The position numbers and the translations under genes were made by a program. The notes beneath the pieces are model-generated. The model saw only the letters and a list, made by a program, of their open reading frames with translations, was not told the DNA's origin and did not search any database. DNA of 64,000 nt from Mermis nigrescens (lineage: Eukaryota; Nematoda; Enoplea; Mermithida; Mermithidae): contig JAVLUZ010000728.1 in NCBI GenBank assembly GCA_036768485.1, forward strand, positions 304,744-368,743. Reading direction: 5' to 3'. Shown in pieces: positions 1-64,000 of this stretch; position 1 is the first letter of the stretch, and each line of letters opens with the position of its first letter.

Positions 1-294
1 TCTTATGTGTGTGCAGTTAGTTTGCTAGCAGTAGCGTGTGTAGAAGCACTTAGTCGCGTTTTCCCCAGGTTGTCGAATGTGCTGATTTCATCGGTGACAT
101 TTTTAAAGTACAAAGTTCAGCGCATAAGCGAGTTTATACCTCAGCATAATAAAAAATATAGGTAATAACTTATGTCTCGACAGCTGTCTGTGGAAGCGGT
201 GCTGGCGCCAATCTAGATCCCTAATCATAGAAAATAGTGCTAAACATTCGATGGGTTGTTCTTACCAATGTTCTAAGTAAGTCATGTGCATACA

Positions 295-418
295 TGTTAT
301 TGCCAGTATATAGGCTAAGCCTGAGATAAATGGGGCAAAAATTGAGTGAGCGAAGCGAGTGGAGCAATTTTTTTCCATGCATATATTAGGGTTAGCCCAT
401 GTCTGGCACTAATCTGAA
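295..418. mobile_element. Hairpin MITE, family M1, copy 1
   Basis: A short imperfect palindrome. The ends resemble the terminal pattern ATTGGTGCCAG...CTGGCACCAAT seen in three other copies (2293-2427, 9552-9681, 13232-13358), but here the left end is decayed (TTATTGCCAG). The centre carries GAGTGAGCGAAGCGAG followed by GGAGCAATTTTT, and subterminal AGGCTAAGCCTGAG is shared with the other copies. There is no coding capacity. The superfamily cannot be assigned because no clear target-site duplication is visible. Confidence 0.6.
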
Positions 419-486
419 TTCTCAGGCAATCCCAGAAACCTCCATAATCAATAGTAATAAAAATGTCATTAATAAACTTCCCTCCA

Positions 487-560
487 ATATCGAATGATTG
501 CTAAAGATTCTGATTTTAAATCAAAAGGTCCACGATTCGAGTCCAGCATGCAGCAGTTTT
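487..560 (+). pseudogene. Decayed tRNA-Leu-like sequence
   Basis: A B-box-like GATTCGAGTCC follows an anticodon-stem-like TGATTTTAAATCA, whose loop would give a TAA (Leu) anticodon, and a D-arm-like stretch GAATGATTGCTAAAG. No matching acceptor stem can be drawn. It is either an old tRNA pseudogene or a SINE head. The evidence is visual only. Confidence 0.3.
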
Positions 561-1489
561 CTATTCTTTCGTTAAACGAAGTCCGACCTATGCCCTTGCC
601 CATCATAGCTGAGTAACATTGACTCGCGGAAAGTTTATGGACACACACAAAAGGTAGGTATCAACCAGACATAGGAATGACCCGAATCAAAATTCTGGAT
701 GCGGGCCTGGCGATAGTCATGTCCTGCAAAAATCTTCTATTTTATAAAGATTCTAGATTTAATACCCGAAGCTGATCCTGATAAGACATACATAATGTTT
801 GGATAAGGGCACCCTAAGACACGTTTATTATGGGCCAATATGGAATACTTTTCACGAGCGCCAGCCAGCGTAACTCGTTAAGTGTTAGTGTTGTTATATT
901 TCAAAATGAAACTTTGCCATGTAAAAGACAAGTCATTTGTCTACCTAACCCAAAAATAGCGCCCCACGTCGCCTTCTCAAGCGATGCTGGGCGCTTTTTT
1001 AAAAGCATTTTAGTGTTCCATGTTAGACCCGAAGTGGGTCAAACTTGAAACACCTTCTTTATTTTTAAAAAGAATCGTTTAGAGAGTCGGAGAAGCCTTA
1101 AAATACGCTCCTTAACTATCCTAAATATTACTACGAACCAAAACATAAGTGCCAAAAGTTTATTCTCAATCTGTATAAGAAGCAAAATGAATGATCAAGT
1201 TGATGTTACAGAAAAATGGCAGATGGCGACTTCTGACTCTACTAACGCAAATAAGACAATCGAAGCGATAATAAAACACAAAAACAAAAGTCTTATCAGG
1301 CCAAACGAGTTTTGGTTGTATAAAGCTGTTAATTCCGTAAGATGCGTATATTCTACATTGGAACACTAAATATGTTCCATGTTAGACAAAACAGGCAATA
1401 TGTGACAAAAATGCCTAAACAGTGGAGAAGGGAAACGGAACGCATAACATAGTCTGCTGATAAAGCGTAAAAAACTACGACTGGAAGCT
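561..1489. other. AT-rich spacer, no gene seen
   Basis: No recognisable gene. The only structure noticed is a 15-nt direct repeat, TGTTCCATGTTAGAC, at 1014-1028 and 1373-1387, with a one-base variant at 18215-18229. The motif may mark the ends of an undefined repeat. Small open frames at 830-1048 and 1187-1369 resemble no family I know and are treated as chance. Confidence 0.4.
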
Positions 1490-2000
1490 GTTCAACCTAG
1501 ATTCACTAAAGATTTTTGGTCATAATAATATTCTTCCTTACGATGATCATTTATACAACTTAAATTATGCAGACTTGAATTAAGACGCTTGCAGATTTGC
1601 CTGTGTATGATGCATCAAATTATTTGTCATAAATCAAGTTTAAAAGCTGATAATTTTTTTGTATTTAATCTTAATAATACCCGCAGCATTAATAAAGTCA
1701 AGTTAGTTATACCTGTTGTTCATTCTAATTTAGAAAAGTTTGATTTCTTTTACATATATATCGCATTTCGAACGATCTTCCTGACTTTATTGTTTCTTCC
1801 CCTAACCTACACATATTTAGGTCTAGCTTAGCAAACTTTGATTTATCTAGATATCTTGTGAGGCTCGCATAAAATTTGTCATTCCATTGACTCGCATGTG
1901 ACTACATAATTCATAATTGTATCTATTATGTATCTTGTCATTTTGTATTTTATCAGTTTGGTTTATTAGTAATAAAATTTCTTGTTGTTGTTGTTGTTAA
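1490..2000 (+). pseudogene. 3' end of a CR1/Jockey-like non-LTR retrotransposon, decayed
   Basis: The translation contains SINKVKLVIPVVHSNLEKF followed, after a frameshift, by remnants of the WNDLP-type tail found at the C-terminus of CR1/Jockey-group reverse transcriptases. It closely parallels the better preserved copy at 4660-4990. Upstream, NNILPYDDHLYNLNYADL in the same direction also fits this C-terminal region. It ends in a 3' UTR with TTTATTAGTAATAAAATTTCTTG and a (TTG)n tail near 1981-1998, as expected for target-primed insertion. It is 5' truncated and cannot make a functional protein. Confidence 0.7.
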
Positions 2001-2136
2001 TCAAAAAGAGGAATAATTTCGTTATTTGTGATTTTTCGAAACATCTTTAAACAGCGATTTTCGGGGTTCTTATCATCAGGAGCACCAGCAGAAACCCAAA
2101 TATTGCCCCGGAAACAAGTTTCTAGAAAGTTTCTTT

Positions 2137-2207
2137 CAGTAGGGATCGAACCTGAGATCTCTCGCTCGTGTCTTAGACAGACACATTATCCAATACACCA
2201 AGGACCC
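2137..2207 (-). pseudogene. tRNA-like sequence (tRNA pseudogene or SINE head)
   Basis: On the minus strand a D-arm-like TTGGTGTATTGGATAATG is followed by a perfect 5-bp anticodon stem GTGTC/GACAC with a 7-nt loop (TGTCTAA) and a B box GGTTCGATCCC. The T stem pairs only partly and the putative acceptor strands do not pair. A working tRNA is therefore unlikely. An anticodon of TCT (Arg) would be implied, but U33 is missing. Confidence 0.45.
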
Positions 2208-2292
2208 AATATTATAATAAGTTAACGAGTTATTAATAAACCGCTTACGTGCTAATCTTTTAAAAATTTGTGGCGACAGCAATTGCTTGCGG

Positions 2293-2427
2293 ATTCAGAT
2301 TGGTGCCAGACATGGGCTTAGCCTAAGGCAAAAATAGGGCAAAAATTGTTCCACTCACTTCGCTCATTCCGCACTTTTTGCTCGATTTATCTCAGGCTTA
2401 CCCCATGAGCTGGCACCAATGTGAATG
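2293..2427. mobile_element. Hairpin MITE, family M1, copy 2
   Basis: The ends are ATTCAGATTGGTGCCAG and the inverse of ATTCACATTGGTGCCAG, a terminal inverted repeat of about 17 bp with one mismatch. Inside are GGGCTTAGCCT, a degenerate ACTCACTTCGCTCATTCCGCA core, and GATTTATCTCAGGCTTACCCC. The layout matches the other M1 copies, and there is no ORF. Confidence 0.7.
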
Positions 2428-2772
2428 CATATAACTAAGCCTAAGCCTAAGACATTGGTAACAACGATTCACTGATTCTTTTCACCATTATTTTCGTGAT
2501 CAGCAACATCAATTTCCCACACTTTCATGATTTACGGAAAAAATTTTTTCCGGAACCCGAAATAATCGTTTTCAAGATAAAGCACCAACATATTCTTGAT
2601 CAGCTCCTTGGATTAATTGGCTGATTTTGGCAAAAATTTTGAAAACATTCTCTGTAATTTCTTGACTCCAAGTACCAAAAATGTAGTCCAGAAACTACAT
2701 TGTATTCTCACTAATTTAGCAAGACTTCTGGTTTCTTTTCCGCGCTCAGAAATCAACTAGTCTACTTTATAC

Positions 2773-4328
2773 CAGGGATGGAAAAAAACCCAGATTTGAA
2801 AATTTTGAATTTTGGGTTTCATTGTTTTTTATAGAAATGATAACTAAAGCTACATACAGTAGCTGGGAATACTTCCAACCACTGTTTTTTAGCGCAGCGC
2901 AAACAAAAGTGGCCGCATGCAAAGGAGAATTTTCGGACATTTGTGCAGTGTGCAAAGGAAAAATTCTTACCATCGAAAATAAGAAAAATGAAGAGAAATG
3001 AATGAGAAAATGATTGAAGGACTTGAAGCGAAACTTTCTTTTCCGAACAAATAAGTGTTGTTTCATAGTCATTTAACATTTTTATTGCTATCATCACAGC
3101 AAAACACTGATACATTCTTTATTAAAACATCGCTATTGACATTGCAAATGACCTGAAATGAATCATTTCAAATTATTATTAATTGATCTTAGAATTAGAA
3201 GGCAAAAATGTCAGTTATTATTTAACAAATTCACAATATATAGCTGCATGGACAGTAAAACTGTACTATGCTTGTAGCATAAACTGGCAAGTCGGGTTCA
3301 GATTCAAGGATCTTGTTTCACTCAACAATGTACAATGTTAAATCTCGTTCACTCGTGCTTGAAACTTGTACAAAATGGAGCTCATTAAATATTCATTCCG
3401 GAAACAGAATGCAGAAGGTGTATGATATAGGCGCATAAAAAATACGCGTAGTAGCCAGTTTTGCTTTGCCTGTATAGTGAACGCTACAGCATCTAACAAA
3501 AACGAGCAGATAAATACTTATAATCTTATGCTTAGTGTATTAATATCGCATTTTAGTTTCTAAGCATAAAATATTTTATTGCGCAAATATGAGCTTCTCT
3601 GCGCAAACGTACGACGCTCTTGATTAGCAGCTGCACAAATGGGAGTGGCACTAAAAAAAGCCTGCTTCCAACAGCTGCAAGACACGAAACAAACAAAGAG
3701 CAACATGCATGCCCTATAGCAATTATTGGGTGGCTCGGAATATAGTCCTCAATTCGTGAACTGAGAAAAAGTGTACTACATGAAGGGACAGCAACAGTAA
3801 GGAGAAGATGGGTGGAATGGACACACACTACACCACTACTACTATGCAGACAGCAGCACTGCCTGTATGCAGCAATGAGCAGAGAGAGATGAACTAGAAT
3901 TGTAATTGTAAATCAGCAGCCTGCACAGACAGACAAGCAGCATGCAACACACACACACACACAACACAAAAACTGCTGAAGGGCAGGCCAGCAGGTCAAA
4001 TTACTCGAACTCAGGAAAGTGCGGGCTATTGAGGTGGCTGAATGAATAAAAGCACCCTGTTTTGCAGCATGGCATGGCATGGCAATTGTAAGCTAGGGGC
4101 TGAGATTTTTGAGCATGGACATCGTGTTGACCAGACTGAAGTTGGTTGGCCTTTACTAGTCAAAGGAACAGCATAAAGCAAACAAAAAGAGATTGGAAAT
4201 ACAATTTGAGTTACCTACAGTATTTATTTCAGTCAATTTGAAAAATTGGTAACCTGTGGATAAAAAACCAAAAACCCAATGATTTTTGCACCCAAAAACG
4301 CACAAAAAACCCAGCCTTGCCAACCCTG
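2773..4328. mobile_element. Non-autonomous hAT-like element, copy 1
   Basis: It starts CAGGGATGGAAAAAAACCC and ends with the inverted equivalent, GGGTTTTTT...CCAACCCTG. CAGGG ends are typical of hAT transposons, which make 8-bp target duplications. The flanks are CTTTATAC (2765-2772) and CTTTTAAC (4329-4336), matching at 6 of 8 positions. The interior of about 1.56 kb has a (CA)n run near 3945-3962 and no transposase ORF, so it would depend on a transposase made elsewhere. The subterminal CCCAGATTTGAAAATTTTG is shared with the second copy at 5006-5628. Confidence 0.7.
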
Positions 4329-4659
4329 CTTTTAACCATCTGGATGGTGTTCCTATCAATGTCCAGCACTTTCCAAAAATGACAAATAACAAAATTTAGC
4401 CAAAAAAGATTTAAGCGATATATATATTCGCTGTATGAGTTAAGTTTTTATTGAAGGAAAAATATGAAAATTTGGTTTGATGCACTTTAAGATGGTAAAA
4501 AATTTTAAGAAGCTTCACAGGTACTTCTACAGAATAGTAACTGATTATGACGTCATCAACAATGATAATGATAGTAATAATTGCAATAGACCCATTTTTT
4601 ACAAAGCGAATTTATTTTTAAAAAATTTTCACAAATCATCTTCAAAAGCTGATTGTATT

Positions 4660-4990
4660 TAATCATAATATTACCCACAGCATTAATAGACTTAAATTAG
4701 TTATACCTGTTGTAAATTGTAATTTAGAAAAGATTGATTTCTTTTACAAATACATCGCAGTTTGGAATGATCTTCCTGATTTCATTGTATCTTCCCCTAA
4801 CCTGAACATATTTAAATCCAGGTTAGTAAACTTTGATTTATCTAGACATCTTGTGGGGCGTGCGTAAAAATTGTCATCACATTGACTCGCATGTCCCATT
4901 ACTAATTTGTTTGTTTCTATAATGTAACTCGTCATTCCATATTTTTTCACTTTGTTTTATTAGTAATAAAATTTCTTTCTTCTTTCTTCT
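4660..4990 (+). pseudogene. 3' end of a CR1/Jockey-like non-LTR retrotransposon
   Basis: The open frame reads SINRLKLVIPVVNCNLEKID, then a VWNDLPDFIVSSPNLNIFKS segment and DLSRHLVGRA, with a stop at 4865-4867. This Trp-Asn-x-Leu-Pro tail is characteristic of the C-terminus of CR1/Jockey-group reverse transcriptases. A short 3' UTR follows, with TTTATTAGTAATAAAATTTC and a (CTT)n-like tail to about 4993. It is the same family as 1490-2000. It is 5' truncated, and the hAT element at 5006 inserted just beyond its tail. Confidence 0.75.
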
Positions 4991-5005
4991 TCTACTTTTA
5001 ATAGC

Positions 5006-5628
5006 CAGGGCTGGCATGAGTGGGTTTTTGGGTTTTTGGTGGGTTTTTGAGGTTTTAAAAATCTTGAGTTATGGGGTTTTTGGTATTCTGATATTTGCTG
5101 GATTTACGCTTCATTGGTGATAAGTTAGATCGTTCACTGCGCCATGAAATTGAGGGCTTTTAAATGAATTTTCAACTGGAAGGCGATGTAATTTTCCAAT
5201 GTTTGATGTCTAACTTTTATACTTATTACGTTGGCAGTTTCAATGGCCTCATTGGAACAAAATTTCTCAACCTTTTGTTTTGTCCATTCAAAATTAAGAA
5301 ATTCATTGAGCACTGATACAGTCTGAAAGCTGGTGTTCATCAAAACCAATGCCAATCGATGGATACTGATGATTGTGATGATAGAGATAGTGATCACTGG
5401 ACACTGATCAGCACAGCAACATTCGAATAAAGCTTTGTTTTGAACTTGTCCTGTTTTTTATGTTGGGTCCGTTATATGTCACAAAGTCAGCCAATTCAAT
5501 GTTTATAACTGTATACAGACAACTCTGGTGTGTATCAGGAAAAACCCACCAAAAACCCTCAAAAACCCACCAAAAACCCCAAAAATCCAAAACGCAAAAT
5601 TTTCAAATCTGGGTTTTTGCCAGCCCTG
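5006..5628. mobile_element. Non-autonomous hAT-like element, copy 2
   Basis: The terminal inverted repeat is CAGGGCTGGCA at both ends, with 8-bp flanks TTAATAGC (4998-5005) and TTAATAAC (5629-5636), a target duplication with one mismatch. Subterminal runs of GGGTTTTTGGTGGGTTTTTG appear on the left and their complements on the right, so the element can fold into a long hairpin. There is no transposase. An open frame that reads out of its right end into the downstream RT fragment is a chance junction. Confidence 0.8.
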
Positions 5629-5639
5629 TTAATAACCGA

Positions 5640-6518
5640 CAATGTATTTGTTCACATTTTATCAAAAGATGTTGAGCCGCTTAGTTCTATTTTCGAAGTT
5701 TCTTATAGAAGTGGTGAAGTACCTTCTTGTTGGAAAGATGCGATTGTAGTACCTATTTTTAAGAAAGGTGATTATTCTTCAGTTGAAAATTACCGTCCAA
5801 TATCTCTTTGTTGCATCACTTGTAAAATTATGGAGTATATTATAAAAAGAGCTTTAATTGCTTCTTTAATGTCAAAAACTAATTTATTTTCACGGCAGTT
5901 TGGTTTTCAAAAGGGAAAGTCATGTGAAACTCAGCTTTTGAAATGTACAAACATGTGGGTTAAATGACTTGACGCATCTATTCCTATTGATGTTGCTTAT
6001 GTCGATTTTAGTAATGCCTTCGACTTTGTCATTTATTCTAAATTGATAGAGAAGTTGAAGCATTATAGGATAAATGGAATGCCATTAAAATGGTCAACTT
6101 CTTTTTTGACAAATCGTACACAAAGGTCAAAATTTTTGATGCTTTTTCTGATCCTAAACCAGTTATTAGTGGCCTTTTTCTGATCCTAAACCTGGCATAC
6201 CTCAAGGTAGCGTTTTAGGACCCTCTTTATTTCTGTTGTTTGTAAACGATTTTGTTCAAGCTGTTGAGCATAGTGAAGTCTTTTTCTATGCTGATGATTT
6301 GAAGCTCTTTTATTTTTCTCAAAATTATACTTTGTTGCAAAAAGATTTAGATAAGCTGGTTTCCTGGTCTAAACAAAATCAGTTAAGCATATCTCTCCCT
6401 AAATGTTCTGTGTTCTATCTAGGGTACACTAATCCTAAAGTTACATATCACCTAAACCATTTTTTGTTGTCTGATGCAGATTCAACAAACTTATCATCTA
6501 GTTGTCATTGTACTAGAC
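5640..6518 (+). pseudogene. Non-LTR reverse transcriptase fragment, CR1/Jockey-like
   Basis: Reverse-transcriptase motifs are readable in order: SYRSGEVPSCWKDAIVVPIF then KKGD and NYRPISL (5700-5805), QFGFQKGKSCETQLL (5900-5942), the YVDFSNAFD catalytic-Asp block (about 6000), GIPQGSVLGPSLFLLFVND (6195-6249) and FYADD, the catalytic YADD box (about 6283-6297). It is broken by a stop at 5965-5967 and a frame change near 6170-6190, where a short phrase CCTTTTTCTGATCCTAAACC is duplicated. The N-terminal endonuclease is absent. The same family lies inverted at 34440-36330. At about 6518 the homology stops and a different coding segment begins. Confidence 0.8.
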
Positions 6519-6803
6519 AACTGCCCTAAGTGGGAATCTGTTCGAAATGACAAAGCAAGGCATACTCTACAAAAGCAACTAGCATTAAAGCTGATGCACA
6601 AAGCTGATCTCAGCATTAATGACGAGAAATATAAACTTGAAGCTGTAGACAAAATTCAAAAGAGTCTGGTGCCAGACTACCAAATAAAAGTTTATCATGG
6701 CAATATTTTGTACTTTCAAGGGCCTGAGGCTGAGAAAGTAATTCACTTGCACGCTGCTAATAATCAATATGATCTAATTACAAAATTGCCTAAGCTGCAT
6801 TAA
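6519..6803 (+). pseudogene. Fragment resembling Polinton/Maverick-type DNA polymerase B (N-terminal part)
   Basis: An open stretch of about 94 codons encodes HTLQKQLALKLMHKADLSI, then VDKIQKSLVPDYQIKVYHGN and LYFQGPEAEKVIHLHAANNQ followed by YDLITKLPKLH and a stop. As I recall them, the N-terminal parts of protein-primed B-family polymerases of Polinton/Maverick elements show the same layout: a Gln/Leu-rich helix, a Y-x-I-x-V-Y strand, a G-P turn, L-x-L, then H/Q-YD-x-I-x-x-x-P. No polymerase catalytic motifs follow, so it is only a fragment. It is joined directly to the RT pseudogene in the same frame. The family call is my reading and has not been tested. Confidence 0.45.
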
Positions 6804-7054
6804 GCCCTAGGCTTGGCTGGCCGGACATCATCAATGCTGTAGGAAAATTGCTTCGCCAATGCGCGACATTACAAGCAGGTTATTAGTGGTGGGCAACCAC
6901 CATTTTTTACACACACACATAGGTACATAGGTATCACTGGATATGCCGCCTATGCTATAACACATCTGATGCCGCTGAGAGGCACTAATTTTTTTGGTTT
7001 TTTTCATTTTTTAATTCAATTAAATTGTTTATAATACACAACTAACTCGCTCGT
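6804..7054. other. Spacer, short repeats only
   Basis: No gene seen. TTGCTTCGCCAATGCGCGACATTACAAG at 6849-6876 recurs in degenerate form in the 8080-8410 repeat cluster, and a short (CA)n lies near 6911. Confidence 0.4.
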
Positions 7055-7680
7055 TTAGGCAATTTTCATACATGCTTTCCATATATTTTTGCCATTTTGA
7101 TCGAAATCTTGCCATAAATCTAAAATAGGCTCAATTTCACGATTTATTAGGCATTGTTTCACATAAAGTGCAAAATCCGAAAATGCTTTCCGATTATTGA
7201 TGCTTTTGCGATTTTCTTTGTATTCTTCAGAAAGCAAACTCCAAAAGCAGGAGCCAATGCTTTGTACATCGTTAGAAGTGATGTACCTCATGCAGGCTTT
7301 ATCAGCCAACTTGGTCACAAAATGATTAAAACTCAATTCACCTTGAGAACTCATTTTATAGATAATTTTTGTCAGATATCGCTCATATTTATAACTTTAC
7401 AAGTCATTTTTCGCTTCTTCAGCCTGTTGAGCAATACATTTTTTAATCACCATGTTCCCAGCCATCTGGGAAGCCCAATTATATTCACAACATCTTGGGC
7501 ACATTTGAACATTAAAATACCATTTTCCTGAATTTGTTTCAAAAACGTCTTTTTCAGACGGATTTTTTTTGACAAAAATGACATAAATGTATCATGAGAG
7601 GGTACATGGGGCGCCCGGATTCTTCCCATATAACTCAATAGGCGGCCGTATTGTCCGCCCATAAGGTTTCTTTTCCTCAT
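7055..7680 (-). pseudogene. Unrecognised, possibly broken coding region (two frames)
   Basis: Two minus-strand open frames follow each other. One is 77 codons (7447-7680), rich in Lys/Arg and starting MRKRNLMGGQYGRLL. The other is 99 codons (7055-7354) and contains FNHFVTKLADKACMRYITSN and ALYVKQCLINREIEPILDLW. In another frame of 7400-7540 the reading MCPRCCEYNWASQMAGNMVI also looks protein-like, suggesting frameshifts in one decayed gene. I do not recognise the family. The nearby polymerase-like fragment makes a decayed Polinton-like element possible, but nothing here proves that. Confidence 0.3.
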
Positions 7681-8079
7681 CCGTAAAAGGACGTTTTCTC
7701 AATTAATATTTTCCTCCATTTTTGAAGATTTAAATTGATGAAAGAATTATTAGTATTTATAGATTTTGCTATCCCTAAAGACCAAAAGTATAAAATGGCT
7801 TGGAAATTGGAGGTTGAACTTCTAGTCTAGAGCGGCGGTCTACCCCTCAAATGATTAAGATGCAGTAGACTGTGGACCTAGACTATAAATAAATATTTCA
7901 TCACATGCACTTAAAATGGATAATTATGTATATCCTGGCAGACCGTGCTATATAGTGAGCCAAGTAGCGCTAGTTACCCCCCCCGAATCCCCCCTGGGCT
8001 GGACGCGTTCAAAAAAAATTTGGGAAAAATTTGGGCAAAATCCATCCATGCTGGCGCATGTCGCGAGCATTGTCAATTT

Positions 8080-8410
8080 AAAGCTATTGCTTCGCCAATG
8101 CATGTGTGATATTACTTGTCTCTTTAGATGTTTCAGTATACGTTGCTTCGCCAGTCAACAAAATGCGCTAATTATAAATTCCATGCAGGCTGCCAATGCG
8201 CAATATTATAATCATAATGTTTCAGTCTATTATACATTGTTATTTTGCTAGTCAACAAAATGCGCTTATTATAAATTCCACACGCGATATTACCAGCTGC
8301 ATGCTTTGCCAATGCGCTTATTATAAATTCACTGCCAATGTGCTTATTATATTCATCATGTTTCAGTCTATTATTATACACTGTTGCTTCGCCAATGCGC
8401 GATAGCGTCA
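8080..8410. repeat. Degenerate tandem repeats containing TGCTTCGCCAATGCG
   Basis: Five or more imperfect units share GTTGCTTCGCCAATGCG, AATGCGCTTATTATAAATTC and ATGTTTCAGTCTATTAT in varying order. The units are scrambled rather than clean, as in an old array. There is no coding signal. Confidence 0.6.
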
Positions 8411-8724
8411 CACACAAGCTGCTTATGCATTAAACGGCCCAGCCAGCTAGCCGTACAATATGTATGTTCATTCCTTGGCTTGCACTTCCCTGCCCCCCAT
8501 GCCTCATCATTGCACCCTGAGAGAAAAAGCCAGGGTGCAAGCAGGGCGCTCCTCCGCCTATACTATAATACAGGACAGGCTGCTTCTCTGTGATCGAGTG
8601 GGCAGGGCCTATAACACAAACAGCCATATATACTGTGTTTTAACGCTAGGGACGCATGCTTAACTACTCACAGGTAGGTGATCTGTGGAGCACATCTGAC
8701 TGACAATACTTTATGTAGTGTAGG

Positions 8725-8995
8725 GTGTTAGATTAGTAATCTTTTGCTCACATGGAATGGAAGTCGATGTAGCTTTTCTATGCAAATTTTTTATAATCAT
8801 GCGTGATATATGTAATAGGCGCTTGTTCGGATGCAAGAATTGTTTATTATGGTTGGTGTTAGATTAGTAAGTAAGCTTATGCTTACGTGGAAGTCAACGT
8901 TGCTTTTCTATGCAAATTTTTTTAATCATATGAGTGAATTACGTTGTTCCGGATGCTAGAATTGCTTATTCCAGTTGTTTACGCTTTATGGTGCT
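8725..8995. repeat. Tandem duplication, about 140-bp unit, two copies
   Basis: GGTGTTAGATTAGTAA, then AGTCGATGTAGCTTTTCTAT and GCAAATTTTTTATAATCAT, recur about 140 bp downstream with small changes (second copy from about 8855). Function unknown. Confidence 0.65.
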
Positions 8996-9551
8996 GCTGT
9001 GTAATACGCATTTTGTATATTGGATTGTGATCAAGGTTGTTTATGCTTTGCGCATTTGCTGCATTCTAAGCATGCCCTAATCTTACAGAAATTAAAGAAC
9101 TATCGACGATTTGTCGAAACTCTGTTAATTGATACAAGATTGACAAATAGTAATAGAGGAGCCGGATTAAAAATCTGATAGGTGTGGCGGAGCATTGAAA
9201 TTGGCCGTATTAGTAGCGGCTATTGATATGGAAATCAGATTTCGTTTCGACGTGACACATTAGTCGAATGCCCAAAACTATTGATATATGAAATTTTATC
9301 CAGCAACTGCTGAAAGGCGTACGACTGTCTGGATCAGCACGGATATCAACAAATAAAAGTGAGTGAGAATTTATACTTCAGTAATTATAATAATTAGGTC
9401 ATGCAAACCATCCGGTGATCAATCTTTTTTGTTAGTGTTAGTTAGAAAGGGAAGGATTATGTATATTTTGACAAATAAGGGTGCTAGCATCATTTTTTCC
9501 TATGTCTCTTCTAATATTTATTTTTTAAGCCTAGGCTTAGTTATGTGCCTT

Positions 9552-9681
9552 CACATTGGTGCCAGGGGATGATGTAAGCCTGAGACAAATGGGGCGAAAA
9601 TTGTGGAGTGAGCAAAGCGAGCGGAGCAATTTTTACCCCATCTTTTTCTTAGGCTTAGATCATCCCCTGGCACCAATCTGA
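9552..9681. mobile_element. Hairpin MITE, family M1, copy 3
   Basis: The inverted ends are TCACATTGGTGCCAGGGGAT (left) and the complement of ATCCCCTGGCACCAATCTGA, one mismatch in about 20 bp, continuing into GATGTAAGCCTGAG / CTTAGGCTTAGATC. The centre is GGAGTGAGCAAAGCGAGCGG. This is one of the best-preserved copies. It is directly preceded by a GCCTAGGCTTAGTTATGTGC phrase that also precedes copy 4. Confidence 0.8.
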
Positions 9682-10280
9682 AGACGCACAGAGTCCAAAG
9701 ACAATTTCGATTAAGGTGAGAATAGCGATTTTATGCGAATTCAAGTAAAATAATAATAATATAATGATATTTATTAACCAATTACTGCCGTAGAAAATGC
9801 AATATAAATTACATGAAAAAGGATATAATAAAAGATAATGTCAAAAGAACAAAAGAAAGTTCATCAGCATAGCATAGTAATGGCTGAGACGTACAAGTAG
9901 GATTGTTTAATATAAAAGTTGAAAAAACAGACAGAAATGAAAGTTAGAAAATAAAATTTTCTAAAGTTTTTTTTCAATCAAAAAACTTTTCCGTCTGTTT
10001 TTTCAATTTTCATGTTAAAGATACCTGCGGAGTAAGTTAAGAATATGGTACTTCCAGGATGCTATGAAATAAACATCAGAAGAGCGGATTTTTTTGCTCA
10101 GTACTCAGAACATGTTGAAAGAAAGCGCGGAAAAAAATATTCATTCGTCTATGATCAATATTACAAAAGCTATGGGTTTCGTTAATTAGCCTCTCCTTGA
10201 CCTACGCAAGCATCTAATTGACCTAAGTATTTGAAGATTCAACAGCTGAATGCAGAATCACATGTAGATACCCAGTTCAC
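9682..10280. other. AT-rich spacer, no gene seen
   Basis: No coding signal. A hairpin is present: GTTGAAAAAACAGACAG near 9918-9934 pairs with CGTCTGTTTTTTCAA near 9991-10005. Confidence 0.4.
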
Positions 10281-10398
10281 GTCGATTTAAGCATCTATAC
10301 ATCAACCTATGCATCTATACATCTACCTAAGCATCTATACGTCGACCTAAGCATCTATACATCAACCTAAGCATCTATACATCGACCTAAGCATATAT
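10281..10398. repeat. 20-bp tandem repeat, about six units
   Basis: Units begin at 10291, 10311, 10331, 10351 and 10371 with the consensus GCATCTATACATCAACCTAA and a few substitutions, flanked by partial units. It is a simple minisatellite and is not coding. Confidence 0.85.
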
Positions 10399-10399
10399 T

Positions 10400-11040
10400 G
10401 ACCTGAGCGGGAGCGACCTCCACCTAAGCAGCTTAAAACATCTTTTCAGATATACTAAGCCTAAGCCTAAGTATATTAGAAGCAAAAACTTAGATTTTCC
10501 TATATCTTATCAAGTAAAACCGAAAAAACATGCAGAAAAATGAAAATTTTTTGAAGTTTTTAAAAGTTCAAACAGCTTTCCACGTCTTTTTTCTTGTTTC
10601 TCCTTCATTGCTATGCTTCTTTCCATAATTTCAGCCCATATGATTTATTTCTGACAAATGAGTAAGTCCTTGGATCGATCCATTTAATTGTCCCACCCAA
10701 CACTCAAATCGACAGTTGCCTGCAGCTTTGCAAGTATGGCTCAGATTTTTACCAAATTTTTTTCCGTGCTTCAATTTATCATGTTCTACCAGTTTGGCAC
10801 AAAAATTTTGGCACTCTGTATTCGTTTTGCAGGTATCATTCGACAAAACTGAGTTTCGGAACCAGCGAACCGCGATAGAAGCATAGAGGTGTTAGAACAA
10901 ACGAAGACCAGCCAAGTGGCAGCCGCGGAAAGAAAACTGGAACGTTCAAGCCGCAAAGCCGATGGAAATATGACAGAGGAAAGGGGAAGCAGAACTAGTG
11001 AAAGATTGAAGCGATCCTGAACCGATTAGTCATGTGATAA
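10400..11040. other. Spacer, no gene seen
   Basis: AT-rich DNA without recognisable coding or RNA features. A 71-codon minus-strand frame at 10631-10846 contains several Cys and His but shows no family pattern that I can name. Confidence 0.35.
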
Positions 11041-11520
11041 GTTTATTTGGAATAATAAAGAGACATGCGGATGTGTTTGACTCCTCGTAACTCATTTTAC
11101 TGTAACATATCACGTTTACTGCATTAGCGTAAAGGACCAGGAAGTAGGTAATTTCTACCCCCATTAGGTGAGTGCGGGTAAATGTGGGACGTTCAAAGTA
11201 CAATGAAACAGACTACATGGAATAAAAAACAGACATGCGGATGTGTTTTACTGCTTGTAACTCATTATACTGTAGAATATAAAGTAAATAGCATAAGTTT
11301 AAAGGACATTTACATATAATCATGAAGAAGGTAAATGATAACACCATTAGGCGGATGTGTTTGACTCCTTGTAACTCATTATACTGTAGAATATCACGTT
11401 TACCGCATTAGTTTAAAGGACATTTACATAAAATTATGATGGAGGTAATTTTCAACCCCAATAGGTTTGTCCGGATAAATAAGGGACGTTCAAAGTTCAA
11501 TGAAACAGACGATTACATGA
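11040..11520. repeat. Imperfect tandem repeat around GCGGATGTGTTTGACTCC
   Basis: Three copies start near 11064, 11234 and 11351. Shared phrases are GCGGATGTGTTTGACTCCT, GTAACTCATTATACTGTAGA, TATCACGTTTACTGCATTAG and GGGACGTTCAAAGTACAATG. The first interval is about 170 bp, and the second is shorter because of a deletion. Confidence 0.65.
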
Positions 11521-12141
11521 TCCGAAATGATTGGTACAGATGTAGGAGGTACATAAACATTAGTGAGGAACGTACTTATAGAAACGATAGAATATGGTAT
11601 TAGTGAAAATCTGTTGAACACAAGTTTGGTCTGTTTACTGTTCTTAGTAAAGCCTTATCGCATTTGATCAAGTACCTTCCTTTATGAAAATTATCTAATC
11701 ACAAATATTACTGTATCACAGAAATCGAACTACTTTCCATATTCACTACAGGTGACGATCGGATTGGACAACATTTAAGAGGCTGATGTGCGATTGGTAG
11801 GAAAAAGCGCAAAACTTTGTTTTTATGACTTCTGCAAAATCCGTCAACAGCGAATCAAATTGATTCGCGCTAAATTTCCTAGCATGACTGGAAAAATAAC
11901 CTATAAAAAGGGGATGCAGAGCCCATGCGCGCGTAGTCAATTAGATCACAGTGTGCTGATGGGTGAATATGTTGGAAATGGGAAAGGGTGGCATGATTAA
12001 TGTGTCAATAGTATGATGAATAATAGTTTGTAAAATCGCGATTTACATATTGTTTGCGCTGGAAATGAATTATAGATATGAAGTGATGCACTGCACAAAT
12101 AATTACCTACATAAATGTTTGTTATTCAGAGAACGATTTAA

Positions 12142-13254
12142 ATGAATTTATTAAAAATCGTTAAATTTTGTGAAGATCGTGATGGGTTGCCCAAGAAGCT
12201 GGCGGAACTGGAACTGGTTCCATGCACAGGCGAATACGACTGTCCAACATGTGGCGGGAAGATGGTTCTAATCAAGGATGAATCATGGGTGGATGGATGG
12301 ATATGGACGTGCCGGGCGCATGTGGCGGTCAGGAAACAGAAGGCGTGGCCTTGCAGAGTGCGAGTGGGCTTGCGCAAGCACACGTTTTTTGAGAATTTGA
12401 AGTTACCGATTTGGAGAGTTCTTGGATTTGTCAATTTCTGGGTCAGAGGTGCAGCTTTGCGATTTACTGGCGAACAGCTCGAAATGGCCCAAGAAAGTCT
12501 GGTCAACTGGTCATCTTACTGCCGGGAGGTTGTATTTGATGCATTCTTCACGAAACCAGAAAAACTCAGTGGCCCTGGGAAGGTCATTGAGATCGACGAA
12601 TCCAAATTTGGTAAGCAAAAATATCATAGGGGGCATTCTGTGGAGGGCCAATGGGTCTTTGGCGGCTATTAACAGGGCTCCGGTTGCATGTTTATGGTAG
12701 CCGTTGAGGCCCGGGGGTCTGACACACTGCTACCCGTAATCCAAGAGTGGATTAACCCGGGTACGACGATTCTCTCTGACTTTTGGAAGGCATATGACTG
12801 CTTGGGAGACCATGGCTACATTCACATGAAAGTAAACCATTCTCTGAATTTCAAAGATCCTGACACACAGACAAATACTAACGCCATTGAGTCCTCCTGG
12901 CGAGCAGCCAAGTCTAGTTTTGCATCGTCAGGGAGAATCAAAGCACATGTACCCGGTAATCTAGCTCGGTACATGTTCCAAAAGCGATGCAAGGAAATGC
13001 AACTCGATCGCATGGTCAAGTTTCTGCGGATGGCTGGGCAGCTGTACTGTACAATCCGTGTAAGCCCAGTGCACCACGATTTGACGAGGACAGGGACAGC
13101 CGCGAGGAATTGGAGGACAGTGACAGCCACGACGAATTGGAGTTTTAGTATAGTAAGTTGTGTTGAAAACATTTTTTCTGATCATTCAGTTCAGCTTAAG
13201 ATGGGCTTAGGCTTAGGCTTAGTTCTGTGCCTTCACATTTGTGCCAGGGGATGA
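12142..13254 (+). pseudogene. IS1595/ISXO2-type DDE transposase with one in-frame stop
   Basis: One reading frame runs from ATG 12142, broken only by TAA at 12670-12672, and continues in the same frame to 13254. The N-terminus has a zinc-ribbon-like CPTCGGKM and a later WTC. Then come RKHTFFENLKLPIW and the first catalytic-Asp block VIEIDESKFGKQKYHRG, with VEGQWVFGGY at the stop. After it come ILSDFWKAYDC (second Asp) and NHSLNFKDPDTQTNTNAIES, then SWRAAK (third acidic/Asn block). These are the hallmarks of the DDE_Tnp_IS1595 fold. The family usually continues GG-x-x-R/Q-G, so the stop replaces a single residue. The last 60 codons or so are probably not original. An M1 MITE (13232-13358) cuts into the 3' end. 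Likely a transposase that died recently. Confidence 0.8.
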
Positions 13255-13358
13255 TGTAAGCCTGAGTCAGATGGGGCGAAAATTGCTTTGCCTGCGCTCC
13301 GCAATTTTTGCCCCATCTTTGGCTTAGGCTTAGATCATCCCCTGACACCAATCTGAAG
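13232..13358. mobile_element. Hairpin MITE, family M1, copy 4
   Basis: The left end CTTCACATTTGTGCCAGGGG and right end CCCCTGACACCAATCTGAAG form the same terminal inverted repeat as copy 3. Internal ATGATGTAAGCCTGAG and CTTAGGCTTAGATCAT are also shared. The centre differs (AAAATTGCTTTGCCTGCGCTCCGCAA), so the core has been shortened. It lies just after the transposase pseudogene, but I see no evidence that the transposase mobilised it. Confidence 0.75.
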
Positions 13359-13691
13359 CCTCAAACAGCGCTTTTTGGGCTTCTAATCATCAGGAGCAGC
13401 ACTATGAACCCCTGAATCAAGTTTGCAATATGCAAATTAGCCTAATTTGCATACATACTATGCAGATCAGGCTAATTTGCATATGAAAACCTGGTTTCCG
13501 CGGCCAGTTTTGAGTTTCTAGCGATGCTTCGAGATGATAAGAAACCCGAAAAATGGCTGTTTTGTAAGAAATTGAGAAATCAGTAATAACGAATATTTTC
13601 CCGTTTTGCTCCTTTTCTAAAAGTACCATATTCATAACTTTAGCCGATACCTGCTTAACATCACATAAAATCGCTATTTTTCGAAATTCGG
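13359..13691. other. Dispersed repeat shared with 2040-2120, and spacer
   Basis: CAGCGCTTTTTGGGCTTCTA followed by ATCATCAGGAGCAGCACTAT matches CAGCGATTTTCGGGGTTCTT and ATCATCAGGAGCACCAGCAG at 2052-2091, so a further repeat family is present. There is no gene. The stretch ends in GAAATTCGG, the 9-bp target duplicate of the Foldback element. Confidence 0.45.
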
Positions 13692-15084
13692 GGCAGTAAT
13701 TATTTGCAGTTAACTGCAGGCAATATAGCACACAATGTAAAATTATATGCAGTCAAAAACCAGCGGCCTAGACTGCAGGCAATCTAGCACACAATGTAAA
13801 ATTATATGCAGTCAAAAACCAGCGGCCAAGACTGCAGGCAATCTAGCACACAATGTAAAATTATATGCAGTCAAAAACCAGCGGCCTAGACTGCAGGCAA
13901 TCTAGCACACAATGAAAAATTATATGCAGTCAAAAACCAGCGGCCTAGACTGCAGGCAATCTAGCACACAATGTAAAATTATATGCAGTCAAAAACCAGC
14001 GGCCTAGACTGCAGGCAATCTAGCACACAATGTAAAATTATATGCAGTCAAAAACCAGCGGCCTTGACTGCAGGCAATATAGCACAGAACATAAAATTAT
14101 ATGCAGTCAAAAACCAGCGGCCTAGACTGCAGGCAATCTAGCACACAATGCGATATTATATGCAGTCAAAAACCAGCGGCCTAGACTGCAGGCAATTTAG
14201 CACACAATGTGATATTATATGCAGTCAAGCTGAATGCTTATTAATATGGGGAGCTGGCGCTTCGCTCGCATTTCAACCTGTAGTAGATGGTTTTAGAAGG
14301 CATTTTTATTTGAAATGGTCTGGCAGATTTACTTTCTCACTGGGGAATGTTTTTTTGCGCTGCATGGGTAGCAGCTTCAATAGCTGCCCAGTCGCCCATT
14401 AGCGCATTTTGATGGGCCAGCGTAAGCTCTGGTTCTATGTGATAGATATTGAGTAGCTGTTGCTGTTCTTCTTGTCCTCATTCTGGAGAATTGTTGTATT
14501 ACTGTAGTAGAAATAAAATGCTTCATGAATATGTACGTACCTACAGGAAAGTACATAGGTGCATGCCTATATATTGAGTGTCTATATAGGTACTTTATTT
14601 TTAGCCACTTTTGCCATTTTCTTGGGTTTAAATGTAATTTTATAGCTGTTATTGTTGACAATTTCGATGAAATAAGGCTTTGTGAATGCTTTTTGGAATC
14701 CATATTTTAAATTGGAATGGTCATTGAAGCTTATAAGTAGTTAAGCCTGTAACCCTAGATCGCAACGTTATAGCATAGCCCATGTTATAACATAGGTGAG
14801 GACGTAAAAATCTGCGCCCTGGCTTTTCTCAAGGTGCAATGCTGTAGCATAGGCTGTGTTGTAGCATGGGGGCCGGCCCAAACCTGCTCGGGGAGGGGGC
14901 GCGCGCCAGCCCAGGGCCAGGGTCCCAGGGCCAGGGGAGGGAAATTTCCATGGGGGAAATTTCCCTGGGAAATCTTTGAAGAGGCGTAACTTTAGAATCA
15001 GCAGTTGGATCAGGCTGGAATTTTTAAGGTATGTTAGATATACGTTAGCTTTGATATGTACAAAATTTTAGCGAGCAGCCTACA

Positions 15085-15625
15085 GTATACCATCATTAGT
15101 TTACACTTTTGCATTACTCAAGAACCAATGGCCGGATTTTGTTCAAATTTTCAGGATATGATGTACAAACCTTAGTTGTGCTATGTACAGAATTTTAGCG
15201 CGCAGCCTACAGTATACCAATTTACTTTACACTTTCTCATATAGCATTATAACTCAAGAACCACAAGCCGGATTTTGTTCAAATTTTCAGGATATGATGT
15301 ACAAACCTTGGTTGTGCTATGTACAGAATTCTAGCGCGCAGTCTACAGTACACCAGTTTACTTTACACTTTCTCATATAGCACTCTATTCCAAGAATCAC
15401 TAGCCGGATTTTGTTCAAATTTTCAGAATATGACGTATAAACCTTAGCTGTGCTGTGTACACAATTTTAGAGTGCAGCATACAGTATACTAATTTACTTT
15501 ACACTTTCTTGCATAGCACTATATTCCAAGAACCGCTAGCTGTAATTTGTTCAAATTTTCAGGATATGATATTTAAACCTTTGCTGTGCTATGTACAAAA
15601 TTTTAGTGCACAATCTACTGTATGC
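15085..15625. repeat. 136-bp tandem repeat in the Foldback loop, about four units
   Basis: GCCGGATTTTGTTCAAATTT starts at 15131, 15267 and 15403, with a diverged fourth at 15539, a constant 136-bp step. Each unit also holds AGTTTACACTTTCTCATATA and GTGCTATGTACAGAATT. Confidence 0.85.
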
Positions 15626-15939
15626 TGATTTTTTATTTGCATTGTCTTTTCAATGCTTGAATTTTTAGCTGTACTTGTCTAATGATGCCATTATAGGTTA
15701 TTTTCGCCCAAAAGTGAGCAACCAGTATAGGCAAACATTGCTCAAATTTGATTATCATGCTATTTTGAGCTTCTCAGAGTTTATCAGAAAACGCCTGAAA
15801 AAGGGCGATCTTTGCCTGCTGTTCAACTTGTGGGAATTTTTAAACCCTGAGCTAGCGTTTACTTTATAAACCTCCACACAAAATTCATTAATGAACACAT
15901 AACTTCATCCATGTCATCAGTATTGATCTAAAAATTAGC

Positions 15940-16225
15940 AAAGTTTGGAATATTTTTTGAAAAGTTTGGAATATTTTTTGTAAAGTTTGGAAAATTTTTT
16001 GTAGCATTTGGAATACTTTTTGTAAAGTTTGGAATATTTTTTGTAGAATTTGGAATATTTTTTGTAAAGTTTGGAATATTTTTTGTAAAGTTTGGAATAT
16101 TTTTTTGTAGAGTTTGGAATAAATTTTACTTGCTTAAGCATATGAACTTTGCTAAGTTTGGAATATTTTTTGTTAAGTTTGGGAAATTTTTGTAAAATTT
16201 GGAAAATTCCTTGCAAAGTTTGGAT
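15940..16225. repeat. About 20-bp tandem repeat AAGTTTGGAATATTTTTTGT
   Basis: About a dozen units of 20-21 bp with small length changes lie in the Foldback loop. The minus-strand frame (KKYSKLYKK repeats) is a by-product of the period and is not taken as a gene. Confidence 0.85.
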
Positions 16226-17732
16226 AATCTTCATTTAATATGGCATTGCTCCAGGATTGCTGACAAATTTTGTAAAACACAAAAAACATGATAATTTTGC
16301 ATAGTCTATTCATATACTCTACAGTCTCTGATAAAATATGGCTAAATTTTGCATGACTCATTTGATTCATTTACTTTATGGAAAGAACTATGTTTGTTTC
16401 ACACGGTATTCGAAGAATTATATGACAGGCTGAAGCAAACCATACACAAATATCGATGAAATTCCATAGCTATGAGAAAAACACTAAGCCATTTGTGTAC
16501 GTGCAGAAAATACATGCAATTTTCCCAAATATAAATCTAATCAAGCATTTCATACTGTGAGGAACATGAAAATTTCAGCCTGATCCGACTGCTAATTCTA
16601 AAGTTACGCCTCTTCCGAAATTTCCCCAGGGAACATGAAATTTCCCCCATGGAAATTTCCCCCTGCCCTGGCCCTGGGCTTGGCGCGCGACCCCTCCCCG
16701 AGCAGGTTTGGGCAGGCCCCCATACTACAACACAGCCTATGCTACAGCATTGCGCCCTGAGAAAAGCCAGGGCGCAGATTTTTACGTCCTCGCTTATGTT
16801 ATAACATAGGCTATGTTATAACGTTGCGATCTAGGGACACAGGCTTAACTACTTATAAGCTTCAATGACCATTCCAATTTAAAATATGGATTCCAAAAAG
16901 CATTCACAAAGCCTTATTTCATCGAAATTGTCAACAATAACAGCCATAAAATTTCATTTAAACGCAAGAAAAGGGCAAAAGTGGCTAAAAATAAAGTACC
17001 TATATAGACACTCAAAATATAGGCATGCACCTATGTACTTTCCTGTAGGTATGTACATATTCTCGAAGCATTTTATTTCTACTACAGTAATACATTAATT
17101 CTCCAGAATGAGGACAAGAAGAACAGCAACAGCTACTCAATATCTATCATGTAGGACCAGAGCTTACACTGGCCCATCAAAATGCGCTAATGGGCGACTG
17201 GGCAGCTATTGAAGCTGCTACCCATGCAGCGCAAAAAAACATTCTCCAGTGAGAAAGTAAATCCGTCAGAACATTTCAAATAAAAGTGCCTTCTAAAACC
17301 ATCTACTACAGGTTGAAATGCGAGCGAAGCGCCAGCTGCCCATATCAATAAGCATTCAGCTTGACTGCATATAATATCACATTGTGTGCTAAATTGCCTG
17401 CAGTCTAGGCCGCTGGTTTTTGACTGCATATAATATCACATTGTGTGCTAGATTGCCTGCAGTCTAGGCCGCTGGTTTTTGACTGCATATAATTTTACGT
17501 TCTGTGCTATATTGCCTGCAGTCAAGGCCGCTGGTTTTTGACTGCATATAATTTTACATTGTGTGCTAGATTGCCTGCAGTCTAGGCCGCTGGTTTTTGA
17601 CTGCATATAATTTTACATTGTGTGCTAGATTGCCTGCAGTCTAGGCCGCTGGTTTTTGACTGCATATAATTTTACATTGTGTGTTATATTGCCTGCAGTT
17701 GACTGCAAATAATTACTGCCGAAATTCGGAAA

Positions 17733-18050
17733 ATGGATGTATTCTAGAATTCGCCCAAAATTTCGACTTGATTGTAAAAAGTGTTGTTTTGCTACTAGAT
17801 CAGCTAGAATTTGGAACGATCTTCCACAACATATTCGAAGTTCTCCAAATGTTGAGATATTTAAGAAAAATTTGAAAAGGTTGATTTCGGGGATTTTTTG
17901 ATGGAGCACACGTGAGCGCAATCTATTTGCCTGTGTGTCCACACATTTCGCATCACACTATGCTATTTTATTTTCCTTGCGACTTTGTTTTACCCTTGTT
18001 TTTTCCGAACAGAGTATTAGTATTAGTAATGCATAAAGCTAAAGCCACTA
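17733..18050 (+). pseudogene. 3' tail of a CR1/Jockey-like non-LTR retrotransposon
   Basis: In frame, FRLDCKKCCFATRSARIWND is followed by LPQHIRSSPNVEIFKKNLKR and LISGIF, with a stop at 17899-17901. This is the conserved C-terminal Trp-Asn-Asp-Leu-Pro tail of CR1/Jockey-type polymerases. The 3' UTR continues to a GTATTAGTATTAG tail near 18015-18028. The same tail and UTR are found inverted at 34440-34740. The upstream part is absent because the Foldback element adjoins it. Confidence 0.75.
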
Positions 18051-19506
18051 AACTACGCTTATTAAGTATTGATCTTTTTTTCTGTAGAAATGAAGCTTCA
18101 ATAATATGTTTTCATGTGAATATCCACTTCTAGTAGATTATTATCTCTCTTTTAGAACTAAAACTTCAAATAAAAAGTGTTTCTATTATGAGACATTGCA
18201 CTTTTAATGAAGTGTGTTCCACGTTAGACACCGTTCTAAGTTGGTCCATTTACCCTAGGTACTGCTTATTGGCTTTCCACCAACATGGGCGCTCAATTTT
18301 TGAACGTTTTTCCGACCCCTAAAAATGTGCACCAAAACTTTAAAATGTGATGGAACGAGTGACTAAACCACCGTTGTTTTTTTCGACTTTTTGGTCTATT
18401 TGTCAACCAAAATTTTGGGAACTGGAAAAAATTTTTGGGCTTGGTTGGCATTTGTGGAAAATTTTGTAATGTTAAAAATGCGTTTTAGAGAGTTAAAACT
18501 TCAAAATTTTTCGGCGCTTCGCGCCGAATTGATTTAATTCTTACTTATTATTAATCTTTAAGCCGCGCGGCGCCAATTGCAGCATTTTTATCGATAATCT
18601 GGTCCTAGAACTCCACTACGATTGAAAATCCTTACCTTCTGCACAGTTTTTGTAATGTAAAAGGGATTTAGAGAGCTAAAATTTCGAAATTTTCTGGCGC
18701 TCGCGCCATTTGATAAATTATAGTTTTAATTGTCAAAAACGACTTCAGAATTGGCTAAAATGCTATACTGAAGGAAGGAAATTCAAGTTCTAACATAAAT
18801 AACGTATCCTGATCGTGATATTTCTTGTAGAGCGCGAAATTTTTATACATAAAGTGCATCAAACACCGCTATTGCATGTGTACATAAAATTTTCCAATAA
18901 AAAACACTGATTTTTCAACACAGGCGCTCTATTTTAAACGTTTTTAGACCTCCCAAAAAAACGTGGAAAAAAGTCGGAAAAAGTGGAAAAAATTTTCGGT
19001 TCGGTCTATAATGTCAACCAAATCGCTGGGAAAAAAACGTTGGACTAAACACTGCACCCGGTGCTAGGTATACAAAACATAGAAAATCGGTATTCAATGC
19101 TGGTTCCTCTTTTTACACCCACTAAGCCTAAGCAAGAATTAAGGAGATTAAGCACCTTGAAAGATCACTTTTAGGAAGAAATGACAAACAAAAAGAAATT
19201 CATTTCTGCAGCTATGTTTTCTACATGCACCGAGTGAAGTCTTTAGACGCTTGTTGTGACGTATGCATGATTCCCGTAACATACAGTAGAATCTAGAATT
19301 TAACTTACATGCACTTAATATATAGCCTGATTTTACAAATTTCTGAAAAGTTCAAAACTTGGCTTTAAACCCATGTAGGGCTGACATCCTATAGCTGGAA
19401 AAAGCAGGGCATATTACACGCCTAAATAGCATAGGCATATATTGTACCTTAATATGCCAAATTTGTGTGCTGTGAGCCAAAGATAAAAATGCATTATTTT
19501 ATTTAA
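18051..19506. other. Repeat-derived spacer with hairpins
   Basis: No gene recognised. A block of about 140 bp is repeated in direct orientation. GGGCGCTCAATTTTTGAACG with a TTGGTCTATTTGTCAACCAA phrase lies at 18288-18415, and AGGCGCTCTATTTTAAACG with TCGGTCTATAATGTCAACCA at 18922-19020. Small palindromes CGGCGCTTCGCGCCG (18510) and GCGCTCGCGC (18698) resemble motifs inside the element at 38151-39235. Confidence 0.5.
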
Positions 19507-20189
19507 ATGTTAACAAAACAAAATGTCAACTCATATCAGAATTTTGTCTCTGATATTGACAAGCTGAAGCAGACTCTACTGCAAAATGAGTATCCCCTTG
19601 GCTTGATTGATAAGGTCATATCAGACTTTATGACAAAGGTGTATAATAAGAGTGATGAAATAAAAGTCGGTTGTGATAAATTATGCTAATCTCTTGTTTT
19701 GCCTTACGCTGGTGTGCAATGGCTACAATGTACGCAGCAGAATTCTAAAGCTTATATCTGCATTTTACCCTCAGATTAGAGTAAGATTTGTTTACAAACC
19801 TGTCATGTGTATAAGCCGGTTTTTCAAGAACAAGGATGCTGTATCTGCTAAGCTACTCTCAAATTTAGTATATAAGTATACGTGTCCTAGCTGTATGGCT
19901 AGTTACATTGGCGAAACTCGCCGACATTTTGGGAATAGAATTGCAGAGCATACTGGCATCTCATTTGCTACAGGAAAGCCAATTCAGGGTGATAGCTTAT
20001 CTGCTATTCACAAACATATCTCAAATAGCAATCATTCAATTACATCAGATTGCTTCAAGGTTATTAGTCGAGCATCCAACTCTTTTGATCTTTTAATCAA
20101 GGAGTCGTACTCGTTATACATAGCACGTGATCGTCCTATTCTCAACAATAATAATTTACTAAAATCCCACCTTTTTCATTTTCTTATAG
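19507..20189 (+). pseudogene. Penelope-like element, C-terminal part with GIY-YIG endonuclease
   Basis: The frame from 19507 contains DIDKLKQTLLQNEYPLGLID, the linker that follows the reverse transcriptase in Penelope-like elements. After a frameshift near 19680-19710 the protein continues VRSRILKLISAFYPQIRVRF, then FVYKPVMCISRFFKNKD. The GIY-YIG domain follows: YKYTCPSCMASYIGETRRHF, GNRIAEH, a conserved H-x-x-x-S-N-H stretch, KESYSLYI and RDRPILNNNN. The CxxC pair, the Y-IGET core, Arg and the late Glu are present. The RT core is missing. The gypsy element inserted just after the end of this domain; its outer flank resumes at 33807. Confidence 0.85.
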
Positions 20190-21426
20190 TGTTAATTAGA
20201 TGGGTTGATGGGAGTTGTGAAGGTAGGTACCGATAGCTAAACGGGCAGCATGCCGCCCCTATAGTTACCAAACCCACAAACACAAACCCAAACAACCCAA
20301 ATAATTACCTTCGGGAATTACTTAAGTACCTGGCTACTCTTAGCGCTGGTCAGGATGTTAAGGCAGTACGCCCGGTGTCACCCGTTGACCCTCAAAGTAC
20401 TTAATACCCTAAAACTCCTCGGACCTAGATTTGTCCGTACCTAGGGAGAATTAGGTACCTACGCTCTAACAATCCTACACAGCAGTACGTAAGCAACCCC
20501 GGAAATTAACCCTTAGGTCAGTTGACCTATTCAGGACCTAAAATATGAAATTCGCGAAAGCCTGAAATGATGTTATAGCCAGTGTACTTATGGCGTTTCT
20601 TTAACTTTCAATTTTGGTTCCAATAGCACAATACATATTGAATACAACAACTAAGAGCTCTAGCCCGGGCAGTCATTTTACGTAAAAATTATGTAATAAC
20701 TCTTATGATTTTTGGTTCCGAAACTTGAATAGATTCTTTCTAGAAAAGACGAAAAATAGTAAAATGTGATCACCTTGAATTTTACGACGAAATAAAATAT
20801 TTTATGAAATCGTCGAAAAGCCGGGCCGTCCAAACCGTTCCTTCTGCCTGCAGTATAATGCACTTCAAGGCAGGTAATAATGCTACGTTTATGTACAAGA
20901 AAAAACAACAAAATTGAACGGCTGGATACGACGAAAAGAAAGGAATAAAACAAAAAGACGAGCGCTGCTATACAAGCGTCGAAAACGGCCAAGAGAATCT
21001 TATAATGATTTCCTCTACTAAATTAATTACAGTATATCTTCAAATCAATAATATGCTTATAACGAAAAAGATTCGCACGTAGGCGGAGTCAAGGGGCGTT
21101 CCGATCTCAACACAGGCTTAACCTGATTAGCGGTCATGTCGCCTATGTTTTTAATGATAAAAGAAGGGGTCGTATAGTAATATCCACAAGATGGCTCACA
21201 TAGCATACCTCACGGGTATGTACGTGATTTGCCAATGGACCAATGGGCGCGTAGGGACTTTCGCGTCCAAGCGCCATGGCTAAAGGTGGGTGGTTAAATA
21301 GCGAAAGTTCGCCTCCTTCGGCTGGAAACGCCGGGAAAGATAATTAGGCGAATATTGGGCCAAAAACGATGCGGTCAACGGCGTTCCGCTCGATAACGCG
21401 AAACGCGTGTAGATACACCATCTACA
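20190..21426 (-). repeat. 3' LTR of the gypsy element
   Basis: 1237 bp. On the plus strand it starts TGTTAATTAGATGGG and ends ATACACCATCTACA. It matches 32570-33806 at a constant offset of 12380, with differences seen at 20193, 20199 and 20994. A 104-codon frame inside both LTRs (20678-20992) is duplicated only because the LTR is and shows no known domain. Confidence 0.95.
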
Positions 21427-21440
21427 CTCCTCCCCTCACC
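21427..21440 (-). other. Polypurine tract
   Basis: Read on the minus strand, GGTGAGGGGAGGAG abuts the 3' LTR start TGTAGA. That is the expected position and composition of the primer for plus-strand DNA synthesis. Confidence 0.8.
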
Positions 21441-21933
21441 GGGAAAAAATTCGGATCACGAGCCGAATTTTTTAATTGGAGGAAAGAGAAAAATGACCAA
21501 AAATTGAGTAAAAATTGTTGACGGATGTCAACTTGACATTTCGAAGTCAAATAGAATTTTTGGGCCCATTCCCTGTGGATAGGGGGAATAAAAATTTGAA
21601 TGAAAAGTATGGCGGCTGAAGCCATGACTGAGCCTCTGTCAAGTAGTGTTGAGAACGGAAGCTGAAAGATAAAAGATAAAATTTAAGTAGTTTTTAGATA
21701 AAATTTTAGATAAGGCCGAAAATATGTGAGCAAAAATGGAATTAAAACGAGATACCAATCAACGAGATTATAAGACGAGATAAAATGACGAGATTAAAAC
21801 ACGAGGAATGTTAAGGCACAAAAAACAATGAGAAGAAAAACAAGATTTTACGATAAGGCACGATAAAATTGACGCAAAACTGCTGGCCGCTCCGGCATCG
21901 ATCGCAGAGTTCAGTTCTATAAGTCAAGAAAAA
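21441..21933 (-). other. 3' untranslated region of the gypsy element
   Basis: About 490 bp between the third ORF's stop and the polypurine tract. It is AT-rich, with GATAAAA/GAGATTA-type repeats near 21666-21795. No further ORF of note. Confidence 0.6.
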
Positions 21934-24900
21934 TCAATGGCGACGTTTATAATCGGGCTTCGTAGTTGGGAAAAAACGTGGTCGGCGATCCGATCGACGT
22001 TGCGAAAAATCGCTAGTGTCACGATAATCGGAATCGCGACGCGATGACGAACGCTCAGTGCTGGTTGTGCTAGAACGCGGCTGCATTCGTTCGCGAAGAT
22101 GGCGATGTTGGTCATATGGCACGGAATCGTCCGATGGTGAACCGAAACCATAATAGATACGCGGTTGTCGCGGTGGAGATGGGCGACGGAAACCTCCAAA
22201 ACCATCAGTCGAACGCACCGGAGAAGCTGGGCGCGTGAATCCTCCAAAACCATCGTTCGAGTTAAACGGCAAATCCAACAAAGATGGTATTGGCTGGAGC
22301 TGATGCGGGCGATGGGTTGCCTGCGTATGCGACGGTTTGCTCGATGAAGGCTTGTGCTTCTGGGTCTGGGACTCAGGGCGCCTAGGATGGGAAGGAGAGG
22401 TATGGGGTTTCGGATGAGCCCTTGATGACTCCGACGGTCGTCGGTTGGCCATCGCCTGGGTCTCACGTCTTTCCTTTCTGCGATCATTTGCCAGGTAGGC
22501 TCTTTGGGTATGCTCAAGCTTTTTTCGGTCTCGACGACTTGCTCGTAGACGAGGGATGGCCTCATGGTAGGCTCGCAAACGTTCAAGATAAAGGTTTTGA
22601 TCGACCCGACGAACGTCAGATGAAACGACCAGTGAGCCGGGACGACGCGCGACATTGACGCGCGGCGGTGGGGGCATAGGGTCCGTTTCGCGTTCGGCTT
22701 TTTCAGTGGTCATGCGATCTCGGCGGGTATTAATTTGGGATTGCAGAGATAGGTCACGAACGTTGCGCCTCATCTTCGCACGAGGTCCGATCGGGCCTTG
22801 CGAAGGAGCAAGACGTTTCTGGGATTCGCTGTGTTGGGCTTGTCGACGTATTCGTTGCAGTTCGTGGGGCAACGTTTTGCGCAAATAATAAGAGGAATGC
22901 TGGCGGGATTTGTGACGGCCGAACTGGGCTGGGACAGTTAGTTCCGGGTCCGTCGCTTCACGAATTCGCTTGATATCGCGATGTAGGGCGACGGGATCGG
23001 TAATTTCCTCAGCTAACTCCGGAAATTCCGGAAATGCCTCTGTCGGAAATTCCGTATAGGTGGGGCCTCGGAATGCCGCAAGCATTAAACGTCGGATTTG
23101 TTCACACATACGCCAGGCGATTCCGGGATCGCCGTACCAGGCTGCAAAGGTGAAAAATCGTTGATCCATAAATCGCATGAGCGAAGTGGCTCGCATCACT
23201 TGCGGGGTAGCAAAAATGGGTTCGCGAATAAATGTCGAGTTGTATTCGCGTTCAAAGTCTTTGAACGCTTCGAACACGTCGATCATTTGGCGAAGGGTGA
23301 TGCAAAGGGGGGCCGTGTGATCAGGCTCCGGAATAATGCGATGTGGGAAAAGTTCGATGGGTAACGTGTATCCGCTACGTTCCACCATTTCAGCCGGGGT
23401 TATGAGATGGGGATGATTCAGCAAAAAGGGAATGCTAACTTCATATAGCATATAACCCGTCGTTATGAACAAGCGATTTCGGTTGAACAAGGGGTCCGGG
23501 TAAAACAACCTGTGAAAAACGCTAGGTTGCGTAATAAAATGGGGAGCAACCGCGTTTAGTTGGCGTTCCTGCTCTTCTTCTTCCGTGGGAACATTAGCTG
23601 AAATCATCGGGCGATCGGGGGTATTTGGAAGTTTGGCAAAACGCAAATATGTCGCGTAGAGCGAGTTGAAGTAAATTTGCGTGTCGTCGACCAAATGCTG
23701 GAAGATCGCATTGCCATCGTTGGTGCCAAGCCATTCACGAAAATTGTGCAAATTTTCGGGGGTGACACAGGATGGGCGCATTCGACGCAATTCATCCATG
23801 AACTCATGAAAGTGCGCCATGAATGCAACAGAACGACGCTGTTCTTCATCTCTTTGGGTAGGCAGCGCCTGTTCGACCGGCGGTGCTTGTTGGACCGGCG
23901 ATGGTTGGCGCAACTTAGTCGCAGTAGGTTGCGATTTGCGCGGAATTCGACTTGGTGGAAAAGGTTTAGCTACCGAGAATGGGAAAGCCATGGATGCCAT
24001 AATGCTCGAGACTTCGTGCGGGGCCAAACTAGTGTATTGTGGCTTTGCCGGAACAATACGGGCTTTAGGAGTCAAGACTGGGATACTAGACGTTGTCGCC
24101 GCTTGTGAAACAGAAGGCGCACTTTGGGTATCCATAGGCTGATCCAGCGGTATGCTGGTCACAGCCGTAGCTGCCACAGTTTCGACAGCTGGGGCTTGCA
24201 TTTCCACATCAGGCGGTGGGGTGGCCGCCGGGGGTAACGTTTGCAAGATCTGGTCGAAAATCTCTCGTTGCGTTGGAGTTTCGAACGGATCAGGATCGTC
24301 GACATCCAACACAATCATAGTAGGATCTTCGCCGTCCGACTCAGGTTCAGTACGGCGGTAATTTCTACGCTTGGCACGCTTGCATTTGTGCAAGTTTGGC
24401 GGGATTTTGGAAAGTTTGATGTACAGCGGTTCCTTCGGTGGCGCTGTTTGGATGGCCAACTCATCGCCTACGAAGGTGAAACCTGCAGGCACCACTTTAG
24501 GAGAAATTTTTCCCAAGTTTGGCGAATACAGGTCGATGAGTATGTAAACATCGAGGGATATGATGGGATCCAATGCCAGATATCGCAACATTTGATTGGT
24601 CAACGGCATATTCCAAGCTTGGCCAATTCGCGTGACTGCCAGGGGATCGGTTTCCATGTCGAAAAAGAATGACGCAAGCGTCTTTAAGCGATGGTTTCCC
24701 GCGCTAATGCGGTTTTCGATCATGAAAAATTGGGCCATTACAAGGGTATCGTGAATGGTGATTCGAAAAACGGAACGCGAGGGTGGCGAAGTATCACGAG
24801 ATCGCAAATAACGTGCGATTTCTCGAGTTCGCGGGCCATAGACGTGAAAATAGGCGATTTTATCGTTTCGCGGGTCATGGCAGGCTAGGGAGACATCTAG

Positions 24901-25539
24901 GAGCGATGCCTCTAGCAGTTCAGCCAACCCGAACGGGGGTTTGGGGAAATGAGAAATGTCCCAAACAAAGACATGACCTTGCACACTCGCAAGCTGGATA
25001 TAGCGCACGAATGGGCCATTGGATTCATAGTAGGTGGGATGGAATTGTTGCCAATATCGTTCCCATAAACGAAATTCCATGAACGAACGATCGTTCACAT
25101 GCTCACTGTCGAAGCCAAAAATAAATTGGCCGTTCAACGCATTTTGGGGTTGGAAAAGGGTAAGCATTGCGTTGAAGGACTGTTCATGGGTTTCAATAAA
25201 CGTGACACGCCGGATGGCGTTTTTGGGAACGTGAGGGACAACGAGGGGCAAACGATTCAGGTTCGTAACCCACCAACGTTTCTGGGCGGAGATACGTGCG
25301 TCATGATTGGGAAAATCGTCAATGGAGGGATAGGAAAAATTAGCAATAAGGGAATCCGCAATTTCGTGATAATGGAGTTGGAGGGGCAGCTCATAAGCGC
25401 GATACTGCTTAGCTGCAGCCGCCGCTTTCATGGCTGTGACGAATTCGCTGGCGTTGTGGGGTTCGTCGTCGTCGACGCGGAATGGCGGACGATCTGGGTC
25501 CAAAAGATCCTCTTTCGTGGGGGTACGTTGGCCAGCCAT
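21934..25539 (-). CDS. Third ORF of the gypsy element: DEDDy 3'-5' exonuclease-like protein, 1201 aa
   Basis: Residues about 135-340 show every block of the RNase D/WRN/MUT-7 exonuclease fold. Exo I is FIFGFDSEHV (Asp144, Glu146). Next comes the strand VRYIQLASVQGHVFVWDI. Exo II is around LLDVSLACHDPRNDKIAYF (candidate Asp226). Then HDTLVMAQFF, and Exo III is WNMPLTNQMLRYLALDP (Tyr320-x3-Asp324) followed by DVYILIDLY. All catalytic positions appear intact. By family knowledge such proteins remove nucleotides from 3' ends of RNA or DNA. Residues about 350-560 are Pro-rich and low-complexity. 560-890 looks globular but is unrecognised. The rest is Arg/Ser/Pro-rich. No signal peptide or membrane segment is seen, so it is not an envelope gene. 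The ATG overlaps the last 112 nt of pol in a different frame. A role in the element's life cycle is inferred from position and intactness. Confidence 0.85.
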   Translation of the reverse strand: MAGQRTPTKEDLLDPDRPPFRVDDDEPHNASEFVTAMKAAAAAKQYRAYELPLQLHYHEIADSLIANFSYPSIDDFPNHDARISAQKRWWVTNLNRLPLVVPHVPKNAIRRVTFIETHEQSFNAMLTLFQPQNALNGQFIFGFDSEHVNDRSFMEFRLWERYWQQFHPTYYESNGPFVRYIQLASVQGHVFVWDISHFPKPPFGLAELLEASLLDVSLACHDPRNDKIAYFHVYGPRTREIARYLRSRDTSPPSRSVFRITIHDTLVMAQFFMIENRISAGNHRLKTLASFFFDMETDPLAVTRIGQAWNMPLTNQMLRYLALDPIISLDVYILIDLYSPNLGKISPKVVPAGFTFVGDELAIQTAPPKEPLYIKLSKIPPNLHKCKRAKRRNYRRTEPESDGEDPTMIVLDVDDPDPFETPTQREIFDQILQTLPPAATPPPDVEMQAPAVETVAATAVTSIPLDQPMDTQSAPSVSQAATTSSIPVLTPKARIVPAKPQYTSLAPHEVSSIMASMAFPFSVAKPFPPSRIPRKSQPTATKLRQPSPVQQAPPVEQALPTQRDEEQRRSVAFMAHFHEFMDELRRMRPSCVTPENLHNFREWLGTNDGNAIFQHLVDDTQIYFNSLYATYLRFAKLPNTPDRPMISANVPTEEEEQERQLNAVAPHFITQPSVFHRLFYPDPLFNRNRLFITTGYMLYEVSIPFLLNHPHLITPAEMVERSGYTLPIELFPHRIIPEPDHTAPLCITLRQMIDVFEAFKDFEREYNSTFIREPIFATPQVMRATSLMRFMDQRFFTFAAWYGDPGIAWRMCEQIRRLMLAAFRGPTYTEFPTEAFPEFPELAEEITDPVALHRDIKRIREATDPELTVPAQFGRHKSRQHSSYYLRKTLPHELQRIRRQAQHSESQKRLAPSQGPIGPRAKMRRNVRDLSLQSQINTRRDRMTTEKAERETDPMPPPPRVNVARRPGSLVVSSDVRRVDQNLYLERLRAYHEAIPRLRASRRDRKKLEHTQRAYLANDRRKERRETQAMANRRPSESSRAHPKPHTSPSHPRRPESQTQKHKPSSSKPSHTQATHRPHQLQPIPSLLDLPFNSNDGFGGFTRPASPVRSTDGFGGFRRPSPPRQPRIYYGFGSPSDDSVPYDQHRHLRERMQPRSSTTSTERSSSRRDSDYRDTSDFSQRRSDRRPRFFPTTKPDYKRRH

Positions 25540-28500
25540 GGATCTGCAAAAGGGGAAACATTAGTTAACGGAACGGCATGTGCTGATTTAGAACCAGTTA
25601 ACAAACGTACAGGCGCGCAATCCCTCAAATTCCTTTCCCGGCCCGCTAATTCCGAGAAACTTATAACCACAGCCGGACACAGGGGTCGACGGGGTAGTTT
25701 CACTAACACAAAATCACCAGGTACATAGGCGTACTTTTCGGCAATGAGATCGGAATAAGGCAACTTAGGGGCAGGTAAGAGGCGATTGCGGTGCACAAGA
25801 TGTTCAATTAGGGAATTATGCAGATAAATGATTCGCGCTGTTTCAGGGGTGGGTAACGCGACAATACGATATGGGCCAATTTGTTTTGGCGAAAGCTTTC
25901 CGATTTCGGGTTGAATTACGGCCTTATTATTCAGATATACAATATCATTTAAGGCGAATTTACTTTCAGTGGTGGATTTATCGTATTGCTTCTTTTGCTG
26001 CTTACGCGCTTGAGCAAGATTTTTGCTAGCGATATCATGCAAATCAAGAAGCGTTAGTTTAAGGTCGGCGAGATATTTTTCAGCGACATGAGGCAGATTA
26101 GGATTTAATGTGAGATCGTTTAGTAGCTGAATATCAAGCGGAAACGATGGCTCACGGCCGTACAGCATCTCGAAGGGTGAAATATTCGTAGATGACTGCG
26201 GTGTTGCGCGATAAGCGAATAATGCGAACGGCAAGAACTGCTCCCAGTCATACTGATTTCTCGCGCTTAGTTTGGAAAGTCCATCAATGAGAGTGCGGTT
26301 ATAGCGTTCAACTAGCCCATCACACTGGGGGTGGTAGGGGGTAGTGAAGACTTTTTGGACGTTCAAAAGTTTGCAAATTTCCGAAACAAGGGAAGATGTA
26401 AAATTTGAACCTTGGTCGGTCAAAAATCGTTTCGGGACTCCATGTCTGGGGATCACTTCACGCAAGAGGAGATTTGCGATAGTTGATGCTTTTATATCAG
26501 ACACAGCAAACGCTTCGACGTACTTAGTAAAGTAGTCCATAAAGACAACGATTTGATCGTTGCCGGACGTCGAACGCGGCATATGGAGACAATCACACGC
26601 GATTAACTCGAAGGGTGATGAAACTTCGATGGGTTGCAGAGGTACCGAGGTGGGATTATTGGCTACCTTACGCTGCAAGCACACCTCACAGTTTTTACAC
26701 CATGCAAGCACATCATTCTCCATTCTCGGCCACCAGTAACGGAGCTGAATGGCGGGGAGGATTTTTCGCGCGGAAAAGTGGGCTCCAAAAATGGAATCAT
26801 GGAATTCGGTTAGGATGAAGCGACGCAGGGATTTAGGGATAACGAGTTGGTGAATTATGTTAGCTGCGCGCTTAGGCTGAAATCTGCGATATAAGATATC
26901 GTTTAGGATGAAAAATTCATCGCGACATTTTCGTGTTGTCAGATCGTTCAGCGATTCGCGAATTTTATTTAACTCGTCGTCTTGACGCTGTTCAGCAAGA
27001 AGTCTTGCAGGCGACAAGATTTCAGCTTTTTCAGCCTCCGAAAGCGTGATTCGTTCATAAAAAATCGGGGGGTGATCGTTTTGAGTCATTTGCGGTTTTG
27101 GCAAAATGGGTGTTTGTCGTATATTGGGAGGTTCGTTTTCATCGTCAGACTCAGACGCTTCAGATTCGAGGTTAGCAACGTTTGCAACGGGTTTACGTTC
27201 AAGCTTATAGCGTTGCTCGTCACGATCGTATTTGGGGTGACGGGATAATAAGTCGGCGGCACAGTTGTATGCGCCTGGAACGTATACAACCTCGTACTCG
27301 TATTCCTGTAACTTTAGACCCCAGCGTCGTAAACGACTGGAAGGATCTTTTACGTTCACGAGCCAAGTAAGGGCCTGATGGTCTGTTTCCACGATGAATT
27401 TTTTCCCATAGAGATAATGACGATAATGCTTTATTGCCCATACAACAGCCAAAGCCTCCTTTTCAGAGGTGGCATAATTGCATTCAGCCGAGTTTAAAAC
27501 ACGACTGGCATAGCCAAGGATAAATCGACTTTTTGACGGGAGGTGTTTTTGGGTCAAAATGGCACCTAACGCGTAATTACTTGCATCGGTGGTCAAAATA
27601 AATTGATGCTCAGCATCAAATTTTGGCAATTGCAAAATTGGGGGCGAAGTAAAAGCATCTTTTAACGATTGAAAAGCAGTCTGCTGTTCATCGGTCCATT
27701 TAAATTCGGTATCTTTTCGTAACAAACGAAAGAGTGGTTTCGCGATTTTCGCGAGATCTTTCACGAATTTCTTGAACCATTGGACAAGACCGAGAAATTT
27801 TTGCAGAGCTTTTACCGTTTTTGGGACAGGAAAATTGACTAAATCAGCAATTTTGGATAGGTCAGGGGCAATACCTAACGAGCTTATGCGATGGCCCAGA
27901 AACTGGACTTCCGCATGTGCTAAATGGCATTTTTCCGGTTTAACCCTTAAGTTCGCGTTTCGTAGTGCAGAAAAGACGTTTTCTAGATCTGTTAGATGTT
28001 CGGAAAACGTTCGCGAAAACACGATTATATCGTCGATATAAACGAGACAGGTTTTCCAGTTTAAACCAGAAAGAACGAGCTCCATGAGCCGTTGGAAATC
28101 GGCGGGGGCATTTTTTAAGCCAAAAGGTAAGACCTCAAATTCATAGTGGCCTACGGGACAGATAAAAGCGGTTTTTTCACGCGATTTATCGTCAAGGGGG
28201 ATCTGCCAATAACCAGATTTTAGATCTAGCGTACTAAAGTATGCTGCAGACCCGAGGGCATCAAAATAGTCATCAATTTGGGGTAGGGGATAAATTTGAG
28301 TTTTGGTTACATCATTTAAACGGCGGTAATCCACAACTGGGCGGAGGGAACCGTCCTTTTTTCCGATTAGAAAAAGAGGGCTGGCCCAGGGACTAGTGGT
28401 TGGTCGTATAACGTTTTCCGCGAGCATTTCGTTTATTACGCGTTGCATAGCTTGTCTTCGTGCATGCTCAACGCGGTAAGTTTTACCTACAACAGGGGAG

Positions 28501-31500
28501 TTATCACCTGTGTCAATATGATGCTTAACGAGCGGAGTGCGACCAAGTGGTTCGCCTTTTAACGCAAAGATGGAGTTATATTTATGGCATAAGTCGCGAA
28601 TTTGTTGCTGTTCTTTAGAGTTAACGATGCAACCTTGCAAAGCCTTATTTATGGAAGCGAAAAGTTCAGGTGACCTATCGTCAGAGACTGCGATATGGGA
28701 CACCACATCAACGTCTGGCGTTAAGGAACCAATCAGCTCTCCTGTGTCGATTTTAACAGGCGATTTAGAGATATTACAAAATCGCAAGGGAAAAACAGAA
28801 AGTGAAGTGTCGACAATAGCAGGGGCGACGAAAAGTGAACTTTTCTTCATAAAATTAGGATCGGGTTCGAAAAGTGCGACAGGGGCATCATAGGAACCGT
28901 GACTTATATAAGCAGGGGTAATTATTTCGTGACGCGGCAAAATAGTGATTGTTTCAGAAATTGAAACATGAACACAGATGGGGCACGCGATTTTAGCATT
29001 AGGGTTAGTGCGAAATTGCAATTTTTCGCTGGGCAATAAAAGGTTTAATTTTATACCGTTAATGAAAGCACAATCCTCAATGGGATTCACCCAGAGCAAT
29101 GCAGAACGGCAAAAATCAAAGCCAAGAAGCAAGTCTTCTGGCAAGTCATCAATTATGGAAACTAACGCGGAGGTAGTATAATCAGCGATAGTTATGGTCA
29201 TATTGAATTTGAAACGAACGACTGCTGTCATGTTACCTACACCGTGCACTATGTTAGAAGTCTGTTTCGGGGGTAGTTTGAAACCAAGTCTCAAAAATGC
29301 GGCCGTAGTCATCATAGTGACCTGCGAGCCAGTATCAATTAGTGCCGGGAGTTTAACACCATGGATTTCAGCCAAGATGGTGGGTAAATTGGTACCTGCA
29401 TGACTGACAATCGGAGTTTCAAAATCCTTATTTAGGGTAGGGGATGTTGCCAATTTTTCATAGACTGCAAGTCTTCGCTGCAATCTTTCGTACTCTTCCA
29501 AAAAATCTTGGGACGCAAAACTTTCTTCACGCTTTTTAGCCTCAGATACGTTTGAGGTAACCGTGTTTACGTCATTTTTGGACAAAAAGGGCGGTTGTGG
29601 AGGGGGTAAGGCTCCATTGGGATGGTAATCCGCTATGTGCGTGACGTTAGGGGGATACTGTTGTGGCGCAGAACGATACGATGAGTTATAAAACGTATTA
29701 CGTGGTTCTGGCGGGTAAGTCACGTATGGGTAAGATTGGCGATAGTCAGAACGTGGGGTACGATTATCGTAGCGCTGATTTTGAAAATTTTGACGATAAT
29801 GTGGCGCGGAATCATTATAATTTTGCCGAAACATTGGGCGCGAACGTCTCGAATCAAAACGTGCGTCCGAGTTTTGGGAAGTAGATTGGCGATTTTGGCT
29901 TTGATCGCGGTATCTAGTCTTAGATGATTGGCGATTATTATGATTATGACGCGACGATGAGCGATTACGATTATTCCAGGAACGCGACTGACTACGCTGA
30001 CGCATGGTGGAATCGCTTCTCTGTAGTTGCGCATTCTGCTCTGCTTTGCGTTGTCTTAATCGCTGGAAACATTCTTCATGCGTGTGACCCGCGCGTTTAC
30101 AAAACGTGCAAAATTTTTGCGCTGCTTCTTCATTTGCAGGGCGTTTTGAGCGACTGAAAGTTTTAGTGCGCGAGCGATCAGATTCGACATTACTCACGTG
30201 AAATGCAGGGTCCTTAGACAATGGGCCGCCAGTAGGGGTAGCTATCGCCGATACATAAGGAGTTGGAGCTTTTTGCTCTGTGAGTTGACGATTAGCATAC
30301 TCGGCACACTTAGCATTATGCAGAAATTCATGCAAAAGGGCTTCAGGCGCGCGCTGATAGGCTGCTGTTGAAATTTCGGGAAACAGGCCGCGTTTTAATT
30401 GATACCTAAGCGTCTTATTAAAACGTGGGGAATCAACCTCAAGATCAGGGTCTGCGCGCTTTAGCTCTCGATGAATCGCAAGAAAATATGCTTGGACAGA
30501 CTCATTAGGCTGTTGCTTGCGCTCAAGGAAACGGTCCATTAAAGTATCTTGATCGAGGGGACGAAACTCAGCGATCATAGCATACTTAGTTTTGGTATAG
30601 GAGGTTTGAATATCCGAGGGTAGGGATTCGTATAAGTTTAGGGCATAGTCGTCAAAAAATGAAGAGACAAATTCAGCTCTTTCCGCTTTGTCAATTTTGT
30701 ACACTTTTGCCAGTTGTTCAAATAATGCAAAAAATTTTCGTATGTCCGTTTTTTCGCCTTGAAAGGTTTTTCGACTAGCGACTGCGATATGCATTTGCTG
30801 TAAAAACGGTGCACGATTTACTGCATCAGCAAAAGATGAAACTTCATTTGACGATGATGATGAATCAGAATTATGGCGATGACGACGCGAGCTGCAGTGA
30901 CGATGCGAGCGATGCGAATGTTCGCGATGCGAATGTTCACGATGCGAAGATTCATGATGCGAATGATTAGAGTCCTCATCCGAGAACGTAACACGACGCT
31001 GGCTCGGGGGTTGGGAATTTACGGTGTCGTCGGTAGGTATGGGCTCGTTATTAGGATTTAATAAATTATCTTGCGCCGAAAAATTATCACTCACTTGCTG
31101 CGAAGCGTGTTGCATAGGCGCGCATTCCGCATTAGGAGGAAAATAATGCAAGGGCGGCGGTTTCAGGGATGAATGAGACACATTACTCGCAGAGTTAGGC
31201 ACAAACTCAGGAGCTAACTGATTTAATTGCCGCTGCGAAAAATGCGATGCATTAGGAGCGATTTCAGCAGATTGCTGGTTTAACGACCACTGCGAAATAT
31301 GCGCAGAATTGGGTAAAGTTTCCATAGGTATGGGTTTTTGGGCGCGCTGCTCGCAAATGCGTGAGGTAGGCGCGGAGTCATTAGAATGACGCTCACTCAT
31401 GGGTAATATGGGTGCAAAAGTCCTTTCGGACGCGAGTTCGACTCTAGGTTTAGGCTTATTAAGATGATGACGCAAAATAGGTGAGGGAGTGTCGGAATTT

Positions 31501-32072
31501 ATATGGATATTATCCGATGGTTCGATACGTCGTTTAGGGAATTCAATAGGAACATTAGTACTTACGTTTTCATCAGGGTGGGATCGCAGAGACTGAGTAG
31601 CCTCCGGGCGACCAGAAAACGTAGCCGTAAGACGTAGGGTATTCATTTCCTCACGAATTTGACGCATCTCTTGCGTATGTTGGGAGTTCATTTTCTGAAT
31701 ATTCTCGAGAATAGTCGAAAGAATTCGATCAGAATTGACCGAATTTGGACGATTTTCGTCCTCATTTAGTCCTTCAGAAGCGTTACTTTCCATATCAAGA
31801 GTATGGGTGGGTAAAACGGCTTCGTCTTCGGGTTTATTATTATCCGTGCGAAGATTAGGATCAGTATTTACGATCGTTTCGTCAGAAAGAATTTCGTCTG
31901 ATGTATCGACTGAATTGCCGGTTCCCATAGGAACGCTATTCGTTGTCGATTCATCATCAGAAGGAATGACGGAGGTATTATTCGCCGGGGAAGGTGATTT
32001 ATTATTATCGTTCGTCGCAGAACTGGTTTGTGGATTCTGCGTTTGGCGCGTCGAATGGGATGATGTGGGCAA
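25428..32072 (-). CDS. Gag-pro-pol polyprotein of the gypsy element, 2214 aa, single frame
   Basis: Gag: a disordered acidic N-terminus with a probable coiled coil (about 110-150), a His/Ser/Arg-rich patch near 371-400, a retrotrans_gag-like domain (about 410-560, with FLERKQQPNESVQAYFLAIH) and a CCHC knuckle CTFCKRAGHTHEEC near 655. Protease: ALIDTGSQVTMM near 911. Reverse transcriptase: SPWASPLFLIGKKDGSLRPV, FSTLDLKSGYWQIPL, LPFGLKNAPADFQRLM and VYIDDIIVFS (near 1344). RNase H: LTTDASNYALGAIL near 1490, then ATSEKEALAVVWAIKHYRHY and ETDHQAL. Integrase: an HHCC zinc finger near 1770-1800, catalytic Asp in ELIACDCLH (about 1825), Asp in FLTDQGSNFTS (about 1886) and Glu in HPQCDGLVERYN (about 1921), then a GPY/F module, IGPYRIVALP, near 2064. 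No frameshift or stop separates gag from pol, so all products must come from one precursor. The start is the first in-frame ATG after the leader. Confidence 0.95.
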   Translation of the reverse strand: MPTSSHSTRQTQNPQTSSATNDNNKSPSPANNTSVIPSDDESTTNSVPMGTGNSVDTSDEILSDETIVNTDPNLRTDNNKPEDEAVLPTHTLDMESNASEGLNEDENRPNSVNSDRILSTILENIQKMNSQHTQEMRQIREEMNTLRLTATFSGRPEATQSLRSHPDENVSTNVPIEFPKRRIEPSDNIHINSDTPSPILRHHLNKPKPRVELASERTFAPILPMSERHSNDSAPTSRICEQRAQKPIPMETLPNSAHISQWSLNQQSAEIAPNASHFSQRQLNQLAPEFVPNSASNVSHSSLKPPPLHYFPPNAECAPMQHASQQVSDNFSAQDNLLNPNNEPIPTDDTVNSQPPSQRRVTFSDEDSNHSHHESSHREHSHREHSHRSHRHCSSRRHRHNSDSSSSSNEVSSFADAVNRAPFLQQMHIAVASRKTFQGEKTDIRKFFALFEQLAKVYKIDKAERAEFVSSFFDDYALNLYESLPSDIQTSYTKTKYAMIAEFRPLDQDTLMDRFLERKQQPNESVQAYFLAIHRELKRADPDLEVDSPRFNKTLRYQLKRGLFPEISTAAYQRAPEALLHEFLHNAKCAEYANRQLTEQKAPTPYVSAIATPTGGPLSKDPAFHVSNVESDRSRTKTFSRSKRPANEEAAQKFCTFCKRAGHTHEECFQRLRQRKAEQNAQLQRSDSTMRQRSQSRSWNNRNRSSSRHNHNNRQSSKTRYRDQSQNRQSTSQNSDARFDSRRSRPMFRQNYNDSAPHYRQNFQNQRYDNRTPRSDYRQSYPYVTYPPEPRNTFYNSSYRSAPQQYPPNVTHIADYHPNGALPPPQPPFLSKNDVNTVTSNVSEAKKREESFASQDFLEEYERLQRRLAVYEKLATSPTLNKDFETPIVSHAGTNLPTILAEIHGVKLPALIDTGSQVTMMTTAAFLRLGFKLPPKQTSNIVHGVGNMTAVVRFKFNMTITIADYTTSALVSIIDDLPEDLLLGFDFCRSALLWVNPIEDCAFINGIKLNLLLPSEKLQFRTNPNAKIACPICVHVSISETITILPRHEIITPAYISHGSYDAPVALFEPDPNFMKKSSLFVAPAIVDTSLSVFPLRFCNISKSPVKIDTGELIGSLTPDVDVVSHIAVSDDRSPELFASINKALQGCIVNSKEQQQIRDLCHKYNSIFALKGEPLGRTPLVKHHIDTGDNSPVVGKTYRVEHARRQAMQRVINEMLAENVIRPTTSPWASPLFLIGKKDGSLRPVVDYRRLNDVTKTQIYPLPQIDDYFDALGSAAYFSTLDLKSGYWQIPLDDKSREKTAFICPVGHYEFEVLPFGLKNAPADFQRLMELVLSGLNWKTCLVYIDDIIVFSRTFSEHLTDLENVFSALRNANLRVKPEKCHLAHAEVQFLGHRISSLGIAPDLSKIADLVNFPVPKTVKALQKFLGLVQWFKKFVKDLAKIAKPLFRLLRKDTEFKWTDEQQTAFQSLKDAFTSPPILQLPKFDAEHQFILTTDASNYALGAILTQKHLPSKSRFILGYASRVLNSAECNYATSEKEALAVVWAIKHYRHYLYGKKFIVETDHQALTWLVNVKDPSSRLRRWGLKLQEYEYEVVYVPGAYNCAADLLSRHPKYDRDEQRYKLERKPVANVANLESEASESDDENEPPNIRQTPILPKPQMTQNDHPPIFYERITLSEAEKAEILSPARLLAEQRQDDELNKIRESLNDLTTRKCRDEFFILNDILYRRFQPKRAANIIHQLVIPKSLRRFILTEFHDSIFGAHFSARKILPAIQLRYWWPRMENDVLAWCKNCEVCLQRKVANNPTSVPLQPIEVSSPFELIACDCLHMPRSTSGNDQIVVFMDYFTKYVEAFAVSDIKASTIANLLLREVIPRHGVPKRFLTDQGSNFTSSLVSEICKLLNVQKVFTTPYHPQCDGLVERYNRTLIDGLSKLSARNQYDWEQFLPFALFAYRATPQSSTNISPFEMLYGREPSFPLDIQLLNDLTLNPNLPHVAEKYLADLKLTLLDLHDIASKNLAQARKQQKKQYDKSTTESKFALNDIVYLNNKAVIQPEIGKLSPKQIGPYRIVALPTPETARIIYLHNSLIEHLVHRNRLLPAPKLPYSDLIAEKYAYVPGDFVLVKLPRRPLCPAVVISFSELAGRERNLRDCAPVRLLTGSKSAHAVPLTNVSPFADPWLANVPPRKRIFWTQIVRHSASTTTNPTTPANSSQP
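25540..25562 (-). promoter_or_regulatory. Splice-acceptor-like site just before the exonuclease ORF
   Basis: Minus-strand TTTCCCCTTTTGCAG is followed by ATCC and then the ORF's ATG (25539). A pyrimidine run ending in CAG 4 nt before a start codon would suit cis- or trans-splicing to make a subgenomic mRNA for the downstream ORF. This is inference only. A donor-like GGTAAGA lies in the leader at about 32107, but the ATG before that donor would join to pol's frame, not to this ORF's. Confidence 0.35.
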
Positions 32073-32569
32073 TTTTTTAGCCGGGGAGTGCGAAGAATTT
32101 TCTTACCACCCATTTTTCAAAATGGAACGTGAGGTAAAAGAAAATTTTGGCAAAAATCAACTATCGTTTGGAGCCAAAAAAAATTTTTTTCGAATCTGAC
32201 CCCTTAGGAAAGAGGTTTTTCGAGAAACGTAATATGAAAACGTAATTCGACCTGCCAAACGAGCAAGAGTTACGAGTATAAGCGGGGCGAAAGGCGTATA
32301 AGTGTGGCGAAAAATGAGGATTAGTCACCTTTAGGTATAGAAAAATACCAGCGACGTTACCACAAATACACAAAGGATTTGCCACGAACGCTTAACTTAA
32401 TTGCGCACTGCCTCGACGCGGACGAGATGACAAAAAACACGGGCGAAATAATACACATCATTAGATGGCCAAAAATAATTTATTTTTGGAAAGAAAAAAG
32501 ATAGGTAGTTAATAATAATGACTGCGCCGGGTCGGTTGTCGCGAGCAACCTTGAAGTGGGACTAACCAA
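32073..32569 (-). other. 5' leader of the gypsy element, with primer-binding site
   Basis: Immediately inside the 5' LTR the minus strand reads T then TGGTTAGTCCCACTTCAAGG (about 32549-32568). A TGG directly after the LTR is the usual start of a tRNA primer-binding site. I cannot name the tRNA. The rest of the leader is untranslated and probably carries the packaging signal. A small alternative frame (31868-32113) is not convincing. Confidence 0.65.
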
Positions 32570-33806
32570 TGTAAATTAAATGGGTTGATGGGAGTTGTGA
32601 AGGTAGGTACCGATAGCTAAACGGGCAGCATGCCGCCCCTATAGTTACCAAACCCACAAACACAAACCCAAACAACCCAAATAATTACCTTCGGGAATTA
32701 CTTAAGTACCTGGCTACTCTTAGCGCTGGTCAGGATGTTAAGGCAGTACGCCCGGTGTCACCCGTTGACCCTCAAAGTACTTAATACCCTAAAACTCCTC
32801 GGACCTAGATTTGTCCGTACCTAGGGAGAATTAGGTACCTACGCTCTAACAATCCTACACAGCAGTACGTAAGCAACCCCGGAAATTAACCCTTAGGTCA
32901 GTTGACCTATTCAGGACCTAAAATATGAAATTCGCGAAAGCCTGAAATGATGTTATAGCCAGTGTACTTATGGCGTTTCTTTAACTTTCAATTTTGGTTC
33001 CAATAGCACAATACATATTGAATACAACAACTAAGAGCTCTAGCCCGGGCAGTCATTTTACGTAAAAATTATGTAATAACTCTTATGATTTTTGGTTCCG
33101 AAACTTGAATAGATTCTTTCTAGAAAAGACGAAAAATAGTAAAATGTGATCACCTTGAATTTTACGACGAAATAAAATATTTTATGAAATCGTCGAAAAG
33201 CCGGGCCGTCCAAACCGTTCCTTCTGCCTGCAGTATAATGCACTTCAAGGCAGGTAATAATGCTACGTTTATGTACAAGAAAAAACAACAAAATTGAACG
33301 GCTGGATACGACGAAAAGAAAGGAATAAAACAAAAAGACGAGCGCTGCTATACAAGCGTCGAAAACGGCCAAGCGAATCTTATAATGATTTCCTCTACTA
33401 AATTAATTACAGTATATCTTCAAATCAATAATATGCTTATAACGAAAAAGATTCGCACGTAGGCGGAGTCAAGGGGCGTTCCGATCTCAACACAGGCTTA
33501 ACCTGATTAGCGGTCATGTCGCCTATGTTTTTAATGATAAAAGAAGGGGTCGTATAGTAATATCCACAAGATGGCTCACATAGCATACCTCACGGGTATG
33601 TACGTGATTTGCCAATGGACCAATGGGCGCGTAGGGACTTTCGCGTCCAAGCGCCATGGCTAAAGGTGGGTGGTTAAATAGCGAAAGTTCGCCTCCTTCG
33701 GCTGGAAACGCCGGGAAAGATAATTAGGCGAATATTGGGCCAAAAACGATGCGGTCAACGGCGTTCCGCTCGATAACGCGAAACGCGTGTAGATACACCA
33801 TCTACA
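32570..33806 (-). repeat. 5' LTR of the gypsy element
   Basis: 1237 bp, starting TGTAAATTAAATGGG on the plus strand and ending ATACACCATCTACA. Followed by ATAG (33807-33810), the second copy of the target duplication. It should hold the promoter for minus-strand transcription. A TTATAAGATTC on that strand near 33375-33385 could be a TATA element. Confidence 0.95.
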
Positions 33807-34439
33807 ATAGGTAGTTTAAAATCTTTTATAATTCTCTTCATAATTCAATGGTATGTTTAAACTTTAAGTTTCTCATGGTTTACAACTCTCGCTTAACAAG
33901 CTCATTTTTCAAAACTTTAACAAAATCACCCAAAATTATACTCTGTTTCACACAAGTTCAGTCATAAATTTTAAAACCACCTCCGACGATATGCTGACAG
34001 ATTGCGATTATAAAATTGATCAGATGTATAATTATCGTAACCCTCGGCTTACTGTCGATGAGAATTCTTAGAATTTATGCACGAAGTTATGTGAAACAGA
34101 CCATAACGACTCGCTTATTTACAAAAGTTCAGGATATGCTAAAAAATCTTCTTTATAACATATAAATAATGAAAAAGCCCGAAATTATGAGCTTTAAAAC
34201 AATCAATTGAATGTCTGTTAACTATGAGCAATGCAAAACAGCTGCAGACGAATAGTGGTTAAATAACAAATTATAAGGAAATTGATGTGGAGATCGAAAT
34301 ATATTAGTCTATTTTTATAACCTAATGCATGAAATCGCACGGTAGGCAAATGTCTGATTACTGTAATACCTGATTTTTTCCGCTGTGCGACGGAGTAAGG
34401 AGTGACCCGAGTCGGCGCTGAGTAGTGAAAAAATTTAAA
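33807..34439. other. Right flank of the gypsy insertion
   Basis: This is the continuation of the target DNA after ATAG and probably the 3' end of the Penelope-like element (33807 to about 33890). The rest is AT-rich with no recognisable gene. GTGAAACAGACC and TTACAGTAATA phrases recur in other spacers of the window. Confidence 0.4.
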
Positions 34440-36330
34440 TTACAGTAATAAACACTAATACTAATACTTTATTCGGAAACACAAGGGTAAACAGAGTCGC
34501 AAGGAAAATAAAATAGCATAGTGTAATACGAGATGTCCAGGACACACAGGCAAATAGATTGCGCTCACGTGTGCCCCATCAAAAAATTCCCGAAATCAAC
34601 CTTTTTCAAATTTCTCTTAAATGTCTCAACATTTGGAGAACTTCGAATATATTGTGGAAGATCGTTTTAAATTCTAGCTGATCTAGTAGCAAAACATGAC
34701 TTTTTACAATCAAGTCGAAATTTTTCTAAATAGATCTGATTTGCAAATGCATTCCTAGTTAGTACGCGAATGACCATAAAACTTATAAAAATCTTCAGAA
34801 GGTAAGAGATTATTGTGAATAATGTTATACGTAACAATTAAATCAAAATAAATTCTACGGAGTTCAAGCCTCTCTAAATTTAAGGCTTTTAGCCTTTCAT
34901 CATAAGAAAGTCCCATATATCCAATTGAACTTTTAGTAAATTTTCGCTGTACCCGTTCAACCCTGTTGATATCGGAAAGCAAATAGGGGCTCCATATAGT
35001 TGGAACATACTCTACTATAGGCTGAATATAATTCTTAAAAGCAAGAACCAACATTTTTAGATCACGTGATTCAAAACATTTGAAAATCAAAGCACTCATT
35101 TTCAAAGCTTTTGCTGATACATATATTAGTACAATGACAACTAGATGATAGGTTTGTTTATAAGGAAACACCTAAATCTCGAATTGAGGAACCTGCGTCA
35201 GATAACAAAAAATGTTTTATGTGATATGTAACTTTAGGATTAGCGTACTCTAGATACAACACAGAACATTAAGGGAGAGATATGCTTAACTGATTTTCTT
35301 CAGACCAGGAAACCAGTTTATCTAAATCTTTTTGCAACAAAGTATAATTTTGAGAAAAATTAAAGGGCTTCAAATTATCAGCAAAGAAAAAGACTGCACT
35401 ATGCTCAACAGCTCGAACAAAATCGTTTACAAACAACAGAAACAAAGAGGGTCCTAAAACGCTACCTTGAGGTACGCCACTATTATAACTGGTTTCCGAT
35501 CAGAAAAAGCGTCAAAAATTTTGACCTTTTATGTACGATTTGTCAAGAAGTTAGCCACTTTATTAGCATTCCATTTGTCCCATAATGCTTCAACTTCTCT
35601 ATCAATTTAGAATAAACGACAGAGTCGAGGGCTTTACTAAAATCGACATAAACAATATCAATAGGAATAGATGCGTCAAGTGATTTAACCCACATGTTTG
35701 TACACTTCAAAAGCTGAGTTTCACATGACTTTCCCTTTTGAAAACCAAACTGCCGGTAAAAGAAATAAGTTTTCGACTTTAAGGGAGCAATTAAAGCTCT
35801 GTTTATAAGATACTCATAATTTTACAAGTAACGCAACAAAGAGATATTGGACAGTAATTTTCAACTGAAGGATAATCACCCTTCTTAAAAATAGGTACTA
35901 CAGTCGCATCTTTCCAACAAGAAGGTACTTCACCACTTCTACTTCGAAAATATAACTGTGGCTCAACAAGAAGCGGACATAATCTTTCGATAAAATATGA
36001 ATAAATACCATCAGGCCCAATAGAGAAAGTTTGCTAAAGATTTTGAATGGAATTTAGTACAGATTCAAAACTAAAATCTACCTTAACATCAAGTATATCT
36101 TTGTAACTTAAGTTTGTGGTATTAATAGGGAAACCATTGTCAACTGTAAACACAGATGCAAAGAAGTCATTTAAAACATTCGCTTTTTGCAGGTCTGAGT
36201 TGATAATAGAGTTGTCAATAACTATGTCGGGCATATTGTTTGACGGATTTTTCTTAGTATTGTAACTACGATAGTTACACGCTACAAACTTTATACGAAC
36301 ACTTCGCCATCTGTTCGCCATAGGCCAGCA
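34440..36330 (-). pseudogene. Decayed CR1/Jockey-like non-LTR retrotransposon
   Basis: On the minus strand, pieces are readable from 5' to 3'. First is SFESVLNSIQ with an upstream NDFFASVFTV linker (36034-36321). Then come RT blocks equivalent to those at 5700-6510 (35400-35990, several frames). Next is a long C-terminal segment in one frame (34755-35171) with IVEYVPTIWSPYLLSDINRV, SYDERLKALNLERLELRRIY and FDLIVTYNIIHNNLLPSEDF. Last is the LISG-type tail with a stop at 34579-34581 and a 3' UTR to about 34450. The order is that of one element, with many frameshifts. The 3' tail matches 17733-18050. Confidence 0.8.
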
Positions 36331-37260
36331 GACGACATCGTTTTACTGTACATGATTTACATAACTATTCGAGTATCCTTCCTTGCAATGTGTTAGCTCG
36401 AGGTTATGCCTTCTGTCCTCATCCTACCCTTATATTTCAACTCAAAATTCTAAGAAACATCGGACAATATCTCAGATAGTGATGATGAGCCTGATATCAA
36501 AAGTGGCTGGAAGAACTAATTCTGGCGTGCAATGATGGAAAATTCACAACAAAACAACAAACAAGCACCGACAAAGCTATTAATGGTCACGAAGGACAAA
36601 CAAATATCAAAAAGAGGCCATGCTTCAGCAGGCGCTTGTTAAACGCCACGAAAAAAATCAAGGAATCTGTAGGTATGTATTTCGGCACCATCTTACCAGC
36701 GGGACTCATTCCACTTCCTTTCGAATACACAGCTTGTTTGCCCAGCGTATAATGAATGTTAGGCAATTCTTGCACGAAGCTAAAATTGAAACTTTAGATA
36801 ATTAATCACTAAATCAGCATGAAAAGCTCAACAGATTAAAATGAAGAATTTGACGAAATGTACCTTAAACTCGTAGAAATCATTTCTAAAATTGTTTTGT
36901 GTCGCTGCTGGCGCATCCAAAAAGTGGAACAACAAATAATGCTATCGGTTTTTAAAACAGCCTCATTGAATAAATCATCATTTGAAAATAAATTTATGAA
37001 TGCAGTATATAATGCAATGATACAAATCGCCCAATCAAAAAAGCACGTAATTGTACGTGCGGTGCCAGATGAGAAGTATTCTCTATAAGCTTGGCTCAAG
37101 CACAGCCAAAAAACGACACTTTTTATAGCGTTTCGAATTAGGAGGAAATTTCTTCGAACGTTTCAAATTTTATGATTTCTATGGATAGAGCATGTCGCAA
37201 AATGTTGAAAAGGCATTTTTTGCGAGCTATCCTGACAAATTTTCCGAGATATATATAGAC
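36331..37260. other. Spacer with an unrecognised open frame
   Basis: A 76-codon plus-strand frame at 36858-37088 (VEQQIMLSVFKTASLNKSSF, KFMNAVYNAMIQIAQSKKHV) reads like protein but matches no family I know. An acidic phrase NISDSDDEPDIKSGWKN lies upstream at about 36466-36517. It may be a remnant of an ORF from one of the neighbouring elements. No splice structure is clear. Confidence 0.25.
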
Positions 37261-37261
37261 T

Positions 37262-37405
37262 CACACATGGCCGGGGGTTTTGGGGAAAGTTGAACCCAAC
37301 CAGATTACTGTAGACCCCACCAGAATTCAATTTTTAGTAACATTCTTGACAATTTCACCCATCCTGACCCCCAGGATTTTCTTGCTGCCCACGTATGTAT
37401 GTATA
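37262..37405 (-). repeat. Partial copy of hAT-MITE family H (degenerate)
   Basis: It contains CACCAGAATTCAATTTTTAG and ends TTTTCTTGCTGCCCACGTATG. This is the inverted end of the family whose best copies are at 53131-53385 and 44896-46208. Confidence 0.5.
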
Positions 37406-37938
37406 GACCAATTTATGCTGGGTCCGCCCCTTCCTTTCTTAGCCGAATCCTGGATACAGCCTGAATGTGGAAATATGTTATCCCTAAATGCTGATATTCG
37501 TTATGTCATATATGTGCCCAGCTCTCATTCGTCGCATATCATAAAAGTAGTGATAAAAATAAAACAATAAAATAAAAATAAAATTAATTGTAAGTACTAT
37601 ACACGCATAGCATCTTTATTTAAGGTATTCAATTAAAAAATGCCAAGATTTTTCGTGGTGAATTTTCGCAACTTTATAACGATTGCATCATACTTTCTGC
37701 GCTAAATTTGTTAGCTTTTAACTAAGCAAGTCAGCAGCACCGAAATGCTGGGGGGGGTGAAAAAATTTCTGGGGAGGGGGGTGAAAAAATTTTCAAAGGT
37801 AAAAAATTATCTTAAAAGTGGTCGTATGGTCTGACGCCCACATGTGGTGGGGACTTTTCCCACGCCCACATGTGGCAGGGACTCTGGGAAAAAGGTCGAT
37901 TTTTTGTAAATGATGGTAAAAGACCATGATAGGACATG

Positions 37939-39969
37939 TCATTTCAAGAAAATGATTGAAATAGAACAAAATCTGAGAACGAATATAAGTAATTATTACT
38001 GCTTATAGCGTTTTACCAATTTAAAAGTATCCTAGCTCGTAAAAGTTCTATGACTCCTATATCAGGCTAACCACAGACCGTAAATGCTAAGCAAACAAAC
38101 AGTGACTGGGCACTTCGTATTCCTGATCATATTACTAGGTTGATGAAAGGGTGTGCAGACAATTAATCGACAACAATTAATCGCGTACAATTAATCGTGG
38201 ACAGTTAATCGCCGAACAATTAATCGCCTCAACAATTAATCGCCGGAACATGTAATCGCCTAATATGTATGTTTTATAGTAAAAACGATACTTTACTTGA
38301 AACAAAAAATGTCGTTGGAAAATACTCCGAATTTGTCATAAAATTGAAACTGTGTGACAAGCCACACAAATAATAAGTAATATCTAGCTCTCCGTAGCTA
38401 TTCACGATTCTTTGAATACGAGCTGTACAATCTCTGACTTTTTTTCTTCCAATGGGAGGCTGTTGGCCGGCCAAATACTGTTCAATCATCATTTTGTTTT
38501 TACTATGTTCTAATCGTAGCGCCTTGAAAAATTTCCAAACTGTGGAGTGATGATTTTGAAGCGTTTTTAGCAATTAATTTTCTCGAAGGTGTAAAATTCT
38601 CGACGCTTCGCGCCATATTCCTATGTTTTGACTATTTTGTTCCATTTGCTTGGGGGGGTTTCACACCTCCCTAGAAAAATTTTCAACTTCCCCAGAATTC
38701 GCGATTTTTCGAAAGTTTCCAGAAATTTCATGAAAATTCGCAGAAAAGGTGATTTTTAAGCGTTTCTAGCTATCGATTTGCTCAAAAGTGCAAATTTTTG
38801 GCGCTTCGCGCCATAAACTCATGTTTTAAATACATTTTATTCAATTTATTCGTTTTTTTTATTTGTTTCGAATTTTCTTGTGCTGTTATGCTCTAGAAAG
38901 ATAGAGTATCGTAAGAAACGCCGAGAAACGTTGTTTTTTTACGCACACCCACTATTTTTAGGCCCAAAGACACCTCAAAATTTTACCACACCCAGAATTC
39001 CTATGCTGTGCATGTATGAGAATAAGCTAAGCTTTCACATCCACTACTTTCCTTTTTACACACCTTTTTATATTTTTTAAACAGGTATTTATTTTTGACA
39101 TGCTTTTGATGACGCTTGGTTGTTTACGATTAAATAGACCCACGATTAATTGTGTGCACGATTAACTGTTCTGCGATTAAGTGTTGGCGATTAATTGTCT
39201 GCGATTAATTGTTGGCGGTTATCTGTCATGTAATCGATGAAAGGCCTTACTGTAATGGAATTTTTCTCGTAAAAGCTTCTTTGTTCTTCCACAATTCTTT
39301 GTTATCTTTAGTTTCTTGCGCGGAAGCAAGCATCAGTAGAATCGTTTTCGACTTTTCGTCGAGTATGGGTTTCGGTCCAAGAGCACCAACTGCTACCTTA
39401 AAAACCGAAAATTGAACTAGCTACATTAAATAGAATGATTGCCGTAAAAATCATTTATTCTCATTTTTTACATTTCCCGAACATTGTAGTTATTAGTTAT
39501 CATTCGAAATTTAAGAGCATAATTAACAAAGCCTTTTAAATTTCGTTGACCTGAAAAAATCGCCGAAGCTCTGTTAGAGCCAAACAATACATTGTATATA
39601 CATCTGTGCAGATATCTATTTTTTCACCTAAAGGTTTAATTTACATATATAATTCACCAACTAACAGGCAGGCATGTATTGTGTGCATCTTTTATATTCG
39701 TGATTATTTATATATATGTATGTATATGTAGGTACACAAAGAATAATAAAATGATACACTGAACTTACGTTAATAATTTCGGTCTCATTCTTCTTCAAGA
39801 TTCCTACGTTCGGTTGGCATGAAACTGTAGTATTAGGCGGATTTATTTTAAAAGCTATTGGAGATATTCCTTTGTCATAAATTATCAACCTGGTTTTCAT
39901 CTCAGTGGCTTCATGTATTTTAATCAAAAATAACTCTTCTGGAATTACTTCAATGGGTAAATTGGGCAT
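37939..39969 (-). CDS. MSP-like (major sperm protein fold) gene A, three exons, 126 aa
   Basis: Proposed exons on the minus strand are 39969-39769 (67 codons, ending at AAC before GTAAGT), 39396-39251 (after TTTTTAAG, ending before GTAAGG) and 37972-37939 (after TTCTCAG, stop TGA). The joined length of 126 aa is the usual MSP size. Exon 1 has the MSP strands: IEVIPEELFLIKI, KTRLIIYDKGISPIAFKI and VSCQPNVGILKKNETEIIN. Exon 2 has ILLMLASAQETKDNKELWK then FTRKIPL, parallel to the Trp and Arg-Lys positions near the MSP C-terminus. MSPs polymerise to drive crawling of nematode sperm; MSP-domain proteins elsewhere bind FFAT motifs. Intron 2 contains a 1085-bp transposon starting 15 nt after the donor, which may impair splicing. 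The start was chosen by alignment with gene B. Exon 3 (11 codons) is the least certain part. Confidence 0.75.
38151..39235. mobile_element. MULE-like element in intron 2 of MSP gene A, exact 9-bp TSD
   Basis: 1085 bp, flanked by GATGAAAGG at 38142-38150 and 39236-39244. The paralogous site near 48370 has a single GATGAAAGT, which proves insertion. Both ends are built of short repeats of ACAATTAATCGC type. They face inward: about six on the left to 38260 and about six, inverted, on the right from 39125. The interior holds two similar blocks with GCGCTTCGCGCCATA (38600 and 38798). No transposase. A 9-bp TSD fits Mutator-like or Foldback transposons. Confidence 0.85.
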
Positions 39970-40383
39970 CATGATGACTAAGCTACGGACCGGAAATAAA
40001 ACGAACGCACTGTGGTGGTTCGCTAAATTATGATAATGCAAAGTAGGTATTGCAAAGTGTATTTATGCGTAAGTGGTTTAAACTGATTGGTATCATGTTG
40101 TCTGTGCCCTTGGCGGCCAAGACGCGACGCGATGCGCTACTGTGTCAAAATTTTCAATTTTGAGCCATTATTCGCTTTTCGTGCAGCAGCCTAACGTAAA
40201 AAGGGAGTGAATGTAAAAGAAAAATCTCGCTTTTTGGAAGCGCAACCAAAAAAGCGAGATCACTTGCAAAATGTTCACTTTTTAAAAACGGTCGCGTGTC
40301 CCAAAAAGCGAAAATTTTTACGCTCTGTGTCTAATGATAAAAAGTTATTTTTAGATGCACGAAAATCGCTTTTCTCCGACCGC

Positions 40384-40401
40384 CCCTATTCTGCGACCAT
40401 T

Positions 40402-40493
<92 letters not shown>
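40384..40493. repeat. (TA)n microsatellite, about 95 bp
   Basis: An almost pure AT dinucleotide tract that ends exactly at the left end of the TIR element at 40494. The target TA of that element could have come from the tract. Confidence 0.9.
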
Positions 40494-40494
<1 letters not shown>

Positions 40495-41315
40495 TAGTCA
40501 TAAGAAAAAAATGCTCTCGATGGAACAAAAAAGGGAATATACTTGGGATTGTGAATTATCGAGGATGTAAAAGGAGGGGACTAGGAAAAATCTCCCTGTG
40601 TTATATGCCAAAAATCGCAAAATATGTTAAAAATCAGACTTTCTCTAAACAATGCAAAAAATCGAAGTATATTCTGCGGTCTCTGAAACAACGTATTATT
40701 TTAAAATATTTTCTCTGATTGACATAATATCTTAAAAGCATATTACGTAATGCAACTTTTTGCGGACTTCATTCAACTTTGAGTTGCTTAATAATGTGAC
40801 TGAAAGTGAAATGCTGTTAACAAATCATAATTAAGTTGTTCGTATTTCATTATTACTAAGCATGTCACTTAGCAGATACAGCCATTCTAAGTGTCAAAGT
40901 GCAAGCAATATTCAAATTCCCAAAAAATTGATTGAAAAAAGCAGCGAATTAGCAATGCAGTAGCTAAGCGAACTGAATGAAATAGTACATATCGATGCAT
41001 TCAAGACAATCGATGATATTGTTGGTTCAAAGCAGTAGGAAACACGAAAGCTGACGTGCAACAGACCTTATGTAGATACTCTTTTACACATGTCTACAAC
41101 AATTGTTTACTAAACTTTTACATTTTTCAAAGGCCGCAGAATATACTTCGATTTTTTGCATTGTTTAGAGAAAGTCTGATTTTTAACATATTTTGCGATT
41201 TTTGGCATATAACATAGGGAGATTTTTCCTAGTCCCCTCCTTTTACATCCTCGATAATTCACAATCCCAAGTATATTCCCCTTTTTTGTTCCATCGGAGC
41301 ATTTTTCTTTGCTAG
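40494..41315. mobile_element. Non-autonomous TIR element with TA target site (Tc1/mariner-like)
   Basis: The arms of about 170 bp are inverted: ATGCTCTCGATGGAAC (40511) against GTTCCATCGGAGCAT (41288), then AATATACTTGGGATTGTGAA, ATCGAGGATGTAAAAGGAGG and TCGAAGTATATTCTGCGG and their complements. The outer ends are CTAG...CTAG, flanked by TA on each side (40492-40493, 41316-41317). The 822-bp length and lack of an ORF make it a MITE. Superfamily is inferred only from the TA target site. Confidence 0.8.
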
Positions 41316-41469
41316 TACCTCACTTTTAATTAGCAAGATTTGGAAATACAATACTAGATTTCATTTACTGTGCGGTTCTTCTAATAATTGAATGGTTTAA
41401 ACTTTACAAAGCTACTAGTTGTAGAAGAAACAAACATTCTGATTAGTAATTCTTATGTTATGTAGAACA

Positions 41470-42690
41470 TCCTGTAAAGAAATATGCTTCCAAAACTTTC
41501 TAGAGCTCAACTTAATTTACATTTTAAACTTTACACAAGAGTGTAAAGAATTTTAGTGGGATTAATAATTTCGATATTGCTCTGATATAACGATCAGCAT
41601 TTATTAAGAAATGAAACCTCTATAATGTTCTAAGAACAAATTAATATTAGGTGTTAATCACTTTACACTACTCTTGATGCGCCCCTAGCAGACGTATCAC
41701 ATCTGTTTCCATATATATTTTACGACTTTAGAGAAAAAATAAGTTACCGTGAGGCTCTAGAATGAAGCTTATTATATAGTGTAAACTTTACACTAGCAAC
41801 GAGTGTAAATAAGATTTTAGTCGGATTTGTAAATTCGATATTACTCGGATATTACGATCAACATTCATGAAAAAATTACGTCTCCATAACGTTTAATGAC
41901 AAATAGACACGGATGTAAACCACTTTACATCACTGTTGAGTGTAAACAAGCGCGCCCAGCTGACGTCCCTTATTTAATTCCATGTAAATTTTCAGATTTC
42001 GGCAAAAAATTTAGGTTTTTGCAAAGCTCTAGAACGAAGATAAACCACTTTACATCACTGTTGAGTGTAAACAAACGCGCCCAGCTGACGTCCCTTATTT
42101 GATTTCATGTAAATTTTCAGATTTCGGCAAAAAATTCAGGTTTTCGCAAAGCTCTAAAACGAAGATTAATTAGCAGTGTAAACTTTGCACAACCGCCTAG
42201 TGTAAAGAGGATTTTATTCCGATTTGTAAATCTGATATTACTCGGATATTATTATCAACATTTATGAAAAAATTGCATGTCAACAATGGTCTGAGGACAA
42301 ATAAACAATAAGTGTAAACTACTTTACATCACTGTTGGATGTAAACAAACGTGCCTACGTGACGTCTCACATTTGATTCTTTGAAAATTTCTATACTCCA
42401 GGAAAAAATTAGGTTTCTGGAATGCTCAAAAACGAAGATAAATACATATGTAGTGTAAACTTCATGTAAACACCTAGTGTAAAGAAGATTTTGGTCAGAT
42501 TCGTAATTTTGATATTGTTCCGATATTACGATTAATATTTATGAAAAAAATTAAGTCTCCATAATGTTCTATGGGCAAACTAACAATAGGTGTAAACCAC
42601 TTTACAACACTGTAGCGTGTAAACATATGCGCCGGACTGGCATATCAAATTTGGTTCCTGGTGCATTTCTAGACTTGATAATCGTGTCCC
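41470..42690. repeat. Tandem repeat array, about 276-bp unit, rich in GTGTAAA/TTTACAC
   Basis: Units start near 41787, 42176 and 42452 and each contain paired AGTGTAAACTTTACAC-like motifs. They also share GATTTTAGTCGGATTTGTAA, GATATTACTCGGATATTACG and GTAAACCACTTTACATCACT. One unit carries an internal duplication of about 115 bp (41915-42035 and 42040-42160). Single TTTACAC motifs continue to about 43690. No ORF. Confidence 0.75.
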
Positions 42691-43850
42691 TGACTCATAA
42701 CCGGAGAAGCAGGCAGAAAAAACAAGACAGAAACGCATTTTAAACACCAAAATTTTGACTTTACACTCGCTAAATATTAATGTATAGACAATTTTCTTTG
42801 ACATGCACCCGATATAAAGCACTTTATTTTTATTCTATTGGACTTATCCCGACTTCTGGACGGAGAAAGTGGCGAACAAAAAACGCAAAAAAACGTATTT
42901 TCCATCATTTAGAACACTGTAAACTTTAAAATTCGGTACCGAACTCCCCATTGAGTTTAAAGAAATTCGGTTTGGTACAATTTGTAGCTTTTAAATCGTA
43001 GTACATTCCTGTGTGCCAAAATTCTCTTGCAAAAATTATTTGGTATAATTTATTAATCAAAATTGGGAAAAAACGTGTTTTTTCGCCCATTTTTTACCTC
43101 TGATTTCGAACTTTACACCCCCATAAATAACTCAATATTGCGTTTTTTTAAATGCAATTTGCTGCTATGTGTAGCCCCTGAGAAACACTTCATTACTGCT
43201 GTATTCAATTTACCCTGACTCATGAGCGAAAAAATTTGGCAGAGATATCTTACTTAAAATCAGTTTTTTACACCATCCACTAGAGTGTAAACTTTAAACC
43301 CCAGGATCTAACTCACCATAGAGCGTAGAAGACTTTGCTTATATGCAGAATGTAGCCCTTGATCCGCTCTACATTTCTGTCAGAAAACATATAAAAAAAC
43401 TCATAACCGGAGTTAGTATCAGACATAAGCAGGTTGAAAACTCGACCAAAAAGTGCTTTTTCACCTCCAGATTTTCGCACTCTTTACACTGCCATTCGAT
43501 AGCTAATGCGAATTTCAAAGAACAAAAAAAGTGCCATCTGTAGAATTCATCCCTCTATTATCCTATGCTGTTCAATTCTTCGAGTCATCAATACTCAGTT
43601 GTCCACATGCCGCATTATAAATGTCCCAAAATTTGTCCTATGTTATAACGTTACACAAAAACTTTACACCTTCTTTACACAGTCAGTTTTGAGTTTCAAG
43701 AAAAACAAAAAAACACGGGCAGCGAATTTTTTTATTATCTTTCGTTTAAAAAAACCGCACCTTCCAGAAGTGACCCGTTATAGCTGTAGGGGGAGTGCAC
43801 AGGTGTTAGGGGTACCCAAGTATATTATAGGTACGCGCTAACGCGCTACC
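42691..43850. other. AT-rich spacer with scattered TTTACAC motifs
   Basis: No gene seen. TTTACAC or GTGTAAA occurs near 42761, 43112, 43270, 43286, 43485, 43664 and 43674, as in the array just upstream. This suggests that diverged units extend through here. Confidence 0.45.
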
Positions 43851-43852
43851 TA

Positions 43853-44290
<438 letters not shown>

Positions 44291-44895
44291 GGTGAAGCGA
44301 CCATCCCAATTCTCCAACTGTCTTAATTTTTCGACCGGTGCTATAAGAAGTCATTTTTTGACTCACAAGATTCGCGATTCATTAAAGTCAAGCCCGGTTC
44401 AGAAGTATAAATCGGCGATATCGCCGACATCGCCGACACTTTTTCCCGGTTCAGAAGTACTCCGATTTTCCCGATTTTTGTCGGCGATATCGCCGATTCT
44501 TACGACTTTCCAATTTTTTGTCGGCGATATCGCCGATTCTTACGACTTTTCCGATTTTGTCGGCGATATCGCCGATTCTTACGATTTTCCCGATTTTTGA
44601 TAGGCGATATCGCCGACTTTCCCGATTTTTGTCGGCGATGTCGCCGACTAAAATCGTAAGAATAGGAACCTATCCTATTTTTCTACGATATCGCCGATTT
44701 TTGGTGCATTGAAGTATGCGCTAGGTATGCAGTTGTCCACTTAAGCACGCAGCTGTTCATGAAGATCATCATAAAGTATATAGAGGTACCACCAATTTAG
44801 GTGCCTGCTACATGACAAATACGTATTTTTAGCTGCGAGTAAGGAAAAACTATACTGTTCACTATCTTACGTCATGAATTTTAATTAGCTGATAC

Positions 44896-46208
44896 CATAG
44901 GTGGGCAGCACCGAAATTCTGGTGGGTGGGGGTGAAAGAAATTTCAAAGGTCAAAAAAATGGTCTTAAAAGTGGTCGTTGCGCGAAAAAAACACCATTTT
45001 TTCGACGTTTCTCATCAAGCTCTATCCAATTGTAAATACAGAGCTGCCCTATGTGTACATGAATCAACATAGGACGGGTGTATTTGCCTTCGAGAGTTAC
45101 TTAGGTACGTAGGTACTTAAGTCTACGCTTAGCGCTGGCCCCGATCGCGCAGCCCTGGATAGCTTTCGATCTTTGGACCCTCACAGACCTTACGGCTTCG
45201 ATCCCCTCAGCCCTAATATTGCTGGCCGCTTTTCGTCGGGTGATCTCAGCAGCTACGCCCTAAGACCTAAGGCTACCTACCTAATCTCGGAATTTGCCGC
45301 GGAGGTCAGTTGACCTATCTCAAGCTCAAGTTGAATATTTAACTTATTTTCTAATCAGTGCCTGATTCGAAATGTTTTTGGTTCCTAATACGTGTAGCAC
45401 AATAGACTATGAAAACAACAACATCGAGCTCTAGTCTGATCAATCATCCTTAAAAATTAGATAATATTTTTGATCAATTTTTGGTTTGAGAAATGAATTA
45501 AGATTTCCAAATAGCATAAGCAAACATATGGGATTTACCTATCCGTCCACTCTGATGAGTTGAAATCCTCGACGTAGGAGTGGCCGACCTAACCCTCGGT
45601 ATAACCAAAAACCCCTGGGTAGGTTTTCTCTATTTTATTTCGAACGAAGAATCCACGGCCTGTAGCCGGACAACCAAATAAAGCAAAAAGAAAAACGAAA
45701 ACGTACGGACTATACACATCGTACGGTGGCCAACGAGACTGCCAACAACACTAACTACATTGGCCTCAAGAGACCATTACAGTAAAATAAACGAAGATCA
45801 AATTAACATAATACTGATACACTTTTATCTCAGATCGAATGTTCTCGATTACTACAAGCGGTATGCATTAAACAATTACTATTATCATACACTTAACTCT
45901 ATGCTACCGGACAAGTATCTTAATGTTTTTATTATTGAAAATTGGGGAAATAATGGGAAGACCGAAGGCATAGCCCACAGTACACTATCGTAGATAGCTA
46001 CTAGTATTGGCTATGTTATGGCTACCGCGAACTGCTAAGGCAAGTTCGCCTACACGTGTAACTCTCGCAGTTACACAATGGCATCGAAAAGTCGCTGAAA
46101 AAGCGAAAAAAATTTTCAAAATTTGAATTCTGGGGGGTATTTTGATTTCTGGGGGGGTATTTAAACTTCTGGGGGGGTGCATACCCCCAAACCCCCCGCC
46201 CATGTGTG
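44896..46208 (+). mobile_element. hAT-MITE family H copy, split by a solo LTR
   Basis: It starts CATAGGTGGGCAGCACCG and ends CCGCCCATGTGTG, with a perfect 8-bp duplication GCTGATAC at 44888-44895 and 46209-46216. Removing the inserted LTR and its duplicated 4 bp leaves about 264 bp, which aligns with the uninterrupted copy at 53131-53385. No ORF. The 8-bp TSD and the CA...TGGGC ends point to hAT. Confidence 0.85.
45031..46075 (-). repeat. Solo LTR related to the gypsy element
   Basis: 1045 bp, TGTAAATACAGAGC...CGCAGTTACA, with a 4-bp duplication CAAT (45027-45030 and 46076-46079). Blocks shared with the 20190/32570 LTRs include CTTAGCGCTGG, GGTCAGTTGACCTAT and AACATCGAGCTCTAG against AACTAAGAGCTCTAG. 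Overall similarity is moderate, so it is from a sister subfamily. Recombination between LTRs would have removed the interior. Orientation is the same as the full element. Confidence 0.85.
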
Positions 46209-47309
46209 GCTGATACTCAACTGACTTCTGCACATATAAGCAAACATTTTTCCTGAAGTCCCTTTTTGGGCTTAAAAACAAAGGGTACGCGTTAAAATGA
46301 CCGTTTTTCGATGTTTCTCACGATGCTCTTTCTTTCTAGACTATAAAAATTAAAAATTTTCAAAAAATTGGACAAAAATGAAGAAAACATAGTCAAAAAA
46401 GCCAATCGGCGCGAAGCTCCGAAAAAATTGGCGATTTTGATGCTAAAGATTGCTAAAAACTTTCAAAGGTTTTTGCGAAAAAGTACCGATCCTGGGCGGG
46501 TGAAAAATTTTTCGCGGGGGTTGAAAATGTTTTTGCGGTCAGGGGGTGGGGTGAAAACCATCCTGATAATCGATCTGACTAGAATTTGTGTATGTTCTGC
46601 TGCGCTGGTCATTATGTATGCACCTATTGCCGACTTTTCCGATTTTAGTCGGCGATATCGCCGACTTTCCCGATTTTTCTCGGCGATATCGCCGATTCTT
46701 ACGATTTTCCCGATTTTTAGTCGGCGATATCGCCGACTTTCCCGACTTTCGTCGGCGATATCGCCGACTTTCCCGATTTTTGTCGGCGATATCGGCAACT
46801 TTCCCGACTGAATCGGTAAAATCGGCGATATCGCCAACAAAAATCGGCGATATCGCCGACTTTTACGTCTGAACCGGGCTTCAGTGTCCGGCAAGTCGTG
46901 AAGTAAAATTCATCGTCTTGAAACTGTATGGCAAAATACACCGCCAAAAGGAAACAAAAAATGGATGGAGAAAACATAAAAAAAGTTGAAATTATGGGCT
47001 AAGCATCGAAGATAATCCATCCTGTAACGGTTAACGCTCTGGGAGTAAAATAAGTTTGTAGTGTAAACTTTATACATTAACAATAAATAAATCGCCCAAC
47101 TTCAACTAATTTTTGCTTCCCTTTCTCACTGAGCAAATATTCGAGCGGCATGACAACAGGATCAACAAAAACTACTGGAATAAACAGACAGAAATCGAAG
47201 AGTGACCTCTTGACTCCAGAAGTTTAAAGTATCTAGTTTTTCTTATTTGTTTACAAAACAAATTGAACATTACAACAAAAAATTGCACATATTTTTCTTA
47301 ATGTGCCCA

Positions 47310-47420
47310 CACAATGAAGTTGCTGACGATGAATTTACTTACGATGAATTTTACCCGATAATGAATTATGAAACGATGAATTTGCCACGATGAATTTTCT
47401 CACGATGAATTTTTCGTAAA
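47310..47420. repeat. Short array of ACGATGAATTT units
   Basis: About six units spaced 14-19 bp apart (GACGATGAATTTACTT, CACGATGAATTTTCTC and similar). The arrangement recalls the ends of the element at 38151-39235, whose unit is ACAATTAATCGC, but no matching opposite end was found. It may be one end of a broken element. Confidence 0.6.
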
Positions 47421-47566
47421 TTGCAACAGTCCCGTTTCTCTGTCCATCTCAGTTCTCAGACCGTCCCGACTTTTCGACCACACAACTGTTTTTGATACCC
47501 AACATTTTCATTTATTTTCTACATTCTTCTGCTTATCCGATTCATTTTATCTTGATTTGTACACCA

Positions 47567-47700
47567 CCGTAATGTTACGGTGTATAACATGGATACTAAG
47601 AAGCTAAATATATTTAGTCATGTACATAACATATTATATATTTGCATATCTATATATAGTTAGCCTCTTAGTATCAGTATTTAACACCGTAACATTACGG
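47567..47700. mobile_element. 134-bp palindromic MITE
   Basis: Both ends are CCGTAAnnTTACGG palindromes (CCGTAATGTTACGG and CCGTAACATTACGG). Inside them GATACTAAGAAGCTAA pairs with TTAGCCTCTTAGTATC across an AT-rich loop. No target duplication could be fixed. Confidence 0.65.
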
Positions 47701-47980
47701 CATAAAGAACGAAGATAATTTCAAATTAGATTAGGTGAAGAATAGGAAGAACAATGTAATAAATGAATAAAATTGATAGGTATCAAAAGCAGTCAACGTG
47801 GTCAAAGAATCGGGATTGACGGAGAATTGAGACGGACAGAGAAAGGAAACGTCGGCGAATCAGGCATTCCGTGCGTTTTAAAAATAGTTTTTTATAGCAC
47901 AGGTCGGAAAACAAAGACAGTCAGAGAAATGGAATGGTTGGCAATACATGTAACAAGGGAGATGAGGGACCACCATAGGT

Positions 47981-48120
47981 GGGCAGCACCAAAATTCTGG
48001 GGGAGGGTGAAGAAACTTTCAAAGGTAAAAAAATGATCTTAAAAGTGGTCGTATGGTCTCACGCCCACGTGTGGTGGGGACTTTTCCCACGCCAACGTGT
48101 GGTGGGGACTTTGGGAAAAA
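47981..48120. repeat. Partial hAT-MITE family H at the edge of the MSP duplication
   Basis: GTGGGCAGCACCAAAATTCT followed by TTTCAAAGGTAAAAAAATG is the family H left half. It also stands at 37737-37860, at the same edge of the other duplicated segment. It may have taken part in the duplication. Confidence 0.5.
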
Positions 48121-48169
48121 GATCGATTTTTTGTAAATGATGGTAATATTAAGACCATGAAAGGAAATG

Positions 48170-49126
48170 TCATTTCAAGAAAATGATTGAAATAGAACAA
48201 AATCTGAGAACGAATATAAGTAATTATTACTGCTTATAGCGTTTTACCAATTTAAAAGTATCCTAGCAGGTAAAAGTTCTATGACTCCTAGATCAGGCTA
48301 ACCACAGACCGTAAATGCTAAGCAAACAAACTGTGACTGGGCACTTCGTATTCCTGATCATACTATGTTGATGAAAGTCCTTACCGTAATGGAATTTTCC
48401 TCGTAAAAGCTTCTTTATTCTTCCACAATTCTTTGTTATCTTTAGTTTCTTGCGCGGAAGCAAGCATCAGTAGAATCGTTTTCGACTTTTCGTCGAGTAA
48501 GGTTTTCGGTCCAATAGCACCAACTACTACCTTAAAAACCGAAAATTGAACTAGCTACTTTAACTAGAATGATTGCCATAAAAATCATTTATTCTCATTT
48601 TTTACACTTCCCCAACATTGTAGTTATTAATTATCATTCGAAATTTAAGAGCATAATTAACAAAGCCTTTTAAATTTCGTTGACCTGAAAGCTAGTGTAG
48701 GTACTTTAAATGGCCGAAGCTCTGTTAGAGCCAAACAATACATTGTATATACATCTGTGCAGTTATCCATTTTTTCACATAAAGGTTTAATTTACATATA
48801 TAATTCACCATCTAACAGGCAGGCATGTATTGTGTGCATCTTTCATATTCGCGATTATCTATAAAAATATGCATGTATATGTAGGTACACATACCTATAA
48901 TAAAATGATACACTGAACTTACGTTTAGAATTTGGACCTGGTTCGTGGACATGATTCCTCCGTCAGGATTACAAGTAATCAAATTGTTTGGAACTTGGAT
49001 CTTAAATGCCACGGGGAAGTTAGCTCTATTGTGTATAAACAATTTCGTTTTGAGCTCAAGGGATGAATCTTCTTCAACTAGTAACAAAAGCTCTTCCGGG
49101 AACAGGTCAATGCTTATGTAAGACAT
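48170..49126 (-). CDS. MSP-like gene B, three exons, 127 aa
   Basis: Proposed exons are 49126-48923 (68 codons), 48530-48385 and 48203-48170, with donors GTAAGT and GTAAGG and acceptors TTTTTAAG and TTCTCAG at the same places and phases (0 and 2) as gene A. The predicted 127 aa is the usual MSP length. Exon 1 reads MSYISIDLFPEELLLLVEED, KTKLFIHNRANFPVAFKI and LITCNPDGGIMSTNQVQILN. Exon 2 is almost the same as in gene A. Intron 2 is only 181 bp because the transposon is absent. By hand count exon 1 proteins share about 26 of 67 residues, while exon 2 proteins share 44 of 48. Likely a cytosolic MSP-fold protein; whether it is sperm-specific cannot be told from sequence. Confidence 0.75.
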
Positions 49127-49249
49127 TGCGACAGTGCCGGAAGTAAAAACAGGAGAAACGGAACAGTGCTTACGTAAATTATGATATTATGATAAATTAT
49201 GTATTGCAAAGTGTATTTATGCGTAAGTGGTTTAAACTGATTGATATTA

Positions 49250-49700
49250 TATAGGCTCGTTTAGATGATTTGCTAGTGCATAGAGTCATTTGTAGCCGAG
49301 AATCTAGTCTGTTTCATTTATTCGAGAGCTTTTTAGTCAATTTTTTTAAGGGCTACAGTAAGCGAAACAAGGCGAATTACTGTAATTCGGCAGATCAGCT
49401 CAGTCAAGGCGAGTGGCTGGATTTCTTCCATTTTTAATGCACTAATCTGCCCGTATCCAACCCAGCCTTTCATCCCTCCGGGGTCGATAAATGGGAAGCT
49501 GCACCTGTGTGGCGAAGGTTAAGCCCTTGGGAGTCGCGACCCCTTGCGGTATCTCAGCGAGAAACACGTCTCTGACGTGCGGGTATTACTCAAAATGTGG
49601 GTGAAAAGCCCGTCTTTTAACCTTTAACTTTTTAATCTGCCCGAATAAATTTAATTTAGGCACTTAATCAATGCTGGGACATCCTACAGTAAGTGTGCTA
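49250..49700. other. Spacer, no gene seen
   Basis: AT-rich DNA lying upstream of MSP gene B. There are repeated GAATTACTGTAATTCGG-like short palindromes but no coding signal. Confidence 0.35.
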
Positions 49701-49709
49701 AACAAAAAG

Positions 49710-49782
49710 CTGTCGGCTGGAATCGAACCCGGTTTGCTTCGACCACAAGCAGAGGTTTTACCACTGAGCTATGCGGGAGCCC
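49710..49782 (-). pseudogene. tRNA-like sequence (Thr-type anticodon), probably pseudogene or SINE head
   Basis: The minus strand has an A box TAGCTCAGTGGTA, a perfect anticodon stem TGCTT/AAGCA around a 7-nt loop GTGGTCG (anticodon GGT) and a B box GGTTCGATTCC. Only part of the T stem pairs and I cannot form an acceptor stem with the flanks, so a functional tRNA is doubtful. Confidence 0.55.
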
Positions 49783-50139
49783 GCGACGTTTCTTAACATC
49801 TTAGTCTATTGTGTTTAAAGTGTCAACTAAGGATAAGTTGAATGCTCGATTCTTATCTTTAAGTTAATTGATCTGCTGGATGACGAGAATAAATTATGCC
49901 GAAAAAATGTTATTGAAAAACCCTTCTTTACTACATAGCTATAGTCAGATCTAGCGACCTAAAGTAAATAAGAAAGAAGGGATTACTGTAACCTCCGAAA
50001 ACATTTACTGAAAAAACTCTCGGATAAATGAAACAGACTATATTCTCTGCTTCATCCAACTTCTTCACTACCCAACAGTATATGTCCATCGAGCACTTGA
50101 GACTTCTTTAAAGTATGCTGATTGGAAAGTAAAACAATT

Positions 50140-50555
50140 TACCCAATTGGCAATAAGCGGATTTTTAGGAGTAACTGCCGTTGAGATTCGCATTCTCGGT
50201 CCCGATGACCTGTCGCTGTCGTGAAATTTGGTCTATCGGTAGGTCTTGGTACCAGATAAAAATGCGTTAAGTAAAAGTTTACAAAAATGTTCATAGCAAG
50301 CATCAAAGTTCCGGGTTATGAATTTTTGCGAAAAATGACTGCTTCCGAATATTTTTAATAACTTTAACAATACTCGTTCATTTTTCATGAAATTTCAATT
50401 ACTTTATAGAAAAATGGACATTCTACTTGCTGATGGAAGTTATTTTGTAGTAGTCTCCATTTCAACACATGATATTGAGGCTTATTTGAAAAATTTTGTT
50501 GTCGAACTTTAGTCGTATTTTTAGATCTGTAAACGGATCGTTACAACAACAAAAA
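50140..50555 (+). repeat. Left arm of a 0.4-kb inverted duplication
   Basis: Contains CGATGACCTGTCG, GCAAGCATCAAAGTTCCGGG, CATTCTACTTGCTGATGGAA and GTAAACGGATCGTTACAACA. All of these appear inverted and slightly diverged at 54676-55105. No ORF. Confidence 0.75.
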
Positions 50556-50705
50556 TAGACTAATTAAATAGAGAAAATCTCGCTGACTCTAGCACACATT
50601 TTAAATTTTATGCACGGTTTACCGTTCTTTTTTCATGCCAATTTTTGAACATGTCGAGGAATGCGTTGTACTTAAACATTAGGTAGGTATTTAAGGAATG
50701 TTCGC

Positions 50706-51121
50706 CACACCTGGACGTGTGGGGGGTTCGGGGAGGTATGCAGGGTCGTAGCTCTGGGGGGAATGGGGGTCAGAACCTCCAACCCAAAATTCAGAAAAAT
50801 AAGATTTTTTAAACGTTATTTTATGCTATTTTTAGCCTTTTTGGGCTTGGCCCTCCCAAAATTGGTGTTGGATCCCCCAAAATAGGACGGCCAGCTACGT
50901 GCCTGAGGGTATGCATCCCCCCTAGAAACCAAAATACCCCACAGAATTCAATTTTTAAATTTTCTTTGTTTTTTCGCAATTTTTTTATGCCAATGGATAG
51001 TGCTCGATGAGGAATGTTGAAAAATTGAGTTTTTTTTCGCCATACCACCATTTTTAAGGGCATTTTTTGACCTTTGAAAAATCTTGCAGTCTCCCCAGAA
51101 TTTTGGTGCTGCCCACGTATG
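50706..51121 (-). mobile_element. hAT-MITE family H copy with a nested 165-bp element
   Basis: The left end CACACCTGGACGTGTGG and right end TTGGTGCTGCCCACGTATG are the family H ends, inverted. The flanks ATGTTCGC and CTATTCAC match at 5 of 8 positions. A smaller element, 50741-50905, interrupts it. It starts CAGGGTCGTAGCTC and ends with the inverse of CAGGCACGTAGCTGG, flanked by GAGGTATG and AGGGTATG. Confidence 0.7.
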
Positions 51122-51543
51122 CTATTCACCTCTTATTTGAGCAAAGATTGGCATCTATCTACTATATGTATATTTGTGAAAGTTTGTTTGTATGTCCGGG
51201 GTTGGCTCCGGCCCCATAACACTTGGTGGGCTGACGTTTTGGCCCGAGCTCAGCCTACCGGCTGGGGGTGTAGTATCGATTTTGAAATTTTGACAAACGC
51301 ACCCATTGGCCCTGGACAGGGAGGGAGTGGGGTTTGGCCCCTGTGCTATAAGCTCACGATTTCGGGAGATGACCGATTTTTTGCTATTTTTTCAAAACGT
51401 AGTTTATACTGTTTGTATAGGGATACCCCGGCCAAGGGGAGCATGCCTGGCGACACTATGTACATTGTTATATGTTATAGCATCGGTCGGCACTGTGAAA
51501 CATCAAAATACGGGTTTAACCAAATAATGCTATAACATGGGCA

Positions 51544-51900
51544 ATTTTATAAGATAGGCATGGTATGAGATACTATGTGCAACAAGATAGGCAATGCTAT
51601 AAGCTAGGACGTGATATAAGATACCCTGTGCTACAAGATAGGCAATACTATACGATAGGACGTGATATAAGATACCCCGTGCTACAAGATAGGCAATGCT
51701 ATAAGATAGAACGTTATAAAAGATACCCCGCGCTACAAGATAGGCAATGCTATAAGATAGGAAGTGATATAAGATACCCCGAGCTGCAAGATAGGTAATG
51801 TTATAAGATAGTATGGGATATAAGATACCCTGTGCTACGAGATAGGCAATGCTATAAGATAGGTGTGATATAGATACCCTGTCTGTGCCATAACATGCAG
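51544..51900 (+). repeat. 51-bp tandem repeat, about seven units, within the Helitron
   Basis: AAGATAGGCAATGCTATAAG recurs at 51-bp steps (51584, 51635, 51686 and on). Because 51 is a multiple of three, a 77-codon frame stays open through it. That frame is not taken as a gene. Confidence 0.85.
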
Positions 51901-51969
51901 TGATATAAGATAGGAGATACCATCAGCTATAACATATGAGTGATATGAGATATCACGTGATATATGACA

Positions 51970-52300
51970 CCCTTTGCTACAACAAATAAAAAAATTTTAA
52001 AACATCAAAAATATGGTTTGACCAAAAAAATTTTCCAAAACATCCTAAAACATCAAAAATATGGTTTGACGAAAAAAATTTTCCAAAACATCCTAAAACA
52101 TCAAAAAATATGAGTTTTATTAAAAGAATTTCCAGAACATCCCAGAACATCAAAAATATGATTATGGCTAAACAATTTTCAAAACCATTCTGTAACGTCA
52201 AAAAATATGGATTCGATCAAAAAAATGGTTGACAAAAGACATTTTAAAAAAATCCAAAAAATAAAATATGGTTTATACGAACAATTTTTTTAGAAATATC
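51970..52300 (+). repeat. About 50-bp tandem repeat (CATCAAAAATATGGTTTGAC), about six units, within the Helitron
   Basis: Units share AACATCCTAAAACATCAAAA, ATATGGTTTGACCAAAAAAA and TTTTCCAAAAC, decaying toward the right. Confidence 0.8.
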
Positions 52301-52402
52301 CCAAAAACATCAAAAGTCTTGAAAAATAAAAAATACAAGAGACATATCAATTCCATATAGCTGTCAGACCTAAGTTTGGGCAACGCCGGGCAGCTCAACT
52401 AG

Positions 52403-53083
52403 TATCTGTAATAATTCCTTTTGTGAATAAAAACCACACGCTAAAAACAAAATTTTTTAGCAGATGCGCAGTCAGTGAGACCGTGTCATAAACTTATAAA
52501 TAAAGTTTATAATAAAGTTGACAGACCCCAGAATAGTTTACCCTTAGTAGAATTCGGCGTTTTGACCAAAATCTTATCAGAACCTGTTAAACATGTAATG
52601 TGAAACACGTAGCTACGAATGTTGCCTACATATTTTCATTTCTTTAAAATAATCTGGAATAACATCAAAAGCCCGCTCGTTTTATTTTGATTCTTTTACT
52701 AATGCTACTTATAGAAAATATGGAAGCAATCATAGGCAGCAAAAACATTCTGGGGGTCCGGTCCAATGGGGCCAAGTGAATAAGAAAGGTATCTAAAATT
52801 CGATTCTGATGAAGTCTTCCGTGAATCATCGATTTGGGGGTCCAGTCCAGATTCCCCACAACTATGTTTTTTCTGGAAGGCATCGAGTTTTCAACTGACA
52901 TTTGATGTGCGATGCTGACAAAATAAATCAGAAATTTTTTCTAAATGCCCACCCTCGCATCGTATCGTTTAGGATGTTTTAAATCGTCTATGAAGCTCAT
53001 TTTTAGATAATCAAGGTATGACATTTTTAACCTGTCAGATTTCTCTAGAATGTGGCTGCCCATGTTTTATATGTTTTATACTT
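52403..53083. other. Spacer with a partial family H repeat
   Basis: No gene seen. CATAGGCAGCAAAAACATTC at 52731-52750 is a family H left end. GGGGGTCCGGTCCAATGGGG and GGGGGTCCAGTCCAGATTCC form a local repeat at 52753 and 52836. Confidence 0.4.
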
Positions 53084-53092
53084 ATATACAGA

Positions 53093-53586
53093 CATGTAAC
53101 GGCTCAAAATTTAGAATAGGGGGTCCCTGGCATACGTCGGCAGCAAGCAAATTCTGGGGGGGGGTGCAAGATTTGTTGAAGGTCAAAAAAGGGCCTTAAA
53201 AATTGTGGTATGGCGAAAAAACACAATTTTTTGACGTTTCTCATCGAGCACTATCCATTGGCATCATAAATTGCGAAAAAAAACGAAAAAAAATTTTAAA
53301 ATTGAATTCTGGGGGTATTTTGATTTCTGGGGGGGTATTTTGGTTTCTGGGGGTGCATACCCCCAAACCCCCACGCCCAGGTGTGGTCCCCGGCCACTTT
53401 TTAAGGGGGAGGGGTAGCTGACCTCCGATTTTTGGCCAAAAACGGTCGAAAAAGCAGCTAAAAACGGCCAAAGAATTCGATTTTTTCTCAAAATCCAGGA
53501 ACGGAGCGAAAATTTCCTGGGCTTTGGGGGATGGAAGGGACAGCCAACTTTGGATAGAAGGATTCCATTAAACCTCCCGTTACATG
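53093..53586. mobile_element. B-family element, copy 2, carrying a nested hAT-MITE
   Basis: The terminal inverted repeat is CATGTAACGG / CCGTTACATG, with 9-bp flanks ATATACAGA (53084-53092) and ACATACAGA (53587-53595), one mismatch. A 9-bp TSD is MULE-like. The body matches 44055-44290 once the nested element at 53131-53385 is removed. Confidence 0.75.
53131..53385 (+). mobile_element. hAT-MITE family H, complete 255-bp copy
   Basis: It starts CATACGTCGGCAGCAAGC and ends CCACGCCCAGGTGTG. It is flanked by GTCCCTGG (53123-53130) and GTCCCCGG (53386-53393). The uninterrupted B element at 44055 has the single site, confirming the boundaries. Confidence 0.85.
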
Positions 53587-53816
53587 ACATACAGATAAGT
53601 GCATACCTATACTATCTGATTTTTTGTCCATTTTGACGATATTTATTGTGGTATAATGTATGTATGTATGTAAGCGTCACTGGCTTAACTATTTTTCCAT
53701 CTCTTCAAAGGATCGAAGCGAAAAATGAAAGAGCGGAACTACAACTAAAAAAACTGATTATTTAATTACGTTAACTTGATTCTGTTATACAAAGCCTTGT
53801 GCATAAAGGTACCTAC

Positions 53817-54079
53817 CACATGTGGGCGTGGAGGGGAGTTGGGGGATATGCACCTCCAGAAGTTCAAACCCTCACCCAGAAACCAAAATATATACACACA
53901 GAATTCAATTTTTGAAAATCTTTTCTCGCGTATTTTTGAATGCCAATGGATAGTTCTCGATGAGAAACGTTGAAAAATGGTGTTTTTATCGCCATAACAC
54001 CATTTGTAAGACCATTTTTGACCTTTGAAAAATTTTGCACCCATTACCCCTCCTAAAGTTTCGGTGCTGCTCACCTATG
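53817..54079 (-). mobile_element. hAT-MITE family H, inverted copy
   Basis: It starts CACATGTGGGCGTGGAGG and ends TTCGGTGCTGCTCACCTATG. The flanks GTACCTAC and GAGGCTAC match at 5 of 8 positions, so this is an older insertion. Confidence 0.7.
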
Positions 54080-54675
54080 GAGGCTACCATTTTTTCATTC
54101 AATTACAGAGGCGGTTTGAGTTGAAGCAACAATCACAAAACAGTCATAACACTTGATAATTATGCATGTGAAGTTTTTTACGCAAAACCTTATTACAGTA
54201 GGCTAACTAGAACAGCTTTTTGTGGCTGTCCGATTAAGCGCTGAAAATAGATTTCCACGCTGAGGATTTTGCGAAATACTCGTAGACGATCATATAATTC
54301 GTGAAAAGTAATTTGCAATCAATACTATGTACATGTACAGCATTTCTTAGTCCCGCATGACTAAAGCTAGGTCGATCCAAATCCTAGCACAGTTTTTGGT
54401 GTTGATCAAAGAATTGGCCCAGTAAACTCTTAGAGTTGGTTTCCCAAAATTTCGCGACCAGCTCAAACTAAAATACACCAAGTTGCCACACTAAATAAAA
54501 TCATTAAGCAGTTCATTACTCGATCTGCACATACGAGTGCATAGGTACCAAGCCTGTTGTCTATGACACTTTGAAAAAATTAGCATTTAAAAAGAACCAT
54601 TAACCTGGCATAAAATTTGAAACATGTTTTTAAATCAGTGAGATTTTTTCTATCTAAAAAATCTATTCTCTTTGT
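54080..54675. other. Spacer, no gene seen
   Basis: AT-rich DNA without a recognisable gene between the MITE and the right arm of the inverted duplication. Confidence 0.35.
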
Positions 54676-55105
54676 TGTAACGACCCGTTTACAGGTCTAA
54701 AAATGCGACTGAAGTTGGATAATAAAATTTTTAAAGAAGCCTCAAATACCATGTGTTGAAATAAAGACAACTACAAAATAACTTCCATTAGCAAGTAGAA
54801 TGTCTATTTTTCTATAGAGTAATTAAAATTTCATGAAAAACGAACAAATATTGATGGAGTTATTAAAATTATTCGGAAACAGACATTTTTCGCAAAAATT
54901 GAAAACCCGGAACTTTGATGCTTGCTATAAAAGCCCAGGAGCATTTATGTTAAGTTTTACTTAACACATATTCATCTGATGCCAAGGCCTACCGATGGGC
55001 AAAATTTCATTTGTTTTTGCGACAGGTCATCGGAACCGTACGGCAGTTGCTCATAAATCACAAGTGTTATTCCGATTTGTACCTTCATTTTAGATCTTAT
55101 CCAAT
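54676..55105 (-). repeat. Right arm of the 0.4-kb inverted duplication
   Basis: The complement of 50140-50555, with TGTTGTAACGACCCGTTTAC, TTCCATTAGCAAGTAGAATG, CCCGGAACTTTGATGCTTGC and CGACAGGTCATCGG. Small indels separate the arms. Confidence 0.75.
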
Positions 55106-55360
55106 TGAAATCATTTTCTTCGCATCTTGCGGGACTCCGAAAATCTCATTGCATAAGGCAGGAAGGAATACTAGTGATAAAAAATATCGGTTAGATCGAG
55201 AATACGAGATATTGGCTTGGATTTTTTAGTAATCGTTCATAGTACATTTCAAGCAAGTGTGCTCTTTCCATTTTGAAACCGATTTGGACTGTATTTATTG
55301 ATCTAGGTGAAAATTAGTAAATTAAAATCATTAAGCAAAAATATTTTACTCGAAAAGTGA

Positions 55361-55539
55361 CTAATCGCCATTCCCTTTCAATTTGCCGATAATTATAACA
55401 GACACTGCCAATCCATTAATGCCCAGTATACCGGCCATAACAACCGGAACAATTGACCGCATGATCAGCGCTGGTCTGGCCTTGCTCATTTCAGTGATAC
55501 CTTCCATGCTTCTGGCCGTTCCGTAAGCTGCTCCAATAG
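55361..55539 (-). pseudogene. Lone exon of a V-ATPase proteolipid (subunit c), probably gene fragment
   Basis: The minus strand reads [40 protein letters not shown] then [18 protein letters not shown] and a TAG stop. This matches the first-to-second transmembrane part of the 16-kDa proteolipid of V-type proton ATPases (GAAYGTA, RPxLIMxSIxPVVMAGI, YGL-V). That subunit forms the membrane rotor that moves protons into acidic organelles. An AG directly precedes the exon (minus strand ATTAAG|C), consistent with a phase-1 acceptor. The second half of the protein, with the proton-carrying Glu, is not found nearby, and the frame stops soon after GK. It is either one exon of a large-intron gene, with a donor I cannot fix, or a captured fragment. 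Confidence 0.7.
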
Positions 55540-55559
55540 CTTAATACCATATATGATCT

Positions 55560-56675
55560 TGGAGGGGGTTCGGCGAGTTTCACCTCAGATAAGTTTTCAC
55601 CCCAGAAATTTTCAAAGCCCCCCAGAATTCGCGATTTGGTCCTTCTGAACAATTTCCCCGCCACCATTTCTTGAGAGACAAAATAAAGATACAGTATAGG
55701 TATATTATTTTATATATTATTTTTCAGGTGTAAAGACAAGAAGTCATAAGCTAGTTGTTGTATGTAAAGGTTAGTTACTGCAGCTATTATGGATCGGCTA
55801 AAAAACGGTGGCGGGAAAATTGTTAACAAGGTCCGAAAATTCTTGTGCTGTATTGGTATCTCATGGAGTAGATGTACAGCATGACAGATTTGGGGGTTAG
55901 CCAATCTAGGGATCAGTTAATGAACTTTGTTGGGTTGGGTCAAAATGATAAAGGACTGGTATTAATGCTGAAATAGAGTTCAACTGCGTTATTTCGCAAT
56001 TTCTGGTCAATTTCAAGTGCTTTTGAAGAAAATTTTAATTATTTCCCCTACAAAATTTCCATTTTTTTATTCTTGAGTTTTAAATCCCCCAAACTTCACC
56101 CCTACATGCATGTCTAGTCTCAACTCAACTGGAAACAAAGCGAGTCATTGTTTATATAAAATTTCATTTATTCTATTTACAGAGAACACACTACTTATAA
56201 TAAATATGCGAAAAACACATAGTTAAACAAGAAAACGAGAAGTATGCAATATCGTTATTGGTCGTCTTCAGTACATTCTAGGAATTAAGAGAGTCGTATG
56301 TTATCTGTGCAGAAAACAAACGACTAAATAATTGCACAAAGATAATTGTCCTTCATCTAATAATGTTAAAAGAATAATCGACAAGCTGAGTCAATCATTG
56401 TTAATAAAACACCGAACAATCAATACAGAAGAACAAAATTAAATGAGCATGAGTGAAACAAGCCCTCTGTGCGATTAAAAACTTAAGTGCTCGTAGATTG
56501 CCACTCTCTGTCCTTAAAATCTAAGATTTTAGCGTAGAACTTGCAGCATTTACAATCACAGAGGGAAATTACGGTATGTTTGGAACAGCATCGGAAATAT
56601 TAATTTGAGATCGTAGCAGAAGGCATATTTCTAAAAGCATGTGATGTAAGTTGGCTTTCATGCCGTCATGCGGCT
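55560..56675. other. Spacer, repeat relics
   Basis: No gene seen. ACCCCAGAAATTTTCAAAGC with CCCCAGAATTCGCGATTTGG near 55590-55640 resembles blocks inside 38151-39235 and at 63835-63905, so it is a relic of a dispersed repeat. Confidence 0.4.
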
Positions 56676-56678
56676 TAA

Positions 56679-57333
56679 AGCCTGATTTATACTTCACGCG
56701 AACCGCGCCGCAAAGGGTTTTGCGGCCACAGTATACCCAAAAATTAGTCGACCCTGCGCGAATATTCTGCGGCAAAATCCGCTTGCCGCGCTGCGTCGTG
56801 CATTTATACTTCACGCGGCGAGCTCGCCGCGTGGACAAAAATCCAGCGACAAGGTGGCACCTCACCGCCGCCTCGCAGCCGCTTCGCGCAATGCGTTTAT
56901 ACTTCCTGCGAACTGCCGCAGAACCAGGACGCTGAGTTCTCCTATTGCGCAAATCGATACCTCATTAAAATTCAAAATGATTCGACGTCGACACTCGGCT
57001 CGAAACTCTCATTAGCATTCGCAAGAGCAATGGGCTTTTTGACTTTTGCGGCGCGGCAGAAAAAATGGCCGAAAAAGCTAAAAACAACAATTTTGACTCC
57101 TTACGGCGCGGCAGAAGTATAAATTGGAAAGCGGCGAAAAAATCTAGACTTTTGCGAATCAGTCCGCGGCAGCGGACGGCCGCGTGAAGTATAAATCAAA
57201 TTGCGGCGGCGAATAACTCGCCGGCTGCCGCGCCGCAGCCCGAAGTATAAATGGGTATGCGCGAAATGTTCTGCGGCAGCCGTTGCGGCTATTTCTCGCT
57301 GCTACAATCGCCGCTTGAAGTATAAATCAGGCT
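56679..57333. mobile_element. GC-rich Harbinger-like non-autonomous element
   Basis: The ends are AGCCTGATTTATACTTCA and its near-perfect inverse, with TAA on both sides (56676-56678, 57334-57336). A 3-bp TWA-type target site is usual for PIF/Harbinger. Inside, ATTTATACTTC recurs in both orientations (about three on the left and four on the right) between CG-rich blocks such as CGCGGCGAGCTCGCCGCG. The interior is far richer in CG than the flanks and has no transposase. Confidence 0.7.
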
Positions 57334-58560
57334 TAAGAGCAAAAAAGCGGCGCTTTTGCCATTTGCGTAGTTTTCTTCGCAAGATACAATTTCACCCTGA
57401 GGCCACTTCTCTTTTTGATGTACAGAAGAATGCTAGGCATACCCAATATTTCATTCGCTCTTGCTTTCGGATATAAGCGGAGAGGGATAATTTCGTGCAT
57501 CTTTAGAAGCAGATAATTATGCTTTAGGATCGACATTTCTTGCACGCAAAATACATTATAGACTTCTCGTCAATTATTTCCTAAATGCACGATGTAGTCT
57601 GACAGATTCCAGTAAAGAAGAAAATTCGTCTGTCAGCTTGATATCCGTAATCAAATGTGATATAAAATTGCTAGCTGTACTCGATGACTCTAATTATCGA
57701 AATTCAATTTCACTGATGAATTGAGAGACGTTAATTTGAAAAAAATGTGAGCATAAAAACTATGAGACTTTACTGTAGCATGCTTGTGTAATTTACATAG
57801 AGCTTTCTTGAGAAGTAAGTAAGGTACGGGATAAATAAAACGATTAAAAAACTGATCTAGCGTGCGCATAAAATTTACTAATTACGTTAGTATAGAGGGG
57901 AAGGGTCAAGGAGAATTTAGACCCCCGAGAATCCAAAATACCCCACAGTTTTTGTATAACCCAGAATTAAGTTTTTGTGATTTTAGACGGTTTTACCCCA
58001 TCCAAACCCCCGAAATTCTGTTGCCCATGTATGATTCACAAGCAGACATAACCGACAACTCATTTTTTTAGAATTTTAAGTATTTAAGAGAAAAGCAAAA
58101 ATCGAAATATGAAATTATTTAATTAGGTAATCAATCGATACATATAATATTAAAATGAAGAGACTTATAAATTGGCCATCACATTACATATTACCGACAG
58201 CCATTTGCAAGTCAGTGCAACGTGCACAGTGTAAGATACCCTTTCGTAAAAACGCAATGAAAACTGTCGATTGTTTTGTACAACGGCGCGGAATTTCATA
58301 TTTTGAAGCCAAAAAAGCGTTAGCAAGCGTACAATTGATTTTTCATTTTTTTAAATTCTATAAGGAGTGAGTAACCATTCTTTGACATAATTCTATCAGC
58401 TTTTCTTACTCAAGAAGACGCGTGCTCAGCGTTAAATAACTTGCATCTGTCAGTAATAAAGCGGATTCAACTTATTACTTTTGTGATATTAGACCATAAT
58501 AGTTAGAAAACTATAAAGATAGGCAAGAAATATTTACCTTTACCTACGTACACCATGCAC
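57334..58560. other. Spacer with a family H relic
   Basis: No gene recognised. 57890-58035 (ACCCCCGAGAATCCAAAATA, ATTCTGTTGCCCATGTATG) is a degenerate inverted family H copy. A 71-codon plus-strand frame at 58155-58370 is basic and has no visible domain. Confidence 0.4.
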
Positions 58561-58562
58561 TA

Positions 58563-61500
58563 AGAGAGCAGAATGATTACAAAGAACAATGTTTTAAAGA
58601 ACAAAATGCATGAAGTGCAGATCTATGTTCTGTGTAAGTTGTTTGTAATATTAGAAAAATTATCATTGAGACACAAAATGAGATAGAAAGGAATAAAATG
58701 GTAAATGTCAAATTTGAGGTGTGGATTCCAGGTAAGATGATTACAAAGAAGAATATTCATAGGAGGCCAATCCAAAAGAGTCTGTGGATCTATGTTCTGT
58801 GTCAGTTGTTTGTAATATTAGAAAAATTATCCTCGAGACACAAAATGAGATAGAAAGGAATATAATGGTAAAGGATGTGGACCTGCAAATACGAGATGTG
58901 GATTCCAGGAAAGATGATTACAAAGAAGAATATTCATAGGAGGCCGATCCAAAATAGTCTGTGGATCTATGTTTGTTGTAAGTTGTTTCTAATATTAGAA
59001 AAATTATCCTTGAGACACAAAATGAGATAGAAAGGAATATTATGGTAAATGTAAATATGTGGTGTGGATTCCAGATAAGATGATTACAAAGAAGAATATT
59101 CATAGGAGGCCAATCCGAAAGAGTCTGTGAATCTATGTTCTGTGTAAGTTGTTTGTAATATTAGAAAAATTATCCTCGAGACATAAAATGAGATAGAAAG
59201 GAATATAATGGTAAAGGATGTGAAGATGTAAATATGAGGTGTGGATTCCAGGTAAGATGATTAACAAAGAAGAATATTTGTAGGTGGCCGATCCGAAAGA
59301 GTCTGCGGATCTATGTTCTGTGTAAGTTGTTTGTAATATTAGAAAAATTATCCTCGAGACACAAAATGAGATAGAAAGGAATATAATGGTAAAGGATGTG
59401 AAGATGTAAATATGAGGTGTGGATTCCAGGTAAGATGATTAACAAAGAAGAATATTTGTAGGAGGCCGATCCAAAAGAGTCTGCAGATCTATGTTCTGTG
59501 TAAGTTGTTTGTAATATTAGAAAAATTATCATTGAGACACAAAATGAGATAAAAAGGAATAAAATCGTAAGTGTCAAATTAAATATGAGGTGTGGATTCC
59601 AGGTAAGATGATTACAAAGAAGAATATTTATAGGAAACTGATCCGAAAGAGTCTGCGGATCTGTGTTCTGTGTCAGTTGTTTGTAATATTAGAAAAATTA
59701 TCATTGAGACACAAAATGAGATAGAAAGGAATAAAATGGTAAAGGATTGAAATGTAAATACGAGGTGTGGATTCCAGGTAAGATGATTACAAAGAAGAAT
59801 ATTCATAGGAAGCTGATCCAAAAGAGTCTGCGGATCTGTGTTCTGTGTCAGTTGTTTGTAATATTAGAAAAATTATCATTGAGACACAAAATGAGATAGA
59901 AAGGAATATAATGGTGAAGGATGTAAAGCTGTAAATATGAGGTATGGATTCCAGGTAAGATGATTACAAAGAAGAATATTTGTAGGAGGCCGATCCGAAA
60001 GAGTCTGCGGATCTATGTTCTGTGTAAGTTGTTTGTAATATTAGAAAAATTATCATTGAGACACAAAATGAGATAGAAAGGAATATAATATAAAGGATGT
60101 AAATGTAAATATGAGGTGTGGATTCCAGGTAAGATGATTACAAAGAAGAATATTCATAGGAGGCCGATCCGAAAGAGTCTGCGGATCTATGTTCTGTGTA
60201 AGTTGTTTGTAATATTAGAAAAATTATCATTGAGACACAAAATGAGATAGAAAGGAATATAATGGTAAAGGATGTGAACCTGCAAATATGAGGTGTGGAT
60301 TCCAGGTAAGATGATTACAAAGAAGAATATTCATAGGAGGCCAATCCAAAAGAGTCTGTGGATCTATGTTCTGTGTAAGTTGTTTGTAATATTAGAAAAA
60401 TTATCCTTGAGACACAAAATGAGATAGAAAGGAATATAATGGTAAAGGATGTGAACCTGTAAATATGAGGTGTGGATTCCAGGTAAGATGATTACAAAGA
60501 AGAATATTCATAGGAGGCCGATCCGAAAGAGTCTGTGGATCTATGTTCTGTGTAAGTTGTTTGTAATATTAGAAAAATTATCCTTGAGACACAAAATGAG
60601 ATAGAAAGGAATATAATGGTAAAGATGTGAAGATGTAAATATGAGGTGTGGATTCCAGGTAAGATGATTACAAAGAAGAATATTCATAGGAGGCCAATCC
60701 AAAAGAGTCTGTGGATCTATGTTCTGTGTAAGTTGTTTGTAATATTAGAAAAATTATCCTCGAGACATAAAATGAGATAGAAAGGAATATAATGGTAAAG
60801 GATGTGAAGCTGTAAATATGAGGTGTGGATTCCAGGTAAGATGATTAACAAAGAGGAATATTTGTAGGAGGCCGATCCGAAAGAGTCTGCAGATCTATGT
60901 TCTGTGTAAGTTGTTTGTAATATTAGAAAAATTATCATTGAGACACAAAATGAGATAAAAAGGAATAAAATCGTAATTCAAATTTGAGGTGTGGATTCCA
61001 GGTAAGATGATTACAAAGAAGAATATTCATAGGAAACTGATCCGAAAGAGTCTGCGGATCTGTGTTCTGTGTCAGTTGTTTGTAATATTAGAAAAATTAT
61101 CATTGAGACACAAAATGAGATAGAAAGGAATAAAATGGTAAAGGATGTAAATGTAAATACGAGGTGTGGATTCCAGGTAAGATGATTACAAAGAAGAATA
61201 TTCATAGGAGGCTGATCCAAACGAGTCTGCGGATCTGTGTTCCGTGTCAGTTAGTTTGTGATATTAGAAAAATTATCATTGAGACACAAAATGAGATAGA
61301 AAGGAATATAATGGTGAAGGATGTAAAGCTGTAAATATGAGGTATGGATTCCAGGTAAGATGATTAACAAAGAAGAATATTTGTAGGAGGCCGATCCAAA
61401 AGAGTCTGCAGATCTATGTTCTGTGTAAGTTGTTTGTAATATTAGAAAAATTATCATTGAGACACAAAATGAGATAGAAAGGAATATTATGGTAAATGTA

Positions 61501-63560
61501 AATATGTGGTGTGGATTCCAGATAAGATGATTACAAAGAAGAATATTCATAGGAGGCCAATCCGAAAGAGTCTGTGGATCTATGTTCTGTGTAAGTTGTT
61601 TGTAATATTAGAAAAATTATCCTCGAGACATAAAATGAGATAGAAAGGAATATAATGGTAAAGGATGTGGACCTGCAAATACGAGATGTGGATTCCAGGA
61701 AAGATGATTACAAAGAAGAATATTCATAGGAGGCCGATCCAAAAGAGTCTGTGGATCTATGTTCTGTTGTAAGTTGTTTGTAATATTAGAAAAATTATCC
61801 TTGAGACACAAAATGAGATAGAAAGGAATATAATGGTAAAGGATGTGAAGATGTAAATATGAGGTGTGGATTCCAGGTAAGATGATTAACAAAGAAGAAT
61901 ATTCGTAGGAGGCCGATCCGAAAGAGTCTGCGGATCTATGTTCTGTGTAAGTTGTTTGTAATATTAGAAAAATTATTCATCGAGACACAAAATGAGATAG
62001 AAAGGAATAAAATGGTAAAGGATGTGAAGATGTAAATATGAGGTGTGGATTCCAGGTAAGATGATTAACAAAGAAGAATATTCGTAGGAGGCCGATCCGA
62101 AAGAGTCTGCAGATCTATGTTCTGTGTAAGTTGTTTGTAATATTAGAAAAATTATCCTCGAGACATAAAATGAGATAGAAAGGAATATAATGGTAAAGGA
62201 TGTGAAGATGTAAATATGAGGTGTGGATTCCAGGTAAGATGATTAACAAAGAGGAATATTTGTAGGAGGCCGATCCGAAAGAGTCTGCAGATCTATGTTC
62301 TGTGTAAGTTGTTTGTAATATTAGAAAAATTATCATTGAGACACAAAATGAGATAAAAAGGAATAAAATCGTAATTCAAATTTGAGGTGAGGATTCCAGG
62401 TAAGATGATTACAAAGAAGAATATTCATAGGAAACTGATCCGAAAGAGTCTGCGGATCTGTGTTCCGTGTCAGTTGTTTGTAATATTAGAAAAATTATCA
62501 TTGAGACACAAAATGAGATAGAAAGGAATAAAATGGTAAATTAAATTCGAGGTGTGGGTTCCAGGTAAGATGATTACAAAGAAGAATATTCATTGGAAGC
62601 TGATCCAAACGAGTCTGCGGATCTGTGTTCCGTGTCAGTTAATTGTGATATTAGAAAAATTATCATTGAGACACAAAATGAGATAGAAAGGAATATAATG
62701 GTGAAGGATGTAAAGCTGTAAATATTAGGTATGGATTCCAGGTTAGATGATTACAAAGAAGAATATTTGTAGGGAGGCCGATCCAAAAGAGTCTGCAGAT
62801 CTATGTCCTGTGTAAGTTGTTTGTAATATTAGAAAAATTATCATTGAGACACAAAATGAGATAGAAAGGAATATTATGGTAAATGTAAATATGTGGTGTG
62901 GATTCCAGATAAGATGATTACAAAGAAGAATATTCATAGGAGGCCAATCCGAAAGAGTCTGTGAATCTATGTTCTGTGTAAGTTGTTTGTAATATTAGAA
63001 AAATTATCCTCAAGACATAAAATGAGATAGAAAGGAATATAATGGTAAAGGATGTGGACCTGCAAATACGAGATGTGGATTCCAGGAAAGATGATTACAA
63101 AGAAGAATATTCATAGGAGGCCGATCCAAAATAGTCTGTGGATCTATGTTTGATGTTAGTTGTTTCCAATATTAGAAAAATTATCCTCGAGACACAAAAT
63201 GAGATAGAAAGGAATATAATGGTAAAGGATGTGGACCTGTAAATATGAGGTGTGGATTCCAGATAAGATGATTACAAAGAAGAATATTCATAGGAGGCCA
63301 ATCCGAAAAGAGTCTGTGGATCTATGTTCTGTGTGAGTTGATTGTAATATTAGAAAAATTATCATTGAAACACAAAATAGATAACAAGAAAAAGGAGTAA
63401 TAGGTAAAGGATGTGAACCTGCAAATACGAGTGTGATTTACCAATGATTAAAAGAACAATATCTTAAAGAGCAAAATGCATGAACTGGTGATGAATATTA
63501 TATTTAAGTTGTTTGTAATAGAAAAATTATCAGTGACACACAACATGAAAAGTGTGTAAT
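58563..63560. repeat. Satellite array, about 28 monomers of 165-178 bp
   Basis: Each monomer carries AGTTGTTTGTAATATTAGAA, AAATGAGATAGAAAGGAAT, GTGTGGATTCCAGGTAAGAT and GATTACAAAGAAGAATATTC. Start-to-start steps measured at the AGGAGGCC box are about 177, 166, 178, 178, 172 and 175 bp. Monomer variants recur about every 1.36-1.40 kb: AAAATCGTAA-type monomers at about 59568, 60968 and 62368. This shows a higher-order repeat of about eight monomers. The open frames across it are artefacts. Such nucleosome-length satellites are often pericentromeric or subtelomeric. Confidence 0.95.
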
Positions 63561-64000
63561 GGTTTGATATCCAGGTCCTAGTTCTTTTGCGTCACGATTT
63601 TCACAAACCAGCACTTATGTATTAATACACATGCATCAGAGGAATTTGAGAGGGAAATTTTTGAGTGCCCGTTTTTAACAAAAATTGCATACCCGTCAAA
63701 AACATAATTTTGCTGCGTTCATGGCAATGTATCATTTAATTCAGTGCGTAACAGCAGAAAACTTTATAAAAATAAAGAAGAATTAAATTAAGGTAAATGA
63801 AATATAACAAAAAGAAGTATGGCGTGAAGCCCCTTTTCTACGAATTTTTGAAATTTTTCGGAAAATCGCGAATTCGAGAGAAATTTCTGGGGAAACCTCC
63901 CCAAATCTTCACAACATCATGTATGCTTATTATTTTGAAAATATCGAATCAAACATCTCTATTTGATTGTTGAATAAATTGTAATAGTGCTTTTATTTCA
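63561..64000. other. Flank of the satellite, repeat relic
   Basis: No gene. 63835-63905 (TTCGGAAAATCGCGAATTCG, GAAATTTCTGGGGAAACCTC) is a relic of the same dispersed block seen at 38660-38740 and 55590-55640. Confidence 0.4.

What the first reader, a model, noticed from the sequence alone, without database searches (positions are those of the whole stretch)
21934..25539. A gypsy retrotransposon carrying its own DEDDy 3'-5' exonuclease as a third ORF
The sequence shows an unbroken 1201-codon ORF after pol whose residues 135-340 contain Exo I (FDSEH), a candidate Exo II Asp and Exo III (Tyr-x3-Asp in LRYLALDP), plus the QLA and HDT landmarks of the RNase D/WRN/MUT-7 family. Family knowledge: the third ORF of gypsy elements, when present, is usually an env-like gene. 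MUT-7 and related exonucleases act in small-RNA silencing in nematodes. Inference: the element may use the enzyme to trim its own nucleic acids or to interfere with host silencing. I know of no described LTR element with this arrangement, but I could not search.
Basis: partly seen in the sequence, partly recalled or inferred. Interest (0 to 1): 0.9.

Follow-up and report, generated by a model that had tools for sequence, protein, structure and literature searches.

The report
Gypsy retrotransposon carrying a DEDDy-like exonuclease
A mobile element in the genome of an unidentified eukaryote carries, besides its usual genes, a large conserved gene that looks like a nucleic-acid-trimming enzyme; a similar arrangement was reported in rotifers in 2017, so this is a distinct new example rather than a first.

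The parts
32570..33806 (-). 5' LTR, 1,237 bp, TG...CA ends
   Evidence: 1,234 of 1,237 bases identical to the 3' LTR
20190..21426 (-). 3' LTR, 1,237 bp
20186..20189 (.). target-site duplication ATAG, left copy
   Evidence: flank print; right copy at 33807-33810
33807..33810 (.). target-site duplication ATAG, right copy
   Evidence: flank print
21427..21440 (-). purine-rich stretch before the 3' LTR (polypurine-tract candidate)
   Evidence: sequence; not tested
25428..32102 (-). gag-pol open frame (stop to stop, 2,224 aa): gag, aspartic protease, RT, RNase H, integrase
   Evidence: the conserved MGGKK gag start seen in subfamily B lies in another frame in this copy
25544..25570 (-). candidate splice acceptor with branch-point-like TTAACTAA and pyrimidine tract, ending CAG 4 bases before the ORF2 ATG
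   Evidence: kept, with small differences, in 7 of 7 copies scanned (3 of subfamily A, 4 of B); the region also codes for the end of gag-pol
21934..25539 (-). ORF2, 1,201 codons plus stop
24382..25254 (-). DEDDy-type exonuclease-like domain (aa 96-386 with M = 1)
25102..25110 (-). Exo I, D144-x-E146
24862..24864 (-). Exo II Asp, D226 (Asn in 8 of 31 loci examined)
24568..24582 (-). Exo III, Y320-x3-D324
22528..23586 (-). second conserved region of ORF2 (aa 652-1004 with M = 1)
   Evidence: 54-80% A/B identity per 50 aa; no Pfam row at E <= 1 for the slice 22525-23856
21937..22527 (-). basic, poorly conserved C-terminal tail rich in Arg/Lys, Ser and Pro

Best explanation
This is a recently inserted Ty3/gypsy-type LTR retrotransposon whose second gene encodes an RNase D/WRN-like DEDDy 3'-5' exonuclease domain fused to a second conserved region and a basic tail. 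Its pol and ORF2 frames are unbroken, though the gag start conserved in subfamily B lies in another frame. Shown: the anatomy, the conserved ORF, the ordered catalytic residues, and purifying selection in subfamily B. Inferred: the protein is made from a spliced subgenomic message, through the acceptor just before its ATG, and works as an auxiliary factor that trims 3' ends of the element's own RNA or cDNA during replication. I put the DEDDy-type domain at about 0.9 and self-directed 3'-end processing at about 0.45.
Against: Pfam score below its curated cut-off, and no row for three subfamily B domains. Phmmer and a profile against the PDB found nothing, and two protein-database searches with the family found nothing. 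With two sets the match is weak: 61 of 1,000 and 8 of 400 shuffles reach the hhalign score; in plain HMM searches up to 11 of 2,000 shuffles beat the window domain, and L017 scores lower than the window (0.5 to -1.6 bits). The first structure model, on family rows only, was useless (pLDDT 36); the second owes part of its fold to 28 cellular rows and has 75 residues under pLDDT 50. Asn at Exo II in 8 of 31 loci. Subfamily A has too few changes to show selection (L002/L006: dN 0.0050, dS 0.0060). No activity, transcript or splice junction was seen.
Confidence: 0.55

Rival explanations
1. The enzyme acts on the host rather than on the element: it degrades or over-trims host small RNAs, or competes with Nibbler/MUT-7-like factors, and so weakens silencing of the element.
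Against: Gag windows diverge about as fast (53-78%). The same fold does many jobs. No small-RNA data here. 3'-end processing of the element's own RNAs is the first role suggested in PMC5408684.
Confidence: 0.2
2. The DEDD fold is kept mainly to bind RNA, as in catalytically inactive relatives, and the protein packages or exports the element's RNA, like the CERV protein of C. elegans Cer1 at the same position.
Against: All five catalytic residues are intact in 23 of 31 loci, including the window copy and the two B copies with full-length ORF2, L017 and L018. Asn copies are scattered on the tree, and the codon lies in a CpG context with excess CpG-type changes.
Confidence: 0.2
3. ORF2 is an env-like or structural protein with no relation to DEDDy enzymes; the motif order is coincidence.
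For: Position after pol; sub-threshold Pfam score; weak profile match to some RNase D sets.
Against: No segment above 1.52 mean hydropathy over 19 residues, 5 and 8 Cys, 3 glycosylation-type sites each (A and B). Ordered invariant residues in both subfamilies, most shuffle tests and fold match.
Confidence: 0.07

Closest known systems
Juno and Vesta LTR retrotransposons of bdelloid rotifers with DEDDy ORF3 (PMC5408684; abstract, first of two parts of the Results, passages)
   Same: LTR element with PR-RT-RH-IN order and an ORF after pol encoding an RNase D-like DEDDy exonuclease, not an env.
   Different: No dUTPase match between PR and RT here. LTR 1,237 bp against 159-551 bp in the bdelloid families. 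ORF2 of 1,201 aa with a second conserved region. The paper reports DEDD changed to DEED; here the residues read D-E-D-D plus Tyr. Host not identified.
Athena/Terminon Penelope-like elements of bdelloids (PMC5408684, PMC6431247; passages)
   Same: Retroelement carrying a DEDDy 3'-exonuclease ORF.
   Different: Another retroelement class (Penelope-like, many ORFs, telomeric).
Cer1 of C. elegans with CERV (PMC10309623; start of abstract and passages)
   Same: Gypsy/Ty3 element, polyprotein of similar length (2,272 aa), extra non-env protein after pol; spliced there, inferred spliced here.
   Different: CERV is 517 aa, spliced together with gag exons, without obvious homology outside nematodes.
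Cellular RNase D / WRN / Nibbler (MUT-7) / Rrp6 exonuclease domains
   Same: Ordered Exo I, II, III residues and predicted fold.
   Different: 11-19% identity over the listed fold alignments; two inserts of about 20 residues relative to the cellular rows; fused to a conserved C-terminal region without Pfam match.

Membership tests
Ty3/gypsy LTR retrotransposons | protease, RT, RNase H, integrase in that order | tested here: met
Ty3/gypsy LTR retrotransposons | paired LTRs with TG...CA ends and a short target duplication | tested here: met
Ty3/gypsy LTR retrotransposons | RT placed inside the family by phylogeny | not tested
   no set of reference RTs was built
DEDDy 3'-5' exonucleases (PF01612 / RNase D-WRN) | Exo I DxE, Exo II D, Exo III Y-x3-D in order | tested here: met
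   Exo II is Asn in 8 of 31 loci
DEDDy 3'-5' exonucleases (PF01612 / RNase D-WRN) | Pfam PF01612 at its gathering score | tested here: not met
   17.2 bits against 23.6; so I say DEDDy-like, not an established Pfam member
DEDDy 3'-5' exonucleases (PF01612 / RNase D-WRN) | RNase H-like DEDD fold | tested here: inconclusive
DEDDy 3'-5' exonucleases (PF01612 / RNase D-WRN) | 3'-5' nuclease activity | not testable with these tools
   needs an assay
Bdelloid Juno/Vesta elements | DEDDy ORF after pol | tested here: met
   against PMC5408684; the domain-level caveats above apply
Bdelloid Juno/Vesta elements | dUTPase domain between PR and RT | tested here: not met
   no dUTPase among the 14 Pfam rows at E <= 1 for gag-pol
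Bdelloid Juno/Vesta elements | LTR of 159-551 bp | tested here: not met
   1,237 bp
Elements with a classical env | transmembrane anchor | tested here: not met
   highest 19-residue hydropathy 1.49 (A) and 1.52 (B), inside the exonuclease-like domain; simple hydropathy only
Cer1-like elements with CERV | spliced message joining gag exons to the downstream ORF | not tested
   acceptor-like sequence only; no RNA data

The most novel reading that the evidence does not exclude
A gypsy lineage outside the rotifer Juno/Vesta clades captured a DEDDy exonuclease independently, fused it to a new domain, and has kept it under purifying selection because it is needed to defeat host small-RNA silencing: a retroelement-encoded small-RNA trimming or degrading enzyme.
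Probability: 0.15. Interest if true: 0.85.

Novelty: new variant of a known kind. Interest (0 to 1): 0.5.

Why it matters
In the rotifer paper the DEDDy ORFs could be read as a local curiosity, and its authors wrote that intragenomic evolution of the extra ORFs shows no significant departure from neutrality (passage). An LTR element without their dUTPase but with the same kind of ORF, kept at dN/dS 0.10-0.20 in one subfamily, would suggest repeated capture of this enzyme and a useful job in the retroelement cycle. That makes the role of non-env genes after pol testable by simple biochemistry.

Tried and rejected
Sequence-only searches that found no relative: full ORF2 in the protein database (none of 7,992 scored candidates at E <= 0.01), domain profile A2 (none of 2,400 at E <= 0.1), PDB by phmmer and profile, PADLOC, IMG/VR (63 pattern matches, none confirmed). 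NCBIfam gave only a DEDD exonuclease model at E 0.18 and 0.15 for two B domains and nothing for the window; PHROGs gave two rows of unknown function at E 0.11 and 0.21. My impression is that the protein database holds few eukaryote proteins, so absence there says little.

Profile tests with mixed outcome: hhalign of A2 against 11 cellular sequences, 0 of 1,000 shuffles. The same 11 realigned, 28 proteins, and 39 sequences: 0 of 400 each; 19 sequences filtered at 45% identity: 8 of 400. Listed hits of 170 aa or more plus the 11: 61 of 1,000. Plain HMM search of the window domain: 0, 11, 2 and 1 of 2,000 shuffles score as high in the four sets, and 7 of 2,000 score higher. The 28 proteins were picked by me for diversity from 120 listed of 1,661 hits.

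Considered and rejected: env (no membrane segment); inactive RNA-binding derivative as the main reading (kept as a rival). Host identification failed: ARAGORN (bacterial code) and Rfam found nothing in the window, and Rfam and a COX1 motif scan nothing in the first 6-9 kb of four contigs. Searches of the own genome for host PF01612 genes, for rRNA and with the domain alone did not complete, so host genes as donors were not tested.

Literature searches behind the novelty statement. Read: abstract and outline, passages, Results part 1 of 2; one search found none of its terms in PMC12440569. PMC13269885, PMC5348765, PMC3706591 and the other titles were seen only in listings. Open-licence papers only.

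Full report
What is there. The window is the end of a 368,743-base contig of a 524-Mb assembly in 860 contigs. Window 20190-33806, minus strand, is one LTR element: LTRs of 1,237 bp that differ at 3 positions, TG...CA ends, target duplication ATAG. One frame of 2,224 codons (32102-25428, stop to stop) matches gag, aspartic protease, RT, RNase H and integrase in gypsy order; no dUTPase, env or chromodomain family is among the 14 rows at E <= 1. The integrase end reads GPYRI and the gag has one CX2CX4HX4C motif (read by eye; motif names recalled). ORF2 starts at ATG 25539 and ends at stop 21936-21934, in a different frame, overlapping the end of gag-pol by 112 bases.

Is ORF2 real? The own-genome search gave 52 match places, a lower bound (39 of 3,643 candidates were scored). 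Counting pieces of one copy once, I get 37 sites: 18 of subfamily A (95-100% identity, one decayed copy at 88%) and 19 of subfamily B (49-60% over the main pieces). Some sites are probably two haplotypes of one: contigs C315 and C692 have nearly equal length and an identical ORF2. ORF2 is unbroken in the window copy and in the B copies L017 and L018. Along ORF2 (numbered from the second residue), A and B agree best at aa 101-350 (68-76% per 50 aa) and aa 801-1000 (64-80%), less in linker and tail (32-64%); pol windows aa 901-2000 agree at 85-99% and gag windows at 53-78%. In B, L017 against L019, the domain has dN 0.032 and dS 0.268, aa 40-1000 has 0.035 and 0.277, and differences by codon position over 1,148 codons are 97, 64, 214. 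The other two B pairs give 0.10 and 0.20 in the domain. A against B: domain dN 0.22, dS saturated. Inside A there are too few changes to tell (15 in 961 codons for L002/L006, 11 residues changed; L002/L004 10 and 6).

Is it active? All five catalytic residues are present in 23 of 31 loci examined (L002 is the window copy and L001 its likely second haplotype). Eight B copies have Asn at Exo II; one of them (L028) has lost more. The codon change GAT to AAT sits after a C, in a CpG context, and C>T or G>A differences of the 14 B copies fall on CpG more than its share of bases (from 8 of 21 in L018 to 54 of 74 in L024; CpG bases are 520 of 2,900). Copies with Asp and Asn sit side by side on the tree (L018/L026, L020/L025, and, with weak support, L021/L027). 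So decay after insertion can explain most cases; a functional Asn lineage (L019, L023) is not excluded. Against strong methylation, the window's CpG ratio is not low (1.03; element 1.35).

How it may be made and work. Just before the ORF2 ATG lies a branch-point-like TTAACTAA, a pyrimidine tract and CAG, kept with small differences in 7 of 7 copies scanned, from both subfamilies. That suggests a spliced message, as for retroviral env (family knowledge) and for Cer1 CERV (PMC10309623, passages). The donor was not settled: a GTAAG at the gag start is kept in 4 of 4 copies printed, but joining it there would put an upstream ATG out of frame with ORF2. No segment is hydrophobic enough for a membrane anchor, so env is unlikely. 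I commit to an auxiliary nuclease trimming 3' ends of element RNA or cDNA (about 0.45), with host small-RNA interference and RNA binding as rivals.

Copies and history. In A, the conserved MGGKK start of gag is in frame with gag in 2 of 7 copies examined and not in 5 of 7, the window copy among the five; this may be biology or assembly error. For six A copies, the 5' parts L046-L050 are each 99.94-99.96% identical to L035 over about 8.1 kb. In all six a frame ends at the same residues between protease and RT, where the window copy is open; in five of the six it resumes at the same place, and L050 has further breaks. The ORF2s of the same six elements (L005-L010) share a changed C-terminal frame. 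Their flanks were not seen. If the break is real and the copies independent, they were multiplied in trans.

Comparison. PMC5408684 reports that bdelloid Juno and Vesta elements took up DEDDy ORF3s at least twice, that Athena elements share them, and suggests 3'-end processing. This element shares the arrangement but not the dUTPase or the LTR size, and its ORF has a second conserved region. It is a new variant of a known kind. Whether it shares the rotifer ORF pool could not be tested: no rotifer sequence was at hand.

Noticed in passing
window 19664-20236 (+): ORF that looks like a GIY-YIG endonuclease end of a Penelope-like element (recognised from memory; Pfam gave only a row I take as chance); its frame runs into the 3' LTR at 20190, so the gypsy element may have inserted into it.
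   Followed up: partly
window 12142-13254 (+): Two adjacent in-frame ORFs separated by a stop; the second matches the IS1595/ISXO2-like transposase domain (E 2.2e-13), a Merlin-type DNA transposon candidate (name recalled).
   Followed up: partly
window 13692-14908 and 16681-17720: Long inverted repeat (1,019-nt arms, 96%) with 59-bp tandem units in both arms and other tandem arrays between them.
   Followed up: no
window 17757-17990 and 34489-34724: Inverted repeat pieces (90-93%) lie on both sides of the gypsy insertion, about 16.5 kb apart.
   Followed up: no
window 58616-63435: About 27 copies of a 177-bp tandem repeat with strong GC skew near the contig end.
   Followed up: no
L005-L010, L035, L046-L050: Six nearly identical A copies on different contigs share a frame end between protease and RT and a changed ORF2 tail: recent multiplication in trans, haplotype duplicates, or assembly error.
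   Followed up: partly
L017-L029 and L031 (14 subfamily B copies): C>T/G>A differences are enriched at CpG, which may mean CpG methylation in this host; but the window's CpG ratio is not low (1.03).
   Followed up: partly
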